From Craspedostauros australis (lineage: Eukaryota > Bacillariophyta > Bacillariophyceae > Mastogloiales > Achnanthaceae): a stretch of 64,000 bases of DNA. The position numbers and the translations under genes were made by a program. The stretch is from positions 1-64,000 of the forward strand of contig JAMXDE010000039.1 in the NCBI GenBank assembly GCA_026770025.1, written 5' to 3'. Below are positions 1-64,000 of this stretch, in pieces (within the stretch, counting starts at the first letter, position 1; each line of letters starts with the position of its first letter). The notes under the pieces were generated by a model. That model worked only from the letters and a program-made list of their open reading frames with translations, was not told the origin of the DNA and searched no databases.

Positions 1-390
1 AACGAGCAAGAGAAGGAACCACAACACAGTAGCCACCACAGAGGACCAACATCAGCATTGGAGAAGACCGCCTCAGATCTTCTAAACTGGGAACAGGACA
101 GACACCATCTTCTTGTGTGGACAAGGCGACGAACAGCAACTAACCAAGGCAACTGCTGAAGTCCTCATGATCCACCGTCCCACCCATTGAGACACTGATC
201 GACAAAGGAATCCAACATCAGCACACGAATGATGACACCGAAGACGGCGCGGCTCCATCCAAACAACCATCCTCTTCCAACCTTCAACCAAACCATGTCC
301 GATACGTCCTCCAATGCATCTACGCAGGCGAGATTATCCTTCAATGACAGCGCTCATGACGACACTGATGATGATGACGCAAACCAGCGT
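1..390 (+). pseudogene. 3' fragment of ankyrin-BTB family, copy C (truncated by window)
   Basis: This is the 3' part of a third member of the ankyrin-BTB family seen in full near 4.9 kb and 33.2 kb. Positions 1-235 match 34019-34250 of copy B with few differences. Similarity to both other copies continues to about position 345, after a phrase that corresponds to the BTB motif around CIYTGE. The ankyrin repeats themselves lie left of the window. The downstream BTB-like part is not an open frame with the upstream tail, as in the other two copies. After about 360 the sequence diverges completely. Seen: nucleotide similarity. Inferred: degraded family member. Confidence 0.6.
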
Positions 391-518
391 CTCTTCATGC
401 AACGCAACTCTGTTCTATGATGGTGATGGCAATGGCGACCCACTCCAACGGCAGCCGCTTCCCTTCACATTGATACCATCAATGCAAACACCAACGCAAA
501 CACAAACAGTCAGACAAG

Positions 519-713
519 ATGATGAGGCATCAAACATCCAAGAGGAACTGCGGGAAGGCTCACCAGTTGCTCCGCACCTTGACCCACTCGTCGTACGACT
601 ACGAGTATTACTATGGAACCTTCCATGAGTACGATCTACTCTGGGAGTTGTCACAGCAAAGCGTCCAGCCTGATACTCTGTTCGAACCTTCGTGCGGTCA
701 TGAGGCCCCATGA
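519..713 (+). pseudogene. Possible methyltransferase-like fragment
   Basis: A 64-residue open segment contains a Tyr/Asp-rich stretch (YDYEYYYGTFHEYDLLW) followed about 15 residues later by LFEPSCGHEA. The spacing and the EPSCG phrase recall motif I of some SAM-dependent methyltransferases, but no GxG completes the motif and a stop follows at once. In the same frame an open stretch continues to 989 with low-complexity Ser/Lys-rich sequence. It may be a relic or chance resemblance; nothing else supports it. Confidence 0.15.
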
Positions 714-1007
714 CGATCGAAGTTGCTGGAAGAGGACGGTGTCAGACTGATAGCGGAGAAGCACACAGAGACCAGCAACCGCAACAGGCCAACACGAAAT
801 CGAAGGCGAGCGAGCCCACAAGCGTCGCCAAAGAGGCCAAAGCAGCTGGCACATTCAGGTGGTTGTGCGAGTGTCAGCACAGATACACCAAGCAGTGCCA
901 ATAGAAGTACAGCAAAAGATGCGAAAGCTTCGGCTGTGAAAACGATCACATGTGAAGAGTCTGGAGATGCTCGACATGCAAGCTCATGAGATGTCATTCA
1001 AGCTCCC

Positions 1008-2625
1008 TTGATCCCAGCAAGTTCAACGACAACAAATCGATGCCGGCGCCAAACACCCCAGGTGGACTCAGCTTCCGCCAAGCCCCAGCACTTGGCGCAA
1101 CCCGCGAACGGAGCAGCCAAGACAAGACGAAGCTTTCCCAGAGTCGGAGACGCAGGCCAAGGACACACACGAATTCCAACGCAACGACCAGCAGCGCCAA
1201 ATCCGGAGGAGCAAGAGTTTGAAATCCTTGGAATTTTCGAAGGACGGACACAACATGCCAGGCACAACATACACATCAGACACATCAGGCGCATTGAGCG
1301 CAGCCAGCACCCCGGCTCCACTCGAGTTGCGACAACGAGACGTCACCGCAGCAAGAGCCTGGAGTCACTGTCCAATCTGCCAAGTCTCTACGACGACGGA
1401 CAGCGTCGACGTTGCGACAAGTGCTGCCGTAACGAACGGTGGGAGATGCTCTGTGGCCCCTGTCACGCCTGGAGGTCGGAGGCGCGGCATCTACACCAGC
1501 CCCCTTCAAGCCACACACATGAATAGAGACAACAATCTTCATTGTTGAACAAGCACAGGTCGACGTTGGAAAACGTCCTCAAAGCCAAACGATCGTCATT
1601 ACGCGAAGTGTCGTCAACCAATCCTGGCAAATCGAAGCAACGACCATCTCTCGAATGTCGACCATCGCAATTGGCCGATCTTGCCTTGACTGAAGCATCT
1701 GCAAAGGCGCCATCATCGCCATCATCATCATCGCCGTCGCCACTGTCATCATCATCACGGTCCAAATCCAAACTCGATCTTCAACAGTTCGAACGCGAAC
1801 ACAAACATGGAGGCGTCTCGGCCACACACCTCAAGCCTCATCCAGTCCTGGAACCTTGAGTCTGGAATCGAATTGAAATCGAGCAAGAAGGAACAGGTGA
1901 CTCCTTCTCACAACAGATCCGCACGCAGTTCGTTGCGCCAAGTGAAGACTCAAAGCAACGACGTTCACGCGAATGAAGCACGGGTGCTCTGCGCGATGCG
2001 ATCAAGGAAAGGATCTCCAAGGTGCTTGGCAATGGGCCCCGACATCACCACTCCAGCAAAACATCAGGTGTGTCATCACCATTGATATTACCATCGATAT
2101 CACCATCGATATCACCGTCGCCACGACATCGGCGGAGAAGCGCACAGCACACCAGTGGCAAGCCGCACGCGACATCGCCAAGATCAAAGAGTGTGGAGCA
2201 TTCGCCATCATTGCGTCATCGTCGCGACGGAGCAATTCACACTTCCTCCTCTGGAAGAAGCCGCCGCTCGCCATCGTCGCGGAGTCGTCGAAGCCCATCC
2301 GATCGCGGCCGCAGAAGAACTGCGCAAGTATCGATGGACTCATCGCCATCATCACGACGCCAACGAACATGTGGCAGTTCGGATGATGCGAACGCAGCCT
2401 CGCGTTCACGCCAATCCAACTCAAAATGCGCACTCCACCGGTACTGGTTTGCACCAACGCAAGGGCTCACCTTCCCGAACGCATGCCCGGGGAAGTTCGC
2501 GAAGACCAAATCAACGTGGCCATAGCCAATCGACACCATGTGGCGAAGATCAGCGAAGGAAGTCCTCCCATGAACGATCACCATCGGCGCGACAACGAAG
2601 TAGGTCAAGAGGATATCGAAATTAG
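1008..2625 (+). pseudogene. Degraded Ser/Arg-rich coding region
   Basis: Three plus-strand frames take turns in carrying biased, protein-like sequence. At 1300-1500 there is a Cys-rich segment with the spacing CxxC-x8-CxxC (in CDKCCRNERWEMLCGPC). At 1640-1800 follow Ser-rich runs, and at 2022-2625 long Ser-Arg/Ser-Pro-Arg-rich sequence like the RS tails of splicing-related proteins. The RS-type composition moves from one frame to another near 2400, as expected after single-base indels. No single open frame joins the parts. The best reading is a decayed gene for a Cys-cluster plus RS-rich protein; intron-containing gene structure is an alternative. No function can be assigned. Confidence 0.3.
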
Positions 2626-2697
2626 AGTATCGAACGGCACATCAATGAGAGAGATGAGAATGGACGGCATTGCAAACAACAACATGGCCAACACAGC

Positions 2698-2982
2698 ATG
2701 GCAACAAACGTTCGTCATCACGCGGGCCCTTCAATCAAATCGTCGTGGACGAAGCAGATCGTCACTCGCGATGCTGCTGTCTACCATGAGAAGATGTCTG
2801 GCACAAAGCCACTGCAACTCACACCAATGAAGGCTGTCAGGAACAAGATCGCGTCTCAGTACCGCGATCACTTGAACGAATGGTACCAAAACTCTCACCC
2901 TGTGATGCATCACGACACGATGGGATGGAATGAGATGGAGGGGCCGCTCCATATTCGTATCATACTGCTTGAGATGTGGTAG
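2698..2982 (+). CDS. Unrecognised 94-residue ORF
   Basis: An ATG-started frame encodes a 94-residue soluble segment with ordinary amino-acid composition (SQYRDHLNEWYQNSHP in the middle) and no membrane segment. It directly follows the degraded Ser/Arg-rich region and could be its last exon or remnant. I recognise no family. No RNA-processing signal was convincing. Confidence 0.2.
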   Translation: MATNVRHHAGPSIKSSWTKQIVTRDAAVYHEKMSGTKPLQLTPMKAVRNKIASQYRDHLNEWYQNSHPVMHHDTMGWNEMEGPLHIRIILLEMW

Positions 2983-4539
2983 ATCCATGTCCCTGCATGT
3001 AATACACCTACGAATAAACTGTACTTCTCTACGTATGTTTGCAATATTACCGCATGAACTACATCTGCTTGTGCAATAGAACACTGTGATGAAGTCACCG
3101 GATGTTTCAAGAGATTGAAGGGCTGGATACTGCTCCCATGCTGCCTCTGCCTTGTCTGCAACTTGTCTGGTCCGCTCTCTACAATACATACCCACACAGG
3201 GATGTTGCCGATGTCATTCATGAGCAGATTGAACGTCCGTGGTTCCATCTACGCCCCGCCATCAACATCGTTGTTGGTTCATTGCGCAGACAAAGGACGC
3301 AAGGCAGCACCATTTTCACAAGCCGTGCGGTCGTCGCAGTGCGGATCGTCACCATGCCATCGGATTCGCACACAGAGCAATCTACTCCAAGTTACACACT
3401 GCCAAGCCGATTCAAAGCTACATTGCCAAAATGCCAGCCGATCCAAGTTTGTGGAAGAGACGATCTACAAAGAGCACATGGCGAACAAGGCAGAGGGAAA
3501 TGATGGGAAACCGCGAGGGGCATGGTTGTTGCACGGTTCCATCGACCGTCCCGTATCACGCTATTGTCCTCATCTCACCATGAGTTGCACTCCCACCATT
3601 GTGCCAAAACTGCAGTCGAGGACCCTCGCCAAGTCCCAGGAGGAGTGATCACTCGCCGTTGAAGCAACAAATGCCAGGGTCACCATCCATTCCAATCTTC
3701 GAAGCGATCAGTGCCAGCGTGGCGGAAAAGCCAAGAATTGACGAGCCAGCGCAGTCCAAGCATCCCGAGAGCTTGACGAGCAACAGAAGAAACCAACCAA
3801 CCAACAACAACCCCATGCAGAGTGCGAGTGCCGTATTGCGGATCATGGTTGACACAGAGATCCATTTTGGTACAAGAAGCACACAGTCAGCGATCCATGG
3901 CCCATGCGCACAGTATACCCACATGTCCTCCTTTGTGGTGCTCCCAACTTCGTTGATGAGGCGGATGTTCCTGTCCATCGCCTCGGTTGAGCATCGATGC
4001 TCTGGAAGTCACGAGCCAAGACAGCGGCGCTTCTGCCTATGGATAGAACACGCATGGTATTGTATGTTGGTGGTATGTGCGGCAGGAACAGTGGAGGCGG
4101 CACAGTATCACTCCGCCTGATGCTTGCTGAACGTGTCAACTCATCCCAATGCGCAATGTGATGTTGGTTTGATGTTGGGGATTCTTGTTGCCTGTGCGGA
4201 TGGTGATGGTTGCAATGCGGTGGGATGGCAACCAGCCAAGTCCCAATGAGATGTGTCGCAACCAACAGAGGCAACCAACAAAGGCAGTCACATTGGTGGC
4301 TTCATCGGTGGCTTCATGGTTGTTCGAGGCATTGGCTCACACCTCAAGTTGGTGCTTGCGATGGCAGGCGGACGAGGGTCAGCGGTCTTGCAGATGCCAC
4401 GATGACGCAAGCAAGCGTGGTTCATGGTGCACATGGTGGTGGCGGCGGTGGTGGCGACGATGACAGCTGTCTGTGTTTCCGAAGACTTTCACGTTGTTTG
4501 CTTCGGATTGGTGTTGCGTTGATTGTGGCCAAACGAGAA
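2983..4539. other. 1.6-kb stretch with no recognisable gene
   Basis: This stretch holds only short open frames. One minus-strand frame at 3649-3978 starts with ATG and encodes 109 residues with two adjacent hydrophobic stretches (around CMGLLLVGWFLLLLV), so it could be a small membrane protein or chance. Plus-strand frames at 3102-3503 and 3115-3648 look like non-coding composition. No repeat shared with the rest of the window was seen. Confidence 0.3.
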
Positions 4540-4924
4540 CTCTGTTGTGATGCTTCTTTCTTGTTGTTGGTCGCACGCATTTTCGTGATGGATGGGAACA
4601 GAAAGATCCAAGCCACACGAACCAGACGCGTTTGATCAAGAGGAGACAAACACAGGCAAACAGAAGGAGGAGACCATGCGAACAAGACAACAACACACAC
4701 ATCACTCAACCCCATACTCAACCGCGTGAACAACAGACAATCGAATTGCCACTCATCCTACTATTCATCACACAGCGTATGGTACTCATACTCATACTAA
4801 TACAAGCTGTTGCATACACCACCATCGATATCTCTTCCATAGGCAGCTCCGACCACAGACATCCTCGACAGCCAATCCAACGTCGATCGTCCATCCACCA
4901 TCGACCATCCACCATCCTCTCAAA
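4540..4924 (+). promoter_or_regulatory. Conserved 5' flank of ankyrin gene A
   Basis: The 385 bases before the ankyrin start are recognisably related to 32830-33163, which precede ankyrin gene B. Shared blocks include GCATTTTCGTGATGG and a terminal stretch rich in CCATC/CAACC just before the ATG. Similarity is clearly lower than within the 3' flanks. The region therefore probably contains the promoter and 5' leader of the family. The exact transcription start cannot be set; CA-rich, G-poor sequence next to the ATG fits an untranslated leader. Confidence 0.4.
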
Positions 4925-5473
4925 ATGCCGAGTGTTACCAACCAACAACTCATTGATGCTGCCAAGGCAGGTGACTTGTCAGTGTTGAAGGAGTGGAAGA
5001 AGCAGAACAAGACGCAGAATGAAGGAAATGGTGTCGACAATGTCACAGACTGGAATGGTCGCACTCCCCTTCATTGGGCATGCTACAACGGCCACCTGGA
5101 GTGTGTCAAGTACCTCATTGAATCATGTGAAGCGAACGCCAACTGCCAAAGCAACAATGATTTCACTCCCCTTCATTGGGCATGCATGTACAACCGCCTG
5201 GAGTGTGTGAAGTACCTCATTGAATCATGTGAGGCGAACATCAACTGCCAAAACAACGATGGTTTCACTCCCCTTCATTGGGCATGCTACAACGGCCACC
5301 TGGAGTGCGTGGAGTACCTCACCAAATCAGGTGGAGCGAACATCAACTGCCAAAACAACAATGGTTCCACTCCCCTTCATTGGGCATGCCGCAACGGCAA
5401 GCTGGAGTGTATCGAGTCCCTCATTAGAGGACTTTCGCCTTCAGTTCACCCACAACTGCAGCAACGCTTATAA
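4925..5473 (+). CDS. Ankyrin-repeat protein, copy A
   Basis: The ORF encodes 182 residues: an N-terminal segment (MPSVTNQQLIDAAKAGDLSV) and then four ankyrin repeats of about 34 residues with the core TPLHWAC-NGHLECVKYLIE. Ankyrin repeats are protein-binding modules; no enzymatic domain is present. The ATG matches the start of copy B at 33164 and follows the conserved leader. The repeats are nearly identical at DNA level (the phrase CACTCCCCTTCATTGGGCATGC recurs), indicating recent homogenisation. The frame ends with TAA at 5471-5473, where copy B reads on for about 30 more residues (TGG in place of this change), so copy A may be C-terminally truncated. A decayed BTB domain follows. Confidence 0.75.
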   Translation: MPSVTNQQLIDAAKAGDLSVLKEWKKQNKTQNEGNGVDNVTDWNGRTPLHWACYNGHLECVKYLIESCEANANCQSNNDFTPLHWACMYNRLECVKYLIESCEANINCQNNDGFTPLHWACYNGHLECVEYLTKSGGANINCQNNNGSTPLHWACRNGKLECIESLIRGLSPSVHPQLQQRL

Positions 5474-6420
5474 CAAAACGAGCAAGAGAATGAACAACAA
5501 CAACAACAGTCGAGACACCAGTTGAAGCGGAAGAAGCAAGATAATGAACACAAACACAGCAGCCACAAGAGGACCAAAATCAACATTGAAGAAGACAGCT
5601 CAGATCCTTCCAAACCGAGAACAGGGCAGGCACCATCTTCTTGTGTGGACAGGGTGATCAAAAACAACCAATCAAGACAAACGCCGAAGCCCTTATGATC
5701 GCTGCCCCATCCATTGAGACACTGATCGACAAGGGAATCCAACATCACCACACGAATGATGGCACTGACGACGGTGCAGCCCCCATCCAAACAACCATCC
5801 CTCTTCCCAACCTTCAACCAAAACACGTCCGATACATCCTCCAATGCATCTACACAGGCGAGAAATCCTTCAATGACAGCGCTCGTGACAACGCCGCCAC
5901 ACACATCGGCGCTCACTCCAACTCTCACCACGATACAAATGCCTCTCACCAGCCAACTCCCATCCTCACTGGACAGGATGATCTGCACTAGCTGATCCTT
6001 GTGGCCAACGAGTTTGGCTTCAGGTGACTCAAGCTTGTTCTTGAAGCGGAGTTGGCCCACAAATATCTCACAGAGGATACCATGATAGATGCGGTGATAT
6101 TCGCCGATCAACACAACTGCTTGGTGTTGTAGGATGCAGCAATGAGAATGGCAGCTGAAAGTGAGAAGGATATGTTCACTCATCTAGATTTAAGCAAACT
6201 GATTCTACAACCCCAACTGATGACGGAGATCCAGGTGTTTTGCGGTGGAAGAACAGAGAGCGCTAGTATTGATGATGAGTACAACCACCTGTCCATGATG
6301 GACCTGTACAAGGTTGTTGATGAGGATGAGGGTACAGCACAAGTGGATTCATACATGGATTGGGCGACATTGGTGGGCTTCGTGCGCTCCATGAGAACCA
6401 GCTCTATGAGAACCAATTGA
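5474..6420 (+). pseudogene. Decayed BTB/POZ domain downstream of ankyrin copy A
   Basis: From 5641 to 6420 one frame encodes a BTB/POZ-like sequence: a segment around LMIAAPSIETLID, then LPNLQPKHVRYILQCIYTGE (a typical BTB core), then around DAVIFADQHNCLVL and a C-terminal tail. The frame is interrupted by TAG at 5989, TGA at 6025 and TAG at 6130; each could come from a C-to-T change in CAG or CGA. The ankyrin frame upstream is different from this frame. Ankyrin-BTB fusions are known as substrate adaptors of cullin-3 ligases, so the ancestor may have been one; that is inference. The three stops are shared with copy B at 34481, 34517 and 34622. Confidence 0.6.
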
Positions 6421-7852
6421 TCCGAAGTGATTGTGGCGGACGGCACTGCCGAGGAAGAGGAGTGAAGCAGTTCACTCCAGCAACAGCGCTTGAGGAGCGA
6501 ACACATCATGGAGTGGAGTAGCGCAGACGGCAAAGTCTGAGCAATTTGATAGCAATTAGATATTCTCTATATTACTTATCAAGAGAGCCTTCAGACTCGC
6601 ATGTCGTGTGACCTGTACGAGTAGTCGCGGTGCGGGCACGGTGCAAAGAGATGACGAGCCATCAATCCAATGCCGCATCGCACATGCCAAGTCATGCATC
6701 AATTCAATGCCAACGCTCGTGTTGAGTGAAAAGACGAAAGTTGGTTTGCACATGCCGAAGAGAGTGCCGCAAGCGGAACCACCACGACATCAAACAATCG
6801 CTCGATCATTGTGAAGTTCAGTTGCGCGGCGTTTTGATGTGACGGGGAGACGAGATGGTTGTGAGTGTGAATGTCGGTGGGCGAGGAGCATGGAATATGA
6901 GCGCCGTGGAGCCAGCGCCGTGGAGCCTCCGCTGGATTCACATTCATATTCGTCATCTTGACCATTGGTGTCTTGTGATGCGTGAGCGTTTGCTCTGTTG
7001 TTCGGGCCAGGCATTGGGGCAGCAGATGAGCCAAGCAATGAAGCAAGAACCATGCGCCTCGCCAATTGCGCTTTGGTCATGCTTCATGCGATCGCTCGCC
7101 GCCGGCGGAGTACGCGAGGCTTGATGCGGTCCAACCACTTTGCTGGGATGGCGACTGCTCCAGCATCCAAAGCGATGCGTCTCATGCGCAGTGCATTGGT
7201 GCCATGCGATGCTTCGCTCCCAAGCCGTTGCTTTCCACACCTCAGAACGAATTCGCCGCAGGGTGAGAGTCTTGCTCCGTGCTCCAGCTTGACGATTTGA
7301 CGACTTGGGCATCGGCATCATCTGTCGAAAGATACGCGGAACCGAAGTCGACGCCAAGAGATCGCGCGCGTCGCCCACATGATGCGTGGTCCGACCTCAG
7401 CTCTCTCGTCCATCACCTGCACTTTTCCGCGCAACACGTGTGCCTGCCTAGTTCAGTTGGCGGAATTGAAGCAGCGAAGACCGCGGTCATTATCTCAGAG
7501 GTGTTTGTACCAATAGTCGTACGAGTAGAGGGCAGTGTGCTCGTACGAGTATCATGGTGGTTGGAGACCATGGTGCGCGTAGTTGTTGTGTGCTGTGGTG
7601 TTGGGTGAAAGGAGCGCACACGATCTTGGTGGTGTTGGTGATGTCTCCCTCTTCCACGATCTTCTGCTTCTTGGATTCTCGTTCTCAGTTGTTGATGTGG
7701 AGGTTGTGCGTGTTTGTCTTGTTGTGACATGCATAGCTCAACGTAAAATATGAAATATCAATACGCACTAGCTTGATACCACAATCACAATTTACAAAGG
7801 TTGAAGTTGTCGGCGCGACGTGGCCACAGACAGCAAGCCAAAATGATGTTAA
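5749..7852. repeat. Segmental duplication, copy A, left half
   Basis: This block is nearly identical to 34241-36358; the main length difference is a 14-bp step in a short GC-rich tandem (GAGCCAGCGCC units) near 6915/35410. It covers most of the BTB relic and about 1.4 kb beyond it. The block ends exactly at the TTAA where the 12.9-kb transposon is inserted, and its continuation resumes at 20740. Within 6421-7848 minus-strand frames (for instance 7413-7730) are open but show no recognisable family. Confidence 0.9.
7849..7852. repeat. TTAA target-site duplication, left
   Basis: TTAA immediately precedes the left terminal inverted repeat, and an identical TTAA at 20740-20743 follows the right one. 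The unoccupied paralogous site has a single TTAA at 36355-36358. Confidence 0.9.
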
Positions 7853-7890
7853 GACCCGCCTGAGCGAAAATAGTACACCTTTCTCGGGAA
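7853..7890 (+). repeat. Left terminal inverted repeat (38 bp)
   Basis: Begins GACCCGCCTGAGCGAAAATA and ends CTCGGGAA. It is the exact reverse complement of 20702-20739. Beyond it the two ends differ until the subterminal inverted blocks about 75-115 bp further in. Confidence 0.95.
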
Positions 7891-7960
7891 CGTCGTTTCT
7901 GTGTTGAAAAAAACTGCGTATATCTCTTCTCCTACATCAAATACATCATATGGAAAGAAC

Positions 7961-8006
7961 TAGAATTGTTCCGTCCAATCATTTTAAAGTTATGGAGGGT
8001 TGAAAA
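7961..8006 (+). repeat. Subterminal imperfect inverted repeat, left
   Basis: The block TAGAATTGTTCC ... ATTTTAAAGTTATGGAGGGT resembles the reverse complement of 20586-20632, which reads CTAGAATTG ... ATTTTATAAGTTATGAGGGC. Such paired subterminal blocks are typical transposase-binding regions; that role is inferred. Confidence 0.5.
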
Positions 8007-8463
8007 TCATGTCGAATCTACCTATTAGGTGAATAACGCACAGACGCTACAATGCTCATTGACGCTTCGATAGAGTCGCAGTGGTCATTCATCCCAAAAC
8101 GTTCTTTTTTCTTCCATCGTTTGGGCTTTGTTCGCGATTCTTGAATTTCCGGAGAGTGACTCTACCTTGTGCTCGCACAGAATCGTTGGTGTGAACACAA
8201 AACTTTTGTTGCATGGAGAGTGATGTGATGTATTGTGATGCAGTGCGATGTGCCATGGGCCGTCAACCAGGATGGTAGGCATGGTCCTTGTTCCTCTTCC
8301 TCCTGTCTGTTATGTCAGCGTGGTAGCAAGGGGGATGGACAGGCTGCAATGCACGAGACGCATACGATGCAAGTTGTGCAGCGCTGAAATAGATGGTGCG
8401 AATTGCTGGTCCCAAGATGGAAATGGATTGCACCCTCGCCACAGTCCTGTACGCAGTGGCAAC
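8007..8463. other. Transposon interior without recognisable gene
   Basis: Between the left subterminal repeat and the telomere-like array only short open frames occur, for example 8085-8282 on the minus strand. I see no domain and no structured repeat. Confidence 0.3.
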
Positions 8464-8735
8464 CCCAACCCACACATCTCTGACCCTAACCCTAACCCAG
8501 GTCTTGGCCCTCTGGACCCCTAGCCCTAACCCCAGCCCTAACCCTAACATTGAGTAACTTCATGGCTCTGTCTGAGTAATGTCAGCCACACGCAGTTGCC
8601 TCCCTCGTCTCTTCCAAGTTGCCGAAACTCCAACCGGAACCCCAACCCTAACTCTAGCCCTGAACAACTGCTTCCCTCCTCCCTAACCCAAACCCAAGCC
8701 AGAACCCCAGCCCTAACTCTAACCCTGAGCAACCT
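8464..8735. repeat. Degenerate telomere-like CCCTAA array inside the transposon
   Basis: CCCTAA/CCCCAA-type hexamers recur in several clusters (about 8480-8505, 8520-8550, 8640-8660, 8685-8730), with ACCCTAACCC as the clearest core. The repeat matches the TTAGGG telomere unit shared by many stramenopiles. Here it is interstitial, interrupted and degenerate, about 0.6 kb inside the left end of the transposon. It could be captured telomeric DNA or a short satellite of the element. Confidence 0.6.
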
Positions 8736-8790
8736 CATGACTCTGTCTGAACAACGTCATCTGCACACAGTTACCTCCTCCGTCGCTCTG
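8521..8790. repeat. Diverged direct repeat, about 90 bp, period about 180 bp
   Basis: Units at 8521-8612 and 8703-8790 each consist of CCCTAA-type hexamers, then TGAG-AAC-TCATG-CTCTGTCTGA and then CACACGCAGTTGCCTCC or a close variant. They differ at roughly one base in six. Together with the hexamer clusters they look like an old tandem duplication within the element. Confidence 0.6.
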
Positions 8791-9045
8791 GTGTTGCCCT
8801 TGTCGCGAACTCTTGCTTTTCTCCCACTTTTTTGCTTCCCGCACTGTTTCGATCCATTTCAACGGCCGCCGTTCCAGCGTTTTTGATTCGATTTCAATCA
8901 TTTTCGCTGTTTCTTTCACCGAAGGTATCCCCAAAACGTTCTTTGAACTCTTTGGCGCCAATGAAAAGTAATCAATATTGTCGATTGTGACTGCGGTATC
9001 CGGACAGACGCCATATCTGCTGAGTAAAACCAGGCGCCTTGGCAT
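8719..9045 (-). CDS. Unrecognised 108-residue ORF in the transposon
   Basis: A minus-strand ATG frame encodes a short protein with a plausible coding composition: a segment around GVCPDTAVTIDNIDYFSL, then a Lys/Glu-rich region predicted to be helical around KWIETVREAKKWEKSK. The frame remains open upstream to 9084 without another ATG, so an upstream exon is possible. The last 25 residues run into the telomere-like repeat region, which suggests that the original C-terminus is lost. No family recognised. Confidence 0.25.
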   Translation of the reverse strand: MPRRLVLLSRYGVCPDTAVTIDNIDYFSLAPKSSKNVLGIPSVKETAKMIEIESKTLERRPLKWIETVREAKKWEKSKSSRQGQHQSDGGGNCVQMTLFRQSHEVAQG

Positions 9046-9501
9046 GAAGGCTTCGTTCAGAATCTCAACGCACGAGCCATCCAAAGAGACAGACTCAGAG
9101 AAACAAAGACAAGAAACAAGTCAACACAAGAGATGAAAGGGGCCACGTGTTGACTGGTGGGAAACATCGCGTCGCGTGGCTTCGCATCATCCGTTGCCAT
9201 TTCCATTTCCATCGGCATCCCTTGGCAACTGCACGTACCATACTCGCTCGCCATCATCTTTTTTCAATCAAGAGCATCATGCACAAACACGTTCATCTTC
9301 TGAAGTGCTTCATCCCGCGCCCAACTGCCATCTCTCATTGCTTCGATCAATTGACCGATCGCCGCTCGTGTTCAGTTGGTGGGTTGTACCGTTACGGTCA
9401 CTCATTCCTGCTTGTGCGACCGTGACAATTCCAACGCATCACAACGCATCACACCACACCACAACACACCACCACCCACCACAACGCAAAGAGAAATGAA
9501 C

Positions 9502-11755
9502 ATGGCAGACGATCCCTCCATCTCATTGGAGGATGAGGATAACAAATCCTCCATGAGCTTCGACTCCAAGGCCAACGAGATGTGCCTCAACACGCTCGGC
9601 GGTCCCACCAAGCCCAAGACCAGATCCTGCAAGCTTCTCAATGTCCCCAAGACAAGACCAGATCCTGCTGCAAAATGAGGGACATCCTCCTGGCCGCAGC
9701 GGATTCTGATCCTTCGTCTCTCACAAAGGCGGGATGTTCCAGGACGATCCGCGAGTGGGTGAGAGGCACGGATATGGCACCAGCGCCTGTGGTCTTCAAA
9801 GGTGAAAAATCCGACATCGCGGTCTCCGCCTACGTTGACGATCAGAGGGTGCGCGGCAGGGGCATTTACGAAATCCGCACGAGAGCCATCACCCACCAGA
9901 CCACCGAATTCTGGATATGGAAGGTCAAGTACGAGCACATGCTGCCGCCCAGACATCAAACCCGAATCGAGACCGGAGATCCGCCGGATTTCAAACCCTG
10001 GCTTGCGCCAAAAGATTCGGATACCGATTTCGTTGGCACGTTCTCAGGGTCGCATTGCGACCCGACTGGTCATCTGAGGGGGCCAAGACATTCATGGCCA
10101 GATCCATATCTACGTCAACGCCACAAATTCGTCAATTGGATCAGCATCGGATATACCACACCCTCTTCGAACCTTCCAACAACCTCCCCCGCAAAAACCA
10201 CACAATCACGAAGAACGATCTCATCCTCCTTCACATTGATCATGCCAGATCGAAACTGGATTCTACCAATCAGAAGGGACCAACAGCTGTGTTTGCTGGA
10301 GTCGAGAGGGGCCCCAATCGCCTGCGCCAGCGTCCGATCCGCGGATCCCAACAAGGCCATCGATTCTGGGCCACACTGCCAGCTACACAGGCCCACCATG
10401 CTGTGGCTCGGCGATGCGTCCGTGTTTGATGGCGAAGACATGGAGATCATGAAGCATGTTGATCCAGAGGTCCACCTTGGCAGCAAGCTGCAATTGCTAC
10501 CAAGTCATTTCGATTCGAAAGGTTTGGACGTCATGCAACGCATCGCAGAAAGCAAGGACGGCACTGATGCTCTGCACATCATCATGTCGAAGAGGCGTCC
10601 CCACGAACAAGCGGACCCACCTTGCTCTACGCCTATGATGCCTTTGAGGTCGTGTCGGTCCGCATTACAACCTGCAACAGGTCTGGCATGGTTGGAATGT
10701 GGCGGCGTCTGCGCGGAAACCAACGTGCTTGGTGATGAAGAATTTGGTCCCAGCTGGCATCAGGTGAGTGCCAATTATTGTCGATGTTGTTGCTGCTGTG
10801 TATGCTTGTGTTGTTCACTCGCGCATTTGCACCTGGCATGTGCGCGGCGCAGAGCAGACCAAAAAATCAGGAATGGAAAGCGTGCACAAAACAGGCGCAT
10901 TGAAGGAGTATGACTTTCCAAGCTTGTGGGAGCACTTGTCATTGACTCTTTCATTCCATTCCATTTGTGTCCCCACTTCACTTCATGTCATACTCACAAT
11001 TGAATCAATGTCCGATTGGTTGGCATGGCATGATATGATACGAACTGCGCCCATTCTGTGGTACTGCTCGCACACACTCTCATCCCGAATGATGGACTCC
11101 ACTCCAACCATGTGTCTGAATTGCGGCAATATCGTCTTGCTGGAGGGCGCGGTGCACGAAAAGCGCACCAAACCACACGAAGACTTCATCGCAGTTGCTG
11201 AGGATTTGATTTGGTCGAAAAAATGAAAAGCCAAAACATTGGCCATCCGCGGCGGATCCGGCGGAGGATTGTTGGTGCGAATGATTTTGTGATGCTCCTG
11301 GACTGTTCAGCGCGGTGCGTTGGGCAGTCTCGATCCGTGTCGTCAAGCAGTCAAAGATCTGCATTCGGACGATGCAGCTATATGCGCGACGAATTTGGAT
11401 CCGGACGCGTCCGATTGGAGGTGTTCATGGGGCAGACCTCGCTGTACCACAGCATCAAATAGGATCCAAATTTTCTACCAATCCTATTCACTGCCGCACG
11501 AACGATGATCGGATACACCCAGCGCCTGTGTGAAAGATGATGAAGAAGCTGTGGAGATTGGTTCAGGGAAAGCGATGGCTGACATGCTACGATGAGAATG
11601 CGGAGGGCAGGAACGGTCTGCCTGCAACGCCGAAGCAGGACGCCTTCATGACTGCGCTGGCGTACGATTTCATGTTCAAGAAGTTGTCGAAGGATGCCAA
11701 AAAGTCAGCTGACGAGTATTGGACTGGATTTGGATTGATGCACGCAGTGTTCTAA
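9502..11755 (+). pseudogene. Degraded unrecognised cargo gene in the transposon
   Basis: Protein-like sequence runs along the plus strand in changing frames. An ATG at 9502 starts an acidic segment. Frame 9582-10060 carries phrases such as TEFWIWKVKYEHMLP. The next frame (about 10080-10310) carries NDLILLHIDHARSKLDST. The first frame returns around 10310-10620 (MLWLGDASVFDGEDMEIMK), and other frames hold MCLNCGNIVLLEGAVHEK (about 11107) and a terminal segment at 11537-11755 (DAFMTALAYDFMFKKLSK). A strong donor-like CAG|GTGAGT occurs at about 10764. The pattern is best explained by a multi-exon gene that has suffered indels. I recognise no family; it is not the transposase. Confidence 0.35.
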
Positions 11756-12033
11756 TCGTGTATCATACCATACATAGCAAGCACATGTGCGAATTGAGTA
11801 GATGCACGGCGATGGTGGTTCCATTGTGCATGTCAAGATCATAGCAACCGATAACATCAGAGCCACTCTATACATACCAACAACAGCTTCCTCTCGTAAT
11901 CCCTGTGGACACGCAGTTACTGCAGTTGATATCGCCATGCTGCAACTTGATAGTATCAATGTGACACAGAGTATAGTATCGTAGAATAGAATGCAATATA
12001 CTAATGTTGGCATACTTGCGGCGGTCGTCAGGA

Positions 12034-15000
12034 TCAATCATCGGAAGGTAGCAGGTTGCCATCAATCACATCAGCGTCCTGCCCGTCGTATGGGCGATCA
12101 TCCAGAACCTGCTCTTCGTGCGCTTCTTCGCTTTGAGTGTTCTCCTTGGATGCCATGATCCGCAGTTCATGCATCTCGTTCAGGCACTCTTCGCACTCCT
12201 CGTCATCCAAGTAGCCATTGTTCTCGAGGTATCTCTCCGCTCGACCGTCAGGAGCTGCCAGGAAGCATTTCAGGTACGTGATGTCCACCTTGATCCTCTG
12301 CTCCCAATCAAGCAAGAAAGGCCCGGCCATCAGCTCTTCGTGAAGCACATGAGCGCTCCTCCTCGTGTCCGGGTTCCTGCAAGCAATCGCAGCATCGCAC
12401 ACAATCTGCGCCACTTGTTTCGACATGGACGGTACCTTGGTTGCCGGAGGTGCTGATGGATCCTTCTTTCGTGAGGTGGCTTTGTCTGGATGGCAGATCG
12501 CCCATCCCTGCCTGATGGATTGAGGGAAGTCCACTGTGGCATTTCGTTCACAATTTGCCGTTTCTGCTGCTGCTGTTGCTGGTTCCAGAACACGCGAAGT
12601 GAGAACGCGTTTGAGCACTTCCGTCTTGGTGGTGCTCTTGTTTGTTGTTGTTGCGTGTCGTCGCTCAGTCGGTTGTGAGCCGCGGATATTCTGTGGATCC
12701 ATCACGAATGCTGGTGAGACCTCGGTGATGTCCTCATCATTGCAAGTGACATCGAGATGGAGAATGTCGAACTTGTCGATCTTGCCCTGCGTGATAGTCT
12801 CTGGATGCGTCAAGCCCGATGATGCTGTGACCTGGATTTTGTCATCAATCAGATCAATTTGATGGGTGGCGCGAACGGAAACTCGGTTGGTCGCGAATGC
12901 TTTTTCCTTTCCGTCCACACCACAGATGATGGCATGTCCCAATCTGCTCAGATCCAACAGAAGCGTCGTTGTCCCCTTGATGTTGGCAGCTTTCAGCACT
13001 GTGAAAATATCGCCTTCGGTGGCAATCTTTGCGTCCCTGGCACTGTCCACATACAACCTGAGTTGACGCGAGACAAAACCGAAGTGTCCGTCCAAAGCAC
13101 TCTTACCAGCTTGTGCCTCAGTGTACAGCCATTGGATGATTTGGAGTCGTGGTTTGGGAGGGCGGGTTCCGGTGTCTTGCTGTGCTTTTGCCTTCGTGGA
13201 TGATGCAGCCTTCGCGTCATGATAAGATGACTGTTCTGTGTTGATTTTGGGGGGAGGTGGATACTTAGCCTTGTCCTTGTGCTTGCCTTTGTTCTTGCCC
13301 GTCACCTTCCGCTTCTTCTTCTTCTCTGGCATCGTGTATTCAACTTCAACCTCTCCCTGGTTTAGTCCATGCATGTACCTCATCAGTGCCGGACTCGCGA
13401 AACAACTGGCATTATCACTTTGGAATACGACCTCTTTGACCCCCTTGTGAAGCTTCGGAAGCACGGTAGCATGAAGAATCTTGATCGCACCAGCAACTTG
13501 GACATGATCCTGCTTGTTCCGCCCCTTCATCACCATGTCAATGAATCGGTACTCGAACTTACCGTTCTTGTATTGGATTGTCATGACACCTAGGAGAAAC
13601 ATTCCATTTTTTCCGAAGAACGCTTTCTGAGCTTCCTGATTCTCCGTTGGGAGGATGCGTTGCTTGTGATCAAGCACGGCAATGATGCGATCTGGATGAT
13701 CCTTGAGGCGCTCCTTTTCCTCCGTGATCTTCTGCGCTTGTACCTTTCGTCTCACTTGGTGGGCCATGTACTGGCGCAGCGCGTCATCACACAGGTTAAT
13801 TGCTGCAGCCATGCGATCCAATTCAAATGTGTTGCCGGTGATGCTGTTGGTGGCAGTTTTCATGAAGTTGCGAACGCGAATCGGGAAGAACGTCATGACA
13901 TCTGCACATTGCTTGCATGCTTGGTTCACAAACGGGAGGGAGCCATTTGTCAGAGCGAACTCTGCGGAATGTAGATTATCCGCGGGTGACTTCACCTGGA
14001 TGTGTTTGTTTGCGTATTCCCATTTTGCAAATGAAAGAACAGAATCACTGTCTGTGATGATGGCCTGTGCCTCATTGAGAAGTTCAGACACGAGCTCTTT
14101 GTCTTGATGTTCCTTGTTCTGAGTCCGAAGCAGTTCCATGACTCTCTTGATCATGCTTTGGAAGTGCATGAATACAGTCAGAGTGTCTGTGTAGAAGGAG
14201 GACAGGCCAGTTTGACACTTGCCACGTCGCGTGAGCAATGTCAGGATACTCCTGAAGGCAGGCATACCAACTGGGTCATCTGTTGTGTTCTTGTACTTGG
14301 CAAAGAGCTGCTCTTCTGATATTGATCCGCAAATGAAGATGGGCAGGTCTGGGAACAGAACACCAGCCAACTTGACGCTCCTTGTGATGCCTGGCCGGTA
14401 CTGGAACATGGAAGTGAGAAACGAGACTACACCCTGGAGACTAGATTCCTTGACACGGTACTTGTAGTCTGCGTGTGGAAACTTGCCGCCAGAGAGGATC
14501 ATGCCACCAACATGTGACAGTCGCCTGTGTCCTGTACGAGACATGGATCGGCGTCCAAGCTTGATCTTTGCCTTGTCTCCTTTCGACAAGCTACTGTAGT
14601 GCGCGGCCAGGATTCGGGTGCAGCGCCTGGAGTCACAGGTCATTGCCAAAACCGCACGAGCAGTCAGCGATAGGTCTTGATTCCCCCAGAAGGCTAAATG
14701 ACAGAGAGTCTGCTCCAGCAACACAGGAGGGAGCTGTTTGCGATGTCGCACGAAGGTCATGGCTTCTGAAAGCTGTTCGGGGGGTTCTCTGCCAGGAAAC
14801 ATGTGCTGGGTTGACCCACCACAAACTCCATCCCAGACTCGGTTGATGAGACTCCAACGACCAGTCGCTGTCTTTCGTGGGAGACGTTCAAATCCATCCA
14901 CATGGAACCGTGAGAGGGGTTTGATGCTAATGCCAGCTGCTTCAAAAATGGCTTGCAGCATTTCTCTTCGATTCACCTTGCCCTCGTTGGCTGGAACGAA

Positions 15001-15678
15001 CGCAGCATCCGTGTCATCCTCACTGGTTGTACTCGCACAATCCGACTCGCACTCTTCCATAGACACAGCGACATCTCGTCGCGCGAGCACATCATCTCCT
15101 TCCTGTCGATGTGGCGCCCTGCATCTGGTTGCTGATGATTTGCGCTTGGGACGTGTGGGCGCAGCAGCATCACCACAAGTCCCAATGGAGAACGAATTGG
15201 CCTGTGGTACAAAGGCATTCACACCTGTGTGACGTGCACCTCCGCTGATGGATGATGCACAGTTTGGGCAAAATGGTGGCCTACTGCAGTGACTGCAGAA
15301 CAGGGTCAGACATTGCTTGCAAGGCATGATACCAAAGCAGTTGGGCCCCATGTAGTCAGATGTTGGAGTTGCCATGCTGTTGTTGGGGTGGAATGTAGAG
15401 TATGGTAGACCACCCACGCCTGTACCGATGTAGCTGGGGATGCAAAAGGAAGGAGGTTGTATGTTGGGAGGGACATGATGATTCGCAACCATGGGGAGAG
15501 GAGGACTGTGAACGCTGCCATTGTGGTTTGGTCCAACAGGTGCAGAGTATTGGTACGTTGCGTAGTGCCCATGAGGTGGTTGGGGATAGATGGATGTGCC
15601 AGCAGTTGCTGTTTGACGTTGCACCTTTGATTGGGATGGATTGGGGTCGCTGCTCGAATCCTCGCGTGGACGGGTCAT
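12034..15678 (-). CDS. DDE transposase, Sola-like, of the TTAA transposon
   Basis: From the ATG at 15678 the frame encodes 1,214 residues without interruption; it is open to another ATG at 15846, which would add 56 hydrophobic/Ser-rich residues. Order of parts: Pro/Ser-rich N-terminus; a Cys cluster at about 120-140 (CxxC repeated three times); a helical middle; then a likely RNase H-fold core. That core has Asp670 in AVLDHKQRILP, Asp755 in FQSDNASCF and Asp863 in AGKSALDGHFGFVSR. The last motif matches the GKGxxDGxGGxxKR phrase known to me from Sola-type transposases. A Lys-rich insert (around KKKKRKVTGKNKGK) separates the second and third Asp. The C-terminus is acidic with CEEC. The protein would cut the 38-bp ends and insert at TTAA. 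Superfamily assignment is inferred from motifs. Confidence 0.75.
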   Translation of the reverse strand: MTRPREDSSSDPNPSQSKVQRQTATAGTSIYPQPPHGHYATYQYSAPVGPNHNGSVHSPPLPMVANHHVPPNIQPPSFCIPSYIGTGVGGLPYSTFHPNNSMATPTSDYMGPNCFGIMPCKQCLTLFCSHCSRPPFCPNCASSISGGARHTGVNAFVPQANSFSIGTCGDAAAPTRPKRKSSATRCRAPHRQEGDDVLARRDVAVSMEECESDCASTTSEDDTDAAFVPANEGKVNRREMLQAIFEAAGISIKPLSRFHVDGFERLPRKTATGRWSLINRVWDGVCGGSTQHMFPGREPPEQLSEAMTFVRHRKQLPPVLLEQTLCHLAFWGNQDLSLTARAVLAMTCDSRRCTRILAAHYSSLSKGDKAKIKLGRRSMSRTGHRRLSHVGGMILSGGKFPHADYKYRVKESSLQGVVSFLTSMFQYRPGITRSVKLAGVLFPDLPIFICGSISEEQLFAKYKNTTDDPVGMPAFRSILTLLTRRGKCQTGLSSFYTDTLTVFMHFQSMIKRVMELLRTQNKEHQDKELVSELLNEAQAIITDSDSVLSFAKWEYANKHIQVKSPADNLHSAEFALTNGSLPFVNQACKQCADVMTFFPIRVRNFMKTATNSITGNTFELDRMAAAINLCDDALRQYMAHQVRRKVQAQKITEEKERLKDHPDRIIAVLDHKQRILPTENQEAQKAFFGKNGMFLLGVMTIQYKNGKFEYRFIDMVMKGRNKQDHVQVAGAIKILHATVLPKLHKGVKEVVFQSDNASCFASPALMRYMHGLNQGEVEVEYTMPEKKKKRKVTGKNKGKHKDKAKYPPPPKINTEQSSYHDAKAASSTKAKAQQDTGTRPPKPRLQIIQWLYTEAQAGKSALDGHFGFVSRQLRLYVDSARDAKIATEGDIFTVLKAANIKGTTTLLLDLSRLGHAIICGVDGKEKAFATNRVSVRATHQIDLIDDKIQVTASSGLTHPETITQGKIDKFDILHLDVTCNDEDITEVSPAFVMDPQNIRGSQPTERRHATTTNKSTTKTEVLKRVLTSRVLEPATAAAETANCERNATVDFPQSIRQGWAICHPDKATSRKKDPSAPPATKVPSMSKQVAQIVCDAAIACRNPDTRRSAHVLHEELMAGPFLLDWEQRIKVDITYLKCFLAAPDGRAERYLENNGYLDDEECEECLNEMHELRIMASKENTQSEEAHEEQVLDDRPYDGQDADVIDGNLLPSDD

Positions 15679-15846
15679 GATGCGATAGCGATGGTGGCTG
15701 ACGGACGATGTGGGTGGGGGGGAAGGCACAGATGATTCTGAATGATCTCGATGTTGGGGAGCACTGAGTGTTGTGCTGACATTGCAGATACGAGAGCACA
15801 GCAGACAGCGACAACAATACACAACAAACCAAAATGACACATGCAT

Positions 15847-16023
15847 ATTCGTTCACAACAGCATGAGGGATGTGTTTGTGTCGAGATCGGCAGCAACAGT
15901 TCAACGGTCGCTCATTGGTGCATACGTGGTTGCGATTGGAGAATGTATGTGGAACCATCTGCGATTTTTATTCTGGCGAAAGAGTGAGTGTGACGCGGCG
16001 CCAACACAACGAGAGAGCAAGCG

Positions 16024-16060
<37 letters not shown>

Positions 16061-16897
16061 CGAGTGCTACATCAATCCGTCTATCCATTCATTCTCTATT
16101 GAATTTCATAATACTTTTTATTCTCATCGATTGTCACCTCGATTTCTGATCATTTGCATTGGCATCGTGAGAGACGATCGAGTGTGTATCATGATTACGT
16201 CCCTGGTGGCCGAACGCAACACGGTGGAATACAATCGATCTGTTCTTCGTTGGTTGCCATTTGGAGTTGTGTTGGCTGTCGGCGCCGATCGTCTCAGATG
16301 CGACGATTGAAGTATCCGCAGTGAATGGGCAAGAGTACAGTTGTTGGGTGTGCGATGTGCGATGTGTGATGTGTGATGTGTGATGTGAGTTCGCTGGGGG
16401 CGGACATTCTGTTCTGCTTGTTGCTTTTGATTGGTGCGTCGGAGATTGGGTGGCTGGTCCATGAATCTGTCATTTGTGATCCCATCGTGTTGTTTTCTTG
16501 ATTTTCGGACATACTTTGGTTCTTCGTTGTTCATTTGCTAAATGTCATTCATCCTCGTGAGCAACAAACGACATTTACACTGAACCATTGATGATTCCCA
16601 TCCAATCAGATTTGACCGAGGTGCGCCAAATTCACAACAACAACTCCCACACCACACCCACATTTTCGACCAAGACAACAAAACTGGATCGGGCATCGAC
16701 CAAGGCATGCAGTGTATTGTCGAGTATGAGACAAGTGGAAGACGCCAAGTCGATCTTCGAACCATGATGGAACCGCAAAAGCGCAGCGCTCACAATGGTG
16801 CAGGAACGCGTCCGTGGTTCCACATATTTCAGGAGCCGCTGCAATTTGTCCACTGCCGTCGCTGATCGTCAATTCTGTTGCTTGAGTCGTTGGCCTC
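15847..16897. other. Transposon interior with microsatellites, no clear gene
   Basis: This stretch upstream of the transposase contains a (GA)n run (16025-16058) and a (GATGTGT)n-like run at about 16340-16385. The 300 bases before the transposase ATG presumably hold its promoter, but no motif stands out. Confidence 0.35.
16025..16058. repeat. (GA)n microsatellite
   Basis: About 17 uninterrupted GA units in the transposon, about 200 bp upstream of the transposase frame. Confidence 0.95.
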
Positions 16898-18087
16898 GTG
16901 ATGCCAAGCGGTAGGAAATCATGCCCCGCACCATCTCCAGCATCCGGGCCATCCGCAAACCTGCGTAACCATCTGTATCAATTCCATATGCATCTCCTTC
17001 CATTGGTAGAATTCGAAAAGGCCAACACCACACGGATCCGCGAGCAATTGAAAGTCAACACACAGTCTGCTGGAGCCCGGAGCCCTCGCAAGAGGATTGC
17101 GAGCAACATCAATTCGGAGCGTGTAGATCGCTCAGGCACAACTTCCCCTTTCCCATCAGCCGGACACCATGCATTATTGCGCAATACGAATGGTTGATGC
17201 AACTGTAATGGCATAGACTCACCTCAATCGCGCCAATCGTGCATGACACTGACGATGCCCTCCAGAAGGTGCATGTCGACGGAGAGGAATTTGCATGGGT
17301 ATGGATTTGGTTGGGTAGAAATAGCACCAGACGGAATTGCGAAACAAAAATTGGACGACTACAAAGTAAACAATGAGGTGGAGGAGATGAGAGTGGTTCG
17401 TCCCTCCAGACGTCGAAACCGATAGAATGCGTGATGGAAACGTTCAGGCGAGGGTGCAAAAATGTTAGTGCGAAGAATATCACGGGGTCCCTACATAGGT
17501 ATGCTTTTGTTGGCATAGGAATAGCACCAGGCGGAATTGCGAAATAAAATTGAACGACTACAAAGTAGACGACAAGATGAAGAAGACGACGCCAGTCCGA
17601 GCATGTGGCTGTCGAAACCGATGGAGTCCGTGAACGCAGCGGAAAGGGGAAGATATTGCAACTTTATCGTGAGAAATAACACGAGAGAAAACGAGAATCC
17701 GGCAACACAACGCGCCGAACTAAAAATGGCACAGGGTGAATCGCATGCATCGTATTGGTGGGTGGTTATGTCGGAAGCGTTGAAATCAAGGTATGGAGTT
17801 CATCCAACGGAGAGGATCGTGCAAAGGATGAATGCAGTAATGTTTGCAATTGTGCTACGCACACAACAACATCGTATACCACTATTGAAAAATTCAGTAG
17901 ATTGATTTGGGAGAAATTCGGGGAACCAGAAATTGGACACAAAGGACCCAAGACAAACAAAGAGTTGGCACGGCACAACTCCAGGTTGTGGCTCTCACAC
18001 TCCTGCGCAAGCCAGAGTGGGTATGATGGTGCTGTCGTACGCTGTCTAGTGTATGAACATACCTATCGTTCAATGATAAGAATCTAA
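16898..18087 (+). pseudogene. Fragmented coding remnant, weak BED-finger resemblance
   Basis: A plus-strand segment at 16910-17000 reads SGRKSCPAPSPASGPSANLR and then NHLYQFHMH. The Cys, SANLRNHL and H-x2-H-like pattern faintly recalls BED zinc fingers of hAT-type proteins, but the second Cys is absent. Further on, frames at 17537-17905 and 17880-18087 contain protein-like phrases (YWWVVMSEALKSRYGVHPTE; EKFSRLIWEKFGEPEIGHKG) in different frames. This could be a nested, decayed element or cargo gene. The evidence is weak and no function is assigned. Confidence 0.2.
17300..17682. repeat. Diverged tandem duplication, about 190-bp units
   Basis: Units at about 17300-17483 and 17500-17682 share ATAGCACCAG-CGGAATTGCG, ACGACTACAAAGTA, GTCGAAACCGAT and ATAACACG or close variants, with a period of about 200 bp. 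They sit inside the transposon's right half and are noticeably diverged, so the duplication is old. Confidence 0.65.
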
Positions 18088-18501
18088 TCAGTGGATTGCT
18101 AGAGTAGGCACAAGGTGGGCACCTGCAGCATAACCACAGAATGCTACGAGGAAACCATCGCCGCCGACACCAAGCAGCATGCCGAATGGAATAAGATTCT
18201 TGAATGATTGCTCCCAAATGCTCTGCTCCAAGTACAATGCAATCTCCATGATGCTGGTAACATTGTCTGGTACAACTGGACTGACTCCAAGAGCAAATGT
18301 GCTGACTTCTGCCCATGAGCTAATCGGTGACTTGCGCCATTCCCTTTCACAGTTGCGTGTAGCAATTTGTGGCTGCACGTACCGGCGTTTGCTCCGCGTA
18401 TCTGCACCATGTCCTGCGATGGTACCAATACGGCGACTATGGTTCGTCGCCAAGTGTGTCGATACGGTATCCTTGGGATGATCACAGCTCGCTCCATCCA
18501 T
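18088..18501 (-). CDS. Unrecognised 137-residue ORF in the transposon
   Basis: A minus-strand ATG frame ends in a hydrophobic C-terminal third (around FGMLLGVGGDGFLVAFCGYA), suggesting one or two membrane segments, after a more polar part containing VVPDNVTSIMEIALYLEQ. The composition looks coding, but I recognise no family and an overlapping minus-strand frame (18144-18548) is also open. Possible cargo remnant. Confidence 0.25.
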   Translation of the reverse strand: MDGASCDHPKDTVSTHLATNHSRRIGTIAGHGADTRSKRRYVQPQIATRNCEREWRKSPISSWAEVSTFALGVSPVVPDNVTSIMEIALYLEQSIWEQSFKNLIPFGMLLGVGGDGFLVAFCGYAAGAHLVPTLAIH

Positions 18502-20585
18502 CCATTCGTCGATCTACCCAATACGTATGGTACTGGTATCAGTAGCATGGCATGTCGTGTCGTGTCGTGTCGTGTCGTATCGGAAAGTCACGAATGTATT
18601 CTGGAGTGTGCGCGATTTGTCGCTCGGCTTGTGAATCAGGATGCGCAGTTCTCTTGCAAATGGACACCAGTTCTCAGCGCAGAGCAGTGGCTCACATTTT
18701 GCTCTCACACGAACACAAGTCAATCGTGACGAGAGGACGAGCACGCGCCATCAATTCGAAAATGTTTGTGCTTGCGAGGAAATCGGAACAAGCTCTCAGC
18801 CTCATCCACACTACCTCATCCATTAGTATGGTACTATTGTTTCATTGCTCAGAACATCCCATCCATCTGCTCCAACGCTTTCCGTACAGATGATCACCAC
18901 CAGATTCTTGTCTATTACTCATCCAACAACCGCTGGGGGAGACAACAAATCGCAACCGCCTGTGCAACAGCGTTCACCAATCATCAACCGCCAGTGCCAT
19001 TCATGGTTGGCGCCGGCTGTTGCTTGCTCTGTGACTATCCAGACTGCCACGAACGGCCCCAGCAGACAACGGAGAATGACGACGATCAGCGAGAGCAAGT
19101 GATGTTACCAAATCCATGGGCGCAAAAAAAAAGGCACACGATGGTAGCGCTGTCGTCGCGTGGAGCAAAATTGTCATCGTATTGCCGCAGCACCAAGAAG
19201 AATCGCTGTCGTATGCGACGCTGCTATCAAACCAATACAATAACCCTAAACCCAATCCACAAAATGGTGTCCAAACGGTCAGCACGTTGTTGTTCCTTGT
19301 CTTTGATCCACAACAACTCTGGAGACGATAACGCACCATGGAACTGATCGTCATACCTATCTTATGAGGGTAACAATGCTGACAATCCTCGCACTCCAAG
19401 TCTGCCTGCGCCGCTGACCACCAAGCGCACCTTGTGGATGCAACACCATCGTTGACGGTTGGAATTGACGGTGGAATGTTGATTCTGCGGAAGTCAACCG
19501 ATCCATCACAAGATCGAACCTCATCAGCCTCCGATGGGCGAATAATACAAATGTGGGCAGGTAGGATAAAAACAGATGCATTATATGATATGATATACTG
19601 CTGTACTCCCCTTCTTGTGTTCAGTGCGGTACATCATTCTGTTCTCGCAGAGCCACTCCGCAGTTTTGCGGCGCACCAGAACCGATTCTTCTGGGGAATG
19701 TGTGTCAACAGGCACAAAGCAGTCCAGAATTCGCGAGCGCAGTGTCTGAATTGGTTCTGTTCCACACAGGTTTCTAACAAAAAAACATATACTACGTCTG
19801 TATGTCCACCGAAATCAGAGGTAGAACAGAGCGATTCTTTGGGTGCGACATGGAACAAAACCAGGAAAAGGAATGAAACATGATCCAGGAAAGAGCAAAA
19901 TGAGCTCACAAACTTCCACAACAACAACGAACATCAAATCCTCCAGGAGAGGCGCAACGAACGGAAACTCACCAACTCGAGAAGAGCACAGCAGCGTACA
20001 TCAGGAATGTGCCGTAGTCGCCAGCTGACTTTATTTCGCAGAACAAGAACCTTATCCACCTGCACCTATCTTGTCACAGAGTCTCGTGACCCTTGTATGA
20101 AATGAGAGACCACACGTGGAACGCGCGAGATCATGGTGCGACGAACCCGGCAGTGATCTCAGTTCCCGCGCTCACGAAGTACTAGCAGCATTGGCAAAAG
20201 CAAAAGTAACATCCCACTATACCTGGTGGAATATGCTGATAGCTCTGCACCTCCATCCCACCCTAATGTCGTATGGTACAGCGCAGTGCGCGTACGTACC
20301 ATCGCATTCTGACGCAGTTTTTCTCCTCACCTGTTGTTCCAAGTCCACCGCGAGAAACTGCGTGCAATCAATTGGGGCCAAAAACAGCCGAAATGTATGC
20401 CCGTTCGCACGACTGTAGACACGTCTGAGTTCAGCTTCGAGCGCCTTGCTGTGAGTCCGTCTGAGAGAGGAAAAAAGAACATTTTCGCCGCTCGCCGACG
20501 TCCAACTTGGAGACAATGACGAGTCGCATCCATGTCCGATCGAAAGCTAAAAACCTAAAGCACGGGCTACTGTGGGGAATTTCTC
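18502..20585. other. Transposon right interior, no recognisable gene
   Basis: Only short open frames and a (GTGTC)n run at 18552-18578 were seen. A single TAACCCTAAACCC phrase occurs near 19241, too short to call a telomeric array. This 2-kb stretch seems to be non-coding or decayed. Confidence 0.35.
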
Positions 20586-20632
20586 AACTCAAGCCCTCAT
20601 AACTTATAAAATATAAAGTGTAGCAATTCTAG
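20586..20632 (-). repeat. Subterminal imperfect inverted repeat, right
   Basis: Reverse complement reads CTAGAATTGCTACAC ... ATTTTATAAGTTATGAGGGCTTGA, paired imperfectly with the left block at 7961-8006. Its distance to the right end is about 107 bp, close to the left block's distance. Confidence 0.5.
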
Positions 20633-20701
20633 GAAAGTCAATCCGTCACTTTCTCATAGAGAGGAACATCATATTAAATTTATAGGGAAATCTGAGAGGA
20701 C

Positions 20702-20739
20702 TTCCCGAGAAAGGTGTACTATTTTCGCTCAGGCGGGTC
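20702..20739 (-). repeat. Right terminal inverted repeat (38 bp)
   Basis: Exact reverse complement of 7853-7890; ends in TCAGGCGGGTC directly before TTAA. Confidence 0.95.
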
Positions 20740-20743
20740 TTAA
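20740..20743. repeat. TTAA target-site duplication, right
   Basis: Second copy of the target TTAA. The sequence that follows (AACCAAAGTTCATGC) continues the paralogous block as at 36359. Confidence 0.9.
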
Positions 20744-21714
20744 AACCAAAGTTCATGCAAAGTAAACTTCAATATTCAGAATCACTGATAGCCAGGTGCC
20801 TACATGTACTATTGAGTTTTATTTGTAAACGATGTGTTGTTGAGATATTCTATCATACAATTTGCAGTTATTTGGATGGTTTTTGGTTGTGCTCTAGACT
20901 AGTTTATTGTATAATAACACATCACCCACAAAACTCTGCAACGAGCGCTATCGTTTGCTGCATTCTTCGTTGGGGGAGCGCGCAGCCGTCCGCTGGGAAA
21001 GGACACTCTCCAACACATTGATCCGTGGAGGGACAAAGTCAATTAGCCGGAGGCGCACCTGCCGATTCTTCCAATGGCTTCTCGTCTCTTTAAATGTTGC
21101 ATGTACATCTCCAGTTTGAAACGGAACCGCCTTGTTGGTGCTGCCGACGGGTTCGCGGAAAGGGGAGGGATCTCGTTTGGTGTAACGCCTCATTAGTCTC
21201 CGCGCGGCACGTCCCAGGCAAAGGCCACGAGATTTGGCGAGAGAGCCTCCTTGGTTCACTCCTCATCCCTTTCGGCGTCGGTGCGCTCTTTCATTGACAA
21301 TGGTTGGCTGCTGGTCCGATGGCTGCTGATCTGGTGGCTGCTGAATCGGTCTGCAAGCATGGTGCATTGCCCCACATCGCAGCCTATTCGCCATGATTCA
21401 AACAGGCAACGTTCCATTCGTCTCGGACTGTCTCCTATGTCTATGTATAATACGTATGGCACACATGCAAGTACCTGTATAATATATTGAAGGGCTTTGG
21501 TATACTCAAGTGCTCTACTATTACATTGCCTCTATGGTGTTGTATGATAATGGTGTTGTATGAATGTACATGGTGTTGATGTTGCACGTTTGCAACATCT
21601 TCTTTTGTGTATTTCAGTGTGGGGTATGATGCCTACAGCGGGATTCCTCGATGGGGTGCAACTCGTCATTGGAAAGGAATTGACGACGCGTGATCATCAT
21701 GCAATCATTGTCGT

Positions 21715-22461
21715 TCAAACCCGTTGCCTCTGGTGACACGCAATCTGCTGCTGCAGCATGAAGCCTTGAAATCGCATCTGGCACATACGGAAATGATGCG
21801 GCCCGATCGTTTGCAACAGAGTTATCAGGACATCCTGGCGCAGGCTCTTGCTGTGCAGACTTCGCTGCGATCGGTGTAGTTCGACGCATTGCATGACGCG
21901 CAGCTTGGCGATGGCGCAGACCTGTGGCGATTCCACCTGTTTGAGGTAATGGAAGATCTCGTGGATGAAGAGGAGGAACTTCGACGCGGCCTTCGATCTG
22001 TTGGTCAGCGCCGGGAGCTTCTTGGGGTACGATGTTTGAGTCATGATGAGACTCATGTTGCGGTTGGGTGTGGCGGGGACTGTTGGAGTTTGCTGCAGCA
22101 CGATGGGACTGCGCTTTTGGCTTTGATTGGGCTTGGTACAGTGGCTGGTGTTTGTTGTTTGGCCGTTTGTTTGCATGGCGGTTGTTTGCAGTATGCGTGG
22201 TTGTTGGGTTGTCTGTTTGGTCTTTCGCAGCTTTATGGTTGGTGTTGGTTGATGTAGGAACGATGGAAGCAAATCGTAAGAGTGAGGGCTACCGACGAAG
22301 GTTTCCTCCGGTGGCTCTGAGTGTTGCCGGCCATTACCTCCCGGCCTTGCTCTCTTCATGATGTTGTCGCTGTTGTCATCATTGGGGGTAGTTGTTCCTC
22401 TCTCTCTTGGTCTCGTATTCTGTCCGCCTTTGCGCCACCTCCGTTGTTTTGCGCTTGGCAT
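21715..22461 (-). CDS. Unrecognised 248-residue protein with helical C-terminal domain, copy A
   Basis: The frame begins with ATG at 22461 (MPSAKQRRWRKGG). The first 150 residues are polar, Thr/Asn/Gln/Pro-rich and probably disordered. Residues from about 155 form a compact, helix-prone region with phrases FLLFIHEIFHYLKQVESPQV and LITLLQTIGPHHF. A KIX- or TFIIS-N-like helical bundle is conceivable but not shown. Copy B at 37330-38076 encodes the same protein with no difference that I see. In copy A the gene lies 1 kb to the right of the transposon insertion. Confidence 0.4.
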   Translation of the reverse strand: MPSAKQRRWRKGGQNTRPRERGTTTPNDDNSDNIMKRARPGGNGRQHSEPPEETFVGSPHSYDLLPSFLHQPTPTIKLRKTKQTTQQPRILQTTAMQTNGQTTNTSHCTKPNQSQKRSPIVLQQTPTVPATPNRNMSLIMTQTSYPKKLPALTNRSKAASKFLLFIHEIFHYLKQVESPQVCAIAKLRVMQCVELHRSQRSLHSKSLRQDVLITLLQTIGPHHFRMCQMRFQGFMLQQQIACHQRQRV

Positions 22462-24059
22462 GGCCAATCCCAAGTTTTGTGAGGCGGCTTCCTGTTTTTG
22501 GGCATTCGGATTGGGGCCTCGTCGAGGTTCGGATTGCTGAAGTATGTGATAGAGGCTGCTTTGTCACAAGTGTTATGGAGCCCATCATGATTTGTGTCGT
22601 TCGCGACAGTTCGTGGAATCGTGCACATAACGACGTGTGTTCGGAGTCCAGTCTTCCCATCAAAACGGTTCGGGTTGGTGCCGTCCAATGCTTCCTCCTT
22701 TCGTGGACGGGAGAGAGTCGCTTGATGCGCGTACGACTACGAGCTACACCAAGGTCGCTGTTCCTCTATTGCTGTCGTCGCTGTTGGCGTTCCTGGGGGC
22801 CTTGTCCCCGTTGTCGTTTCTTCACTCCCCTTCTCTCACTCTCTCTCGGTCGCTCTGGCCTTGTGATGTTCCCTCCCTTGTTCTTGTTCCACTCCGACGT
22901 GTTTGGAAGCTCGGCGCTAACAGAGCAGAGGATCGGGTTTTTGTTCGAGGCTATTCGCACAGCAGGCGTCGTCTTCGGGTTGCCAGTATCGCTGGACTCT
23001 TGGTTGGTTGGCAACATCGCCAGTTTCCCACTTCGGATCGACAGTCTGGGCGAGCATCATGGCACTACGACTATACGTACTGGGAGGGGATCGTCGATGC
23101 CATTCGCCCATACACTGCTTTACGCCATTGGAGGGGTTCGAGTGGCTATTTTTTGGCGTGGCCGGCGACTCCAGCCAATCAAATGGCTTAGACTTTATCA
23201 CTGGCACGAGCAAGCCATCCCATTGAAGGGTGAATTGAGGGGAGTTTGGGTCATTTCTCCCGAGCTTTGTTGCGCTTGGGGTTCTCATTTGGAACCGTGT
23301 GACGCAGATGATCTGTTCCATGTCAGATCGATTCTCGTTGTGAGCGCTGACAGAGACGGTGGGATTGCGTGGTCGGTTTCGCACGAGGATTTGTGGAACT
23401 TTGACACTATCTCAGAAATCACGTATTGAGCAAATAAACTACAATTTTTACGTGCAGTATCTCCGAATGAGTATCTTGAGGCGACGAACTCCATTGTCCT
23501 AACTGAACGACGATTCCGACCGATACCTTCATGATATCGTTGCGATGGGACTATCGTATGCTGCGTATTGTTGTCGCTCATCGCGAGTACTAGCATCATA
23601 ATACCAAATCATACGAAAAATTGACAAAATTGTTTCCACAAAATCCCAACAAAACAAGGGCAGAAGTGTCCCTTTGATGTGAACGGTGACACAGCGCCAT
23701 CGCCATCAACCATGCCAACACCAACACCAGGATTGGCATCGACACAGAAGATGGTATCGATGCTGTCATTGAGTCCAACTATGCAGAGGCTTGCACTAAC
23801 AAAAAGGTCCAACCCATGCTCTGTATAGTGCTTGGAACAACTACCTGCTGAACACATTCAGCCACGCTTCCGACGATACACATCCAAAGACGCACATCCA
23901 ACAATGCAGTCTCCATCCGCTTTGTTGGAGGCGATGGCAGCATCAAGATAGCCAATTCTATGCATTGCCCATGTGTATCACAGCCAGCCAACAACTGCCA
24001 ACTTGCAATGATCATGGCGTTTATTCCAAACATAAGCATTGTTGTGTTTGGCATGTGCT
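22462..24059. other. No recognisable gene
   Basis: Both strands have moderate open frames (minus 22917-23384, plus 22392-23429) but none with a recognisable motif; the minus-strand frame has ordinary composition and could be a further exon of a gene that includes the 248-residue ORF. Between 23430 and 24059 only short hydrophobic minus-strand frames occur. Confidence 0.3.
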
Positions 24060-24602
24060 TGTTGGCAAGTCCCAATATTGGTACACTTGCTGTTGCTTGC
24101 GATGAAGATGGTGGTGGTGGTTGATCTTGATTCTGTTTGCTATTTCATTACATAGAAACCAATACTCTTGGTGTTGACTCCAGTGCTCCTGGATGTCCTG
24201 TCTGTTGATCCAAACCAACCATGAGTCAGATGCAGAGGTGCTCCCTCTCATGATGCTCATCATCGTCCCTGTACTTCTCTCTTACGCTTGTTTGCGTAGC
24301 ACTCCTATGAGATCCTACACATTCGATTCATTGTTCATCACCTTATCTTCCATGAGCATACTACCATGCGCACGTGTAGGCGCTTTTGTCTAATTCTGAA
24401 CTCCTTCTTGACCTTTCAAGATCTCGACGACCAATCGTCATTGAATCTTCCTTGTTCTCTGCCGGATGTTGAGACAGCTGTTGATGTGGTGACACAATGA
24501 CATCCTGTCAATGTCAGCTGCTCTCTTCCATGCGTTTTCTGATTCTTCATTCCATCATCATATGGTGGTCAGATGGTCAGGTCGTCATTTCGGGTTTAGT
24601 TG
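24060..24602 (-). repeat. Copia 3' LTR
   Basis: Left boundary set by TGTTGGCAAG shared with the other LTR; on the element's own strand this makes the LTR end in CAACA. Right boundary is near GTTTAGTTGCA. The block is related to 31106-31643, with many substitutions and small indels. Confidence 0.7.
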
Positions 24603-24846
24603 CAACCTCCATCGATCCTTGCTCGATGCCATGTCGGCTAGCGGACGTACAAAAGCCCTGATCTTCTCAGGTTAGATTGTCCCAACGTCCCCATGTGATT
24701 CTTGGGTGATTTGGTGTGTCCGAGTTTGTTTTGTTGTTCTCAAACAAGAAACGTTCGGAACACGAATACTGTCAACGCTAGTTGGTCAAGTCGAGGCGAA
24801 CCAATTGGATGGGCAATGCACATACATATACATCTCGACACCTTTC
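24603..24846. other. Copia 3' internal untranslated region
   Basis: Sequence between the pol end and the 3' LTR. No perfect polypurine tract is left next to the LTR. Confidence 0.4.
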
Positions 24847-27800
24847 CTGTGTGCATTCAGTCACTCGAATGTTCTCGATGTGTCAAGGTATGACTTCTCG
24901 TGTTCACGTTGTAAGTCGGCCTTGATGTTCTTGGTGAAGCCGTCGCTTGTGTTCTGCTCTGACTTGACGAAGATGATTTCGATGGTCTTGTTGGTTACCA
25001 TGTTCCTCACGTAGTGATGGCGCACGTTGATGTGCCGCGATCATTGGGATGTTGATGGGTTCTTGGCGATGAAGATTGCTCCGATGTTGTCCACGCAGAC
25101 CTTGATCAGTGTCTTCACTGGGACGCCCACACTTTCGAGTAGCTGCATGACAAAGAAGATCTCTTTTGCTGCTTTGGAAAGAGCAACGTATTCTGTTTCG
25201 GATGAGCTGAGTGTGACGGCCTTCTGTGCTTTGGATCGCCAACAGGTTGGTACCTTGCACAGGTATAGGATGAACCCTCCTACGCTGATTCTCGTGTTCT
25301 TGTCCCCTGCGTATTCGCTATCGCAGAAGAGCTCCATGTCCCAGCTGTCGTCGTCTGGACGTGCTGGATGGATCTTCAATCCATAGTCCTTTGTATCGAT
25401 CACATACTTGATGATCTGATACATCTCCTTCATTGCGGCCTTGGTGGGCCCGATCAATACCTTGGAGAGTTCCCTCACAGGGTTTGCGATATCTGGTCGC
25501 GAGTGCTTGATGAGGAAGAGTAGCATACCGACGCCTCGGCGGTATTCGGCATGTTCTTCCGGTCCAACCTTCTGTAGTCTGTTATTGTCGGATGGTCATG
25601 CGATGATTTGACCCGGGGTTCCCGGTGTCCCATAGCGCTGCATCTTCTCAACCTTGGTTCCGAACTCTTCGATGAGATGTCGGATGAGATGTGGTTGACG
25701 CAACGTTGCTCTTGTCTTGTTGTGGTTCATTTCGATGTTGCAACTGAGGTAATCTCCAAGTCTGTGCTCGATTGTTACCTTGAATTTGCTGCCTTGGATG
25801 TCCTTCAGGAATGTCTCCAATGCCTTGGAGTCTCCACAGCAGAAGCAGTCGTCCATGTAGATGGCCACGATCATACGTCCTTCGTCCGTCTTCCTGTAGA
25901 ACAGGCACGGATCTGCCGCGCTCTGCTCAAAGTTGATATTCTTGAGGGTCGACACCAACATCTTGAACCATTGCCTGGCGCTCTGCACAAGTCCATAGAT
26001 TGGCTTGTATAGGGTCAGGGCTTCGTCTGGTTGATGATCCATCCCATTGGGACAGTTCATGTAGATCTCCTTGTCGAGGTCTCTGTGTAGGAATGCCGTT
26101 ACGACATCGACGAGTGCGCAGTCCATCTTCTTGATCAGCATGATCACCATCATGACTCGATAGGTCATCTCATGGATGACAGGTGAGTAATGCTCTTGGA
26201 AGTCTACTCCTGCGACTTGCGAATAGCCACATGCAACGAGCCGCGCTCGATGTGTGCCGTCGCGCTTCAACTTGAAGACCCATTTGCATTTGCAGCATCT
26301 GCGGCCGTGTGGGATGGCGTCTTGTTTGATCTTGCTATACACCTTGCGTGTATCCATTGAGTTGAACTCCTTTTTGATGGCTGCTCGATATCCCTTCCGA
26401 TGGATGGGATCTGGGTGATTGAAGGCTCCATCGAATGTCGTTGGCTTGATGTGCTTCTCGGATTCTTCGTTCTGGTCCTGCATCGAAAATCTGATATCAA
26501 TCGCTGGTGTCTCGGTAATGATTGCATTCATTCTGTATAGTCCTGTTGTGCTATGGTGAGTGATCTCGATCTCTTCTTCTTCGTCTGCGATTTCCTCATC
26601 GTCTGTAGTTTCGTTGTTGGATTTGTCAGTTACCTCGTTACTAAGTTTGTCACTATCTTCATTGGATGATGACTCGCTCTTGTAACCTTCTTCCTTTCGA
26701 CCTCGTTCGTTGAAGTCTGCAAGCTCACGCAGAGCTCTGGGAATACTCTTCCCTGTAGTTGGCTTGGGATAAACATCTCCCTTCCTGCCTTGTGCTTCAT
26801 GATGTCGGATTCTCTCCTTTCTGTTTATGTCACGCTTGCTTGGTTTAGTCGGTGGAGGTCTCAATGGTGCGCCATGCGCAGACCTCGCTGGTGTGTTTGG
26901 AGGAGTGATGCCTCTGTTATCATCGGCTTCGTTGCTGCATGGTTGGATCTGGTCATCCTCATGATTGGATTTGTTCCGATCTTCCTCGTCGTTGTTGATT
27001 TGTTGAGTCGCTGCTCCATTGTCCTCATCATCTTCATCATCACTGTCTGATAGGATGTGATACTTGTTCGTGTCAGCGAAAGATACTCTCTTCACTTCTG
27101 ATGTTGGACGCATTGCCGTACTTGGCATTGTTCCCTTCCATCCAATGGTTGTGAAGCCGTCTGCATCCGTTGTTCCTGCTTTGTTGGATATGTTTGGTTC
27201 TGGCACCCCGCCACAGAACTGTCCGTATGATTGGTTGAGCCACTTGATGTCGCGAGAACAGACCAATGACTTGGTTGATGGTCTGTACATGTTGTACACT
27301 CCTGATGCATGTTGGTGTGCATATCCAATGAACACCATCTCTTCTCCTCTATTCTTGAGTTTGCAGTGGTCCCACCATAGGTAGTCTTCACAACACCCAC
27401 CTCTCCAAATGTGCGGAGTGCATCTGCATATGGTGGATCATTGTTGAAGAACTGGCAATGTGGTGACTCCTTCTGATTCTTCGCTACGGTGATGTTGGCG
27501 ATGACAGTGGCAGTGCTCACGGCTGCTGCCCACAGGCCATGCCTGTACTCGTCGTTGAGTTGTGCTCTATTGAGCATGGAGCGAATCTTGGTGTAGAGAT
27601 ACGCAAACTTGCGTTCTACTCTACCATTCTGCTGTGGCGTGTTGGATACCGTGAACTCGAATTTCGTGTTCAGTCCAGCATCGATGAGAATATCCTGCGT
27701 GGATTTGTTCTCTCCGTTGTTGTCTCCTTGGAAGATGATTTGTTGGTCACCTGTCAGTAATTTGATTGTTTGCACGAATCGCCTGATGTATCCTCATTGA

Positions 27801-28387
27801 TCACTTTTGTTCTTCAGAAAGAAGCTCCAGCAGTAGTCTGTGCAGTTGTCCACATTCAGAGTCCAGTAACGTTTATCTCCAAAGCTTATGTGTTTAGTGT
27901 AACTAATGTCAATGAAGAGACGTTTGCCACGGCGAGTTGCTCTTGGGATCGTCGCCTTCGAGATGTTCTTCATTCTAGCGTTCGCGACCGCGCAGTCGCA
28001 ACGTACCGGCATCTCGCCAATGATCTTCCATCCATATTGAGCGGCTGTCCACTTCATGGTCTTGAGTGGCGCGTGGCCGAGCATTCGATGCAATTCCACC
28101 GCGCTCACCTCCTTGGATGGGCTCTTGATGATGGCTGTGGAAGTCTTGTCGTCCTCAGTTGGCATGATGGGATGCATCTGCACTCCTGTGATGAATCCGT
28201 TGGAGGTGGGAAAGATCCAATCAAAGATGATCCTCTTCCCAGCTCTGTTGATGATGTCCATCAGAATGCCGTTGTTACCGATCTGGTAACTGTTGTACAG
28301 GGCCTTGTTTGTAGAGAAAAGGTTCACTGTCATCTTGGGTGTGTACTTCACATCATCAAGCCAGATGGTGTGGCCTGTGTTGTCTTG
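24847..28387 (-). pseudogene. Copia pol remnant (integrase, RT, RNase H)
   Basis: Minus-strand order: GAG-pre-integrase segment with LHRMLGHAPLKTMKW and C-x-C residues (about 28050-28110); integrase core with KRYWTLNVDNCTDY and later NTPQQNGRVER (about 27600-27900); linker rich in Asp/Glu; reverse transcriptase with CKWVFKLKRDGTHRARLVAC and the active-site YMDD box (about 25850); RNase H with ELFCDSEYAGD and SSSETEYVALS (about 25180-25330); tail with VRHHYVRNM and a DGFTK phrase near 24910-25010. Stops at 27794 and 25596 and frameshifts near 27350 and 25040 break it. Catalytic motifs of RT are preserved, so decay affects the frame more than the motifs. Confidence 0.85.
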
Positions 28388-31023
28388 TTACTTGATCTGC
28401 AGTTTGATGGAGCCAATCTTGGGAGAGTCCAGTGTTGTGCTGTCTCCCACTTGAACGAATGACTTGATGTGCCGCACGAAGAAGAGGGCGGCATCTGAAT
28501 TCACGATGTGACACGAAACTCCGCTGTTGGCAAGCCAGATGTCCTTGTTGACCTTGTCCTTGTATTTGGTGCTCAGTTCGTGGAGCTGTTCCATGGCAGC
28601 CGCTGCCATGTCGTCTTTGTAGTCATTGTTGTTGGGATCGTCGTTCCCATCGTCCATTCTGTGGTAGGTCACACCGTCGTAGTACGGTTCTGCGGGCACA
28701 ACTGGGGTTGTGCTGTCTTGATGAAGTCCAGTCACCGGATCGTATGGCATGACGCGTGGTCGCTCGCGCAGGAGCACGTGCATGCATCCTCCCAGGATGT
28801 AGTGCAACGCCATGTCGGGAATTGGATCGTTGTTGTATTCCCCCAACAATCGGTTGATGACCGGTCCATTGGCGAGAATCTCTTTGATGGACCAGAAGTT
28901 GTCGCACAGCGTGGTTGCTGCCGTGCACACCCACAGGTGTCGCTCTCCTGCGTCGTCATCATCTGAGTACAAGCGCATGCCTGCCGTCATTACAGCGTTG
29001 TGGATGAGTTGTCGTTGCATGATCTCCACAGTTGCCGTTAGTCGTGGAATCGCATCGTTTCTGAAGTTGATGCCATGTCTGGTGAATTCCATGATCGGCG
29101 CGAATGCGATGTCATATGGATAGACGACCTCTTCATTTGGATTGAATTGATCGTCTTCTACCAATCCGTTGCTGCGATCTTCGTTGAAGATACCCGTTCT
29201 GTTGTTCCCCGCTGCTGGAGGGGGTGGCGCCGCGCCGTTCGTCTCGTCTCCAGAGACGCCGTGGTTGTCTTGATCTGCACCGTTCTTGTTGGTATTGGCA
29301 TCCTCTGCGCTCATGGCCTCTTCGATGTCGATGTCAATGGCCTTGTTGCCCATCTCGGCTCCGTCGCCGTATGGACCGATCAGGTCGTGCGCGTTGAAGC
29401 AGCATTTGTAGCTCACTTTGCGTCTTGGATCCACCTCGTGGATGATTGGCTCCTCGCTGAGCCACTCCGGGACGATCCCATCGTCCTGTACTTCGTCGTC
29501 ACTTTTGATGCACTCGAAGTTTTTGAAGAAGGAGTCGTCAATGTAGTTGTCAGACACCAACATGCAGAGCGGCATGTCCTTTGCTGAGAGTACCATCTTG
29601 TGTCCGCTCTTGTCATGTCCTTGTGTTGCTGTGTTGGCCTGCTCGTCAGCCTTCTTCTTCTCGTTGAACTTCTTCTTTCGGCGCTCTGCCTCGCAGTGTC
29701 CAAAGATGCCACAGTAGTTGCACTTCCTGTTGAAGCCGTTTCCCTTGTTGCGGTTGTTGTTGCGCTTTCCGTTCATTTTGTTGTTGTTGTTTTTCTTGTT
29801 GTTCGATTTCTTACGCTCGGGGCAATCCGCAGATCTGTGACCATACACACCACAGTTGTGGCAGGTCCCCTTGAAGTTACTGGTGCTCGTGAAGCCGGTG
29901 TCATTGCTCTTCATGTTGCTGTCTTGGAAGTCGTCGACGTACGCCTTTCCTCCTTGGTGAGTAGTGTGTGCTGTGCGGAGTATTCCTCTGGTCGCATTGA
30001 TGGTAACCACTTCCGGATTAAACGTGAGTTGATGATGGAAGCTAACAATGTGTGTTCTGTATTCGCTGCTCACCGTGCTGAGGATTTGCATGATCATCTC
30101 CTCATCGGTGATCGTGTAACCGACATCGTGGAGACACGAGTGTAGGAGCACGAGTCGCGCGATGTAGACGTTGGGGTCCATGTCTCTCTTCATCTTTTCA
30201 TTGTTGAATTGATGCTTGAGTTTGATCTTCGTCGCTGCATCAGATGGACGGAACTTCTCCGCGAGAACATTCCACGCTGCGTGTGGATCTCCTTTGGGAT
30301 AATCGTTGGAGATGCACTGGTTGATGTACTGGATGGCCTACTTGCCTTTTCCTTTCTCTGTATCCATCATGAGGATCAGATCGCTGAAGCAGTCGCATCC
30401 CAGCTTGTAGATCTCTTCCATCGCTTCCTTGGCATCGTCGGCGGCTGCCGCGATCTCACTCACTGTTGGGACCTTGGTCTTGCCCAACATCACGTCTCTC
30501 GTCTTCTGCGCACGAGCGTACGCCTTCGCTTGAGACTCCCATGCGCTGTAGTCTTCCTGTTCACCGCTGAACATCGGCGCCTTGATGCGTCGCTTGTTCA
30601 TGTTGGCTGATGTTGCCATGTTGATTTGTTGTTTCGTTGTTGGTGCGCTCGCGCCCTTGATTTCCGTCTGTTTCTGTGTTGTCACTTTTTCGAATTTTGC
30701 TAGTTGTTTCACGGAGAGTGTTTTTATCACAAATTCTCCTCCGGTGGTGTCTCACTTTTCCCACTCTGTTTGGCTGTGCGAATGCTCTCCGTCACACCAG
30801 TCTCCTCTTGCTTGATCGCCTTGAGGATCCTCTTCTCCTTACGGTGTAGTCTTGCAGACCGTTCCTCTTCGGTCTCGTTGATTGCGCTTGCTTCTGTGCC
30901 TGATAGGACAGTAGCCGCAGCTGCTTCCTTCTCATTTTGAGGTTGAGTCTCACTCGCACCTTCTTCTTGCTTGATAGCCAGATTGGACAGAGGGATGTCT
31001 TTCAATTCCTCTTCCTCGCTCAT
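28388..31023 (-). pseudogene. Copia gag-protease remnant with long spacer
   Basis: Translation begins at ATG 31023 with an acidic, Lys/Glu-rich leader. A frameshift near 30735 joins to a gag core (FSGEQEDYSAWESQAKAYAR). It is followed by TAG at 30338 and then a UBN2-type gag region (DPHAAWNVLAEKFRP). Two zinc knuckles follow: CHNCGVYGHRSADC (about 29820-29860) is complete, while in CNYCGIFGHCEAER the last Cys is replaced by Arg. About 300 residues of acidic, unrecognised sequence separate the knuckles from the protease. The protease motif reads WLANSGVSCHI, with Asn where the catalytic Asp of DSG is expected. A TAA at 28388 ends the frame. Confidence 0.8.
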
Positions 31024-31105
31024 TCAGCCTGCTGCTCTTGAATGATGTTCGTCTTCCTTGCACGATCCGATCCGTGGGCTCGCCTTGATCTAACGTTTGT
31101 AATTG
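31024..31105. other. Copia 5' leader / primer-binding region
   Basis: Short stretch between the 5' LTR and the gag ATG on the minus strand. No clear match to an initiator-tRNA primer site was recognised next to the LTR. Confidence 0.4.
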
Positions 31106-31643
31106 TGTTGGCAAGTTTCGCAAACGGATACCTTGCGATTGTGGAAGATGGTGTTGTTGTTTGGTGCTGATTCTCTCTACTATTTCATTATGTTGCTACT
31201 CCAATCCTCTTGGTGTACTCTGTTTCTTTGACCGATGCTCTTGGCACATCTGTTTGATGGTCCGACTATGAGTTGGTATGCAAGCTACTCTCTTGCTCTT
31301 GCTCATGTTCTCTCTCTCTCTCTCTCTCTCTTTGTATTGCATGTTCACACCATGCAATATTCCGTATTCGATGCGTACTCCGCATTTCACTATCTACAGG
31401 CTCACTACTCCATGAGCAATTGCCAATGCATCCACACTGTATTCCTCCTTGCATATTTATGATCTTGATGTCCCTTGGTCATCAAATCTTTGCCTTCTTG
31501 ATCTGATGTGGAGACAGATGTCAATGTGGTGACACAATGACATCTTGTTGATGTCAGCTGTCGGATTCCATGGTCTTTGTCATTCCACATTCCATCGATG
31601 ATGTGATGGGTCAGCAAGGGTATCGTCATTTGAGGTTTAGTTG
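31106..31643 (-). repeat. Copia 5' LTR
   Basis: Partner of 24060-24602. Contains a (CT)n run at about 31313-31332 that is absent from the other LTR, in addition to many substitutions. Confidence 0.7.
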
Positions 31644-32829
31644 GGAAGTATATCAATCCAGACTTGATATCACATGTTTTGTTGATGGATGGACGAACGA
31701 TGTTCCTGATACTCTCAGAAACCGTTGTTTACAGATTTCCTCCAGAAATTCTGTTCGTTTTCGTGTGTTCCATTTCGTGATGTGATTTTGGCAATTCACA
31801 GTTCACTATTGACACGAATGTAGTTGTACCGTCTGTACATGAGTAGAAGATAATAACAGGTGAACGATGCACATACACGAATGTACATCTCGACACAGGT
31901 GTCAATGATATGTCTACAAGCACATTGGTGTGACAGGGATGGATGGATGGGCGTTTGTTGAATGCCAAGTATGGCACAGCTGAGTATGAGAGGGTAGGGG
32001 ACTGTTGTGTTGAAGTATATTTGTTGTTGGGGATTGTTTGTTGGCATGGCTTGGGTTCTTGGCATGGCATGCTTCTTCTTTCACTCTTGATCCCACTGCT
32101 GCATGAGCTACACAATTGCTCCACGGATGAAGCTGAGTTGGAAGGGCAGGAGGGAGGAGGCAGTGTCGATTGGTGGTCTTGTCAGCGATTTTCTGAATGG
32201 TTGTGTTCAGAGTAGAGCTTGGATTGCCACGCACAAGAAACCAACGCTCCTCCTCGTTGCCAACAACGCGAGTACGCCACGTATCAAAGTACTCAATTAT
32301 TGGCATTATTGTCCGTATTTTTGAACAGTGGCTGCTGTTTGGGCAGAAATCAACAAGAAGAGACAAGAATCATGCATTGATTGGCACGCACAAGATACAA
32401 AAAGAGAGAGATCCGGACAGTCAATCAATAATTTTTGTTCAGATTGGGCAAAAACGCGAAAACCAATGTTGGTACCATGAGGAAACAAACAGTTTGACGA
32501 AACAGTGTGGGCGACAGGAAAGGAAGAAAGCGAATCGTGACGTCACATGGGCATTGGAAAGACCCTAATCCTCACGAAAGTGACTGTCTCCATTGTGACC
32601 AGACCAGTCTCTATTGCGGGGCTCCCCCTGGCATTGAGTCATCCTGGTGTGTCTCAGTACCCAAGTTCTGGGGCCACTCGAACCCCTCCAATGCATGATA
32701 GCCACAGGGTACTTGTTGGTGTTCGCCAACTCTGTCATTGATCTTCCTGAATGGTCCTACCAGTCGAAGAATCTCATCTCCGACGATGCCACAGAAGAGA
32801 AGTCTGCGTTGTTCTCAGAACGTGTTTGC
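31644..32829. other. No recognisable gene
   Basis: Short open frames only, for example minus 31914-32366 and plus 31943-32215, without recognisable motifs. No similarity to the transposon ends or LTRs was noticed. Confidence 0.35.
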
Positions 32830-33163
32830 TTCCTTTCTTCCTTGTTGTCTGCGCGCATTTTCGTGATGGGTGGCAACAGAAGGATCCAAACCAGAACCCG
32901 AGAGGGAGTGCGATCAACAGAAGGAGACCCCCATGCGACCAAGACAACACACAACTCCATACTCGAGCACATCAACAACAGACATCGAATTGCAACGCAT
33001 ACTACTATTCATCACGCAGTGTATGGTACGTACTCATACGAATACAAGCCATTGAAGACACACCATTGATATCTCTGCCTCGTAGTAGATAGCTCAGACC
33101 ACACATTTCCTCGACAGCCAATCCAACGCCAAAAGACCACCAACCATCAACCATCCTCTCAAC
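32830..33163 (+). promoter_or_regulatory. Conserved 5' flank of ankyrin gene B
   Basis: Related to 4540-4924. Shared blocks include GCGCATTTTCGTGATGG, the AGAAGGAGA-CC region and the CA-rich leader CAACCATCCTCTCAA before the ATG. Likely promoter and leader; the start of transcription is not defined. Confidence 0.4.
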
Positions 33164-34105
33164 ATGCCGAATGTTACGAACGAACAACTCGTTGATGCTG
33201 CCGTCGCAGGTGACATGTCGGTGTTGAAGGAGTGGAAGAAGCAGAACGAGACGCAGAATGAAGGAGTTGATGTCAACATGGTTACAGGCGGCTTTGGTTC
33301 CACTCCCCTCCATGTGGCATGCTCCAACGGCCAGCTGGAGTGTGTGAAGTACCTCATCAAATCATGTGAGGCGAACATCAACTGCCAAAACATCGATGGT
33401 GCCACTCCCCTTCATTTGGCATGCTACAACGGCCACCTGGGGTGTGTGAAGTACCTCATTGAATCATGTGAGGCAAACATCAACTGCAAAACCAACGATG
33501 GTTCCACTCCCCTTCATGTGGCATGCCTCAACGGCCACCTGGAGTGTGTCAAGTACCTCACCGAATCAGGTGGAGCGAACATCAACTGCCAAAGCAATCA
33601 TGGTTCCACTCCCCTTCATTACGCATGCCACGGCGGCCACCTGGAGTGTGTGAAGTACCTCATTAAATCATGTGAGGCGAACATCAACTGCCAAAGCAAC
33701 AATGGTTCCACTCCCCTTCATTGGGCATGCCACAGCGGCCAGCTGGAGTGCGTGAAGTACCTCATCAAATCAGGTGAGGCGAACATCAACTGCCAAGACA
33801 GCGATGGTGACACTCCCCTTCATTGGGCATGCATTAATGGCCACCTGGAGTGTGTGAAGTACCTCGCCGAATCAGGTGGAGCGAACATCACCTGCCAAAA
33901 CAACAATGGTGACACTCCCCTTCATTGGGCATGCCACAACGGCAAGCTGGAGTATATCGAGTCCCTCATTAGAGGACTTTCGCCTTCAGTTCACCCACAA
34001 CTGCAACAACGCTGGCAACAATACGAGCAAGAGAATGAACACAAACACAGTAGCCACAAGAGGACCAACATCAGCATTGGAGAAGACCGACTCAGATCTT
34101 TCTAA
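33164..34105 (+). CDS. Ankyrin-repeat protein, copy B
   Basis: A 313-residue protein: N-terminal helix-like segment, then seven ankyrin repeats of about 34 residues (residues about 45-285, core STPLHWACHSGQLECVKYL), and a short charged tail rich in His, Lys, Gln and Glu (QYEQENEHKHSSHKRTN). Repeat units are very similar at DNA level. Copy A has four units, so unit number has changed recently. Ankyrin repeats mediate protein binding. The stop at 34103 results from one extra base relative to copy C (TTTCTAA versus TTCTAAA), after which the family tail would continue in another frame. Start chosen by the conserved leader and by agreement with copy A. Confidence 0.8.
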   Translation: MPNVTNEQLVDAAVAGDMSVLKEWKKQNETQNEGVDVNMVTGGFGSTPLHVACSNGQLECVKYLIKSCEANINCQNIDGATPLHLACYNGHLGCVKYLIESCEANINCKTNDGSTPLHVACLNGHLECVKYLTESGGANINCQSNHGSTPLHYACHGGHLECVKYLIKSCEANINCQSNNGSTPLHWACHSGQLECVKYLIKSGEANINCQDSDGDTPLHWACINGHLECVKYLAESGGANITCQNNNGDTPLHWACHNGKLEYIESLIRGLSPSVHPQLQQRWQQYEQENEHKHSSHKRTNISIGEDRLRSF

Positions 34106-34912
34106 ACTGGGAACAGGACAGACACCATCTTCTTGTGTGGACAAGGCGACGAACAGCAACTAACCAAGGCAACTGCTGAAGTCCTCATGATCACCGTCCC
34201 ACCCATTGAGACACTGATCGACAAAGGAATCCAACATCAGCACACGAATGATGGCACTGACGACGGTGCAGCCCCCATCCAAACAACCATCCCTCTTCCC
34301 AACCTTCAACCAAAACACGTCCGATACATCCTCCAATGCATCTACACAGGCGAGAAATCCTTCAATGACAGCGCTCGTGACAACGCCGCCACACACATCG
34401 GCGCTCACTCCAACTCTCACCACGATACAAATGCCTCTCACCAGCCAACTCCCATCCTCACTGGACAGGATGATCTGCACTAGCTGATCCTTGTGGCCAA
34501 CGAGTTTGGCTTCAGGTGACTCAAGCTTGTTCTTGAAGCGGAGTTGGCCCACAAATATCTCACAGAGGATACCATGATAGATGCGGTGATATTCGCCGAT
34601 CAACACAACTGCTTGGTGTTGTAGGATGCAGCAATGAGAATGGCAGCTGAAAGTGAGAAGGATATGTTCACTCATCTAGATTTAAGCAAACTGATTCTAC
34701 AACCCCAACTGATGACGGAGATCCAGGTGTTTTGCGGTGGAAGAACAGAGAGCGCTAGTATTGATGATGAGTACAACCACCTGTCCATGATGGACCTGTA
34801 CAAGGTTGTTGATGAGGATGAGGGTACAGCACAAGTGGATTCATACATGGATTGGGCGACATTGGTGGGCTTCGTGCGCTCCATGAGAACCAGCTCTATG
34901 AGAACCAATTGA
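34106..34912 (+). pseudogene. Decayed BTB/POZ domain downstream of ankyrin copy B
   Basis: Counterpart of 5641-6420, nearly identical from 34241 on, with the same interrupting codons: TAG 34481, TGA 34517, TAG 34622. Here the ankyrin and BTB parts happen to be in the same frame apart from the stop at 34103. The C-terminal 92-residue piece (34634-34912) equals that of copy A. Shared stops show that decay came before this duplication, or that gene conversion spread the decayed version. Confidence 0.6.
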
Positions 34913-36354
34913 TCCGAAGTGATTGTGGCGGACGGCACTGCCGAGGAAGAGGAGTGAAGCAGTTCACTCCAGCAACAGCGCTTGAGGAGCGAACACATCA
35001 TGGAGTGGAGTAGCGCAGACGGCAAAGTCTGAGCAATTTGATAGCAATTAGATATTCTCTATATTACTTATCAAGAGAGCCTTCAGACTCGCATGTCGTG
35101 TGACCTGTACGAGTAGTCGCGGTGCGGGCACGGTGCAAAGAGATGACGAGCCATCAATCCAATGCCGCATCGCACATGCCAAGTCATGCATCAATTCAAT
35201 GCCAACGCTCGTGTTGAGTGAAAAGACGAAAGTTGGTTTGCACGTGCTGAAGAGAGTGCCGCAAGCGGAACCACCACGACATCAAACAATCGCTCGATCA
35301 TTGTAAAGTCCAGTTGCGCGGCGTTTTGATGTGACGGGGAGACGAGATGGTTGTGAGTGTGAATGTCGGTGGGCGAGGAGCATGGAATATGAGCGCCGTG
35401 GAGCCAGCGCCATGGAGCCAGCGCCATGGAGCCTCCGCTGGATTCACACTCATATTCGTCATCTTGACCATTGGTGTCTTGTGATACGTGAGCGTTTGCT
35501 CTGTTGTTCGGGCCAGCCATTGGGGCAGTAGATGAGCCAAGCAATGAAGCAAGAACCATGCGCCTCGCCAATTGCGCTTTGGTCATGCTTCATGCGATCG
35601 CTCGCCGCCGGCGGAGTACGTGAGGCTTGATGCGGTCCAACCACTTTGCTGGGATGGCGACTGCTCCAGCATCCAAAGCGATGCGTCTCATGCGCAGTGC
35701 ATTGGTGCCATGCGATGCTTCGCTCCCAAGCCGTTGCTTTCCACACCTCAGAACGAATTCGCCGCAGGGTGAGAGTCTTGCTCCGTGCTCCAGCTTGACG
35801 ATTTGACGACTTGGGCATCGGCATCATCTGTCGAAAGATACGCGGAACCGAAGTCGACGCCAAGAGATCGCGCGCGTCGCCCACATGATGCGTGGTCCGA
35901 CCTCAGCTCTCTCGTCCATCACCTGCACTTTTCCGCGCAACACGTGTGCCTGCCTAGTTCAGTTGGCGGAATTGAAGCAGCGAAGACCGCGGTCATTATC
36001 TCAGAGGTGTTTGTACCAATAGTCGTACGAGTAGAGGGCAGTGTGCTCGTACGAGTATCATGGTGGTTGGAGACCATGGTGCGCGTAGTTGTTGTGTGCT
36101 GTGGTGTTGGGTGAAAGGAGCGCACACGATCTTGGTGGTGTTGGTGATGTCTCCCTCTTCCACGATCTTCTGCTTCTTGGATTCTCGTTCTCATTTGTTG
36201 ATGTGGAGGTTGTGCGTGTTTGTCTTGTTGTGACATGCATAGCTCAACGTAAAATATGAAATATCAATACGCACTAGCTTGATACCACAATCACAATTTA
36301 CAAAGGTTGAAGTTGTCGGCGCGACGTGGCCACAGACAGCAAGCCAAAATGATG

Positions 36355-36358
36355 TTAA
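36355..36358. other. Unoccupied TTAA target site
   Basis: GATGTTAAAACCAAAG here corresponds to GATGTTAA | transposon | TTAAAACCAAAG in copy A. It is either the ancestral empty site or the product of precise excision. Confidence 0.9.
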
Positions 36359-37329
36359 AACCAAAGTTCATGCAAAGTAAACTTCAATATTCAGAATCAC
36401 TGATAGCCAGGTGCCTACATGTACTATTGAGTTTTATTTGTAAACGATGTGTTGTTGAGATATTCTATCATACAATTTGCAGTTATTTGGATGGTTTTTG
36501 GTTGTGCTCTAGACTAGTTTATTGTATAATAACACATCACCCACAAAACTCTGCAACGAGCGCTATCGTTTGCTGCATTCTTCGTTGGGGGAGCGCGCAG
36601 CCGTCCGCTGGGAAAGGACACTCTCCAACACATTGATCCGTGGAGGGACAAAGTCAATTAGCCGGAGGCGCACCTGCCGATTCTTCCAATGGCTTCTCGT
36701 CTCTTTAAATGTTGCATGTACATCTCCAGTTTGAAACGGAACCGCCTTGTTGGTGCTGCCGACGGGTTCGCGGAAAGGGGAGGGATCTCGTTTGGTGTAA
36801 CGCCTCATTAGTCTCCGCGCGGCACGTCCCAGGCAAAGGCCACGAGATTTGGCGAGAGAGCCTCCTTGGTTCACTCCTCATCCCTTTCGGCGTCGGTGCG
36901 CTCTTTCATTGACAATGGTTGGCTGCTGGTCCGATGGCTGCTGATCTGGTGGCTGCTGAATCGGTCTGCAAGCATGGTGCATTGCCCCACATCGCAGCCT
37001 ATTCGCCATGATTCAAACAGGCAACGTTCCATTCGTCTCGGACTGTCTCCTATGTCTATGTATAATACGTATGGCACACATGCAAGTACCTGTATAATAT
37101 ATTGAAGGGCTTTGGTATACTCAAGTGCTCTACTATTACATTGCCTCTATGGTGTTGTATGATAATGGTGTTGTATGAATGTACATGGTGTTGATGTTGC
37201 ACGTTTGCAACATCTTCTTTTGTGTATTTCAGTGTGGGGTATGATGCCTACAGCGGGATTCCTCGATGGGGTGCAACTCGTCATTGGAAAGGAATTGACG
37301 ACGCGTGATCATCATGCAATCATTGTCGT

Positions 37330-38076
37330 TCAAACCCGTTGCCTCTGGTGACACGCAATCTGCTGCTGCAGCATGAAGCCTTGAAATCGCATCTGGCACA
37401 TACGGAAATGATGCGGCCCGATCGTTTGCAACAGAGTTATCAGGACATCCTGGCGCAGGCTCTTGCTGTGCAGACTTCGCTGCGATCGGTGTAGTTCGAC
37501 GCATTGCATGACGCGCAGCTTGGCGATGGCGCAGACCTGTGGCGATTCCACCTGTTTGAGGTAATGGAAGATCTCGTGGATGAAGAGGAGGAACTTCGAC
37601 GCGGCCTTCGATCTGTTGGTCAGCGCCGGGAGCTTCTTGGGGTACGATGTTTGAGTCATGATGAGACTCATGTTGCGGTTGGGTGTGGCGGGGACTGTTG
37701 GAGTTTGCTGCAGCACGATGGGACTGCGCTTTTGGCTTTGATTGGGCTTGGTACAGTGGCTGGTGTTTGTTGTTTGGCCGTTTGTTTGCATGGCGGTTGT
37801 TTGCAGTATGCGTGGTTGTTGGGTTGTCTGTTTGGTCTTTCGCAGCTTTATGGTTGGTGTTGGTTGATGTAGGAACGATGGAAGCAAATCGTAAGAGTGA
37901 GGGCTACCGACGAAGGTTTCCTCCGGTGGCTCTGAGTGTTGCCGGCCATTACCTCCCGGCCTTGCTCTCTTCATGATGTTGTCGCTGTTGTCATCATTGG
38001 GGGTAGTTGTTCCTCTCTCTCTTGGTCTCGTATTCTGTCCGCCTTTGCGCCACCTCCGTTGTTTTGCGCTTGGCAT
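37330..38076 (-). CDS. Unrecognised 248-residue protein, copy B
   Basis: Same reading as 21715-22461, with no residue difference noticed. It starts at ATG 38076, has a disordered Thr/Asn/Pro-rich N-terminal part and a helix-prone C-terminal domain (around KFLLFIHEIFHYLKQVESPQ). Identity may reflect recent duplication rather than selection, because the surrounding non-coding sequence is equally conserved. Confidence 0.4.
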   Translation of the reverse strand: MPSAKQRRWRKGGQNTRPRERGTTTPNDDNSDNIMKRARPGGNGRQHSEPPEETFVGSPHSYDLLPSFLHQPTPTIKLRKTKQTTQQPRILQTTAMQTNGQTTNTSHCTKPNQSQKRSPIVLQQTPTVPATPNRNMSLIMTQTSYPKKLPALTNRSKAASKFLLFIHEIFHYLKQVESPQVCAIAKLRVMQCVELHRSQRSLHSKSLRQDVLITLLQTIGPHHFRMCQMRFQGFMLQQQIACHQRQRV

Positions 38077-38743
38077 GGCCAATCCCAAGTTTTGTGAGGC
38101 GGCTTCCTGTTTTTGGGCATTCGGATTGGGGCCTCGTCGAGGTTCGGATTGCTGAAGTATGTGATAGAGGCTGCTTTGTCACAAGTGTTATGGAGCCCAT
38201 CATGATTTGTGTCGTTCGCGACAGTTCGTGGAATCGTGCACATAACGACGTGTGTTCGGAGTCCAGTCTTCCCATCAAAACGGTTCGGGTTGGTGCCGTC
38301 CAATGCTTCCTCCTTTCGTGGACGGGAGAGAGTGGCTTGATGCGCGTACGACTACGGGCTACACCAAGGTCGCTATTCCTCTGTTGCTGTCGTCGTTGTT
38401 GGCGTTCCTGCGGCCCTTGTCCCCATTGTCGTTTCTTCACTCCCCTTCTCTCACTCTCTCTCGGTCACTCTGGCCTTGTGATGTTCCCTCCCTTGTTCTT
38501 GTTCCACTCCGACGTGTTTGGAAACTCGACGCTAACAAAGCAGAGGATCGGGTTTTTGTTCGAGGCTATTCGCACAGCAGGCGTCGTCTTCGGGTTGCCA
38601 GTATCACTGGACTCTTGGTTGGTTGGCAACATCGCCAGTTTCCCACTTCGGATCGACAGTCTGGGCGAGCATCATGGCACTACGACTATGTACTGGGAGG
38701 GGATCGTCGATGTCATTCGCCCATTCACTGCTTTATGCCATTG

Positions 38744-39564
38744 ATCTGTTGTTCGTGGTTCGTGTTGCGTCCCACCAGACGCGTGCTGGTGGAGAGATTC
38801 CGTCTCATCAATTCATCACTAATTCATCACCAATTCATCGGAAGGGATGCACAAATCCGAATCGAAGAACCGCATACTGCTGAATGGACACATGCGTCAT
38901 GACTATTCGACGTTCGCAATGAGAACCACAGCGACGGTTTCTCCCTTTCTGGGTCGGCATCCTCAGCATCATTTAGTCCTTTCCTGAATGCGAGCTGTAC
39001 GCAGGCGTGTCTGGTAAGGGCACCATTCTTCTCGTTGTTGTCTGGCAACTGGGACGCGCGCAAACGATCCGTCCACGATCGTGATGAGTTCACATTGTGG
39101 TGGCGACCGTGCATTCCTTGTGAACGCGGTGAATGGTGCTTCCCACGACGACACCGCACACACGACGATGACGTGAGGCTTGTCTGCGATGTTCTTCGGC
39201 ATCCACAGAATGAGAAATAGCTCGCCTTCTGGATTTCACGAAGGCAACGCAAGAAGTTCTGCACATCCAGGTTCTCGTTCGTTGCTGACTCAGCCCGATC
39301 GACGCTCGCATTGCACCACACAACCCAACAACGGGAAGCCAAAAGATGAAACTCAGTACTCTACAATGACTGCTCTCCTCTGCATCCATTCCGGAAGTTG
39401 AACACGAAGACTGCGCATTCCACTTGAAGACGTTGTCGGTCTACCTTCCTGCCTTCATCAGCTCTCAATCATCAACCATCAACCTTCAATCGTCGTCGTC
39501 GTTGCTGCCAGTTCCCTCGACAACTCTCCAGGAGATTGGAAGAGCCGACGCAACAGCAGCTGCA
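38744..39564. other. Transition from repeat-rich to gene-rich DNA
   Basis: No confident gene. A minus-strand segment at 38969-39202 has protein-like composition (DKPHVIVVCAVSSWEAPFTA) and may be a remnant. The last 150 bases before 39565 are CA/TC-rich with CAATCATCAACCATC-type runs, like the leaders of other genes here, and probably include the promoter/leader of the GGCT-like gene. Confidence 0.35.
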
Positions 39565-40311
39565 ATGACAACCCCAGCTTCTCATCGCGGACCGCCACAG
39601 ACACGATGGCTCTTCTCTTCTTCCGTCGCCCTCATCATCGCGGCGTTTTGGATTGGAGCAGTTCCAGCTGCATCTTTGTCGGCAGCAACTGCTCCGCGGA
39701 AGCTCTATCGATACTTCGCCTACGGCTCCAATCTGGTGCCTTCCACGATGATGGCGCTGCGCCAGCTCGATCCCATCGACGCCACAGCTGCCGTCCTTCC
39801 CAATTACAGACTGGTGTTCCGAGGCGCCAATCTGCCAGGTGTCGAATCATCCGCAGCATTCATCGAGCCGTGTCATGACGACGCGACTGCGCAATGCGTG
39901 CACGGAGTGCTGTACACGCTGTCCGCGGCGGACTTTGCCACGGTCGGCAACACGGAAGGTGTCCCGTTCGCCTACCGATGGCAGAGCTGCGATGTCTTTC
40001 CTTACATCGGAGATGCGGCGTATGCTGGTAGAGATGCCATGAATGGCGACGCGAGTGCATGCTTGTCGGCGTTCACCTTGATTTCCGGCAGGAGCATACC
40101 CTCGAGTCCACCCAGCTCGTCGTACTTGGGGTTGTTGCAGGAAGGCGCCGCGAGGTGGAAATTGGATGATGAATTCCAGCGGTACCTGGCGGATGTCAAG
40201 ACGGCGCGCAACCTGATTCCTCCGCAAGGCACATCAGGTCTACTGCTCAAGTCAGCCGAGCTGCGCGCGAGGAAAAGCCGAGAATACTATTGGGAGCGAA
40301 TGTTGCCATGA
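39565..40311 (+). CDS. Gamma-glutamylcyclotransferase-like (GGCT/AIG2-fold) protein
   Basis: The 248-residue frame from ATG 39565 has a hydrophobic N-terminal segment (SSSVALIIAAFWIGAVPAAS), a likely signal peptide or anchor, then the GGCT-fold signature FAYGSNL (YGSNL at 53-57). The middle contains NYRLVFRGANLPG and VHGVLYTL, and Glu131 in NTEGVPFAY fits the catalytic Glu position of the family (human GGCT: Glu in EQEG). Family members cyclise gamma-glutamyl peptides to 5-oxoproline or act on gamma-glutamylamines. The substrate here is unknown. The frame is open 47 codons further upstream, but only from a TTG. The gene is convergent with the thioredoxin gene, 373 bp apart. Confidence 0.75.
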   Translation: MTTPASHRGPPQTRWLFSSSVALIIAAFWIGAVPAASLSAATAPRKLYRYFAYGSNLVPSTMMALRQLDPIDATAAVLPNYRLVFRGANLPGVESSAAFIEPCHDDATAQCVHGVLYTLSAADFATVGNTEGVPFAYRWQSCDVFPYIGDAAYAGRDAMNGDASACLSAFTLISGRSIPSSPPSSSYLGLLQEGAARWKLDDEFQRYLADVKTARNLIPPQGTSGLLLKSAELRARKSREYYWERMLP

Positions 40312-40684
40312 CGGAAACAGGTGGAATGGACAGGGGAGAAATGCTTCTGGTGGGTACGTTTGTATGATAAAATTGATATTATACAATTCAAGCCTCCATG
40401 AGATGTGTTGTGTTATGGGTCATGAAACAGAGTAGATGAGCATTCATCCTGTCTTACTTGCGCAAGGAGGCGACTTAATGGCCTACAGTGTTGGCGTAGA
40501 GAACTGTTTGCCTACTCATGCAGATGTGAATGCGTCCAGAGAGAACGCTTGTCTTGCTTTAATGATGCCTGTCTGCCTGCCTGCCTGCCTAAATGCATGT
40601 ACATGACACACTGCTTGCCATGTTTCTCCTTCCTCTGCCGAGCATCATACTACTCTTAGTATGGCGTCGCATATCGCAGCCCAA
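40312..40684. other. Convergent intergenic region with (CTGC)n run
   Basis: 3' ends of the GGCT-like and thioredoxin genes face each other. A short run of TGCC/CTGC units at about 40572-40590 is the only structure seen. Confidence 0.5.
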
Positions 40685-41347
40685 TCACTCGGGTGAGAGC
40701 ATGTAATCATCTGCTTGTTGGACCAACGAAACGAACCCATTCCCTTTGTTCGTCTGCGTCTGCGTCTGACCATCCGACTTTCGATTGGAAGATCTTGAAA
40801 CGGTCTGCACAAGATGGCCGTCAACGAAATCCTCCAACCCTTGCCTGTCAATGACACCTTTGTGCACAACTGCCGCGAGAGCCCTATCCTTGCCAACGTT
40901 GCTACTGCCGTGAAACAGAATCAAAGTCGGTAAACTCTGCGGCAGCACGTCATTCATCAAGAGTTCCAGCTTCAGGTTGGGACACTTTTCTTCCACGTTG
41001 TATGCACACACGGTCAACGATTCCTTATGCACGATGGCGAAATCCTCAATAATGGGTTCGATCAGCTTGCAAGGTCCGCACCATGGTGCGTAAGTCTTGA
41101 TGAGGAATGGCTTCGTGCCACGAAAGATGCTTTGGTAGTTGTCATCGTTCAACTCCAAGATGGGCGCGTGGCCTTGCGAATCGATGGATCCTGCAACGTC
41201 CGCAACATGGGGCTTTCGTTGGTGGATGCCGTCAGGGGCAATTCCATACGCGGAGCATTGCGCCATGCAAATCAGGGAAATGATGGCTGCGCGCAACGCA
41301 TTGCATACGGTCCTTGTCATCATCGCTTGTTTGCTCTTGTGCTGCAT
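40685..41347 (-). CDS. Thioredoxin-domain protein with signal peptide
   Basis: From ATG 41347 the frame encodes 220 residues (other Met codons at 41323 and 41320). An N-terminal hydrophobic stretch (RAAIISLICMAQCSAYG) looks like a signal peptide. The junction C-S-A-Y could serve as a plastid (ASAF-like) cleavage site, which is uncertain. The thioredoxin fold follows at about 60-180, with the redox motif WCGPC at 89-93 and the cis-proline in LPTLILFHG. The tail after about 185 is Gln/Thr/Ser-rich. It should catalyse dithiol-disulphide exchange in the plastid or the secretory system. The gene is divergent from the S1 gene with about 700 bp between starts. Confidence 0.85.
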   Translation of the reverse strand: MQHKSKQAMMTRTVCNALRAAIISLICMAQCSAYGIAPDGIHQRKPHVADVAGSIDSQGHAPILELNDDNYQSIFRGTKPFLIKTYAPWCGPCKLIEPIIEDFAIVHKESLTVCAYNVEEKCPNLKLELLMNDVLPQSLPTLILFHGSSNVGKDRALAAVVHKGVIDRQGLEDFVDGHLVQTVSRSSNRKSDGQTQTQTNKGNGFVSLVQQADDYMLSPE

Positions 41348-42059
41348 TCGTTTCAAGGGGGATCCGGTGAAGTGTGGTTGCGAAGTGTGAAGGAGTATTT
41401 GGATGTTGGTGTAACTGTGTTGGAAATGATCTCGTTGTCAGAGGATACTTGTGTGTGTGTGTGTAGTAATACACACACGAGTACTATACGAGTGACGATC
41501 AAGGACGCAACAGCGCCAGCTGGTTGGTGTCGATCGTTGACGACTGTGCAGATGCGCCTGCGATGGTGACACCCCCAACAACATCTACGCGAGAAAAGAC
41601 GTCGGAAGTCAACGAATTGTGGGTGTTGGGCAGTTTCCGCTTTCGTTGACACCCTTTGGGTCGTGGATAATTTGAATCAGTCCGTACGTCGTCAGTTCGT
41701 CCAACAACCACCAAAACCCAACGAGACGACCAATCTGTTCTGCCGACCCACCAACGATGTTGCTGCTTTTGATGTGTCAGGTTCGCCCACACCTCTTCCC
41801 GCCGCTCTCTCTCTCTCTGCCAACCACCACCATCGCCACCACCAAGGAAACCAAGGATCGAGAACAGAACTGTGATGTGGAAGAAGCCAACACAAAAAGA
41901 GGAACAGCCAACAAGAGAGACCGTGTGCTTGAGAAGGTTGCATTCAGAATCGATACATCAATTCATTGATTGATCATCAGGAATTCGGATACTCTCCACT
42001 TCACGATCCTGATATACGCTGTGAGAAAGAACAGGGATTGTAGCAGGAAACAAGAGACA
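41348..42059. promoter_or_regulatory. Divergent intergenic region (thioredoxin / S1 protein)
   Basis: This 0.7-kb stretch separates two divergent starts and should contain both promoters. A GT/CA run lies at about 41450-41478. No TATA box or initiator was recognised with confidence. Confidence 0.4.
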
Positions 42060-44865
42060 ATGCCAGGATCCGCTTCAGCACCGACGCAGGTGTCGCTGAT
42101 GCCGCTTCTGCGAGTGGCCGCAGCGATGGTGGCTCTGGGATGCCTCGGGGGAGTGACTGGATTCACGTCCTCCTTTGGGAAACTATCATCAAAGCCATGG
42201 GCGATGGAAACGTCTTCCATCCAGCAAGCTCGACGATCGTTCGTTGCGTTGTGCGCAAAGAAGCATTCCGAATACCTCGTTGTCGATGAAGATGAAGGCG
42301 AAGATGCCAATGCTTCAGAGTCATCATCTGCATTGGTTGGTGAGGAAGGCATCGATTTCATCTCCGTCCCAGCGTCATCCATCGAGACGGAGATGTCGCC
42401 ACTGGAGACAGCATTCGCAACAGAACCTGCATCAGCATCGGCGGCTGCAACCACAATCCAGGCTCCTCTTACCAGACGACACAAGCCGCAGTACGGTGCG
42501 CTGGCTGCGGGAACCGTCCTGCAGGTGGAAGTCGGCGATCTGTCGTTGGCACGCAAGGCATGGAAGAAGAGACGCCGCACCGGATCACCTCTCCTGGTGC
42601 CCTGCAGCGTGTTGAACGTGGACCAACAATCCATGGTGCGATGGAATCTCATCTTCTTGTTGCAGAAGTTTGGTCGCGCCCGCAAGGATGGCGTTGCCAT
42701 CAACACGAAAGAGCTCTCCAAATTCTATCGCACGTACCTCAGATATCCGCTTTCGGTGAGTGACGCTACGCTGTGTGATCGTAATCATGATGGCATGACT
42801 GTGTGCCCGTGTGCACATGTGATGGGAAAGGAGATGAAGGATCACACTGTCAAGATCAATTCAATGGCAGGCAGCATCTCCGATATCAATGAGATTATGT
42901 CATACCGCGTCCAAGTGCATTCTCTTCAACAATCAAACACGCAGTGATGTTTTCCATTGATCAAAGACACAATACAACGCAACGCTGACCCTCATGTTCC
43001 TACCTTCACCCAATTCTATTTTCTTGACTTCGGTCGCCCATCCTCCCTCACTCCTTCTCAATTATGCACAGGGCCAAGTGCAAACACTCGGATACGACTC
43101 CGTGGATGACATGGTCCGCGGTCTATTCCACAAGACGGTGCAAGAATCCTACGGCATCCGAATGTCCGAGTACGACCGCGACGGTGAGTCGATCATCGAA
43201 CTGAAGGCCCCCATCGCACGACGAAAGGCTCAGATACGTGCCGCCAAGGCCCCGTTGCTGCAATTCCGCCAGCACCGTTCCGGCGAGCACGGAGATTCCG
43301 ACACGCTCACGCACACCGGATACATCCGAACACGGGTGGAAGACGAGACTGAAGAGCAGCCCGATGAAGAGGGTGCAAGCCCAAGTCGGCGCTGGACGTT
43401 CCTGCCACTGTCTGCGGCATTGCGCGTGTCGCAGAAGGACGACGTGGATACGGGTCGGGTCTACGAAGGCAGCGTGCATGCCGCCGTCGTTTTCGACTAC
43501 GACGTTCAGGGCGATGGTGGTGCGCCATTGCTGACGCTGTCGCTCAATCCTGGCGGCGCCCGTGAATCGTTGAAGATCAAGCCCGAGACCAAGCTGGTTC
43601 CCATCGATGATCCCAAACTGATGCTGAACAACCTCTCCGTCGGTGATGGCCCCTACAAGGCCAAAGTCGTGCACATCCGCAGAGGCAAGGCATTGGTCGA
43701 TTGCCAGGTCGGCCGTCTCGTGTCGTCGGAAGGGACCGTGCGAGTTTTGGGATCCCTACGGTTCCAAGACTCCGTCCAGGTCGATCCCAGCGCCGCTGCA
43801 ACAGCGGCCGCAAGGTCCCTTGGTGGATTCTCGGAGTTCCAGGACGACGAAGACGAGATGGAGGACCTGATTGAGGGAACTCTGGATGATTTGGCTGCCA
43901 TCGGTGGTTTCGATGACGAGAAGTTCTCGGAGGAGGAGAGTGAAGACGAAGCCGGAGACGAAGACGAAGATGTTCCTGACTCCCCGGAAGCAGAAGACGA
44001 ACCTGCAGACGAAGAGGCGTCTGACACCACCGAAGCGGAGGATGAGGCCGACCTCGCCGAACAGCTCCTGAGCCTGCGTGATCCTGGATCATTCGAAGAA
44101 GGGACCTTTGAAGAGGGTGAACAGGTCGATGACATCACCGAAATGTTCACGCTCAGCAATGATGGAACGTTGACGTACACAGATTCAGAAACTGGCGAAA
44201 AAGTCGTGGTCGAAGGTAGTGACGGCTATGGCGATGAGGACGAGGACGAGGATGATGACGACGAGGAAGAAGACGAAGAAGTTGAGGAAGTCGAGGAAGG
44301 AGACGATGGCGACTTCGGGTTGGATGAGGACCCCTCCTTCAAGACTGCAGCATCGTCAAAGCCACCCAAACGGACATTCACTCAGGATATGTTCCGGCAG
44401 GCGTTCTCCGGCATCAACATCGCGCCAGTCGCCGGCACCCAACCGCTGCAGCGCAAGATGCTGAACGTCGGCGACGAGGTCGATGTGTACATCCGATCCG
44501 TGTCGCAGCAATCCAGCCAGTTCACCGTCACGACCAACGGCGATGCCGTGAAGGGCAAATCGCAGAAACAGCTGAAGAAGGAGGCGGACGCAGACAAACG
44601 ATTGTCGAAGCTGCAGAAGAAGTTCGGAAACTTGGAGCGGATATGGGCGTTGGAAGGCACGACATGCACCGGAACGATCCGTGCGCTGTCCAAGACGAGC
44701 GATGGCATGTACGTGCAACCGGATTTGGATGTGCCAACCGGCGTGGCGAGTCTGGCGGATGGCGTGACGGGACCCTTTGCTGTGGGGGACAAAGTGTCGA
44801 TCCAGATAGAAGGCATCGACGAGGGACGTGGTCAGATTGCGTTGACCGTCCTTGATAAAGCATAA
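42060..44865 (+). CDS. Plastid-type S1-domain protein with acidic region (one intron)
   Basis: Exons 42060-42755 and 43072-44865 give 829 residues. The N-terminus has a signal peptide (around LLRVAAAMVALGCLGGVTGF) followed directly by TSSFGKLSSKPW, a bipartite plastid presequence with Phe at the junction. Exon 2 continues with VQTLGYDSVDDMVRGL, two regions resembling degenerate S1/OB strands (around residues 365-480), a very acidic stretch (about 490-655), and a clear C-terminal S1 domain (about 755-829; phrases GTTCTGTIRALSKTSDGMYV, VGDKVSIQIEGIDEGRGQIA). S1 domains bind RNA; a role in plastid translation or transcription is likely but not shown. Both reading frames run on into the intron, so a retained-intron form would end at 42947. 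Confidence 0.8.
42756..43071 (+). other. Intron of the S1-domain gene
   Basis: 316 nt, phase 0, donor TCG|GTGAGT and acceptor ATTATGCACAG|GGC, preceded by a pyrimidine-rich stretch (TCCTCCCTCACTCCTTCTC). Skipping it joins YLRYPLS to GQVQTLG in frame. Confidence 0.8.
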
Positions 44866-45235
44866 TGAGCTGATGGACATGGGTACATGAATGGAGACGA
44901 AACCTGCACCAGCAATCATTAACGCTCTAAACCAGTAGATACACATCACGGTGCCAACGCTTGTATATTTTCAATGCTATTCTATTCTACATGGTACCAT
45001 ACTTGTCTGGCCAAGAGGCAACGAGTTACCAGACAGATCTCGGTGCAGGAGTTGCGAATCGCATCCGTCGAGCCTGGTTTCTCGAATGGAATGCGATGAA
45101 CAGAAACAAACAAACAAGTAGAGAAAGAGAGCACGTGAAACATCAACCCCATTCCAGACCATCGCTTTACTGCATTCAATTGGATTCAATTATCGTTCTC
45201 TATGATAGTAGAGTATGCGAACTGCGCATGTGCGC
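44866..45235. other. Convergent intergenic region
   Basis: 3' flanks of the S1 gene and the two-membrane-segment gene; nothing else seen. Confidence 0.5.
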
Positions 45236-46562
45236 TTACTGCTTGGGTTTCATGCCGCGGGAGTAGCCCTTGGGATACTTGGACGGCCTGCCCGTGTCGA
45301 TGTAGAACTTGGAGTCCTTGCCGACACGTCGTGTGGTCTGTTGCCGGCGAGCACCGGGTCCACCATGACGCCTCGGTTCCGGTTCCCAGAACTGACCGAC
45401 AAGCATCGTGAGAAGGATCCCCATGAGCCCAAAGACCAAACAGAGGATGCCCTGCCATGGCAACGAGGCATTCTCCTTGATGATCAATTTCTGCCGACGC
45501 TTTCGCACGTAGCTCTCCACCTTGTTGACGTTGGAACGCACACGAGTCCTGGACTGGGCCAAACCGAATTTGCGCATGTAGAGCATGTAATGCGTGCCAT
45601 CTTCTTCCTCGATTTCCTCGATGTAGTTGGCGATGGGAGAGAAGTCACCGTCCGGCACTTCGTCCTCCGCGCCAGCTTCGTTCTCGGTGTCCAAACCGGC
45701 CGTCGACTTTTTGATTTTGAGGGCGTAGGAGCGGTAGTTGCCATTTTCGTCGGGTCCCTTGTAGCTGCCCTTCTTCTTCTTGGCGGCCTTCCCTCGACCA
45801 ACCGGGTCGAACCTGGTAGTGTCAAACTCTACGAATTTCCCGCCTTTGTCGACAAGCACGGCCTGGGCACTGATGAGCTGACGGCGTGAGAACACGATGG
45901 TTTTGGTTCTGGCTCCTGGTGGTGTCATTTCCAGCGTGCAGTCCTGGGCGTGGCATGTCAGCCAGATGGATGCTGTGACGGATCAATCAACCAATTAATT
46001 GTTTGTATGGAGTGAAATTTGAATTTGAGTTTGAGGAAGAGCAGAGCAGTTCGAATTGATTTTTGGAAAGAGTAGAGTAGAGTAGAATGCAGAGGGACTG
46101 TTAGAGCATACATAGAGAGGAGGTTGGAAGGAACAGCGTGTCTGACTGGCATCTATTGTACATCCGTCGATATCCATATCCATGTCCACAAATGTATATA
46201 AACACATGAGCCAAGCATGCTGACATGATGAACATATTCCCGCCTGGTCCAGTACTGATATGCACATCATATGCACATGGTATGCAGTGGTACCACTCAC
46301 CATTCCAAGCCCGCAGGTACCTGTACCCGACGAAGAGCAGGATGACGAAGAAGACGAGGAAGTAGTACGATCCCTTCGTGAAGACGCTCGCTCCCTTCCA
46401 GGCCTTGACGATGGGCGCGTCCATCTTGATGGCCTTGCCGGAACCATCCTGCTGCCTTGCCTGGTTGGACATAGATGCAAAGCTCCCACCCAGGCCACCG
46501 CCGGATGGCACATTGAGGGATGATGTCGTTGGCAGCGACGATTCCTTGCGCCGTTGAAACAT
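45236..46562 (-). CDS. Conserved-looking two-transmembrane protein (one intron)
   Basis: Exons on the minus strand 46562-46301 and 45972-45236 encode 332 residues. Splicing is G|GTGAGT to CGTCACAG|CATCC (328-nt intron, phase 1), joining YRYLRAWN to ASIWLTCHAQDC in frame. A polar, Gly/Ser-rich N-terminus is followed by a first membrane segment (about 67-84, YYFLVFFVILLFVGYRYL). Next comes a domain with CHAQDCTLEM and FSRRQLISAQAVLV, a Lys-rich loop, a segment around NYIEEIEEEDGTHYMLYM, and a second membrane segment (WQGILCLVFGLMGILLTMLV). The C-terminus is basic. I recognise no named family. Topology suggests a lumenal or loop domain between two membrane helices in an internal membrane. Confidence 0.7.
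45973..46300 (-). other. Intron of the two-transmembrane protein gene
   Basis: 328 nt. A nearer AG (CGCCCAG|GAC) would break the frame; the upstream AG at CGTCACAG keeps it open and joins both exons, so it was chosen. Confidence 0.65.
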
Positions 46563-47380
46563 GGTGGTGCTGTTGCTGTCGGTATCTGTGCTGATGTTCT
46601 TGTTCAATGAATGGATTGGCAGGGCTATCAATGCAATGTTGATGAGGAGGGCCTTGTCTCGTGTCTGTGAGGTTCGCCAATCGTGGCCTCAAGACAATCT
46701 CCCGAGTTGAAGATGTTTGGAGTGATGTCACCGAACGTGTCTCTCACTCTCTAGCGGCGAAGTGCGCTTGCTGTCAGCGATGACGACGACAACGATGATG
46801 ATGATGATGATGATGATTGCGACGACAACAAGAGAGAGAGAGGGGGAGGAGGAGACTTGGCGATTTGCGGTTCCAGTGTTCGCCAATCTTGGTTGGTGGC
46901 TGCCCGCAGCAACAGTGGTGGTGGTGACTTCGTGGATGTCGCCTTGTGCCACTCTTTGCTTGCGCACCGTTCCTTCCCCTCGTTGTTCTGAGGGGTTCTT
47001 CTTGTTTGGCCAACGTGAATTCAGTCCAATGAGTCAAAGATACTTGACTTTCGCCAACCTCCGTTTTGCGAAAGTGGAGACGATGAACTTGACAAGCACT
47101 TCATCCCCATCAATACTTTGCAAAAGGGTGATCTGGAATACCATACAGCGTAATGCATCACATGCTCAGGATTGATCACGTAGGAAAGCAGAGAATTGTG
47201 CTATGAGTAATATCTGTGCGCTATTGATGTTCTGTTGTGAGAGTCGAGACGATTGTGTCTCACTCCATGCTTTTCTGGTGCAGCTTTCAATGCAATGCCT
47301 GCGTCATGTATCAGCCTATGCAGACATCCAGTTGAAGGATTCATGCACACGTGCACCCAAATCTCCCAATCCCGAACATT
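46563..47380. other. Intergenic region with (ATG)n microsatellite
   Basis: Between two minus-strand genes. A trinucleotide run (GATGAT...) at about 46793-46817 and (GA)n-like sequence just after it. It should hold the promoter of the two-membrane-segment gene. No gene recognised. Confidence 0.5.
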
Positions 47381-48034
47381 TTACTGCGGCTGCTTCCACG
47401 GACTTTCGAATGGCGGTTCGAAGAATTCCATGAACTTGTCGGTCGCAGCGCGATCGGCTTCGGACGGGCGTTCGAACATGAGCACGACGTCGTCGCATTG
47501 CCACTTGGGATCGTTGGACGTGATGGCGCCGACGGCCGTGTCGAAATCGAAATTGCGCGCCGGGATGAGACGACGCTCGTACTTGGCACCGACGACCTTG
47601 ATGGCCGTGACACCGACGAGGATGTCGTCGGGTTGGATCTTGCCCATGCGTTCGGCCATGCCGCCCTCGACGAGCTCCTTGACGTAGACGCCCTTGCCGA
47701 CCTCGATCTCCTCGAAGACGATGCCAAGCGGTTTGGTCATGGAGACCTCGAAGACGCCGGTCGGGATGTTGAAGACCTCGGGGAAGGCCTCGCGGTCTTC
47801 GTCGGTGAAGACATTCATGAAGCTGTCGAAGCTGCGGTAGAACTTGAACTCGCCCTTTCCGAAGTTCAGGCCGATGGGCCACATGCCGGGCACGACGATG
47901 GAGTTGCAAGACGTGTCGTAACGTCCTTTCGCTGGTTGGCTGTTGACGACGAATCCGTTGGTGACAGATCCGGTGCTGGCGATCACGGCGGCCACAGCGG
48001 CCATGGCGAACTTCAATCCTATCCTGGAGATCAT
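47381..48034 (-). CDS. PDZ-domain protein, plastid-targeted
   Basis: A 217-residue single-exon frame with ATG at 48034. The N-terminus (around AMAAVAAVIASTGSVTNGF) is a signal peptide followed by VVNSQPAKGR, a Phe-containing bipartite plastid junction. After a middle segment (FKFYRSFDSFMNVFTDEDRE) a PDZ-like domain lies at about 95-175: KPLGIVFEEIEVGKGVYVKE, GGMAERMGKIQPDDILVGV. A C-terminal piece contains CDDVVLMFERPSEADR. There is no protease domain, so it probably binds partner C-termini at the thylakoid or in the stroma. The gene is divergent from the recycling factor gene. Confidence 0.8.
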   Translation of the reverse strand: MISRIGLKFAMAAVAAVIASTGSVTNGFVVNSQPAKGRYDTSCNSIVVPGMWPIGLNFGKGEFKFYRSFDSFMNVFTDEDREAFPEVFNIPTGVFEVSMTKPLGIVFEEIEVGKGVYVKELVEGGMAERMGKIQPDDILVGVTAIKVVGAKYERRLIPARNFDFDTAVGAITSNDPKWQCDDVVLMFERPSEADRAATDKFMEFFEPPFESPWKQPQ

Positions 48035-48706
48035 GGTGACGACGGTTCTGGGTGTGTGAATAATATTACAGAATACTATGCAGAGTACTCAAATTCAACA
48101 TGTGTATGGAATGGTTGGTATGGTACTATGCGATGATGAGATTCTCAATCCAGATGCGAGAGAGGGAGAGAGACAGCTGAGTTGGTTTGACCTCCTGAGT
48201 TGGGTGTTGGAGATTCCTTCTTCCGTTTGTTCGTTGTTTTGTGTTGCGTTGTGTTGCGTTGTCGTGTTGTGTCGTGATGTGTCGTGATGCATTGTTGTGA
48301 CGATTGGCGTTTGTGCCCAAACTGACGCATGTCCTTGTCATCACGTGTTGCGCATCTTGCGCTGACACGATGACGGAACGCAATCGACCCATACGACTGG
48401 TCCTGTTTTTTGCGTTCGATTCGATTGGTTTCCACATTTCTGACTAATGCGACTTCGGTTTGGATTCTGTGGTTGGAAAACGAGAAGCCGGATTTCAACA
48501 TCGACGCGAACACCCAATCAGTCGACCCGACCACAGCAAACAAACACACAAACACAAGATGATGGCGCCACATTTGATCAGAACATCAGGCATCAAGCAC
48601 CAACACAAGAGACAGAGCACAACACAAACCAAGCAAGCAGGGAAGCAAGCCACCAAGAGACCAAGGCAATTCATCTATTCTGCCATTGTGTAATAGAATC
48701 TGCATC
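48035..48706. promoter_or_regulatory. Divergent intergenic region (PDZ / recycling factor)
   Basis: Contains runs of TGTTGCGT/TGTCGTGATG at about 48240-48296 and a CA-rich leader (ACAAACACACAAACACAAG) before the recycling factor start. Likely includes both promoters. Confidence 0.4.
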
Positions 48707-49732
48707 ATGTTCAGCCGCCGATTGATTCAACAAGCATCGCAGCGCTTGTTGCGGCAGCCAACTTCCGCTCTGTGCCGCGCTCCAACTCGCCACATCGCTG
48801 GACTTTCGACCGTGCGATTGCCTGCCACAACTAACGACGGCATGCTCGTGCGATGGAAGCATGCCAGCAGAATGGGGCACCATCGCGAGGTATTGGAAGA
48901 ATTGGCGCACGCACCATCACGCGAGGCTGCTGCTGAACGTCGGCAAAAGAAGAAAGATCGCAAGGCCAACAAGAAATCGGGCGGCAAGAAGAACAAGAAG
49001 CAGATGGGCGCTGCCGTTGAGGATGAAGATGCTGCTGCGGCCTCGCCGATGGATTTTGGAAGTTCCGGTGCCGACGACGAGGTCGATGAGGATGCCCTGT
49101 ATGATGAGATTGAAAACGCCGATGACGGCATGATGATGGGCAACGACGGCGCCGATGATGAAGAGGCAGAAGTCATGCTGCCAGACACGGACCTCATCAA
49201 GGACAAGATGATGAAGCTGGTGGATAAATTCGAGGAGTCCTTGAAGGGCATTCGAGGCGGAGAGCCGACGCCGGAACTGTTCGACAGCATCATGGTCAAT
49301 GCGTACGGTTCGATGACGCCGTTGCAGGCAGTGGGCCAAGTCGTCATCGCGTCGCCAACACTGGTGCAAATCACGTGCTTCGACCCTTCTGTTGCAAAGG
49401 AGGTGCAGAAATCGATTCAGCTCGCCATGGGCCTCAACCCGCAGCTGGAGGAGGGTGGATTGGTGCGCATCCCCATCCCACGCCCTTCGTTGGAATCGAG
49501 GCAGGAAACAGTCAAGCAGGTTCAGAAGCGTGCGGAAGGATGCAAGCAACGCATCCGTCGAGTACGGCACAAGGTCATGGATGTCATCAAGAAAGGCAAG
49601 GATGGCAAGCTACCAGGTATCTCCAAGGATGATGCTTTTGCAGTGGGCAAGGAGTTGGACTCAGTGACGGAGGAAGCCATGAATGGAATCAAGGATGTTG
49701 TGGCAGTCAAGACAGACACCATCATGGGATAG
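48707..49732 (+). CDS. Ribosome recycling factor, mitochondrial type
   Basis: The 341-residue frame starts at ATG 48707 with MFSRRLIQQASQRLLRQ, an Arg-rich amphipathic presequence typical of mitochondrial import. An N-terminal extension follows: Lys-rich (RKANKKSGGKKNKK) and then strongly acidic (to about residue 155). The recycling-factor domain covers about 160-341 with characteristic phrases KFEESLKGIRGGEPTPELFD, YGSMTPLQAVGQVVIASP and GGLVRIPIPRPSLESRQE. The factor releases ribosomes from mRNA after termination with EF-G. The family is usually about 185 residues, so the extension is long. In-frame upstream sequence has only a TTG at 48686. Confidence 0.9.
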   Translation: MFSRRLIQQASQRLLRQPTSALCRAPTRHIAGLSTVRLPATTNDGMLVRWKHASRMGHHREVLEELAHAPSREAAAERRQKKKDRKANKKSGGKKNKKQMGAAVEDEDAAAASPMDFGSSGADDEVDEDALYDEIENADDGMMMGNDGADDEEAEVMLPDTDLIKDKMMKLVDKFEESLKGIRGGEPTPELFDSIMVNAYGSMTPLQAVGQVVIASPTLVQITCFDPSVAKEVQKSIQLAMGLNPQLEEGGLVRIPIPRPSLESRQETVKQVQKRAEGCKQRIRRVRHKVMDVIKKGKDGKLPGISKDDAFAVGKELDSVTEEAMNGIKDVVAVKTDTIMG

Positions 49733-49839
49733 GTGTAGAGCCTTCTCACTCACACTCTCTCTCTATCTCTATCAATGACGGCGATGTTGAAAGTGGTGAC
49801 GACGACGACCGAATTGAGAATGGTGATGATGTTGCTGCG

Positions 49840-50017
49840 GGTGCCATTCGACATGAGAAGTTGAATGTGTGCGAGGAAGTCAAAGACCATTGAGACGCAC
49901 GCAGTAGAGAAGCGTGTGCGCGTGTGCGGGGTGCCATTCGACATGAGAAGTAGGATGTGCAAGGAAGTCAAAGACCATTGAGACGCACACAGTAGAGAAG
50001 CGTGCGCACGTGTGCGG
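49840..50017. repeat. Tandem duplication, two units of about 89 bp
   Basis: Units 49840-49929 and 49930-50017 begin GGTGCCATTCGACATGAGAA and share AGGAAGTCAAAGACCATTGA and CAGTAGAGAAGCGTG. They differ by few substitutions. They lie 100 bp after the recycling-factor stop codon, so the first unit may be part of its 3' untranslated region. Confidence 0.85.
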
Positions 50018-52091
50018 AATGCATTCCATCAACTCCAGAAAGAATGAGACAGAGAGAAGCAGAGAACGTATAGTAATGCGTTCCAGCTACACATCTGAAC
50101 GTCGCAAGCATCCAGCGCAAAGAACAGGCACACACCCGAACCTATGACATGACGCACTTCGTAACACACCCAAAGACACATTCCTCGACTACCACAGCAA
50201 AGCAATGTCCATCCTCTCCAGAGCGCGTGGTGCGTATGGTACGCGTACTGTGTGGCAGGAGCAGTCGGCTCTTCTGTGCGACGCTCCATCCTTTCACACC
50301 CAGCAACACTGCGGCGACCACTCATGCTCGCGCTGGTACTGGTATTGGTACTGGTACTCATGCTTGTGCGCATGGAATGAGCGCTTTTGGGCATCCTTGT
50401 GGTCTCTGCCATTCCAATCCACTTTGCGTCCGTCATTACTCGTACTCATGCGATACACCAAGGCATCAGCATGCGTCATTGCCACATGAGGTGGATAGTC
50501 TTATGATCTGCTCGTAGATGAAAAAGTCGGCGAAGCCGGAATCAGTTGGATCTGAGTTTCTGTCGCTGATGTCCTGTTGCTTTTCGCCTGCTGGAGGCGG
50601 GGCGTCGAGACGAGGCTGGGCGACTTTGGATGAAATCGAGTGAACTGGAATGACGTGCCTTGACCTCCTTCTCAGCACACGTTTTGCTCTGGGCGCTTCC
50701 ATTTCAGCTTCACGAAAGCACACGATTGTGATGTCAGGTACGTGCGATCCACCCAAAGACCAGCCCACGACCAAGACATGGATGATCGCGAGTCAGTCTT
50801 GTGCACGGAACATATCCTTCACGTAAGAATGATGCTCTCCGGTGCAACACGTTCTCCTGGTACCCATAGTTATTCAACCCGAACCGCCCTAACAACTCAA
50901 TCCGTATCGAGGTTGATGACAGCCTGACGCCATTTTGCGTCTGCTTGTTGACGTTCGTTTTGCGGCCGCAGAATGCGTTCGAGTTCCATTGTTCTCCACA
51001 ATACGTCCTCCAGGCTGTACTCAGCACAGCCTCGCATCATTCAAACAATCGACGACCGACCACACAGACACTCGCACTACGGTACCTTTGGGAGATACAG
51101 TACTCAGCGAGAGGCGCCCTCTCGGTTACCTAACGACTCTCATCAAACCTAACCTGTCGAGTGCCAGTGCCGACACAAACAACACGTACGCACAAGAGGA
51201 CAGAAGTTCCCATTTTTTTTATGGTCAGAAACTGGAGTGGATTGTGTCGTTGTGAGAAGTGAGAAGTCACATCAAATCACATTCTCCTCTCCGCGGAACA
51301 ACATCGGAGGTACTGAAAAAGCGCAACAACAACGATCACAACGCAAAAATGCGGATGTTGTGTGGAATGTCAGTGTGTTCTCTGCGGTGCGTCATCTCAT
51401 CAGTGGAATGGATGCGATTGTGATCTCCCGAGCATTGAATTAACATACATTTTATAGAGTTTGAATACAATCAAATGATGTCATCAGAATGGGACATGGT
51501 TGCACCGAAGTGCGTCAATCGTCACGATCGAGTGCCGCTTCATAAGTATAAACCGTGGTCTGTTTCAGAGGAAGCCTCCATCCCCAACAGCAGGAGCAGC
51601 TGGAGTTCGCTGCGTCTCAAACACGATGAACTTCCTCACAAGACGTCGCCTCACAATCGCCCCACATGTTCGGCTTTCGCGCACGCACACCAATTCATCA
51701 CCAAACGAGGACAAAGGCCCGAAACTGTCAATCTCTGTCGCTCCCAAGCCCCCCATGACTGCGGGGTGAACCCTTTCCATCTCTTTCGACGACTGCTGGG
51801 CTGCAGGCACAACCACAACCAGAGCAAGAGTTCGCCGGCAAGAAGAGATTGTTGCTGTCCTCCCGCCTCCGATACAAGAAACAGGACGAAGGTTGGTCCA
51901 CCAATACACACACGAATACATGCACCCGTGTGCACGTGATGAGCACAGAAACACATCTGCGCAAGAGTAGTCTTCATCACCAGCCCATAAACCGTCAACA
52001 ACAGCACTATCACCAGTACCACAAACCCAGAACAATACCACTCTCACTCACCATCAGCAATAGCAACAACAACAAGAAGGACAACATAGTC
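50018..52091. other. 2.1-kb intergenic region, no confident gene
   Basis: Minus-strand open frames at 50466-50774 and 50734-51027 have moderately protein-like composition but different frames and no recognised motif; a small intron-containing gene is possible. A GGTACT-type run (TGGTACTGGTATTGGTACTGG) lies near 50334. The last 150 bases before 52092 are CAA-rich and look like an untranslated leader. Confidence 0.35.
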
Positions 52092-53015
52092 ATGATCGCA
52101 ACCAGCTCAACGAGATCACTTGCGCGGCCGGCAACGGAAGCGCTCGACATGGCCATGGCGAAGTCCTGCAGAAGAAGAAAGCAGACCACGAGCAACGTCA
52201 GCCGGCAACAACAACAGCAGCCGTCCATGATGCCGCCATTGGTTGGACGATTGGACTGCTTCCATCCCTTCCAAATCCCGCCTGCTACTGTCGGGGAGCC
52301 ATTCTACTACTGCGAGAACGACTCAGCTCCCAGCCATGCCCTCGTCCGACAGAGCCTCACTCACGAGATGGAGCTCACGTCCTTCGGCGGATGGGATTCT
52401 CTCACTAGCAGCAGCACGCACTTCGCAGCCGACGACATGGCTCGTCACACAACGGCAAGCCATTCTGGCAAGAAGATGAAACACTCCAAGAAGCTCTCTG
52501 GTCCCACAGAGCATCGCAGAGCCAAACGCAGACGCTCGAAGCACAACGTACCAACCGGGCTCGTCCGCTCCAAAGCTCTCAAGTGCCACCTCTCGACTTT
52601 GGGAACATCCATCAAGCCGCTGCAGCGTGACGCTCCCAACAGCATCAGCGCGGATGACAACGCCCTGAGAACTGATGCGTTCGGCAAACCAGTGCTCACC
52701 AACCCTGCCACATCCGCCTTCAACGACATCAGCAACAACACCAGCAAGAACTACGAGCCACGCATCCCTTACTCCCATCCACACTTGGAGGAGATCGACT
52801 TTGCGAACGAGTTCGATGTCGATAGCTGGATCGACCTCGCTGAGGTCACGGCGAAGCTCACGACAACATACCAAGGGGGAAGGAAAACCTTGCCAGACAC
52901 GACCTTGCTCAGAAAGCGACTTGCCAGCACGACTCTTCGCGGTCCCGTCTCTGTGGATGACACCATGAAGATGTACTCCGGCGTTTGCCGGCGCATGAAT
53001 GGCTGTCTTCACTGA
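52092..53015 (+). CDS. Unrecognised 307-residue protein
   Basis: Start at ATG 52092 (MIATSSTRSLARP), preceded by a CAA-rich leader; the frame is open upstream with another ATG at 51939. The N-terminal third has Arg/Lys and a Gln run (SRQQQQQPSMMPP); then FHPFQIPPATVGEPFYYCEN; a basic stretch (EHRRAKRRRSKHNVP) that could be a nuclear localisation signal; and a more conserved-looking end with HLEEIDFANEFDVDSWIDLA and LPDTTLLRKRLASTTLRG. Such features suit a nuclear regulatory protein, but no DNA-binding domain is recognised. Convergent with the lipase gene. Confidence 0.5.
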   Translation: MIATSSTRSLARPATEALDMAMAKSCRRRKQTTSNVSRQQQQQPSMMPPLVGRLDCFHPFQIPPATVGEPFYYCENDSAPSHALVRQSLTHEMELTSFGGWDSLTSSSTHFAADDMARHTTASHSGKKMKHSKKLSGPTEHRRAKRRRSKHNVPTGLVRSKALKCHLSTLGTSIKPLQRDAPNSISADDNALRTDAFGKPVLTNPATSAFNDISNNTSKNYEPRIPYSHPHLEEIDFANEFDVDSWIDLAEVTAKLTTTYQGGRKTLPDTTLLRKRLASTTLRGPVSVDDTMKMYSGVCRRMNGCLH

Positions 53016-54294
53016 GCAAACTGCAAAGTTTTGAAATGACGCAACACCTACTACTCTGCCATATCCACACATCACACTCAAGTTTTGAACATCTGGCAAC
53101 AGCGATACCCACGGCAACACCCGATACCCAATCGCGGCGCCATACCCATGAAGTGGCACTTCCCGTATCGGTGGACACTGCAAAGCATGTGCGCGCACAT
53201 CATCATCTCATAGACACATAGAACTATTACTGCTCTCAACGAGTATACCCAACAATAGCATCATAGTACATCTTAGAATCCGTTTCAATCCCCCCACAAG
53301 CAGTGGTTGCCCAGCTCTCATACTCACATCCCTTGACATCACTTCGTGATTGCGTGGATCGACGAAAGCAAAAGAAGCAGCAGCAGCAGCAGTTGGCTCC
53401 GAGCACAGTCCGAGCATGCGAGGAGCACAGCTCACGTGACACTTCTACGTTTGCTACACAGTATTCGTATTCAATCTCGCGCGCTCGCGCTCGTTTCCCA
53501 AAGAGATGTGGATAGCTTCGCCCGATACATCTACGTGCATGGCTCACCAAAGCCAGTGCGCATCCCATCATCATTCAAACCTGGTTCCGTGCCTGGGCTG
53601 CTTCGTGGTTCCTTCTCTCGCTTGACAACCACACAAGCGGCCACCACGATGAATGTCAACAATGAGAAGTTTTCGCACATTCGGGAATGATCGCTGCGCA
53701 CGAGGGTATCAAGAAATTTGTGAGGCGCTGGGCAGCGAAATATCACAGAGAACATGAAGAACACACAGAACGCAGAGAAGGTGTTCTTCACAGAACATAA
53801 TAGCGGGCGTCGATACAAAATGACGTTTGGAGTTGTTCAGTGCACAGTTCTCGTCGGAGCACCAATCACAACAGAACAAGGGCACAGTTACCGATGCCAA
53901 CGGCAGAATGACGCCGCACAGGCGCTTTCCAGTCTCCTCCTTCCTCTTTCCTGTTGTGCGCCTTCCTTCACATCGCCATTTCCACCCACACCATCACAAC
54001 CCGCCAGTACTCTTTTGGGTCAACCGGAACAGCCGGAGGCAGCAGGAGCGGCAGCAGCGGAAGCTTGCTCCCACCAGCCCCGCATTCGCAACACGCTTGA
54101 TCACAGAGATAAAACTGCCACAACATTTGCTCTGTATTAGAGAGGTTACGAGGAGAGATAGATGTATGGTATCATCGCTCGGCGGTAGCAGAGACGGCAT
54201 CCATTGTATCGATCGGTAGCAACCCCGCCGTGTGATCCAACGGCCCACTCGCAGAAGGCATCCTGGGACAGAGAGATGCATGGTGGCAGCGTCT
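53016..54294. other. Intergenic region, no gene recognised
   Basis: 3' flanks of two convergent genes. A short CAG run (AGCAGCAGCAGCAGCAG) lies at about 53375. Open frames such as 53754-54140 show no motif. Confidence 0.4.
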
Positions 54295-56802
54295 TCAGTC
54301 GGCAACAACTCCGTCATGTTCGCAGCCTGACGTTTCTTTGGATGGCGGGGATGGCCTTTGGCTCTTTGGGGAGGAGATGGGGCCGTCGGTTCTCGCGTCA
54401 CTTTCACGATCGCCTTTGGCGGTTGCAGATTCTGGAAACATTTGGCTGTGGTGCGCGGAAGGTATCTGACTGTCGCTGGCAGCGGAAGACCACAGGAATA
54501 TATCTCTGATCACATCCCGGGCCAAGGAATCGACCACGGGTCTGCCGCCCATGTGGAGGAATGAGCTCAGTCGCGATCGTGAGAATGCAACCATCATGTT
54601 GTGTCCGACGGGAACGTAGAGCCGGTTGTCGCTTTGGTACGAGACGACGTTGGCCAGGTCCTTCGACTGCGCGATCCCTGTGTGTCTCAGCGCATCCAAA
54701 CGGCGGTTGCTCTTCTCATCGCTGTCCACGATGTCATCATCGGCAACGGGGTCGTTTGATTTCTGTTTCGTTTCCTCGTCTTCGCGATTTGACGTGCTTG
54801 CATCTTCTTGCTGCTGTTGGTCCTGTTGCAACAGGGATAGGAGGCCGCGTCCAGAACCGGCCCTCGCATAACTGCTGGCTCGTCGAGATTGTTGTTGCTG
54901 CTGCAGTTGATGCAGCTGCTTCTTGCCCGTCAGGATGACGCGAGCAACAGACTTGGGGATCTCCATCGACGGCAGCTCCCTCCTCATGTCCAGGAAGACC
55001 TTCTTCCAACCGAGCTGATCCAAACACTCGGACATTTGCCGCAATTCATCGGATTCATCCGAGCTTTGCGCAGTGTCCTGATCATCGTCATCATCGTTTT
55101 GATGTGGTTGTAGTGCGCTGCTCCTACTGCTGCTGCTGTGATCCGAGTTCGATCGAAAGCGCGAGCTTGAGCTCCGAGTAGACAACGATGGCGATGATGT
55201 CTTGAACTGCCTTGGTGTTTCCAAAGTGGCAATGATGTACTCGCTGGCTGAATCCTTGCTCTGGGCTTCTTGTTTCTCTGCGGCATCCACGAAGTAATGC
55301 GGGTAGTTCGATTGCCCCGACAGGAATGCCGCCGTGGATGTGGGAACGGGAAAATCGGTCCCGTAGGCATTGGCATAGGCGGTCCTCTTGCGAAAGCTGC
55401 CCAGAGTGTCCAGGTACGCAGAGCTGGTGCACATCGACCGCAGGAGGGTATTGAGACGGAAGATATCGCGTCCCGTCTCGCCCATCGCATGCGCCACGCC
55501 GATCTCAGCGGATCTTGGAATCGGCAAGAACGTATGGCGCGACACGCCCAAGTGGGGCGTCGCTGTCGTGCAGAATATGTTGAGGTGGATGCGCAGGTCC
55601 GTGCCCTTCATGCGCAACACTGTCTCATCCGAAGCAGGCTGTTCGCAATATCGTTGCGTGAATGTGGCAATGGAGTACCGTGCGTACAGGCCTCCCAGGG
55701 AATTGCCGACGATGGAGATGGTGACATCATGCAAATCTGCAACTGCGCAACTGCTGCCGTCCACCTTTGTAGGATGCCGTTCTCGCATCTTCTTGAGGAT
55801 GACCTCGTTGATCTCCCGCACCAAGCGCTCGCCTCCATTCTCAATGCCGTCCGTTGTCTTGCCCTCATTGCAGACGGTGGAATACACAATCATGTCATGC
55901 AGCGGGCAATCGTCCAGGCTTTCGTTGGTTGCATTCATCCCCGCCTGCTTCATAGCATCATACCGCTTTTTGCGCGCCTGCTCTTGCTGATCTCGTTGGA
56001 TGGAGGCGAATTTGCGCATGGCCATCTCCATGTACCATAGATCCCGTGCGACGCCGCGATGGCCGTGAATGAGGAAGCAGAAATGAGTTGCTGTGGGTCG
56101 GTGCAAATGGATGGCGTCGGAGGTATCGGCGTCGATGTCGGGCGGATCGTCTTTGTTATCGGAATCATAATTGTCATTCAGGACGCCGGAGAAGGATTCG
56201 TGCAACCTGGCCATATCTTGTGCCAGGAGGCCGGGCACCAAGTCATCCCAGAAACCGGACGTGCCGCTGAAATGATTGACGGAGCTGTCGACGTTTTCAT
56301 TGCCCTTCAGATTATTGATGTAGAAGCTGTCTGTTTCTTTGTTCGCCGATCGAATCACGTTGCTTCCATCTCTGGAGAGTCGTATGCTGCCTCTACTGAG
56401 GCTCTCGAGCAGTGAAGGCCTCTGGGCAGACTGAGGTTCATTCGTGATTGATGATGATTCCGAGGAGCTTGTGCTTTCAGATGGTGTCCTCGTCGGTGAG
56501 ATATGCTCCTGGCTCAGGCGATTATCGAAACGAGCGTAGTCGTCCCGAACGCAATCATCGCTCGATGCGGCCGTGCTCGTATCCACAGGTTTGGCTGATC
56601 CGGTCCATGCCAAAAGAGCGTTGGTTTGAAGCATGAGCAAGACGAACCAGAGGCCGACCGCCATCGACATCATCGACATCATCCACACGTCCGTCAGCAC
56701 GTTCGAAGGCTGAAAGCAGGCGACGGCAGATCGGACGTCCACCGATACGTGCGATGCAAAGCAGGTAGTTGATTCTGTGATGGATTCGAAAAGTCCCTCC
56801 AT
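54295..56802 (-). CDS. DUF676-type lipase/serine esterase with membrane anchor
   Basis: A single-exon frame of 835 residues. A hydrophobic segment at about 43-66 (MAVGLWFVLLMLQTNALLAW) suggests a signal anchor. After a Ser-rich linker, the alpha/beta-hydrolase part begins with FCFLIHGHRGVARDLWYME (about 240-258; oxyanion loop) and reaches the nucleophile elbow GNSLGGLYARY with Ser368. Then FCTTATPHLGV, and much later RLYVPVGHNMMV with His734 as the likely catalytic His. The HGHRG and GNSLGG motifs and the TPHLG phrase fit DUF676 (ROG1/FAM135-like) lipases. A long insert rich in Ser, Asp and Gln (about 515-720) separates nucleophile and His. Substrate unknown; membrane lipid or ester hydrolysis is expected. 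Confidence 0.8.
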   Translation of the reverse strand: MEGLFESITESTTCFASHVSVDVRSAVACFQPSNVLTDVWMMSMMSMAVGLWFVLLMLQTNALLAWTGSAKPVDTSTAASSDDCVRDDYARFDNRLSQEHISPTRTPSESTSSSESSSITNEPQSAQRPSLLESLSRGSIRLSRDGSNVIRSANKETDSFYINNLKGNENVDSSVNHFSGTSGFWDDLVPGLLAQDMARLHESFSGVLNDNYDSDNKDDPPDIDADTSDAIHLHRPTATHFCFLIHGHRGVARDLWYMEMAMRKFASIQRDQQEQARKKRYDAMKQAGMNATNESLDDCPLHDMIVYSTVCNEGKTTDGIENGGERLVREINEVILKKMRERHPTKVDGSSCAVADLHDVTISIVGNSLGGLYARYSIATFTQRYCEQPASDETVLRMKGTDLRIHLNIFCTTATPHLGVSRHTFLPIPRSAEIGVAHAMGETGRDIFRLNTLLRSMCTSSAYLDTLGSFRKRTAYANAYGTDFPVPTSTAAFLSGQSNYPHYFVDAAEKQEAQSKDSASEYIIATLETPRQFKTSSPSLSTRSSSSRFRSNSDHSSSSRSSALQPHQNDDDDDQDTAQSSDESDELRQMSECLDQLGWKKVFLDMRRELPSMEIPKSVARVILTGKKQLHQLQQQQQSRRASSYARAGSGRGLLSLLQQDQQQQEDASTSNREDEETKQKSNDPVADDDIVDSDEKSNRRLDALRHTGIAQSKDLANVVSYQSDNRLYVPVGHNMMVAFSRSRLSSFLHMGGRPVVDSLARDVIRDIFLWSSAASDSQIPSAHHSQMFPESATAKGDRESDARTDGPISSPKSQRPSPPSKETSGCEHDGVVAD

Positions 56803-57876
56803 CCTTCGTTCTGTGGTGCCGCACTCGAAGTTGTCGAGTGATGTAAGTAGTGTACGTAGAGTAGTTCGTGATCGATACGAATCGTTGCATGTGGCTGGGA
56901 TGTATTTCTGACTGGAGTATGTACTCTTAATATAATAGTTCAGAGGCTCTCACTGGCACCACTTGTGCTTATGTGGTGCACTCGTTAGCAAGTATACTCC
57001 TGAGCAAGTATTATATCAGAATGTATAATATTCTATCATATACTACTCGTAAGCAAATAAGAGTAAGTCGAATGCGGCGCTTTTGAGGTTGTGTGGGTCG
57101 TGCTGTTGGAGGCCAGCGCAGCAACAACTGGTTTCTATGTTGCGATCGATAGCTTGCTTCAGTCTGACCGTACGCAATACCGCAGAGTAGGCACCTGCTG
57201 TCTACTGAGCGACGGATGCAGTGGATGATGGTTGGAGTGTTCCACAAGGTGATCGCACGACGCAAGCGTGTCCAGAATAACAAGGAAGCAGCACCGCTCG
57301 GTAGCCGTGGTAACGTCCGTAGAGTATCCCTTGTCGGGTCGGCTCTCTCTTGGCGCCTTTGGTTGTTGGTGGAGAGTGCAAGTGTTGCACGTGTACGCTT
57401 GTTTGTTTGAGGCTCCGCAGTGTAGAGGCAATGGAAAGCAGGTCTGGGTTGTCAGCTCCTGCGTTGGTGTGGAGTGTGGTGCTGTGCTGACCTCTCTGTC
57501 TCTGTTTTTGTGTCGGTTTTATTGCTGCCTTCACTGCAGTGCCTGTTGCCCTCTGGTGGCAACAGTAACAACAGTAACAACAGTATCAACAGTCACGGCA
57601 GTGACAAGGTCACCAAAAACAACGCCAACAGGAACAACGTCTCGATGATTGAGTCGTGCGCCGACATTGATTCGTGATCCATTGATCGCGACCTCGCGCA
57701 GCTTGAACTTTCGGGTCACCAACGAACTGCGCAGAAGACACAACTCTCCTCTGCACTGCATTCGTAGACTGTTGGTGGCATGCCCACGTTCAACATCCCG
57801 TGCAGTTTCACTTCAGCGTCCCTCTCTATACTCGCACTAAACGTACTCTATCAGTGTAACTCTAGGTGCGACGCCA
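56803..57876. other. Intergenic region between two minus-strand genes
   Basis: Should hold the lipase promoter near 56803-57000 (AT-richer, TATAATAG near 56930-56936). A run of AACAGTAACAACAGTA units lies at about 57563-57590. No gene recognised. Confidence 0.4.
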
Positions 57877-60800
57877 CTACAGTTGAATTCCCTTGCCCTT
57901 CTTGGCCTTCTTCCTCTTCTTCGGTTTGTTCTTGTTGCTGCTGCGTCCGCTGCGCTTGTTGTCGTCTTTGGCGCTAGTGTCCTTCATCTTCGTGGACACC
58001 TTTCCGAACATCCCGTTGGCTTTGGCGTTGCTCTTCTTCGAGCCCTTCTTTTTCTTCTTCTTCTTCTTCTTGTCGTCCTCCTCCTCGTCCTTCATGTCGG
58101 CTTGCAGCAGATGGTTCATGATCTTGGCCGTCTTGGGGTTCGACTCTTCCAGGCCCTGCGCCTTGAATCCTTCGCGCGCTTCGGTCCAGCTCGCGATGGC
58201 CTCCTCCTCGTTGCCTGTCACCCTGTGGATGTTGCCCAGCGTGAACAGCACGTTCACGTAATCGCCGTCGTCGCGGTTGTTATTGTCGCGTCGGATGCGG
58301 ATGAACTCCGTCAGCAGGTCACGTGCGCGTTCGTGGTTGCCGGCGGCGAACTCAATTAAGCCCATGTACTGCAGCACCAAGGCCACGCTTTCGTCGTATT
58401 CGCCGAAAAGCATCGTGCGGATCTTCAGCGCCTCCTGGAAGGACCGCATGGCTTCGTTCGTTTGGTTCATCACGTTCTGGATGTTACCCATGGCGATCAG
58501 CGCGTCGGCGACCTTTTCGTGATCATCACCGAGCTCCGTGCGGCGGATTTGGAGGCATTTCTCGTAGCATTCCAACGCCAGGTCGAACTCCTTCTTCTCG
58601 CGGTGGGTGTTGCCAATGTTCTTCAAAGTCTCCGACACACGGATCTCGTCGTTGTGGCGCTTGCGGATGCGCAGCGCGTCCCACAGGAAGGTCATGGCGT
58701 CGTTCAGATCTCCCTTCTTGGCCGTGAGGAAGCCCAGCATGTTCAGCGTCTCTGCCACCTCGGATGAATCCTCGCCGTGGTAGTACGCGCGAATCACCAG
58801 ACTCTCCTTGAAGCACCCGATGGCACGATCCGTCTTGCCCTGATGGTGCAATGTGAAGCCCATGCTGTGCAAGGTCTCCGCAACCAGGATGTGATCCGAC
58901 CCGAGCTGCTCCGTGCGCAGCTGGAACACCTTCATGTAGTTCTCCATCGCCGATTCGTACTCGCCGAGCTCGTTCATCAGATCTCCGAGCTCCTGGTTGA
59001 TCTCTGCCACATCCTCGTGCTTCTCGCCGTGCAGCTCGGTGCGGATCTTCAACGCCTCCTTGAAGGCTCGTTCCGCCTTTCGGGTCTTGCCAATCTCCTT
59101 GGCGAACGTCCCGATCTTGGCGTACGTGACGGCCACCTTCTCGCTGCGCGGCAGTCGCAGCTGCCGGATCTTGAGAGCCTCCTCCAGGCACTTCAGCGCC
59201 TTGTCCACGCGGTTGCGCGTCTGGTGGAGATACGACATCACGAACAGAGTGTTGGCGACGTCGAGATGAACGAAGCCCAGCACCTTGCGCCGTGCCTGCA
59301 GGCTCTCCTCGAACAGCTTCATGGCCTTGCGCGCTTCCCCACGCTTCAGGTAGATACAGCCGATCACATGCAATAGAGAGGCGATCTTCTCCTTCCGGTA
59401 CGGGACCTTCATGACGAGGATCTGCAGAGCCTTCTCGTAACACTTCACGCTCATCTCCTCGTCTTCTTCCAGATTGTAGAGCATACCTTCGATCGCCTGG
59501 ATTTCAGCGTCGCGTTCTGCCCCTCCTTCGGGGTCAAGCTCCAGCAAATGGATGGCCTCGTCGTAATGGTTGATGGCGCTTGCTCTCTCGCCGCTGTCCG
59601 ACAGGCAGCGGCCAATGTGCGCGTAAGTGACTGCCAGCTCAGGATGCTCCTGGCCGAACACGATCTGCTTCGACCGCAGCGCTTCCTCGTGGCACTTCAA
59701 CGCCTCCTCGTTCTCGCCCTTGTTCTTGTGGATGACGCCCTTGTTGTCGAGAATGTCGCCCATGTGGTCACGGTGCAAGCTGGGCTCCTTGTACATGATG
59801 TCCAGAGCCCATTTGTAGCTTTCCATCGCCTCGTAGTAGTCGCTCATTCCAAGGAACACGTCGCCGATCTTCTGGATCGTGAGGGCGTACAGGCTGTGAT
59901 TCTCCTCGTGGATCGTGCCACGGATCCGCAAGCACTTCTTGAGCGAATCGAGGGACTTCTCGTACTCGTTCATCTCGGCGTAAACGACGCCAATGCTGTA
60001 GTGGATGCCGGCAACGAGCTCCACGGGCCCCTTCGTGGACAGGAACAGCTCGTGGCTCGTTTCCCAGTGTGCGATGGCAGCATCCCAGCACCGTTTCTCG
60101 GCCAATGAAAATCCAATCTCATAATGAGACCACGCGATGTCGTCATTGCGTTGCATGAGCTCTTCTTCAGTGTCGTTTTCATCGTTGAAGGCCAGCAAAC
60201 CACCGAGCGTTCGGTACGCTTGCTTCATCACCTTGCGAGGTTCGAGTCGGGCTTGGCCCTTGCCGGGGTGCTCCACAAGGACCTTGTACAGCAGCTCGCA
60301 GTCCTTGATGTGCCTCGATGTCGTCACCCTGCGACCAAAGGAGAGCAACCGCCCCAGCACGAATTTCTTGTTCGCCAGCAGACCGGCGGCCTCCTTGTGC
60401 ATGCCACCGCGGATCATGTGCGCCACCATCATCTCGAGCGCGTACGAATGGCCAGGGTCGTCGATGTTGTCATTCCACGCCTCGACCTCGGCCAGGTAGG
60501 CATCGACGAATGCTCGGTTCCATTCGCGTTCCGCGTTCTTGGTGATGTACGTCAGCGTTTCGTCTTCGTTGCACAGGTATTCTCCGTACTCCTGGTAGAT
60601 GAAGTGAGTGATCTGGTAAAACTCGTGGATTTCTTGAACTTCTCCATCCGTGGACCAGGGGAAGTTGTGGAGCTGCAGAACGCCCAACGAGCATAGTGCT
60701 GTCGGAACGATAGCTCGCGCCGACTCTTTCTGGCTCGAGAACAGGCTGCCTTCCTTCAGCAACGAGCTTTCGTTGAGCTCCAGCAGCGTCTCGAATAGCA

Positions 60801-63800
60801 GTTCCATCATCCGCGTTGGTATGAGCGGCGTTGGTTCCACGAGGTTGTAGTCCGACACGTACTCCTTCGCGCAGAAAACCGTGACGAAGGATGCCAGGCA
60901 AAACTTGACGGCAATGGTTAGGTTGCCATTCACATCTGGGGATAGACTGAGCTTCAGGACCTCGTACAGCATGTCAGTCGATGCCTGATCACCTGCGGAA
61001 GGAGAATCCGACGACTTCACGAGCATCTCGTGGATTTCGTCGATCCCGCTCACGATGCCAGCCGACATGTGCTTCGCATGTAACCAACGGCCGACGCTCT
61101 TTACGGTCAGGGGGTGATTCGCGCATTCTTGAACGATCTGTCTCGCCTTCTTCGATTCTGCCAACAGGCTGTGGGAGAGATCGCCCGATTCTTCAATGAA
61201 AAGGCTGATTGCGTCGGCTTCGTCGAACATGTCGATTTCAACGGTATCAGCAGCCCCGAGGAGATCGCGATATCGCGTGGTTGCCACAATCGCACAGACT
61301 GATTCGAAGTCCTCGACACCGTCATCGGGCAAGGCGGTGAAGTCGAACCAACTCAGGTCGGGTTCGAAACAGATGTTGTCAAGGATGACCAAGACGCACT
61401 TGTCCTTGAGGATGCTGGCGACTGTGTCCCTTGCAAATATCATGAAACCAGCCTCCCGTCGACGTCGTTTCGTCATTGGCTCGCCAGGTGTGTGGATGAG
61501 CTCCGGAAAAACAAGCGGGTAGTTCTGGGAATCCAGCTGTGAGATCAGCTCCGTCAAACATTGCGTGTAGCGTTTGTAGTTCAGCTCCGTATCCCCAACG
61601 TAGACCCAGAGCACACCATCCTCGAAGTAATTGCGAACATCCTCTCGTGCGGCAACCATGGCAGCCAAAGTCGACTTGCCCACGCCTCCGACACCCAGCG
61701 CATCGGCTTGGTCCAAGGATTCGGGGACTGAGGTGATCGATACGACATTGGTCATGGGAAGGTCGAGGGGGCAATCGAGAGTATTTCGGATGCTTGTGAA
61801 GTAATCCAGGACGGTCTTGTCAACGACGGCTCGTGGTGGGAGGATCCGGCGGAGGATGCTGGCCATCACTCTCGGCCTCGGCAGCGGATCCCCGTTGATC
61901 TGATCAAGGATATTCTCCGCTGCCTCGGGGATGACTGGTAACTCCTCCTCCGGCAAGAAGTCGATGGGATCCTCCTCGAGGAGAGATGGATCAATGGCAC
62001 AGATGTCCATCAGGATATCGGTATCCGGGCACCATTGATCCATGGTGATGAGCACTTCGTAGCAAATCTGGCGGAAATCGATTAGCTCGGCAGCATGCAT
62101 CAATTGGTCGAGCTCCATCCTGTTCTCCGACCGCTGCCATGCCTCGTAGATGCTATCCGAAAGCTCGTAGTCAGGAGTTTCCTGCTCATCGAAGTAACAG
62201 TTCAGCTCCAGCGACTCTCTCTCCATCAGCTCGATGAGCGTCACGTACACGGTCTCCGCTCTCGTGTTCCATTCCTGCTTCTCTCCCACCCTGTGGGTTG
62301 TTTCGTTCAGAAGATCCACGAGGGCAGTCAGCCGTTTCAGCATGTCAGCCATCTCATCATCTGGTGGGTCGATAAAGCAGTCCTCGATGATGCGTCGCAG
62401 TTGGTCGTAAATCTCATCGAGGACGTGATCAAAGCTAATGACCGCCTCGAGGGCCTGAACGGACACAAGCGCGCTCGTGTTCTTCTTCTTCTTTGACTTC
62501 CCGAACGTGGATATCAGCTCGAGTTCATCAGACAGTTGATCGAGCACCACAAGCAACGCATCGAAGCTGTGCAGGAGGTCATGTGCCTCGTTGTCTTCGT
62601 TCTGATTCTTCGATCCGGAGTACTCGCTCTTGTTCTCTGCTTCCTCCTCCATAACCAACATCGTCTCGTGGATATTCTCCGATAGGCTGATCAACGCTTC
62701 GCTCTTATTGCTGCGTTTCTTCCTTCTTTTCTTCCGTCTCTTCGATTTGGATGACTTTGAGGACTTCGCGATGGATGCAGTTGCGTCGTTCGTCGAGCGA
62801 CCACCTGAAACGTAGCTGTGCGCATCCTCAGCAGACGCCGCGAGAAGACCCTGGGAGTCCATCGTCGATGCTTCCCGCAGCTCAGACTCCATCGAGTACA
62901 TGCTGGTTGCTCGAGAATCACTGCTCCTCCCCGAACGGCTGGCATTCTTGCTCTTGCTCTTGCTACGGCTTTTGCTCGCACTCGCACTCGCACTCGCACT
63001 CCTGTCATCGTCTTCAGTCCCGTACTCGTCGCCATCACCTTCGGCATGTTGTGGAATGGACTGTTCGTACTCGCTGCCGTTGGAGTAATCTGCATGCAGC
63101 GGCGCGTCTCCGTCCTCGATCATCTCGCGAGAATCTTCTTCCACTGATGCCAACTCGACATCATCAACGCTGGTATCATCCTGTCCCGATGGCACTGCTG
63201 ACACAGATCCATTGATGGAAGCATTGACGGAAGCATCTTGTCTTTCATTAGATCCGCGACCTGGTGAAGGCTTGCTGCGTCGTTTGGTCTTCCCTTTGCC
63301 TTTGTGTTTGCTCCTACTCTTCTTCGAGCTTGAGCGGGATACGCTGTCGCTGCCTCGTGATCGATAACTTCTTGAACTCTTCCTGCTCGCTGTTTCTACG
63401 TCCGTCTCTCTGCTTTGCTCAGTGTATTCTGCAGTACTGTACTTTGATGAGTACCGCGAAGCATCGTCGTAGCTATTCTCGTAGCTGTCTTCGTAGCGCG
63501 AAGATGTCGCATCGTTCTTGTCGTGTCCCCCGTCACTGTACGTTTGGCTTCCTTGCGGAAGATTATCCCTTGAATCTTCAGCTGACAGATACGTGCCCTT
63601 GGACTGATATGATGAACCAACAGAGTCCTGAGTCTGCGGTCGTTGCTCAGGCCGCTGCACCTCGTCATATTGAGATGAAGATCTTGACTGCCGCGTCTCG
63701 TCATCAAATTCGCCTTCTTCTTCTACTTCATCGTCATCAATGGGCTTCCTCTTTTTTTCGGGGCTGTCTTCGTCCTCTTCGTCGCCACCGTCAACTTCAG

Positions 63801-64000
63801 TATCTTGGTTTTCGGGTTCCACCTCCTCAAGTTCGCCAGCATCGTCTGCCTCCGTGCTGTCGCGGCTTTGGTCATCAAAGAAATCATTTGGCTTTCCGAA
63901 TACTTCGCCGAGACGAATGGAGGTCTCCAAGTCTTCATCTGGCTCTTCGGGTTCCATTTCGAGCTTGAAACTGGAGTCGTCATCCGCCGACGAATCATCG
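57877..64000 (-). CDS. NB-ARC/TPR STAND protein, NLR-like (5' end outside window)
   Basis: Open from the window edge; the first ATG inside is at 63957 and gives 2,026 residues. The frame continues upstream in acidic sequence without a stop, so the true start is probably outside. Residue numbers here count from 63957. Parts: acidic Ser-rich disordered region (1-430); helical region (430-720); NB-ARC NTPase with P-loop GVGGVGKST (755-763), Walker B LVILDN (Asp860) and a GLPL-like HPLTV (about 947); a helical linker; then roughly 15 TPR units of 42 residues (about 1260-1925), kinesin-light-chain type (YEKSLDSLKKCLRIRGTIH). A Lys-rich tail ends in KKAKKGKGIQL. STAND ATPases of this layout act as signal-triggered switches; NB-ARC/TPR forms are known in ochrophytes and bacteria. 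No TIR, CARD or other effector domain is visible. Confidence 0.9.
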   Translation of the reverse strand, partial: DDSSADDDSSFKLEMEPEEPDEDLETSIRLGEVFGKPNDFFDDQSRDSTEADDAGELEEVEPENQDTEVDGGDEEDEDSPEKKRKPIDDDEVEEEGEFDDETRQSRSSSQYDEVQRPEQRPQTQDSVGSSYQSKGTYLSAEDSRDNLPQGSQTYSDGGHDKNDATSSRYEDSYENSYDDASRYSSKYSTAEYTEQSRETDVETASRKSSRSYRSRGSDSVSRSSSKKSRSKHKGKGKTKRRSKPSPGRGSNERQDASVNASINGSVSAVPSGQDDTSVDDVELASVEEDSREMIEDGDAPLHADYSNGSEYEQSIPQHAEGDGDEYGTEDDDRSASASASASKSRSKSKSKNASRSGRSSDSRATSMYSMESELREASTMDSQGLLAASAEDAHSYVSGGRSTNDATASIAKSSKSSKSKRRKKRRKKRSNKSEALISLSENIHETMLVMEEEAENKSEYSGSKNQNEDNEAHDLLHSFDALLVVLDQLSDELELISTFGKSKKKKNTSALVSVQALEAVISFDHVLDEIYDQLRRIIEDCFIDPPDDEMADMLKRLTALVDLLNETTHRVGEKQEWNTRAETVYVTLIELMERESLELNCYFDEQETPDYELSDSIYEAWQRSENRMELDQLMHAAELIDFRQICYEVLITMDQWCPDTDILMDICAIDPSLLEEDPIDFLPEEELPVIPEAAENILDQINGDPLPRPRVMASILRRILPPRAVVDKTVLDYFTSIRNTLDCPLDLPMTNVVSITSVPESLDQADALGVGGVGKSTLAAMVAAREDVRNYFEDGVLWVYVGDTELNYKRYTQCLTELISQLDSQNYPLVFPELIHTPGEPMTKRRRREAGFMIFARDTVASILKDKCVLVILDNICFEPDLSWFDFTALPDDGVEDFESVCAIVATTRYRDLLGAADTVEIDMFDEADAISLFIEESGDLSHSLLAESKKARQIVQECANHPLTVKSVGRWLHAKHMSAGIVSGIDEIHEMLVKSSDSPSAGDQASTDMLYEVLKLSLSPDVNGNLTIAVKFCLASFVTVFCAKEYVSDYNLVEPTPLIPTRMMELLFETLLELNESSLLKEGSLFSSQKESARAIVPTALCSLGVLQLHNFPWSTDGEVQEIHEFYQITHFIYQEYGEYLCNEDETLTYITKNAEREWNRAFVDAYLAEVEAWNDNIDDPGHSYALEMMVAHMIRGGMHKEAAGLLANKKFVLGRLLSFGRRVTTSRHIKDCELLYKVLVEHPGKGQARLEPRKVMKQAYRTLGGLLAFNDENDTEEELMQRNDDIAWSHYEIGFSLAEKRCWDAAIAHWETSHELFLSTKGPVELVAGIHYSIGVVYAEMNEYEKSLDSLKKCLRIRGTIHEENHSLYALTIQKIGDVFLGMSDYYEAMESYKWALDIMYKEPSLHRDHMGDILDNKGVIHKNKGENEEALKCHEEALRSKQIVFGQEHPELAVTYAHIGRCLSDSGERASAINHYDEAIHLLELDPEGGAERDAEIQAIEGMLYNLEEDEEMSVKCYEKALQILVMKVPYRKEKIASLLHVIGCIYLKRGEARKAMKLFEESLQARRKVLGFVHLDVANTLFVMSYLHQTRNRVDKALKCLEEALKIRQLRLPRSEKVAVTYAKIGTFAKEIGKTRKAERAFKEALKIRTELHGEKHEDVAEINQELGDLMNELGEYESAMENYMKVFQLRTEQLGSDHILVAETLHSMGFTLHHQGKTDRAIGCFKESLVIRAYYHGEDSSEVAETLNMLGFLTAKKGDLNDAMTFLWDALRIRKRHNDEIRVSETLKNIGNTHREKKEFDLALECYEKCLQIRRTELGDDHEKVADALIAMGNIQNVMNQTNEAMRSFQEALKIRTMLFGEYDESVALVLQYMGLIEFAAGNHERARDLLTEFIRIRRDNNNRDDGDYVNVLFTLGNIHRVTGNEEEAIASWTEAREGFKAQGLEESNPKTAKIMNHLLQADMKDEEEDDKKKKKKKKKGSKKSNAKANGMFGKVSTKMKDTSAKDDNKRSGRSSNKNKPKKRKKAKKGKGIQL

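Follow-up and report, generated by a model that had tools for sequence, protein, structure and literature searches.

What is the block of about 12.9 kb that lies between two TTAA tetranucleotides in this diatom DNA, and does it belong to one of the TTAA-specific transposon groups? The window, by which we mean the whole stretch analysed (64,000 nucleotides of Craspedostauros australis), shows the block bounded by perfect 38-bp inverted ends with TTAA on both sides, just as the earlier note had described, and with termini GA..TC (Table 1). The claim that a near-identical empty block fixes the exact borders also held: the joined flanks of the element continue uninterrupted at 36300-36420, where a lone TTAA stands at 36355. 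This empty paralogous block is found 15.6 kb past the right end of the element. Identity between the two members of the duplication is 94.3% in the left part (5055-7856 versus 33600-36362) and 99.2% in the right part (20740-23130 versus 36355-38743). The subterminal inverted blocks that had been reported were not recovered; the best further inverted match within the outer 1,000 bp was 16 bp long (E 0.048), and apart from the terminal 38-mers no inverted repeats reaching 25 nt were found.

Table 1. Features of the TTAA-flanked element and of its paralogous empty block (positions are those of the window)
Feature	Position	Strand	Basis or remark
Left target-site duplication, TTAA	7849..7852	.	One TTAA at paralogous empty site 36355-36358
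Left 38-bp terminal inverted repeat	7853..7890	+	End core found genome-wide
Left subterminal region, no gene recognised	7891..9052	+	Found in 10/10 aligned copies
Segment presumably captured from the host, with a decayed gene for prolyl oligopeptidase (S9)	9053..11820	+	blastn to host locus
Putative transposase ORF, 1214 aa from conserved Met	12034..15678	-	Conservation, selection, motifs
Right region	15853..20701	.	83-100% conserved among copies
Right 38-bp terminal inverted repeat	20702..20739	-	Identical to left end, inverted
Right target-site duplication, TTAA	20740..20743	.	Sequence comparison within window
Paralogous empty block	33600..38743	+	Unoccupied TTAA at 36355-36358

The empty block may predate the insertion or may have arisen by precise excision. 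Its lone TTAA and the lack of a footprint are what such an excision would leave, and this single site is compatible with both histories. Insertion into one member of a pre-existing duplication is nevertheless the simpler account because one event fewer is needed, and we consider excision unlikely, if still the best of the alternatives discussed here. Within about 2 kb either side of the insertion site the two blocks are 97-100% identical per 200 bp, which marks the duplication as young or recently homogenised and is compatible with either order; beyond this distance identity falls to 86-95% in places.

The earlier note had proposed looking for the same ends elsewhere, and a search of the genome (75 Mb, 90 contigs) with a 24-base end core revealed 53 exact occurrences, 27 and 26 by strand. 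A reversed control pattern occurred nowhere, which excludes chance. The outcome that the earlier note had named as refuting, ends confined to this one copy, was not observed. The cores pair into 23 inverted pairs spaced at least 12.9 kb apart; 21 of these carry matching 4-bp duplications, and the two unmatched pairs are counted against the model given below. Multiple dispersed copies thus share inverted terminal repeats and a duplication of fixed length, as is characteristic of DNA transposons with terminal inverted repeats. The matching duplications read ATAA/TTAT (13), TTAA (5), ATAT (2), and GTAA (1), and the target rule is NTAN. No short inverted pairs of the MITE kind were found with the exact core, mismatch-bearing cores lying outside the count. 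Copy counts are to be read as floors, since the searches scored only part of the candidates (40 of 48, 37 of 499, and 39 of 56 in three copy comparisons).

Recent movement had also been proposed, and near-identical copies at different sites, together with the empty paralogous site, bear it out. The window copy and that in C32 are 99.8% identical over the full element; their flanks differ, as do their duplications (TTAA and GTAA). The C6 and C59 copies, which occupy different sites, do not differ at all over their first 1,598 bp. A second case of a filled site with empty counterparts, at ATAA, is provided by C59 when set against C1 and C49. The element is therefore real and recently mobile, with more than 20 relatives in the same genome, and there are solid grounds for calling the family new within an already known sort of transposon. 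The idea that the longer copies carry extra cargo was rejected on a reading of three of the long pairs. That on C29 contains a 7.26-kb copia-type retrotransposon, and those on C26 and C18 contain inserts (793 and 713 bp) between short direct repeats; the long pairs on C2, C5 (two), C6, C33, C36, and C59 fall outside this reading.

Placement among the TTAA-specific groups does not survive this comparison, since 16 of the 21 matching duplications are other than TTAA; the pair seen at a single copy was insufficient for such a label, which is corrected here. That the element belongs to the Kolobok or piggyBac superfamily is consequently improbable, although the window copy and four other pairs are flanked by TTAA. 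Kolobok is the nearer of the two: its duplication is of 4 bp and sometimes TTAA, its 5'-RR..YY-3' ends (PMC9587614) agree with GA..TC, and one lineage, KolobokP, is described as having duplications of 3-4 or 4-5 bp and no strong target specificity (PMC9587614), which weakens the argument from targets. Kolobok is TTAA-specific in general, however, and neither an accessory nuclease nor the long terminal direct repeats described for KolobokP (PMC9587614) were seen in the window element. With piggyBac the element shares TTAA at some sites and a footprint-free empty site. Here the TTAA-only targets of piggyBac and its ends, given as CC..GG (PMC10045372), are at odds with NTAN and GA..TC, and the piggyBac-type profile DDE_Tnp_1_7 has 160 matches in the genome, of which, among the matches listed, none falls inside the 23 pairs; on these three counts piggyBac is ruled out. 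The long open reading frame (ORF) of the element matched none of the transposase profiles with which it was compared.

This minus-strand ORF, whose open frame extends to 15852, is likely to encode the transposase. Comparison with Pfam, NCBIfam, PHROGs, and the PDB gave no match above chance, and the proposed role consequently draws on position, conservation, and the reading of motifs. CxxC motifs occur near the N-terminus, and candidate catalytic residues are D727, D812, and E911 or D920 (P0001 numbering); the suggestion of a DDE/RNase-H fold comes from these residues, at motif level, no profile having matched the ORF. Scans seeded with a small number of short peptide patterns detected no relatives in viral contigs or in bacterial and archaeal genomes, collections with few or no eukaryotes. 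Purifying selection is evident between groups (dN/dS 0.16-0.31), and in 16 of the 40 rows of the comparison the frame is open, without a stop, from a point within the first 42 residues to the end. The family thus looks autonomous, as the earlier note had it. For several of the transposase copies, such as those at C1 (1.40 Mb) and C8 (0.30 and 1.79 Mb), the vicinity contains no exact end core.

The ORF might instead be another passenger, the giant element being non-autonomous and mobilised in trans. Giant families that seem to move in this way are known from Ectocarpus (PMC12477816), and several of the transposase copies compared contain stops or are partial. We regard this as very improbable given the purifying selection and the finding, by eye, that no other stretch has as consistent a third-position excess across ten aligned copies. 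An assembly artefact can be dismissed almost entirely: redundancy between contig ends does occur (the final 16 kb of C12 recur at the start of C37, over its first 16 kb, with 8 mismatches and numerous small indels), but there are 22 further inverted pairs, and matching duplications flank 20 of these.

The cargo surmised in the earlier note is present. A segment of the element is colinear, introns included, with an intact prolyl-oligopeptidase gene of the host at C12 (326-329 kb), to which it shows 78-81% identity in three blastn pieces; it lacks about 620 bp of that gene, comprising the end of exon 1, an intron, and the start of exon 2. Its S9 identity derives from comparison with host genes; in Pfam, the corresponding pieces of copy C26 found no match. 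Frame changes and stops break the passenger in all nine copies examined (window, C26, C17, C22, C32, C7, C4, C15, and C8), and as a working gene it is rejected for these. Elsewhere, the left subterminal region includes degenerate CCCTAA telomere-like stretches at about 8485-8730, and the right region contains an imperfect direct repeat, with units 200 bp apart, at 17294-17589; no coding periodicity was seen in the latter and no Rfam match was found. No RNA families were found, and none of the ORFs compared with Pfam, a comparison covering short ORFs only in part, was an integrase, polymerase, or capsid gene of the kind found in Polinton/Maverick elements or proviruses.

It is highly probable, in our view, that the block represents a single member of a family of autonomous cut-and-paste DNA transposons. 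The 1,214-residue protein, a presumed DDE-type transposase, would bind the 38-bp ends and excise the element, which would then insert at NTAN, in most cases ATAA/TTAT or TTAA, with duplication of these 4 bp. An ancestor would have captured approximately 3.3 kb of host DNA with the prolyl-oligopeptidase gene and its introns before the present groups split, and the passenger has decayed since. A bolder proposal, which we think has only a slim chance of being correct, is that this transposase stands at the root of a eukaryotic DDE lineage, as yet undescribed, that cuts at NTAN; that the lineage kept its dead host passenger while radiating into two or more end types, alike in their outer and divergent in their inner parts; and that it can insert into the duplications of relatives, building abutting arrays.

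Descriptions of large DNA transposons in algae are only now emerging. Here one genome displays the life history of such an element, with empty sites, a traceable host relative, passenger decay, a selected putative transposase, and recent copies, and the family is well suited to testing how oversized cut-and-paste elements keep moving with useless DNA on board.

Among other known systems, Zisupton makes an 8-bp duplication. The Kyakuja-Dileera-Zisupton (KDZ) group resembles the element in giant size, and its transposases can exceed 1,300 residues (PMC12477816). The Pfam model for KDZ, PF18758, found no match in the ORF with E values of up to 10 allowed, nor did it match anywhere in the genome, where the controls were also without a match. 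Ginger1 and Ginger2 duplicate 4 bp or 4-5 bp (PMC10045372), but their transposases are integrase-like (PMC2836005), whereas the ORF matches no integrase profile. Pack-MULEs and other gene-capturing elements likewise hold host gene DNA between inverted ends (PMC6431247). Unlike these, the present element retains a probable transposase, and the copies examined share one captured segment.

Duplications of 4 bp, rich in AT, are typical of the Sola superfamily as a whole. The present element shares these and the inverted ends, and on description Sola is our leading guess for its placement. The duplications of Sola2 are given as AWWT (PMC3627910), whereas those found here follow NTAN and only the two ATAT of 21 fit that pattern. 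Sola passengers include a methyltransferase and Fanzor, with Fanzor1 reported in Sola2 (PMC3627910), in contrast to the decayed host protease of the present family. The earlier note had called the element much larger than usual; large it is, but there is a precedent, since PMC12477816 describes a 21.5-kb Sola1 family (Sola1-1_Ec32) in the brown alga Ectocarpus, and thus a giant member of Sola, with passenger genes, in a stramenopile.

The 12.9-kb element is a member of a family and not a lone copy. All 90 contigs of the source genome (74.8 Mb; contigs are written C1, C2 and so on, the window being the start of C37) were searched for a 24-base end core with two degenerate positions and no mismatches, which revealed 53 cores (27 and 26 by strand), against none for the reversed control pattern. 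These form 23 inverted pairs, spaced 12.9 to 46 kb, and seven single ends; no short inverted pairs of the exact core were seen genome-wide. The single end at C12:1945619 is the window copy over again: window 2-16055, the opening 16 kb of C37, corresponds to C12:1937781-1953820, the closing 16 kb of C12, with eight mismatches and many small indels, and the contigs probably join there or represent two haplotypes. The pairs on C3, at C15:934k and at C6:2664k have the outer end in common, and differ in the last 11-12 of the 38 terminal bases. Matches to the chlorophyll-binding family PF00504 number 61 in the same genome. Compared with the PDB, one such protein retrieved no chain at E 1e-60, and at 1e-20 its best chains were LHCI proteins of 9vfj, then fucoxanthin chlorophyll proteins; the host is presumably a fucoxanthin-type alga, perhaps a diatom.

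The exact borders proposed in the earlier note hold, each perfect inverted 38-mer being adjoined by TTAA. So does its empty paralogous site, where the element's flanks, joined, run uninterrupted at 36300-36420 with a single TTAA. Measured per 200 bp, the occupied and empty blocks are 97-100% identical for approximately 2 kb to the left and right of the site, and less alike farther out.

Features of the window copy and its surroundings
Feature	Position	Strand	Remarks
Element	7849-20743		12.9 kb
Inverted 38-mers	7853-7890; 20702-20739		perfect
Left subterminal region	8485-8730		telomere-like, degenerate CCCTAA stretches surrounding a direct repeat (76%)
Captured segment	9053-11820		three pieces, 78-81% to one host locus on C12
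Putative transposase ORF	12034-15678	minus	1,214 aa; initial Met conserved in copies tested
Empty TTAA	36355-36358		
Left arm, occupied / empty	5055-7856 / 33600-36362		94.3% identity (alignment)
Right arm, occupied / empty	20740-23130 / 36355-38743		99.2% identity (alignment)
102-bp tandem repeats, both block members	5054-5425; 33295-33971		copy numbers unequal; the latter encode ankyrin repeats (PF12796)
Copia-type retrotransposon between the blocks	25596-30337	minus	gag, zinc-knuckle and RVT_2 matches

The label of TTAA element did not survive a reading of the flanks at both ends of all 23 pairs. Identical 4-bp flanks occur in 21, and only five of these duplications are TTAA, the others being ATAA or its complement TTAT (13), ATAT (2) and GTAA (1). 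Because TA is central at every matching site, the target is taken to be NTAN. The two pairs with non-matching flanks, C2:2630141-2643846 and the 46-kb C59:67365-113714, each carry ATAA and TTAT; in the former, where both inverted ends are complete, the flanks are complementary, not identical, possibly through recombination between copies. A second occupied/empty comparison agrees with a non-TTAA, NTAN target: on C59 a window-type element, bordered left and right by ATAA, occupies the exact junction of a flank with a related element whose inner end differs, and C1 and C49 carry that flank too (81/84 and 83/86 bases), there directly adjoining the related end. The wider region, C59:54112-113714, is an array in which an element adjoins a related element through a common ATAA; the same flank returns inverted at its far end, and is the one that adjoins related ends on C1 and C49.

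Ten copies, the window's and nine others, are colinear and alignable end to end. Segment-wise identity to the window copy is 95.9-99.8% for those on C32, C6, C29 and C4, and 89.5-94.0% for those on C17, C26, C7, C22 and C18. The recent movement suggested earlier is borne out by two comparisons: the window copy agrees with the C32 copy, which lies at a different site, at 99.8% of 12,890 columns, and the C6 and C59 copies are identical over their first 1,598 bp. Among the longer copies, those on C29, C26 and C18 were opened, the long pairs on C2, C5, C6, C33, C36 and C59 lying outside this set; the extra length is a 7.26-kb copia-type retrotransposon in C29, and in C26 and C18 the transposase ORF is interrupted by inserts of 793 and 713 bp, respectively. 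The 4.8-kb region on the right side of this ORF is conserved, the genome matches listed, not all necessarily inside elements, being 83-100% identical; the region gave no coding sign in the ten-copy alignment and no RNA family.

The ORF is likely the transposase. In the ten-copy alignment its stretch has, by eye, the most consistent third-position excess of all. In the own-genome search, where 37 of 499 candidates were scored, 16 of 40 matches start no later than residue 42 and reach the end of the protein without a stop, the remainder being partial or containing stops. Computed for nine copies, dN/dS is 0.16-0.20 when the first two groups are compared with each other and 0.27-0.31 in comparisons with copies L064 and L065; inside groups it is 0.21-0.74, with few changes, and the window and C32 ORFs differ by no synonymous and two other changes. 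Position 15678 is the preferred start, since the sequence that precedes the conserved Met (15679-15852) is open in many copies in shifting frames. The protein (P0001) possesses CxxC motifs at residues 177-197 and gave no match above chance to Pfam, NCBIfam, PHROG or PDB. Candidate acidic residues are D727, D812 and E911 or D920, which we predict to be catalytic; this remains a reading because the four aligned copies are 89-97% alike.

The cargo is a host gene, a prolyl oligopeptidase (S9), captured and dead. The C17 and C22 copies match the host locus in one run covering approximately 3.3 kb at 81%, introns included; the window type has lost approximately 620 bp more. In seven element copies the main exon is disrupted by 8-17 frameshifting indels, many common within a group, and protein alignment reveals stops or frame changes in five (two beyond those seven). 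Capture therefore seems to have preceded the split into groups and to have proceeded via DNA, not mRNA. As far as tested, the host gene at C12:326-329 kb is intact: no stop interrupts its three exon blocks, which are 39%, 52% and 59% identical to a host paralogue on C3, and its last exon matches Peptidase_S9 at 1.7e-25. Because the surrounding 10.2 kb hold no end core and no further element match except 30 bp, it is likely the donor or the donor's closest survivor. Two short stretches at C32:355088-355939, away from any end pair found, resemble portions of the captured gene at 83-91% identity and are perhaps an old fragment.

By duplication length the closest candidates are Sola, Kolobok and Ginger. 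For Sola2 the literature gives AWWT duplications and the capture of Fanzor1 genes (PMC3627910), and the stramenopile Ectocarpus has a Sola1 family of 21.5 kb in which an accessory gene is encoded opposite in strand to the transposase, as well as giant families in which nested insertions became fixed (PMC12477816); bivalve Sola1 elements average 5.4 kb (PMC10294476). Sola is kept as a candidate, and the element was not filed under it. Kolobok, described as generally TTAA-specific with RR..YY ends, is retained at low odds because its lineage KolobokP departs from TTAA specificity (PMC9587614). PiggyBac, which integrates at TTAA (PMC7351741), is rejected on three counts: TTAA-only duplication, CC..GG ends and a DDE_Tnp_1_7 domain are all lacking. 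As a control, the DDE_Tnp_1_7 profile gave 160 matches genome-wide, none of those listed falling inside the 23 pairs; many lie in long open frames, and this abundant population is a separate one and probably active. The Pfam KDZ model matched neither the ORF nor anything genome-wide, its controls also giving zero. Among the titles listed from the open-licence literature none describes a diatom element of this kind, and there a search for a captured prolyl oligopeptidase yielded no paper. Elements of about 13 kb clearly have precedents. The element is real, well bounded and mobile of late, and represents a new family of a known sort of transposon, with a history traceable to an unusual degree.
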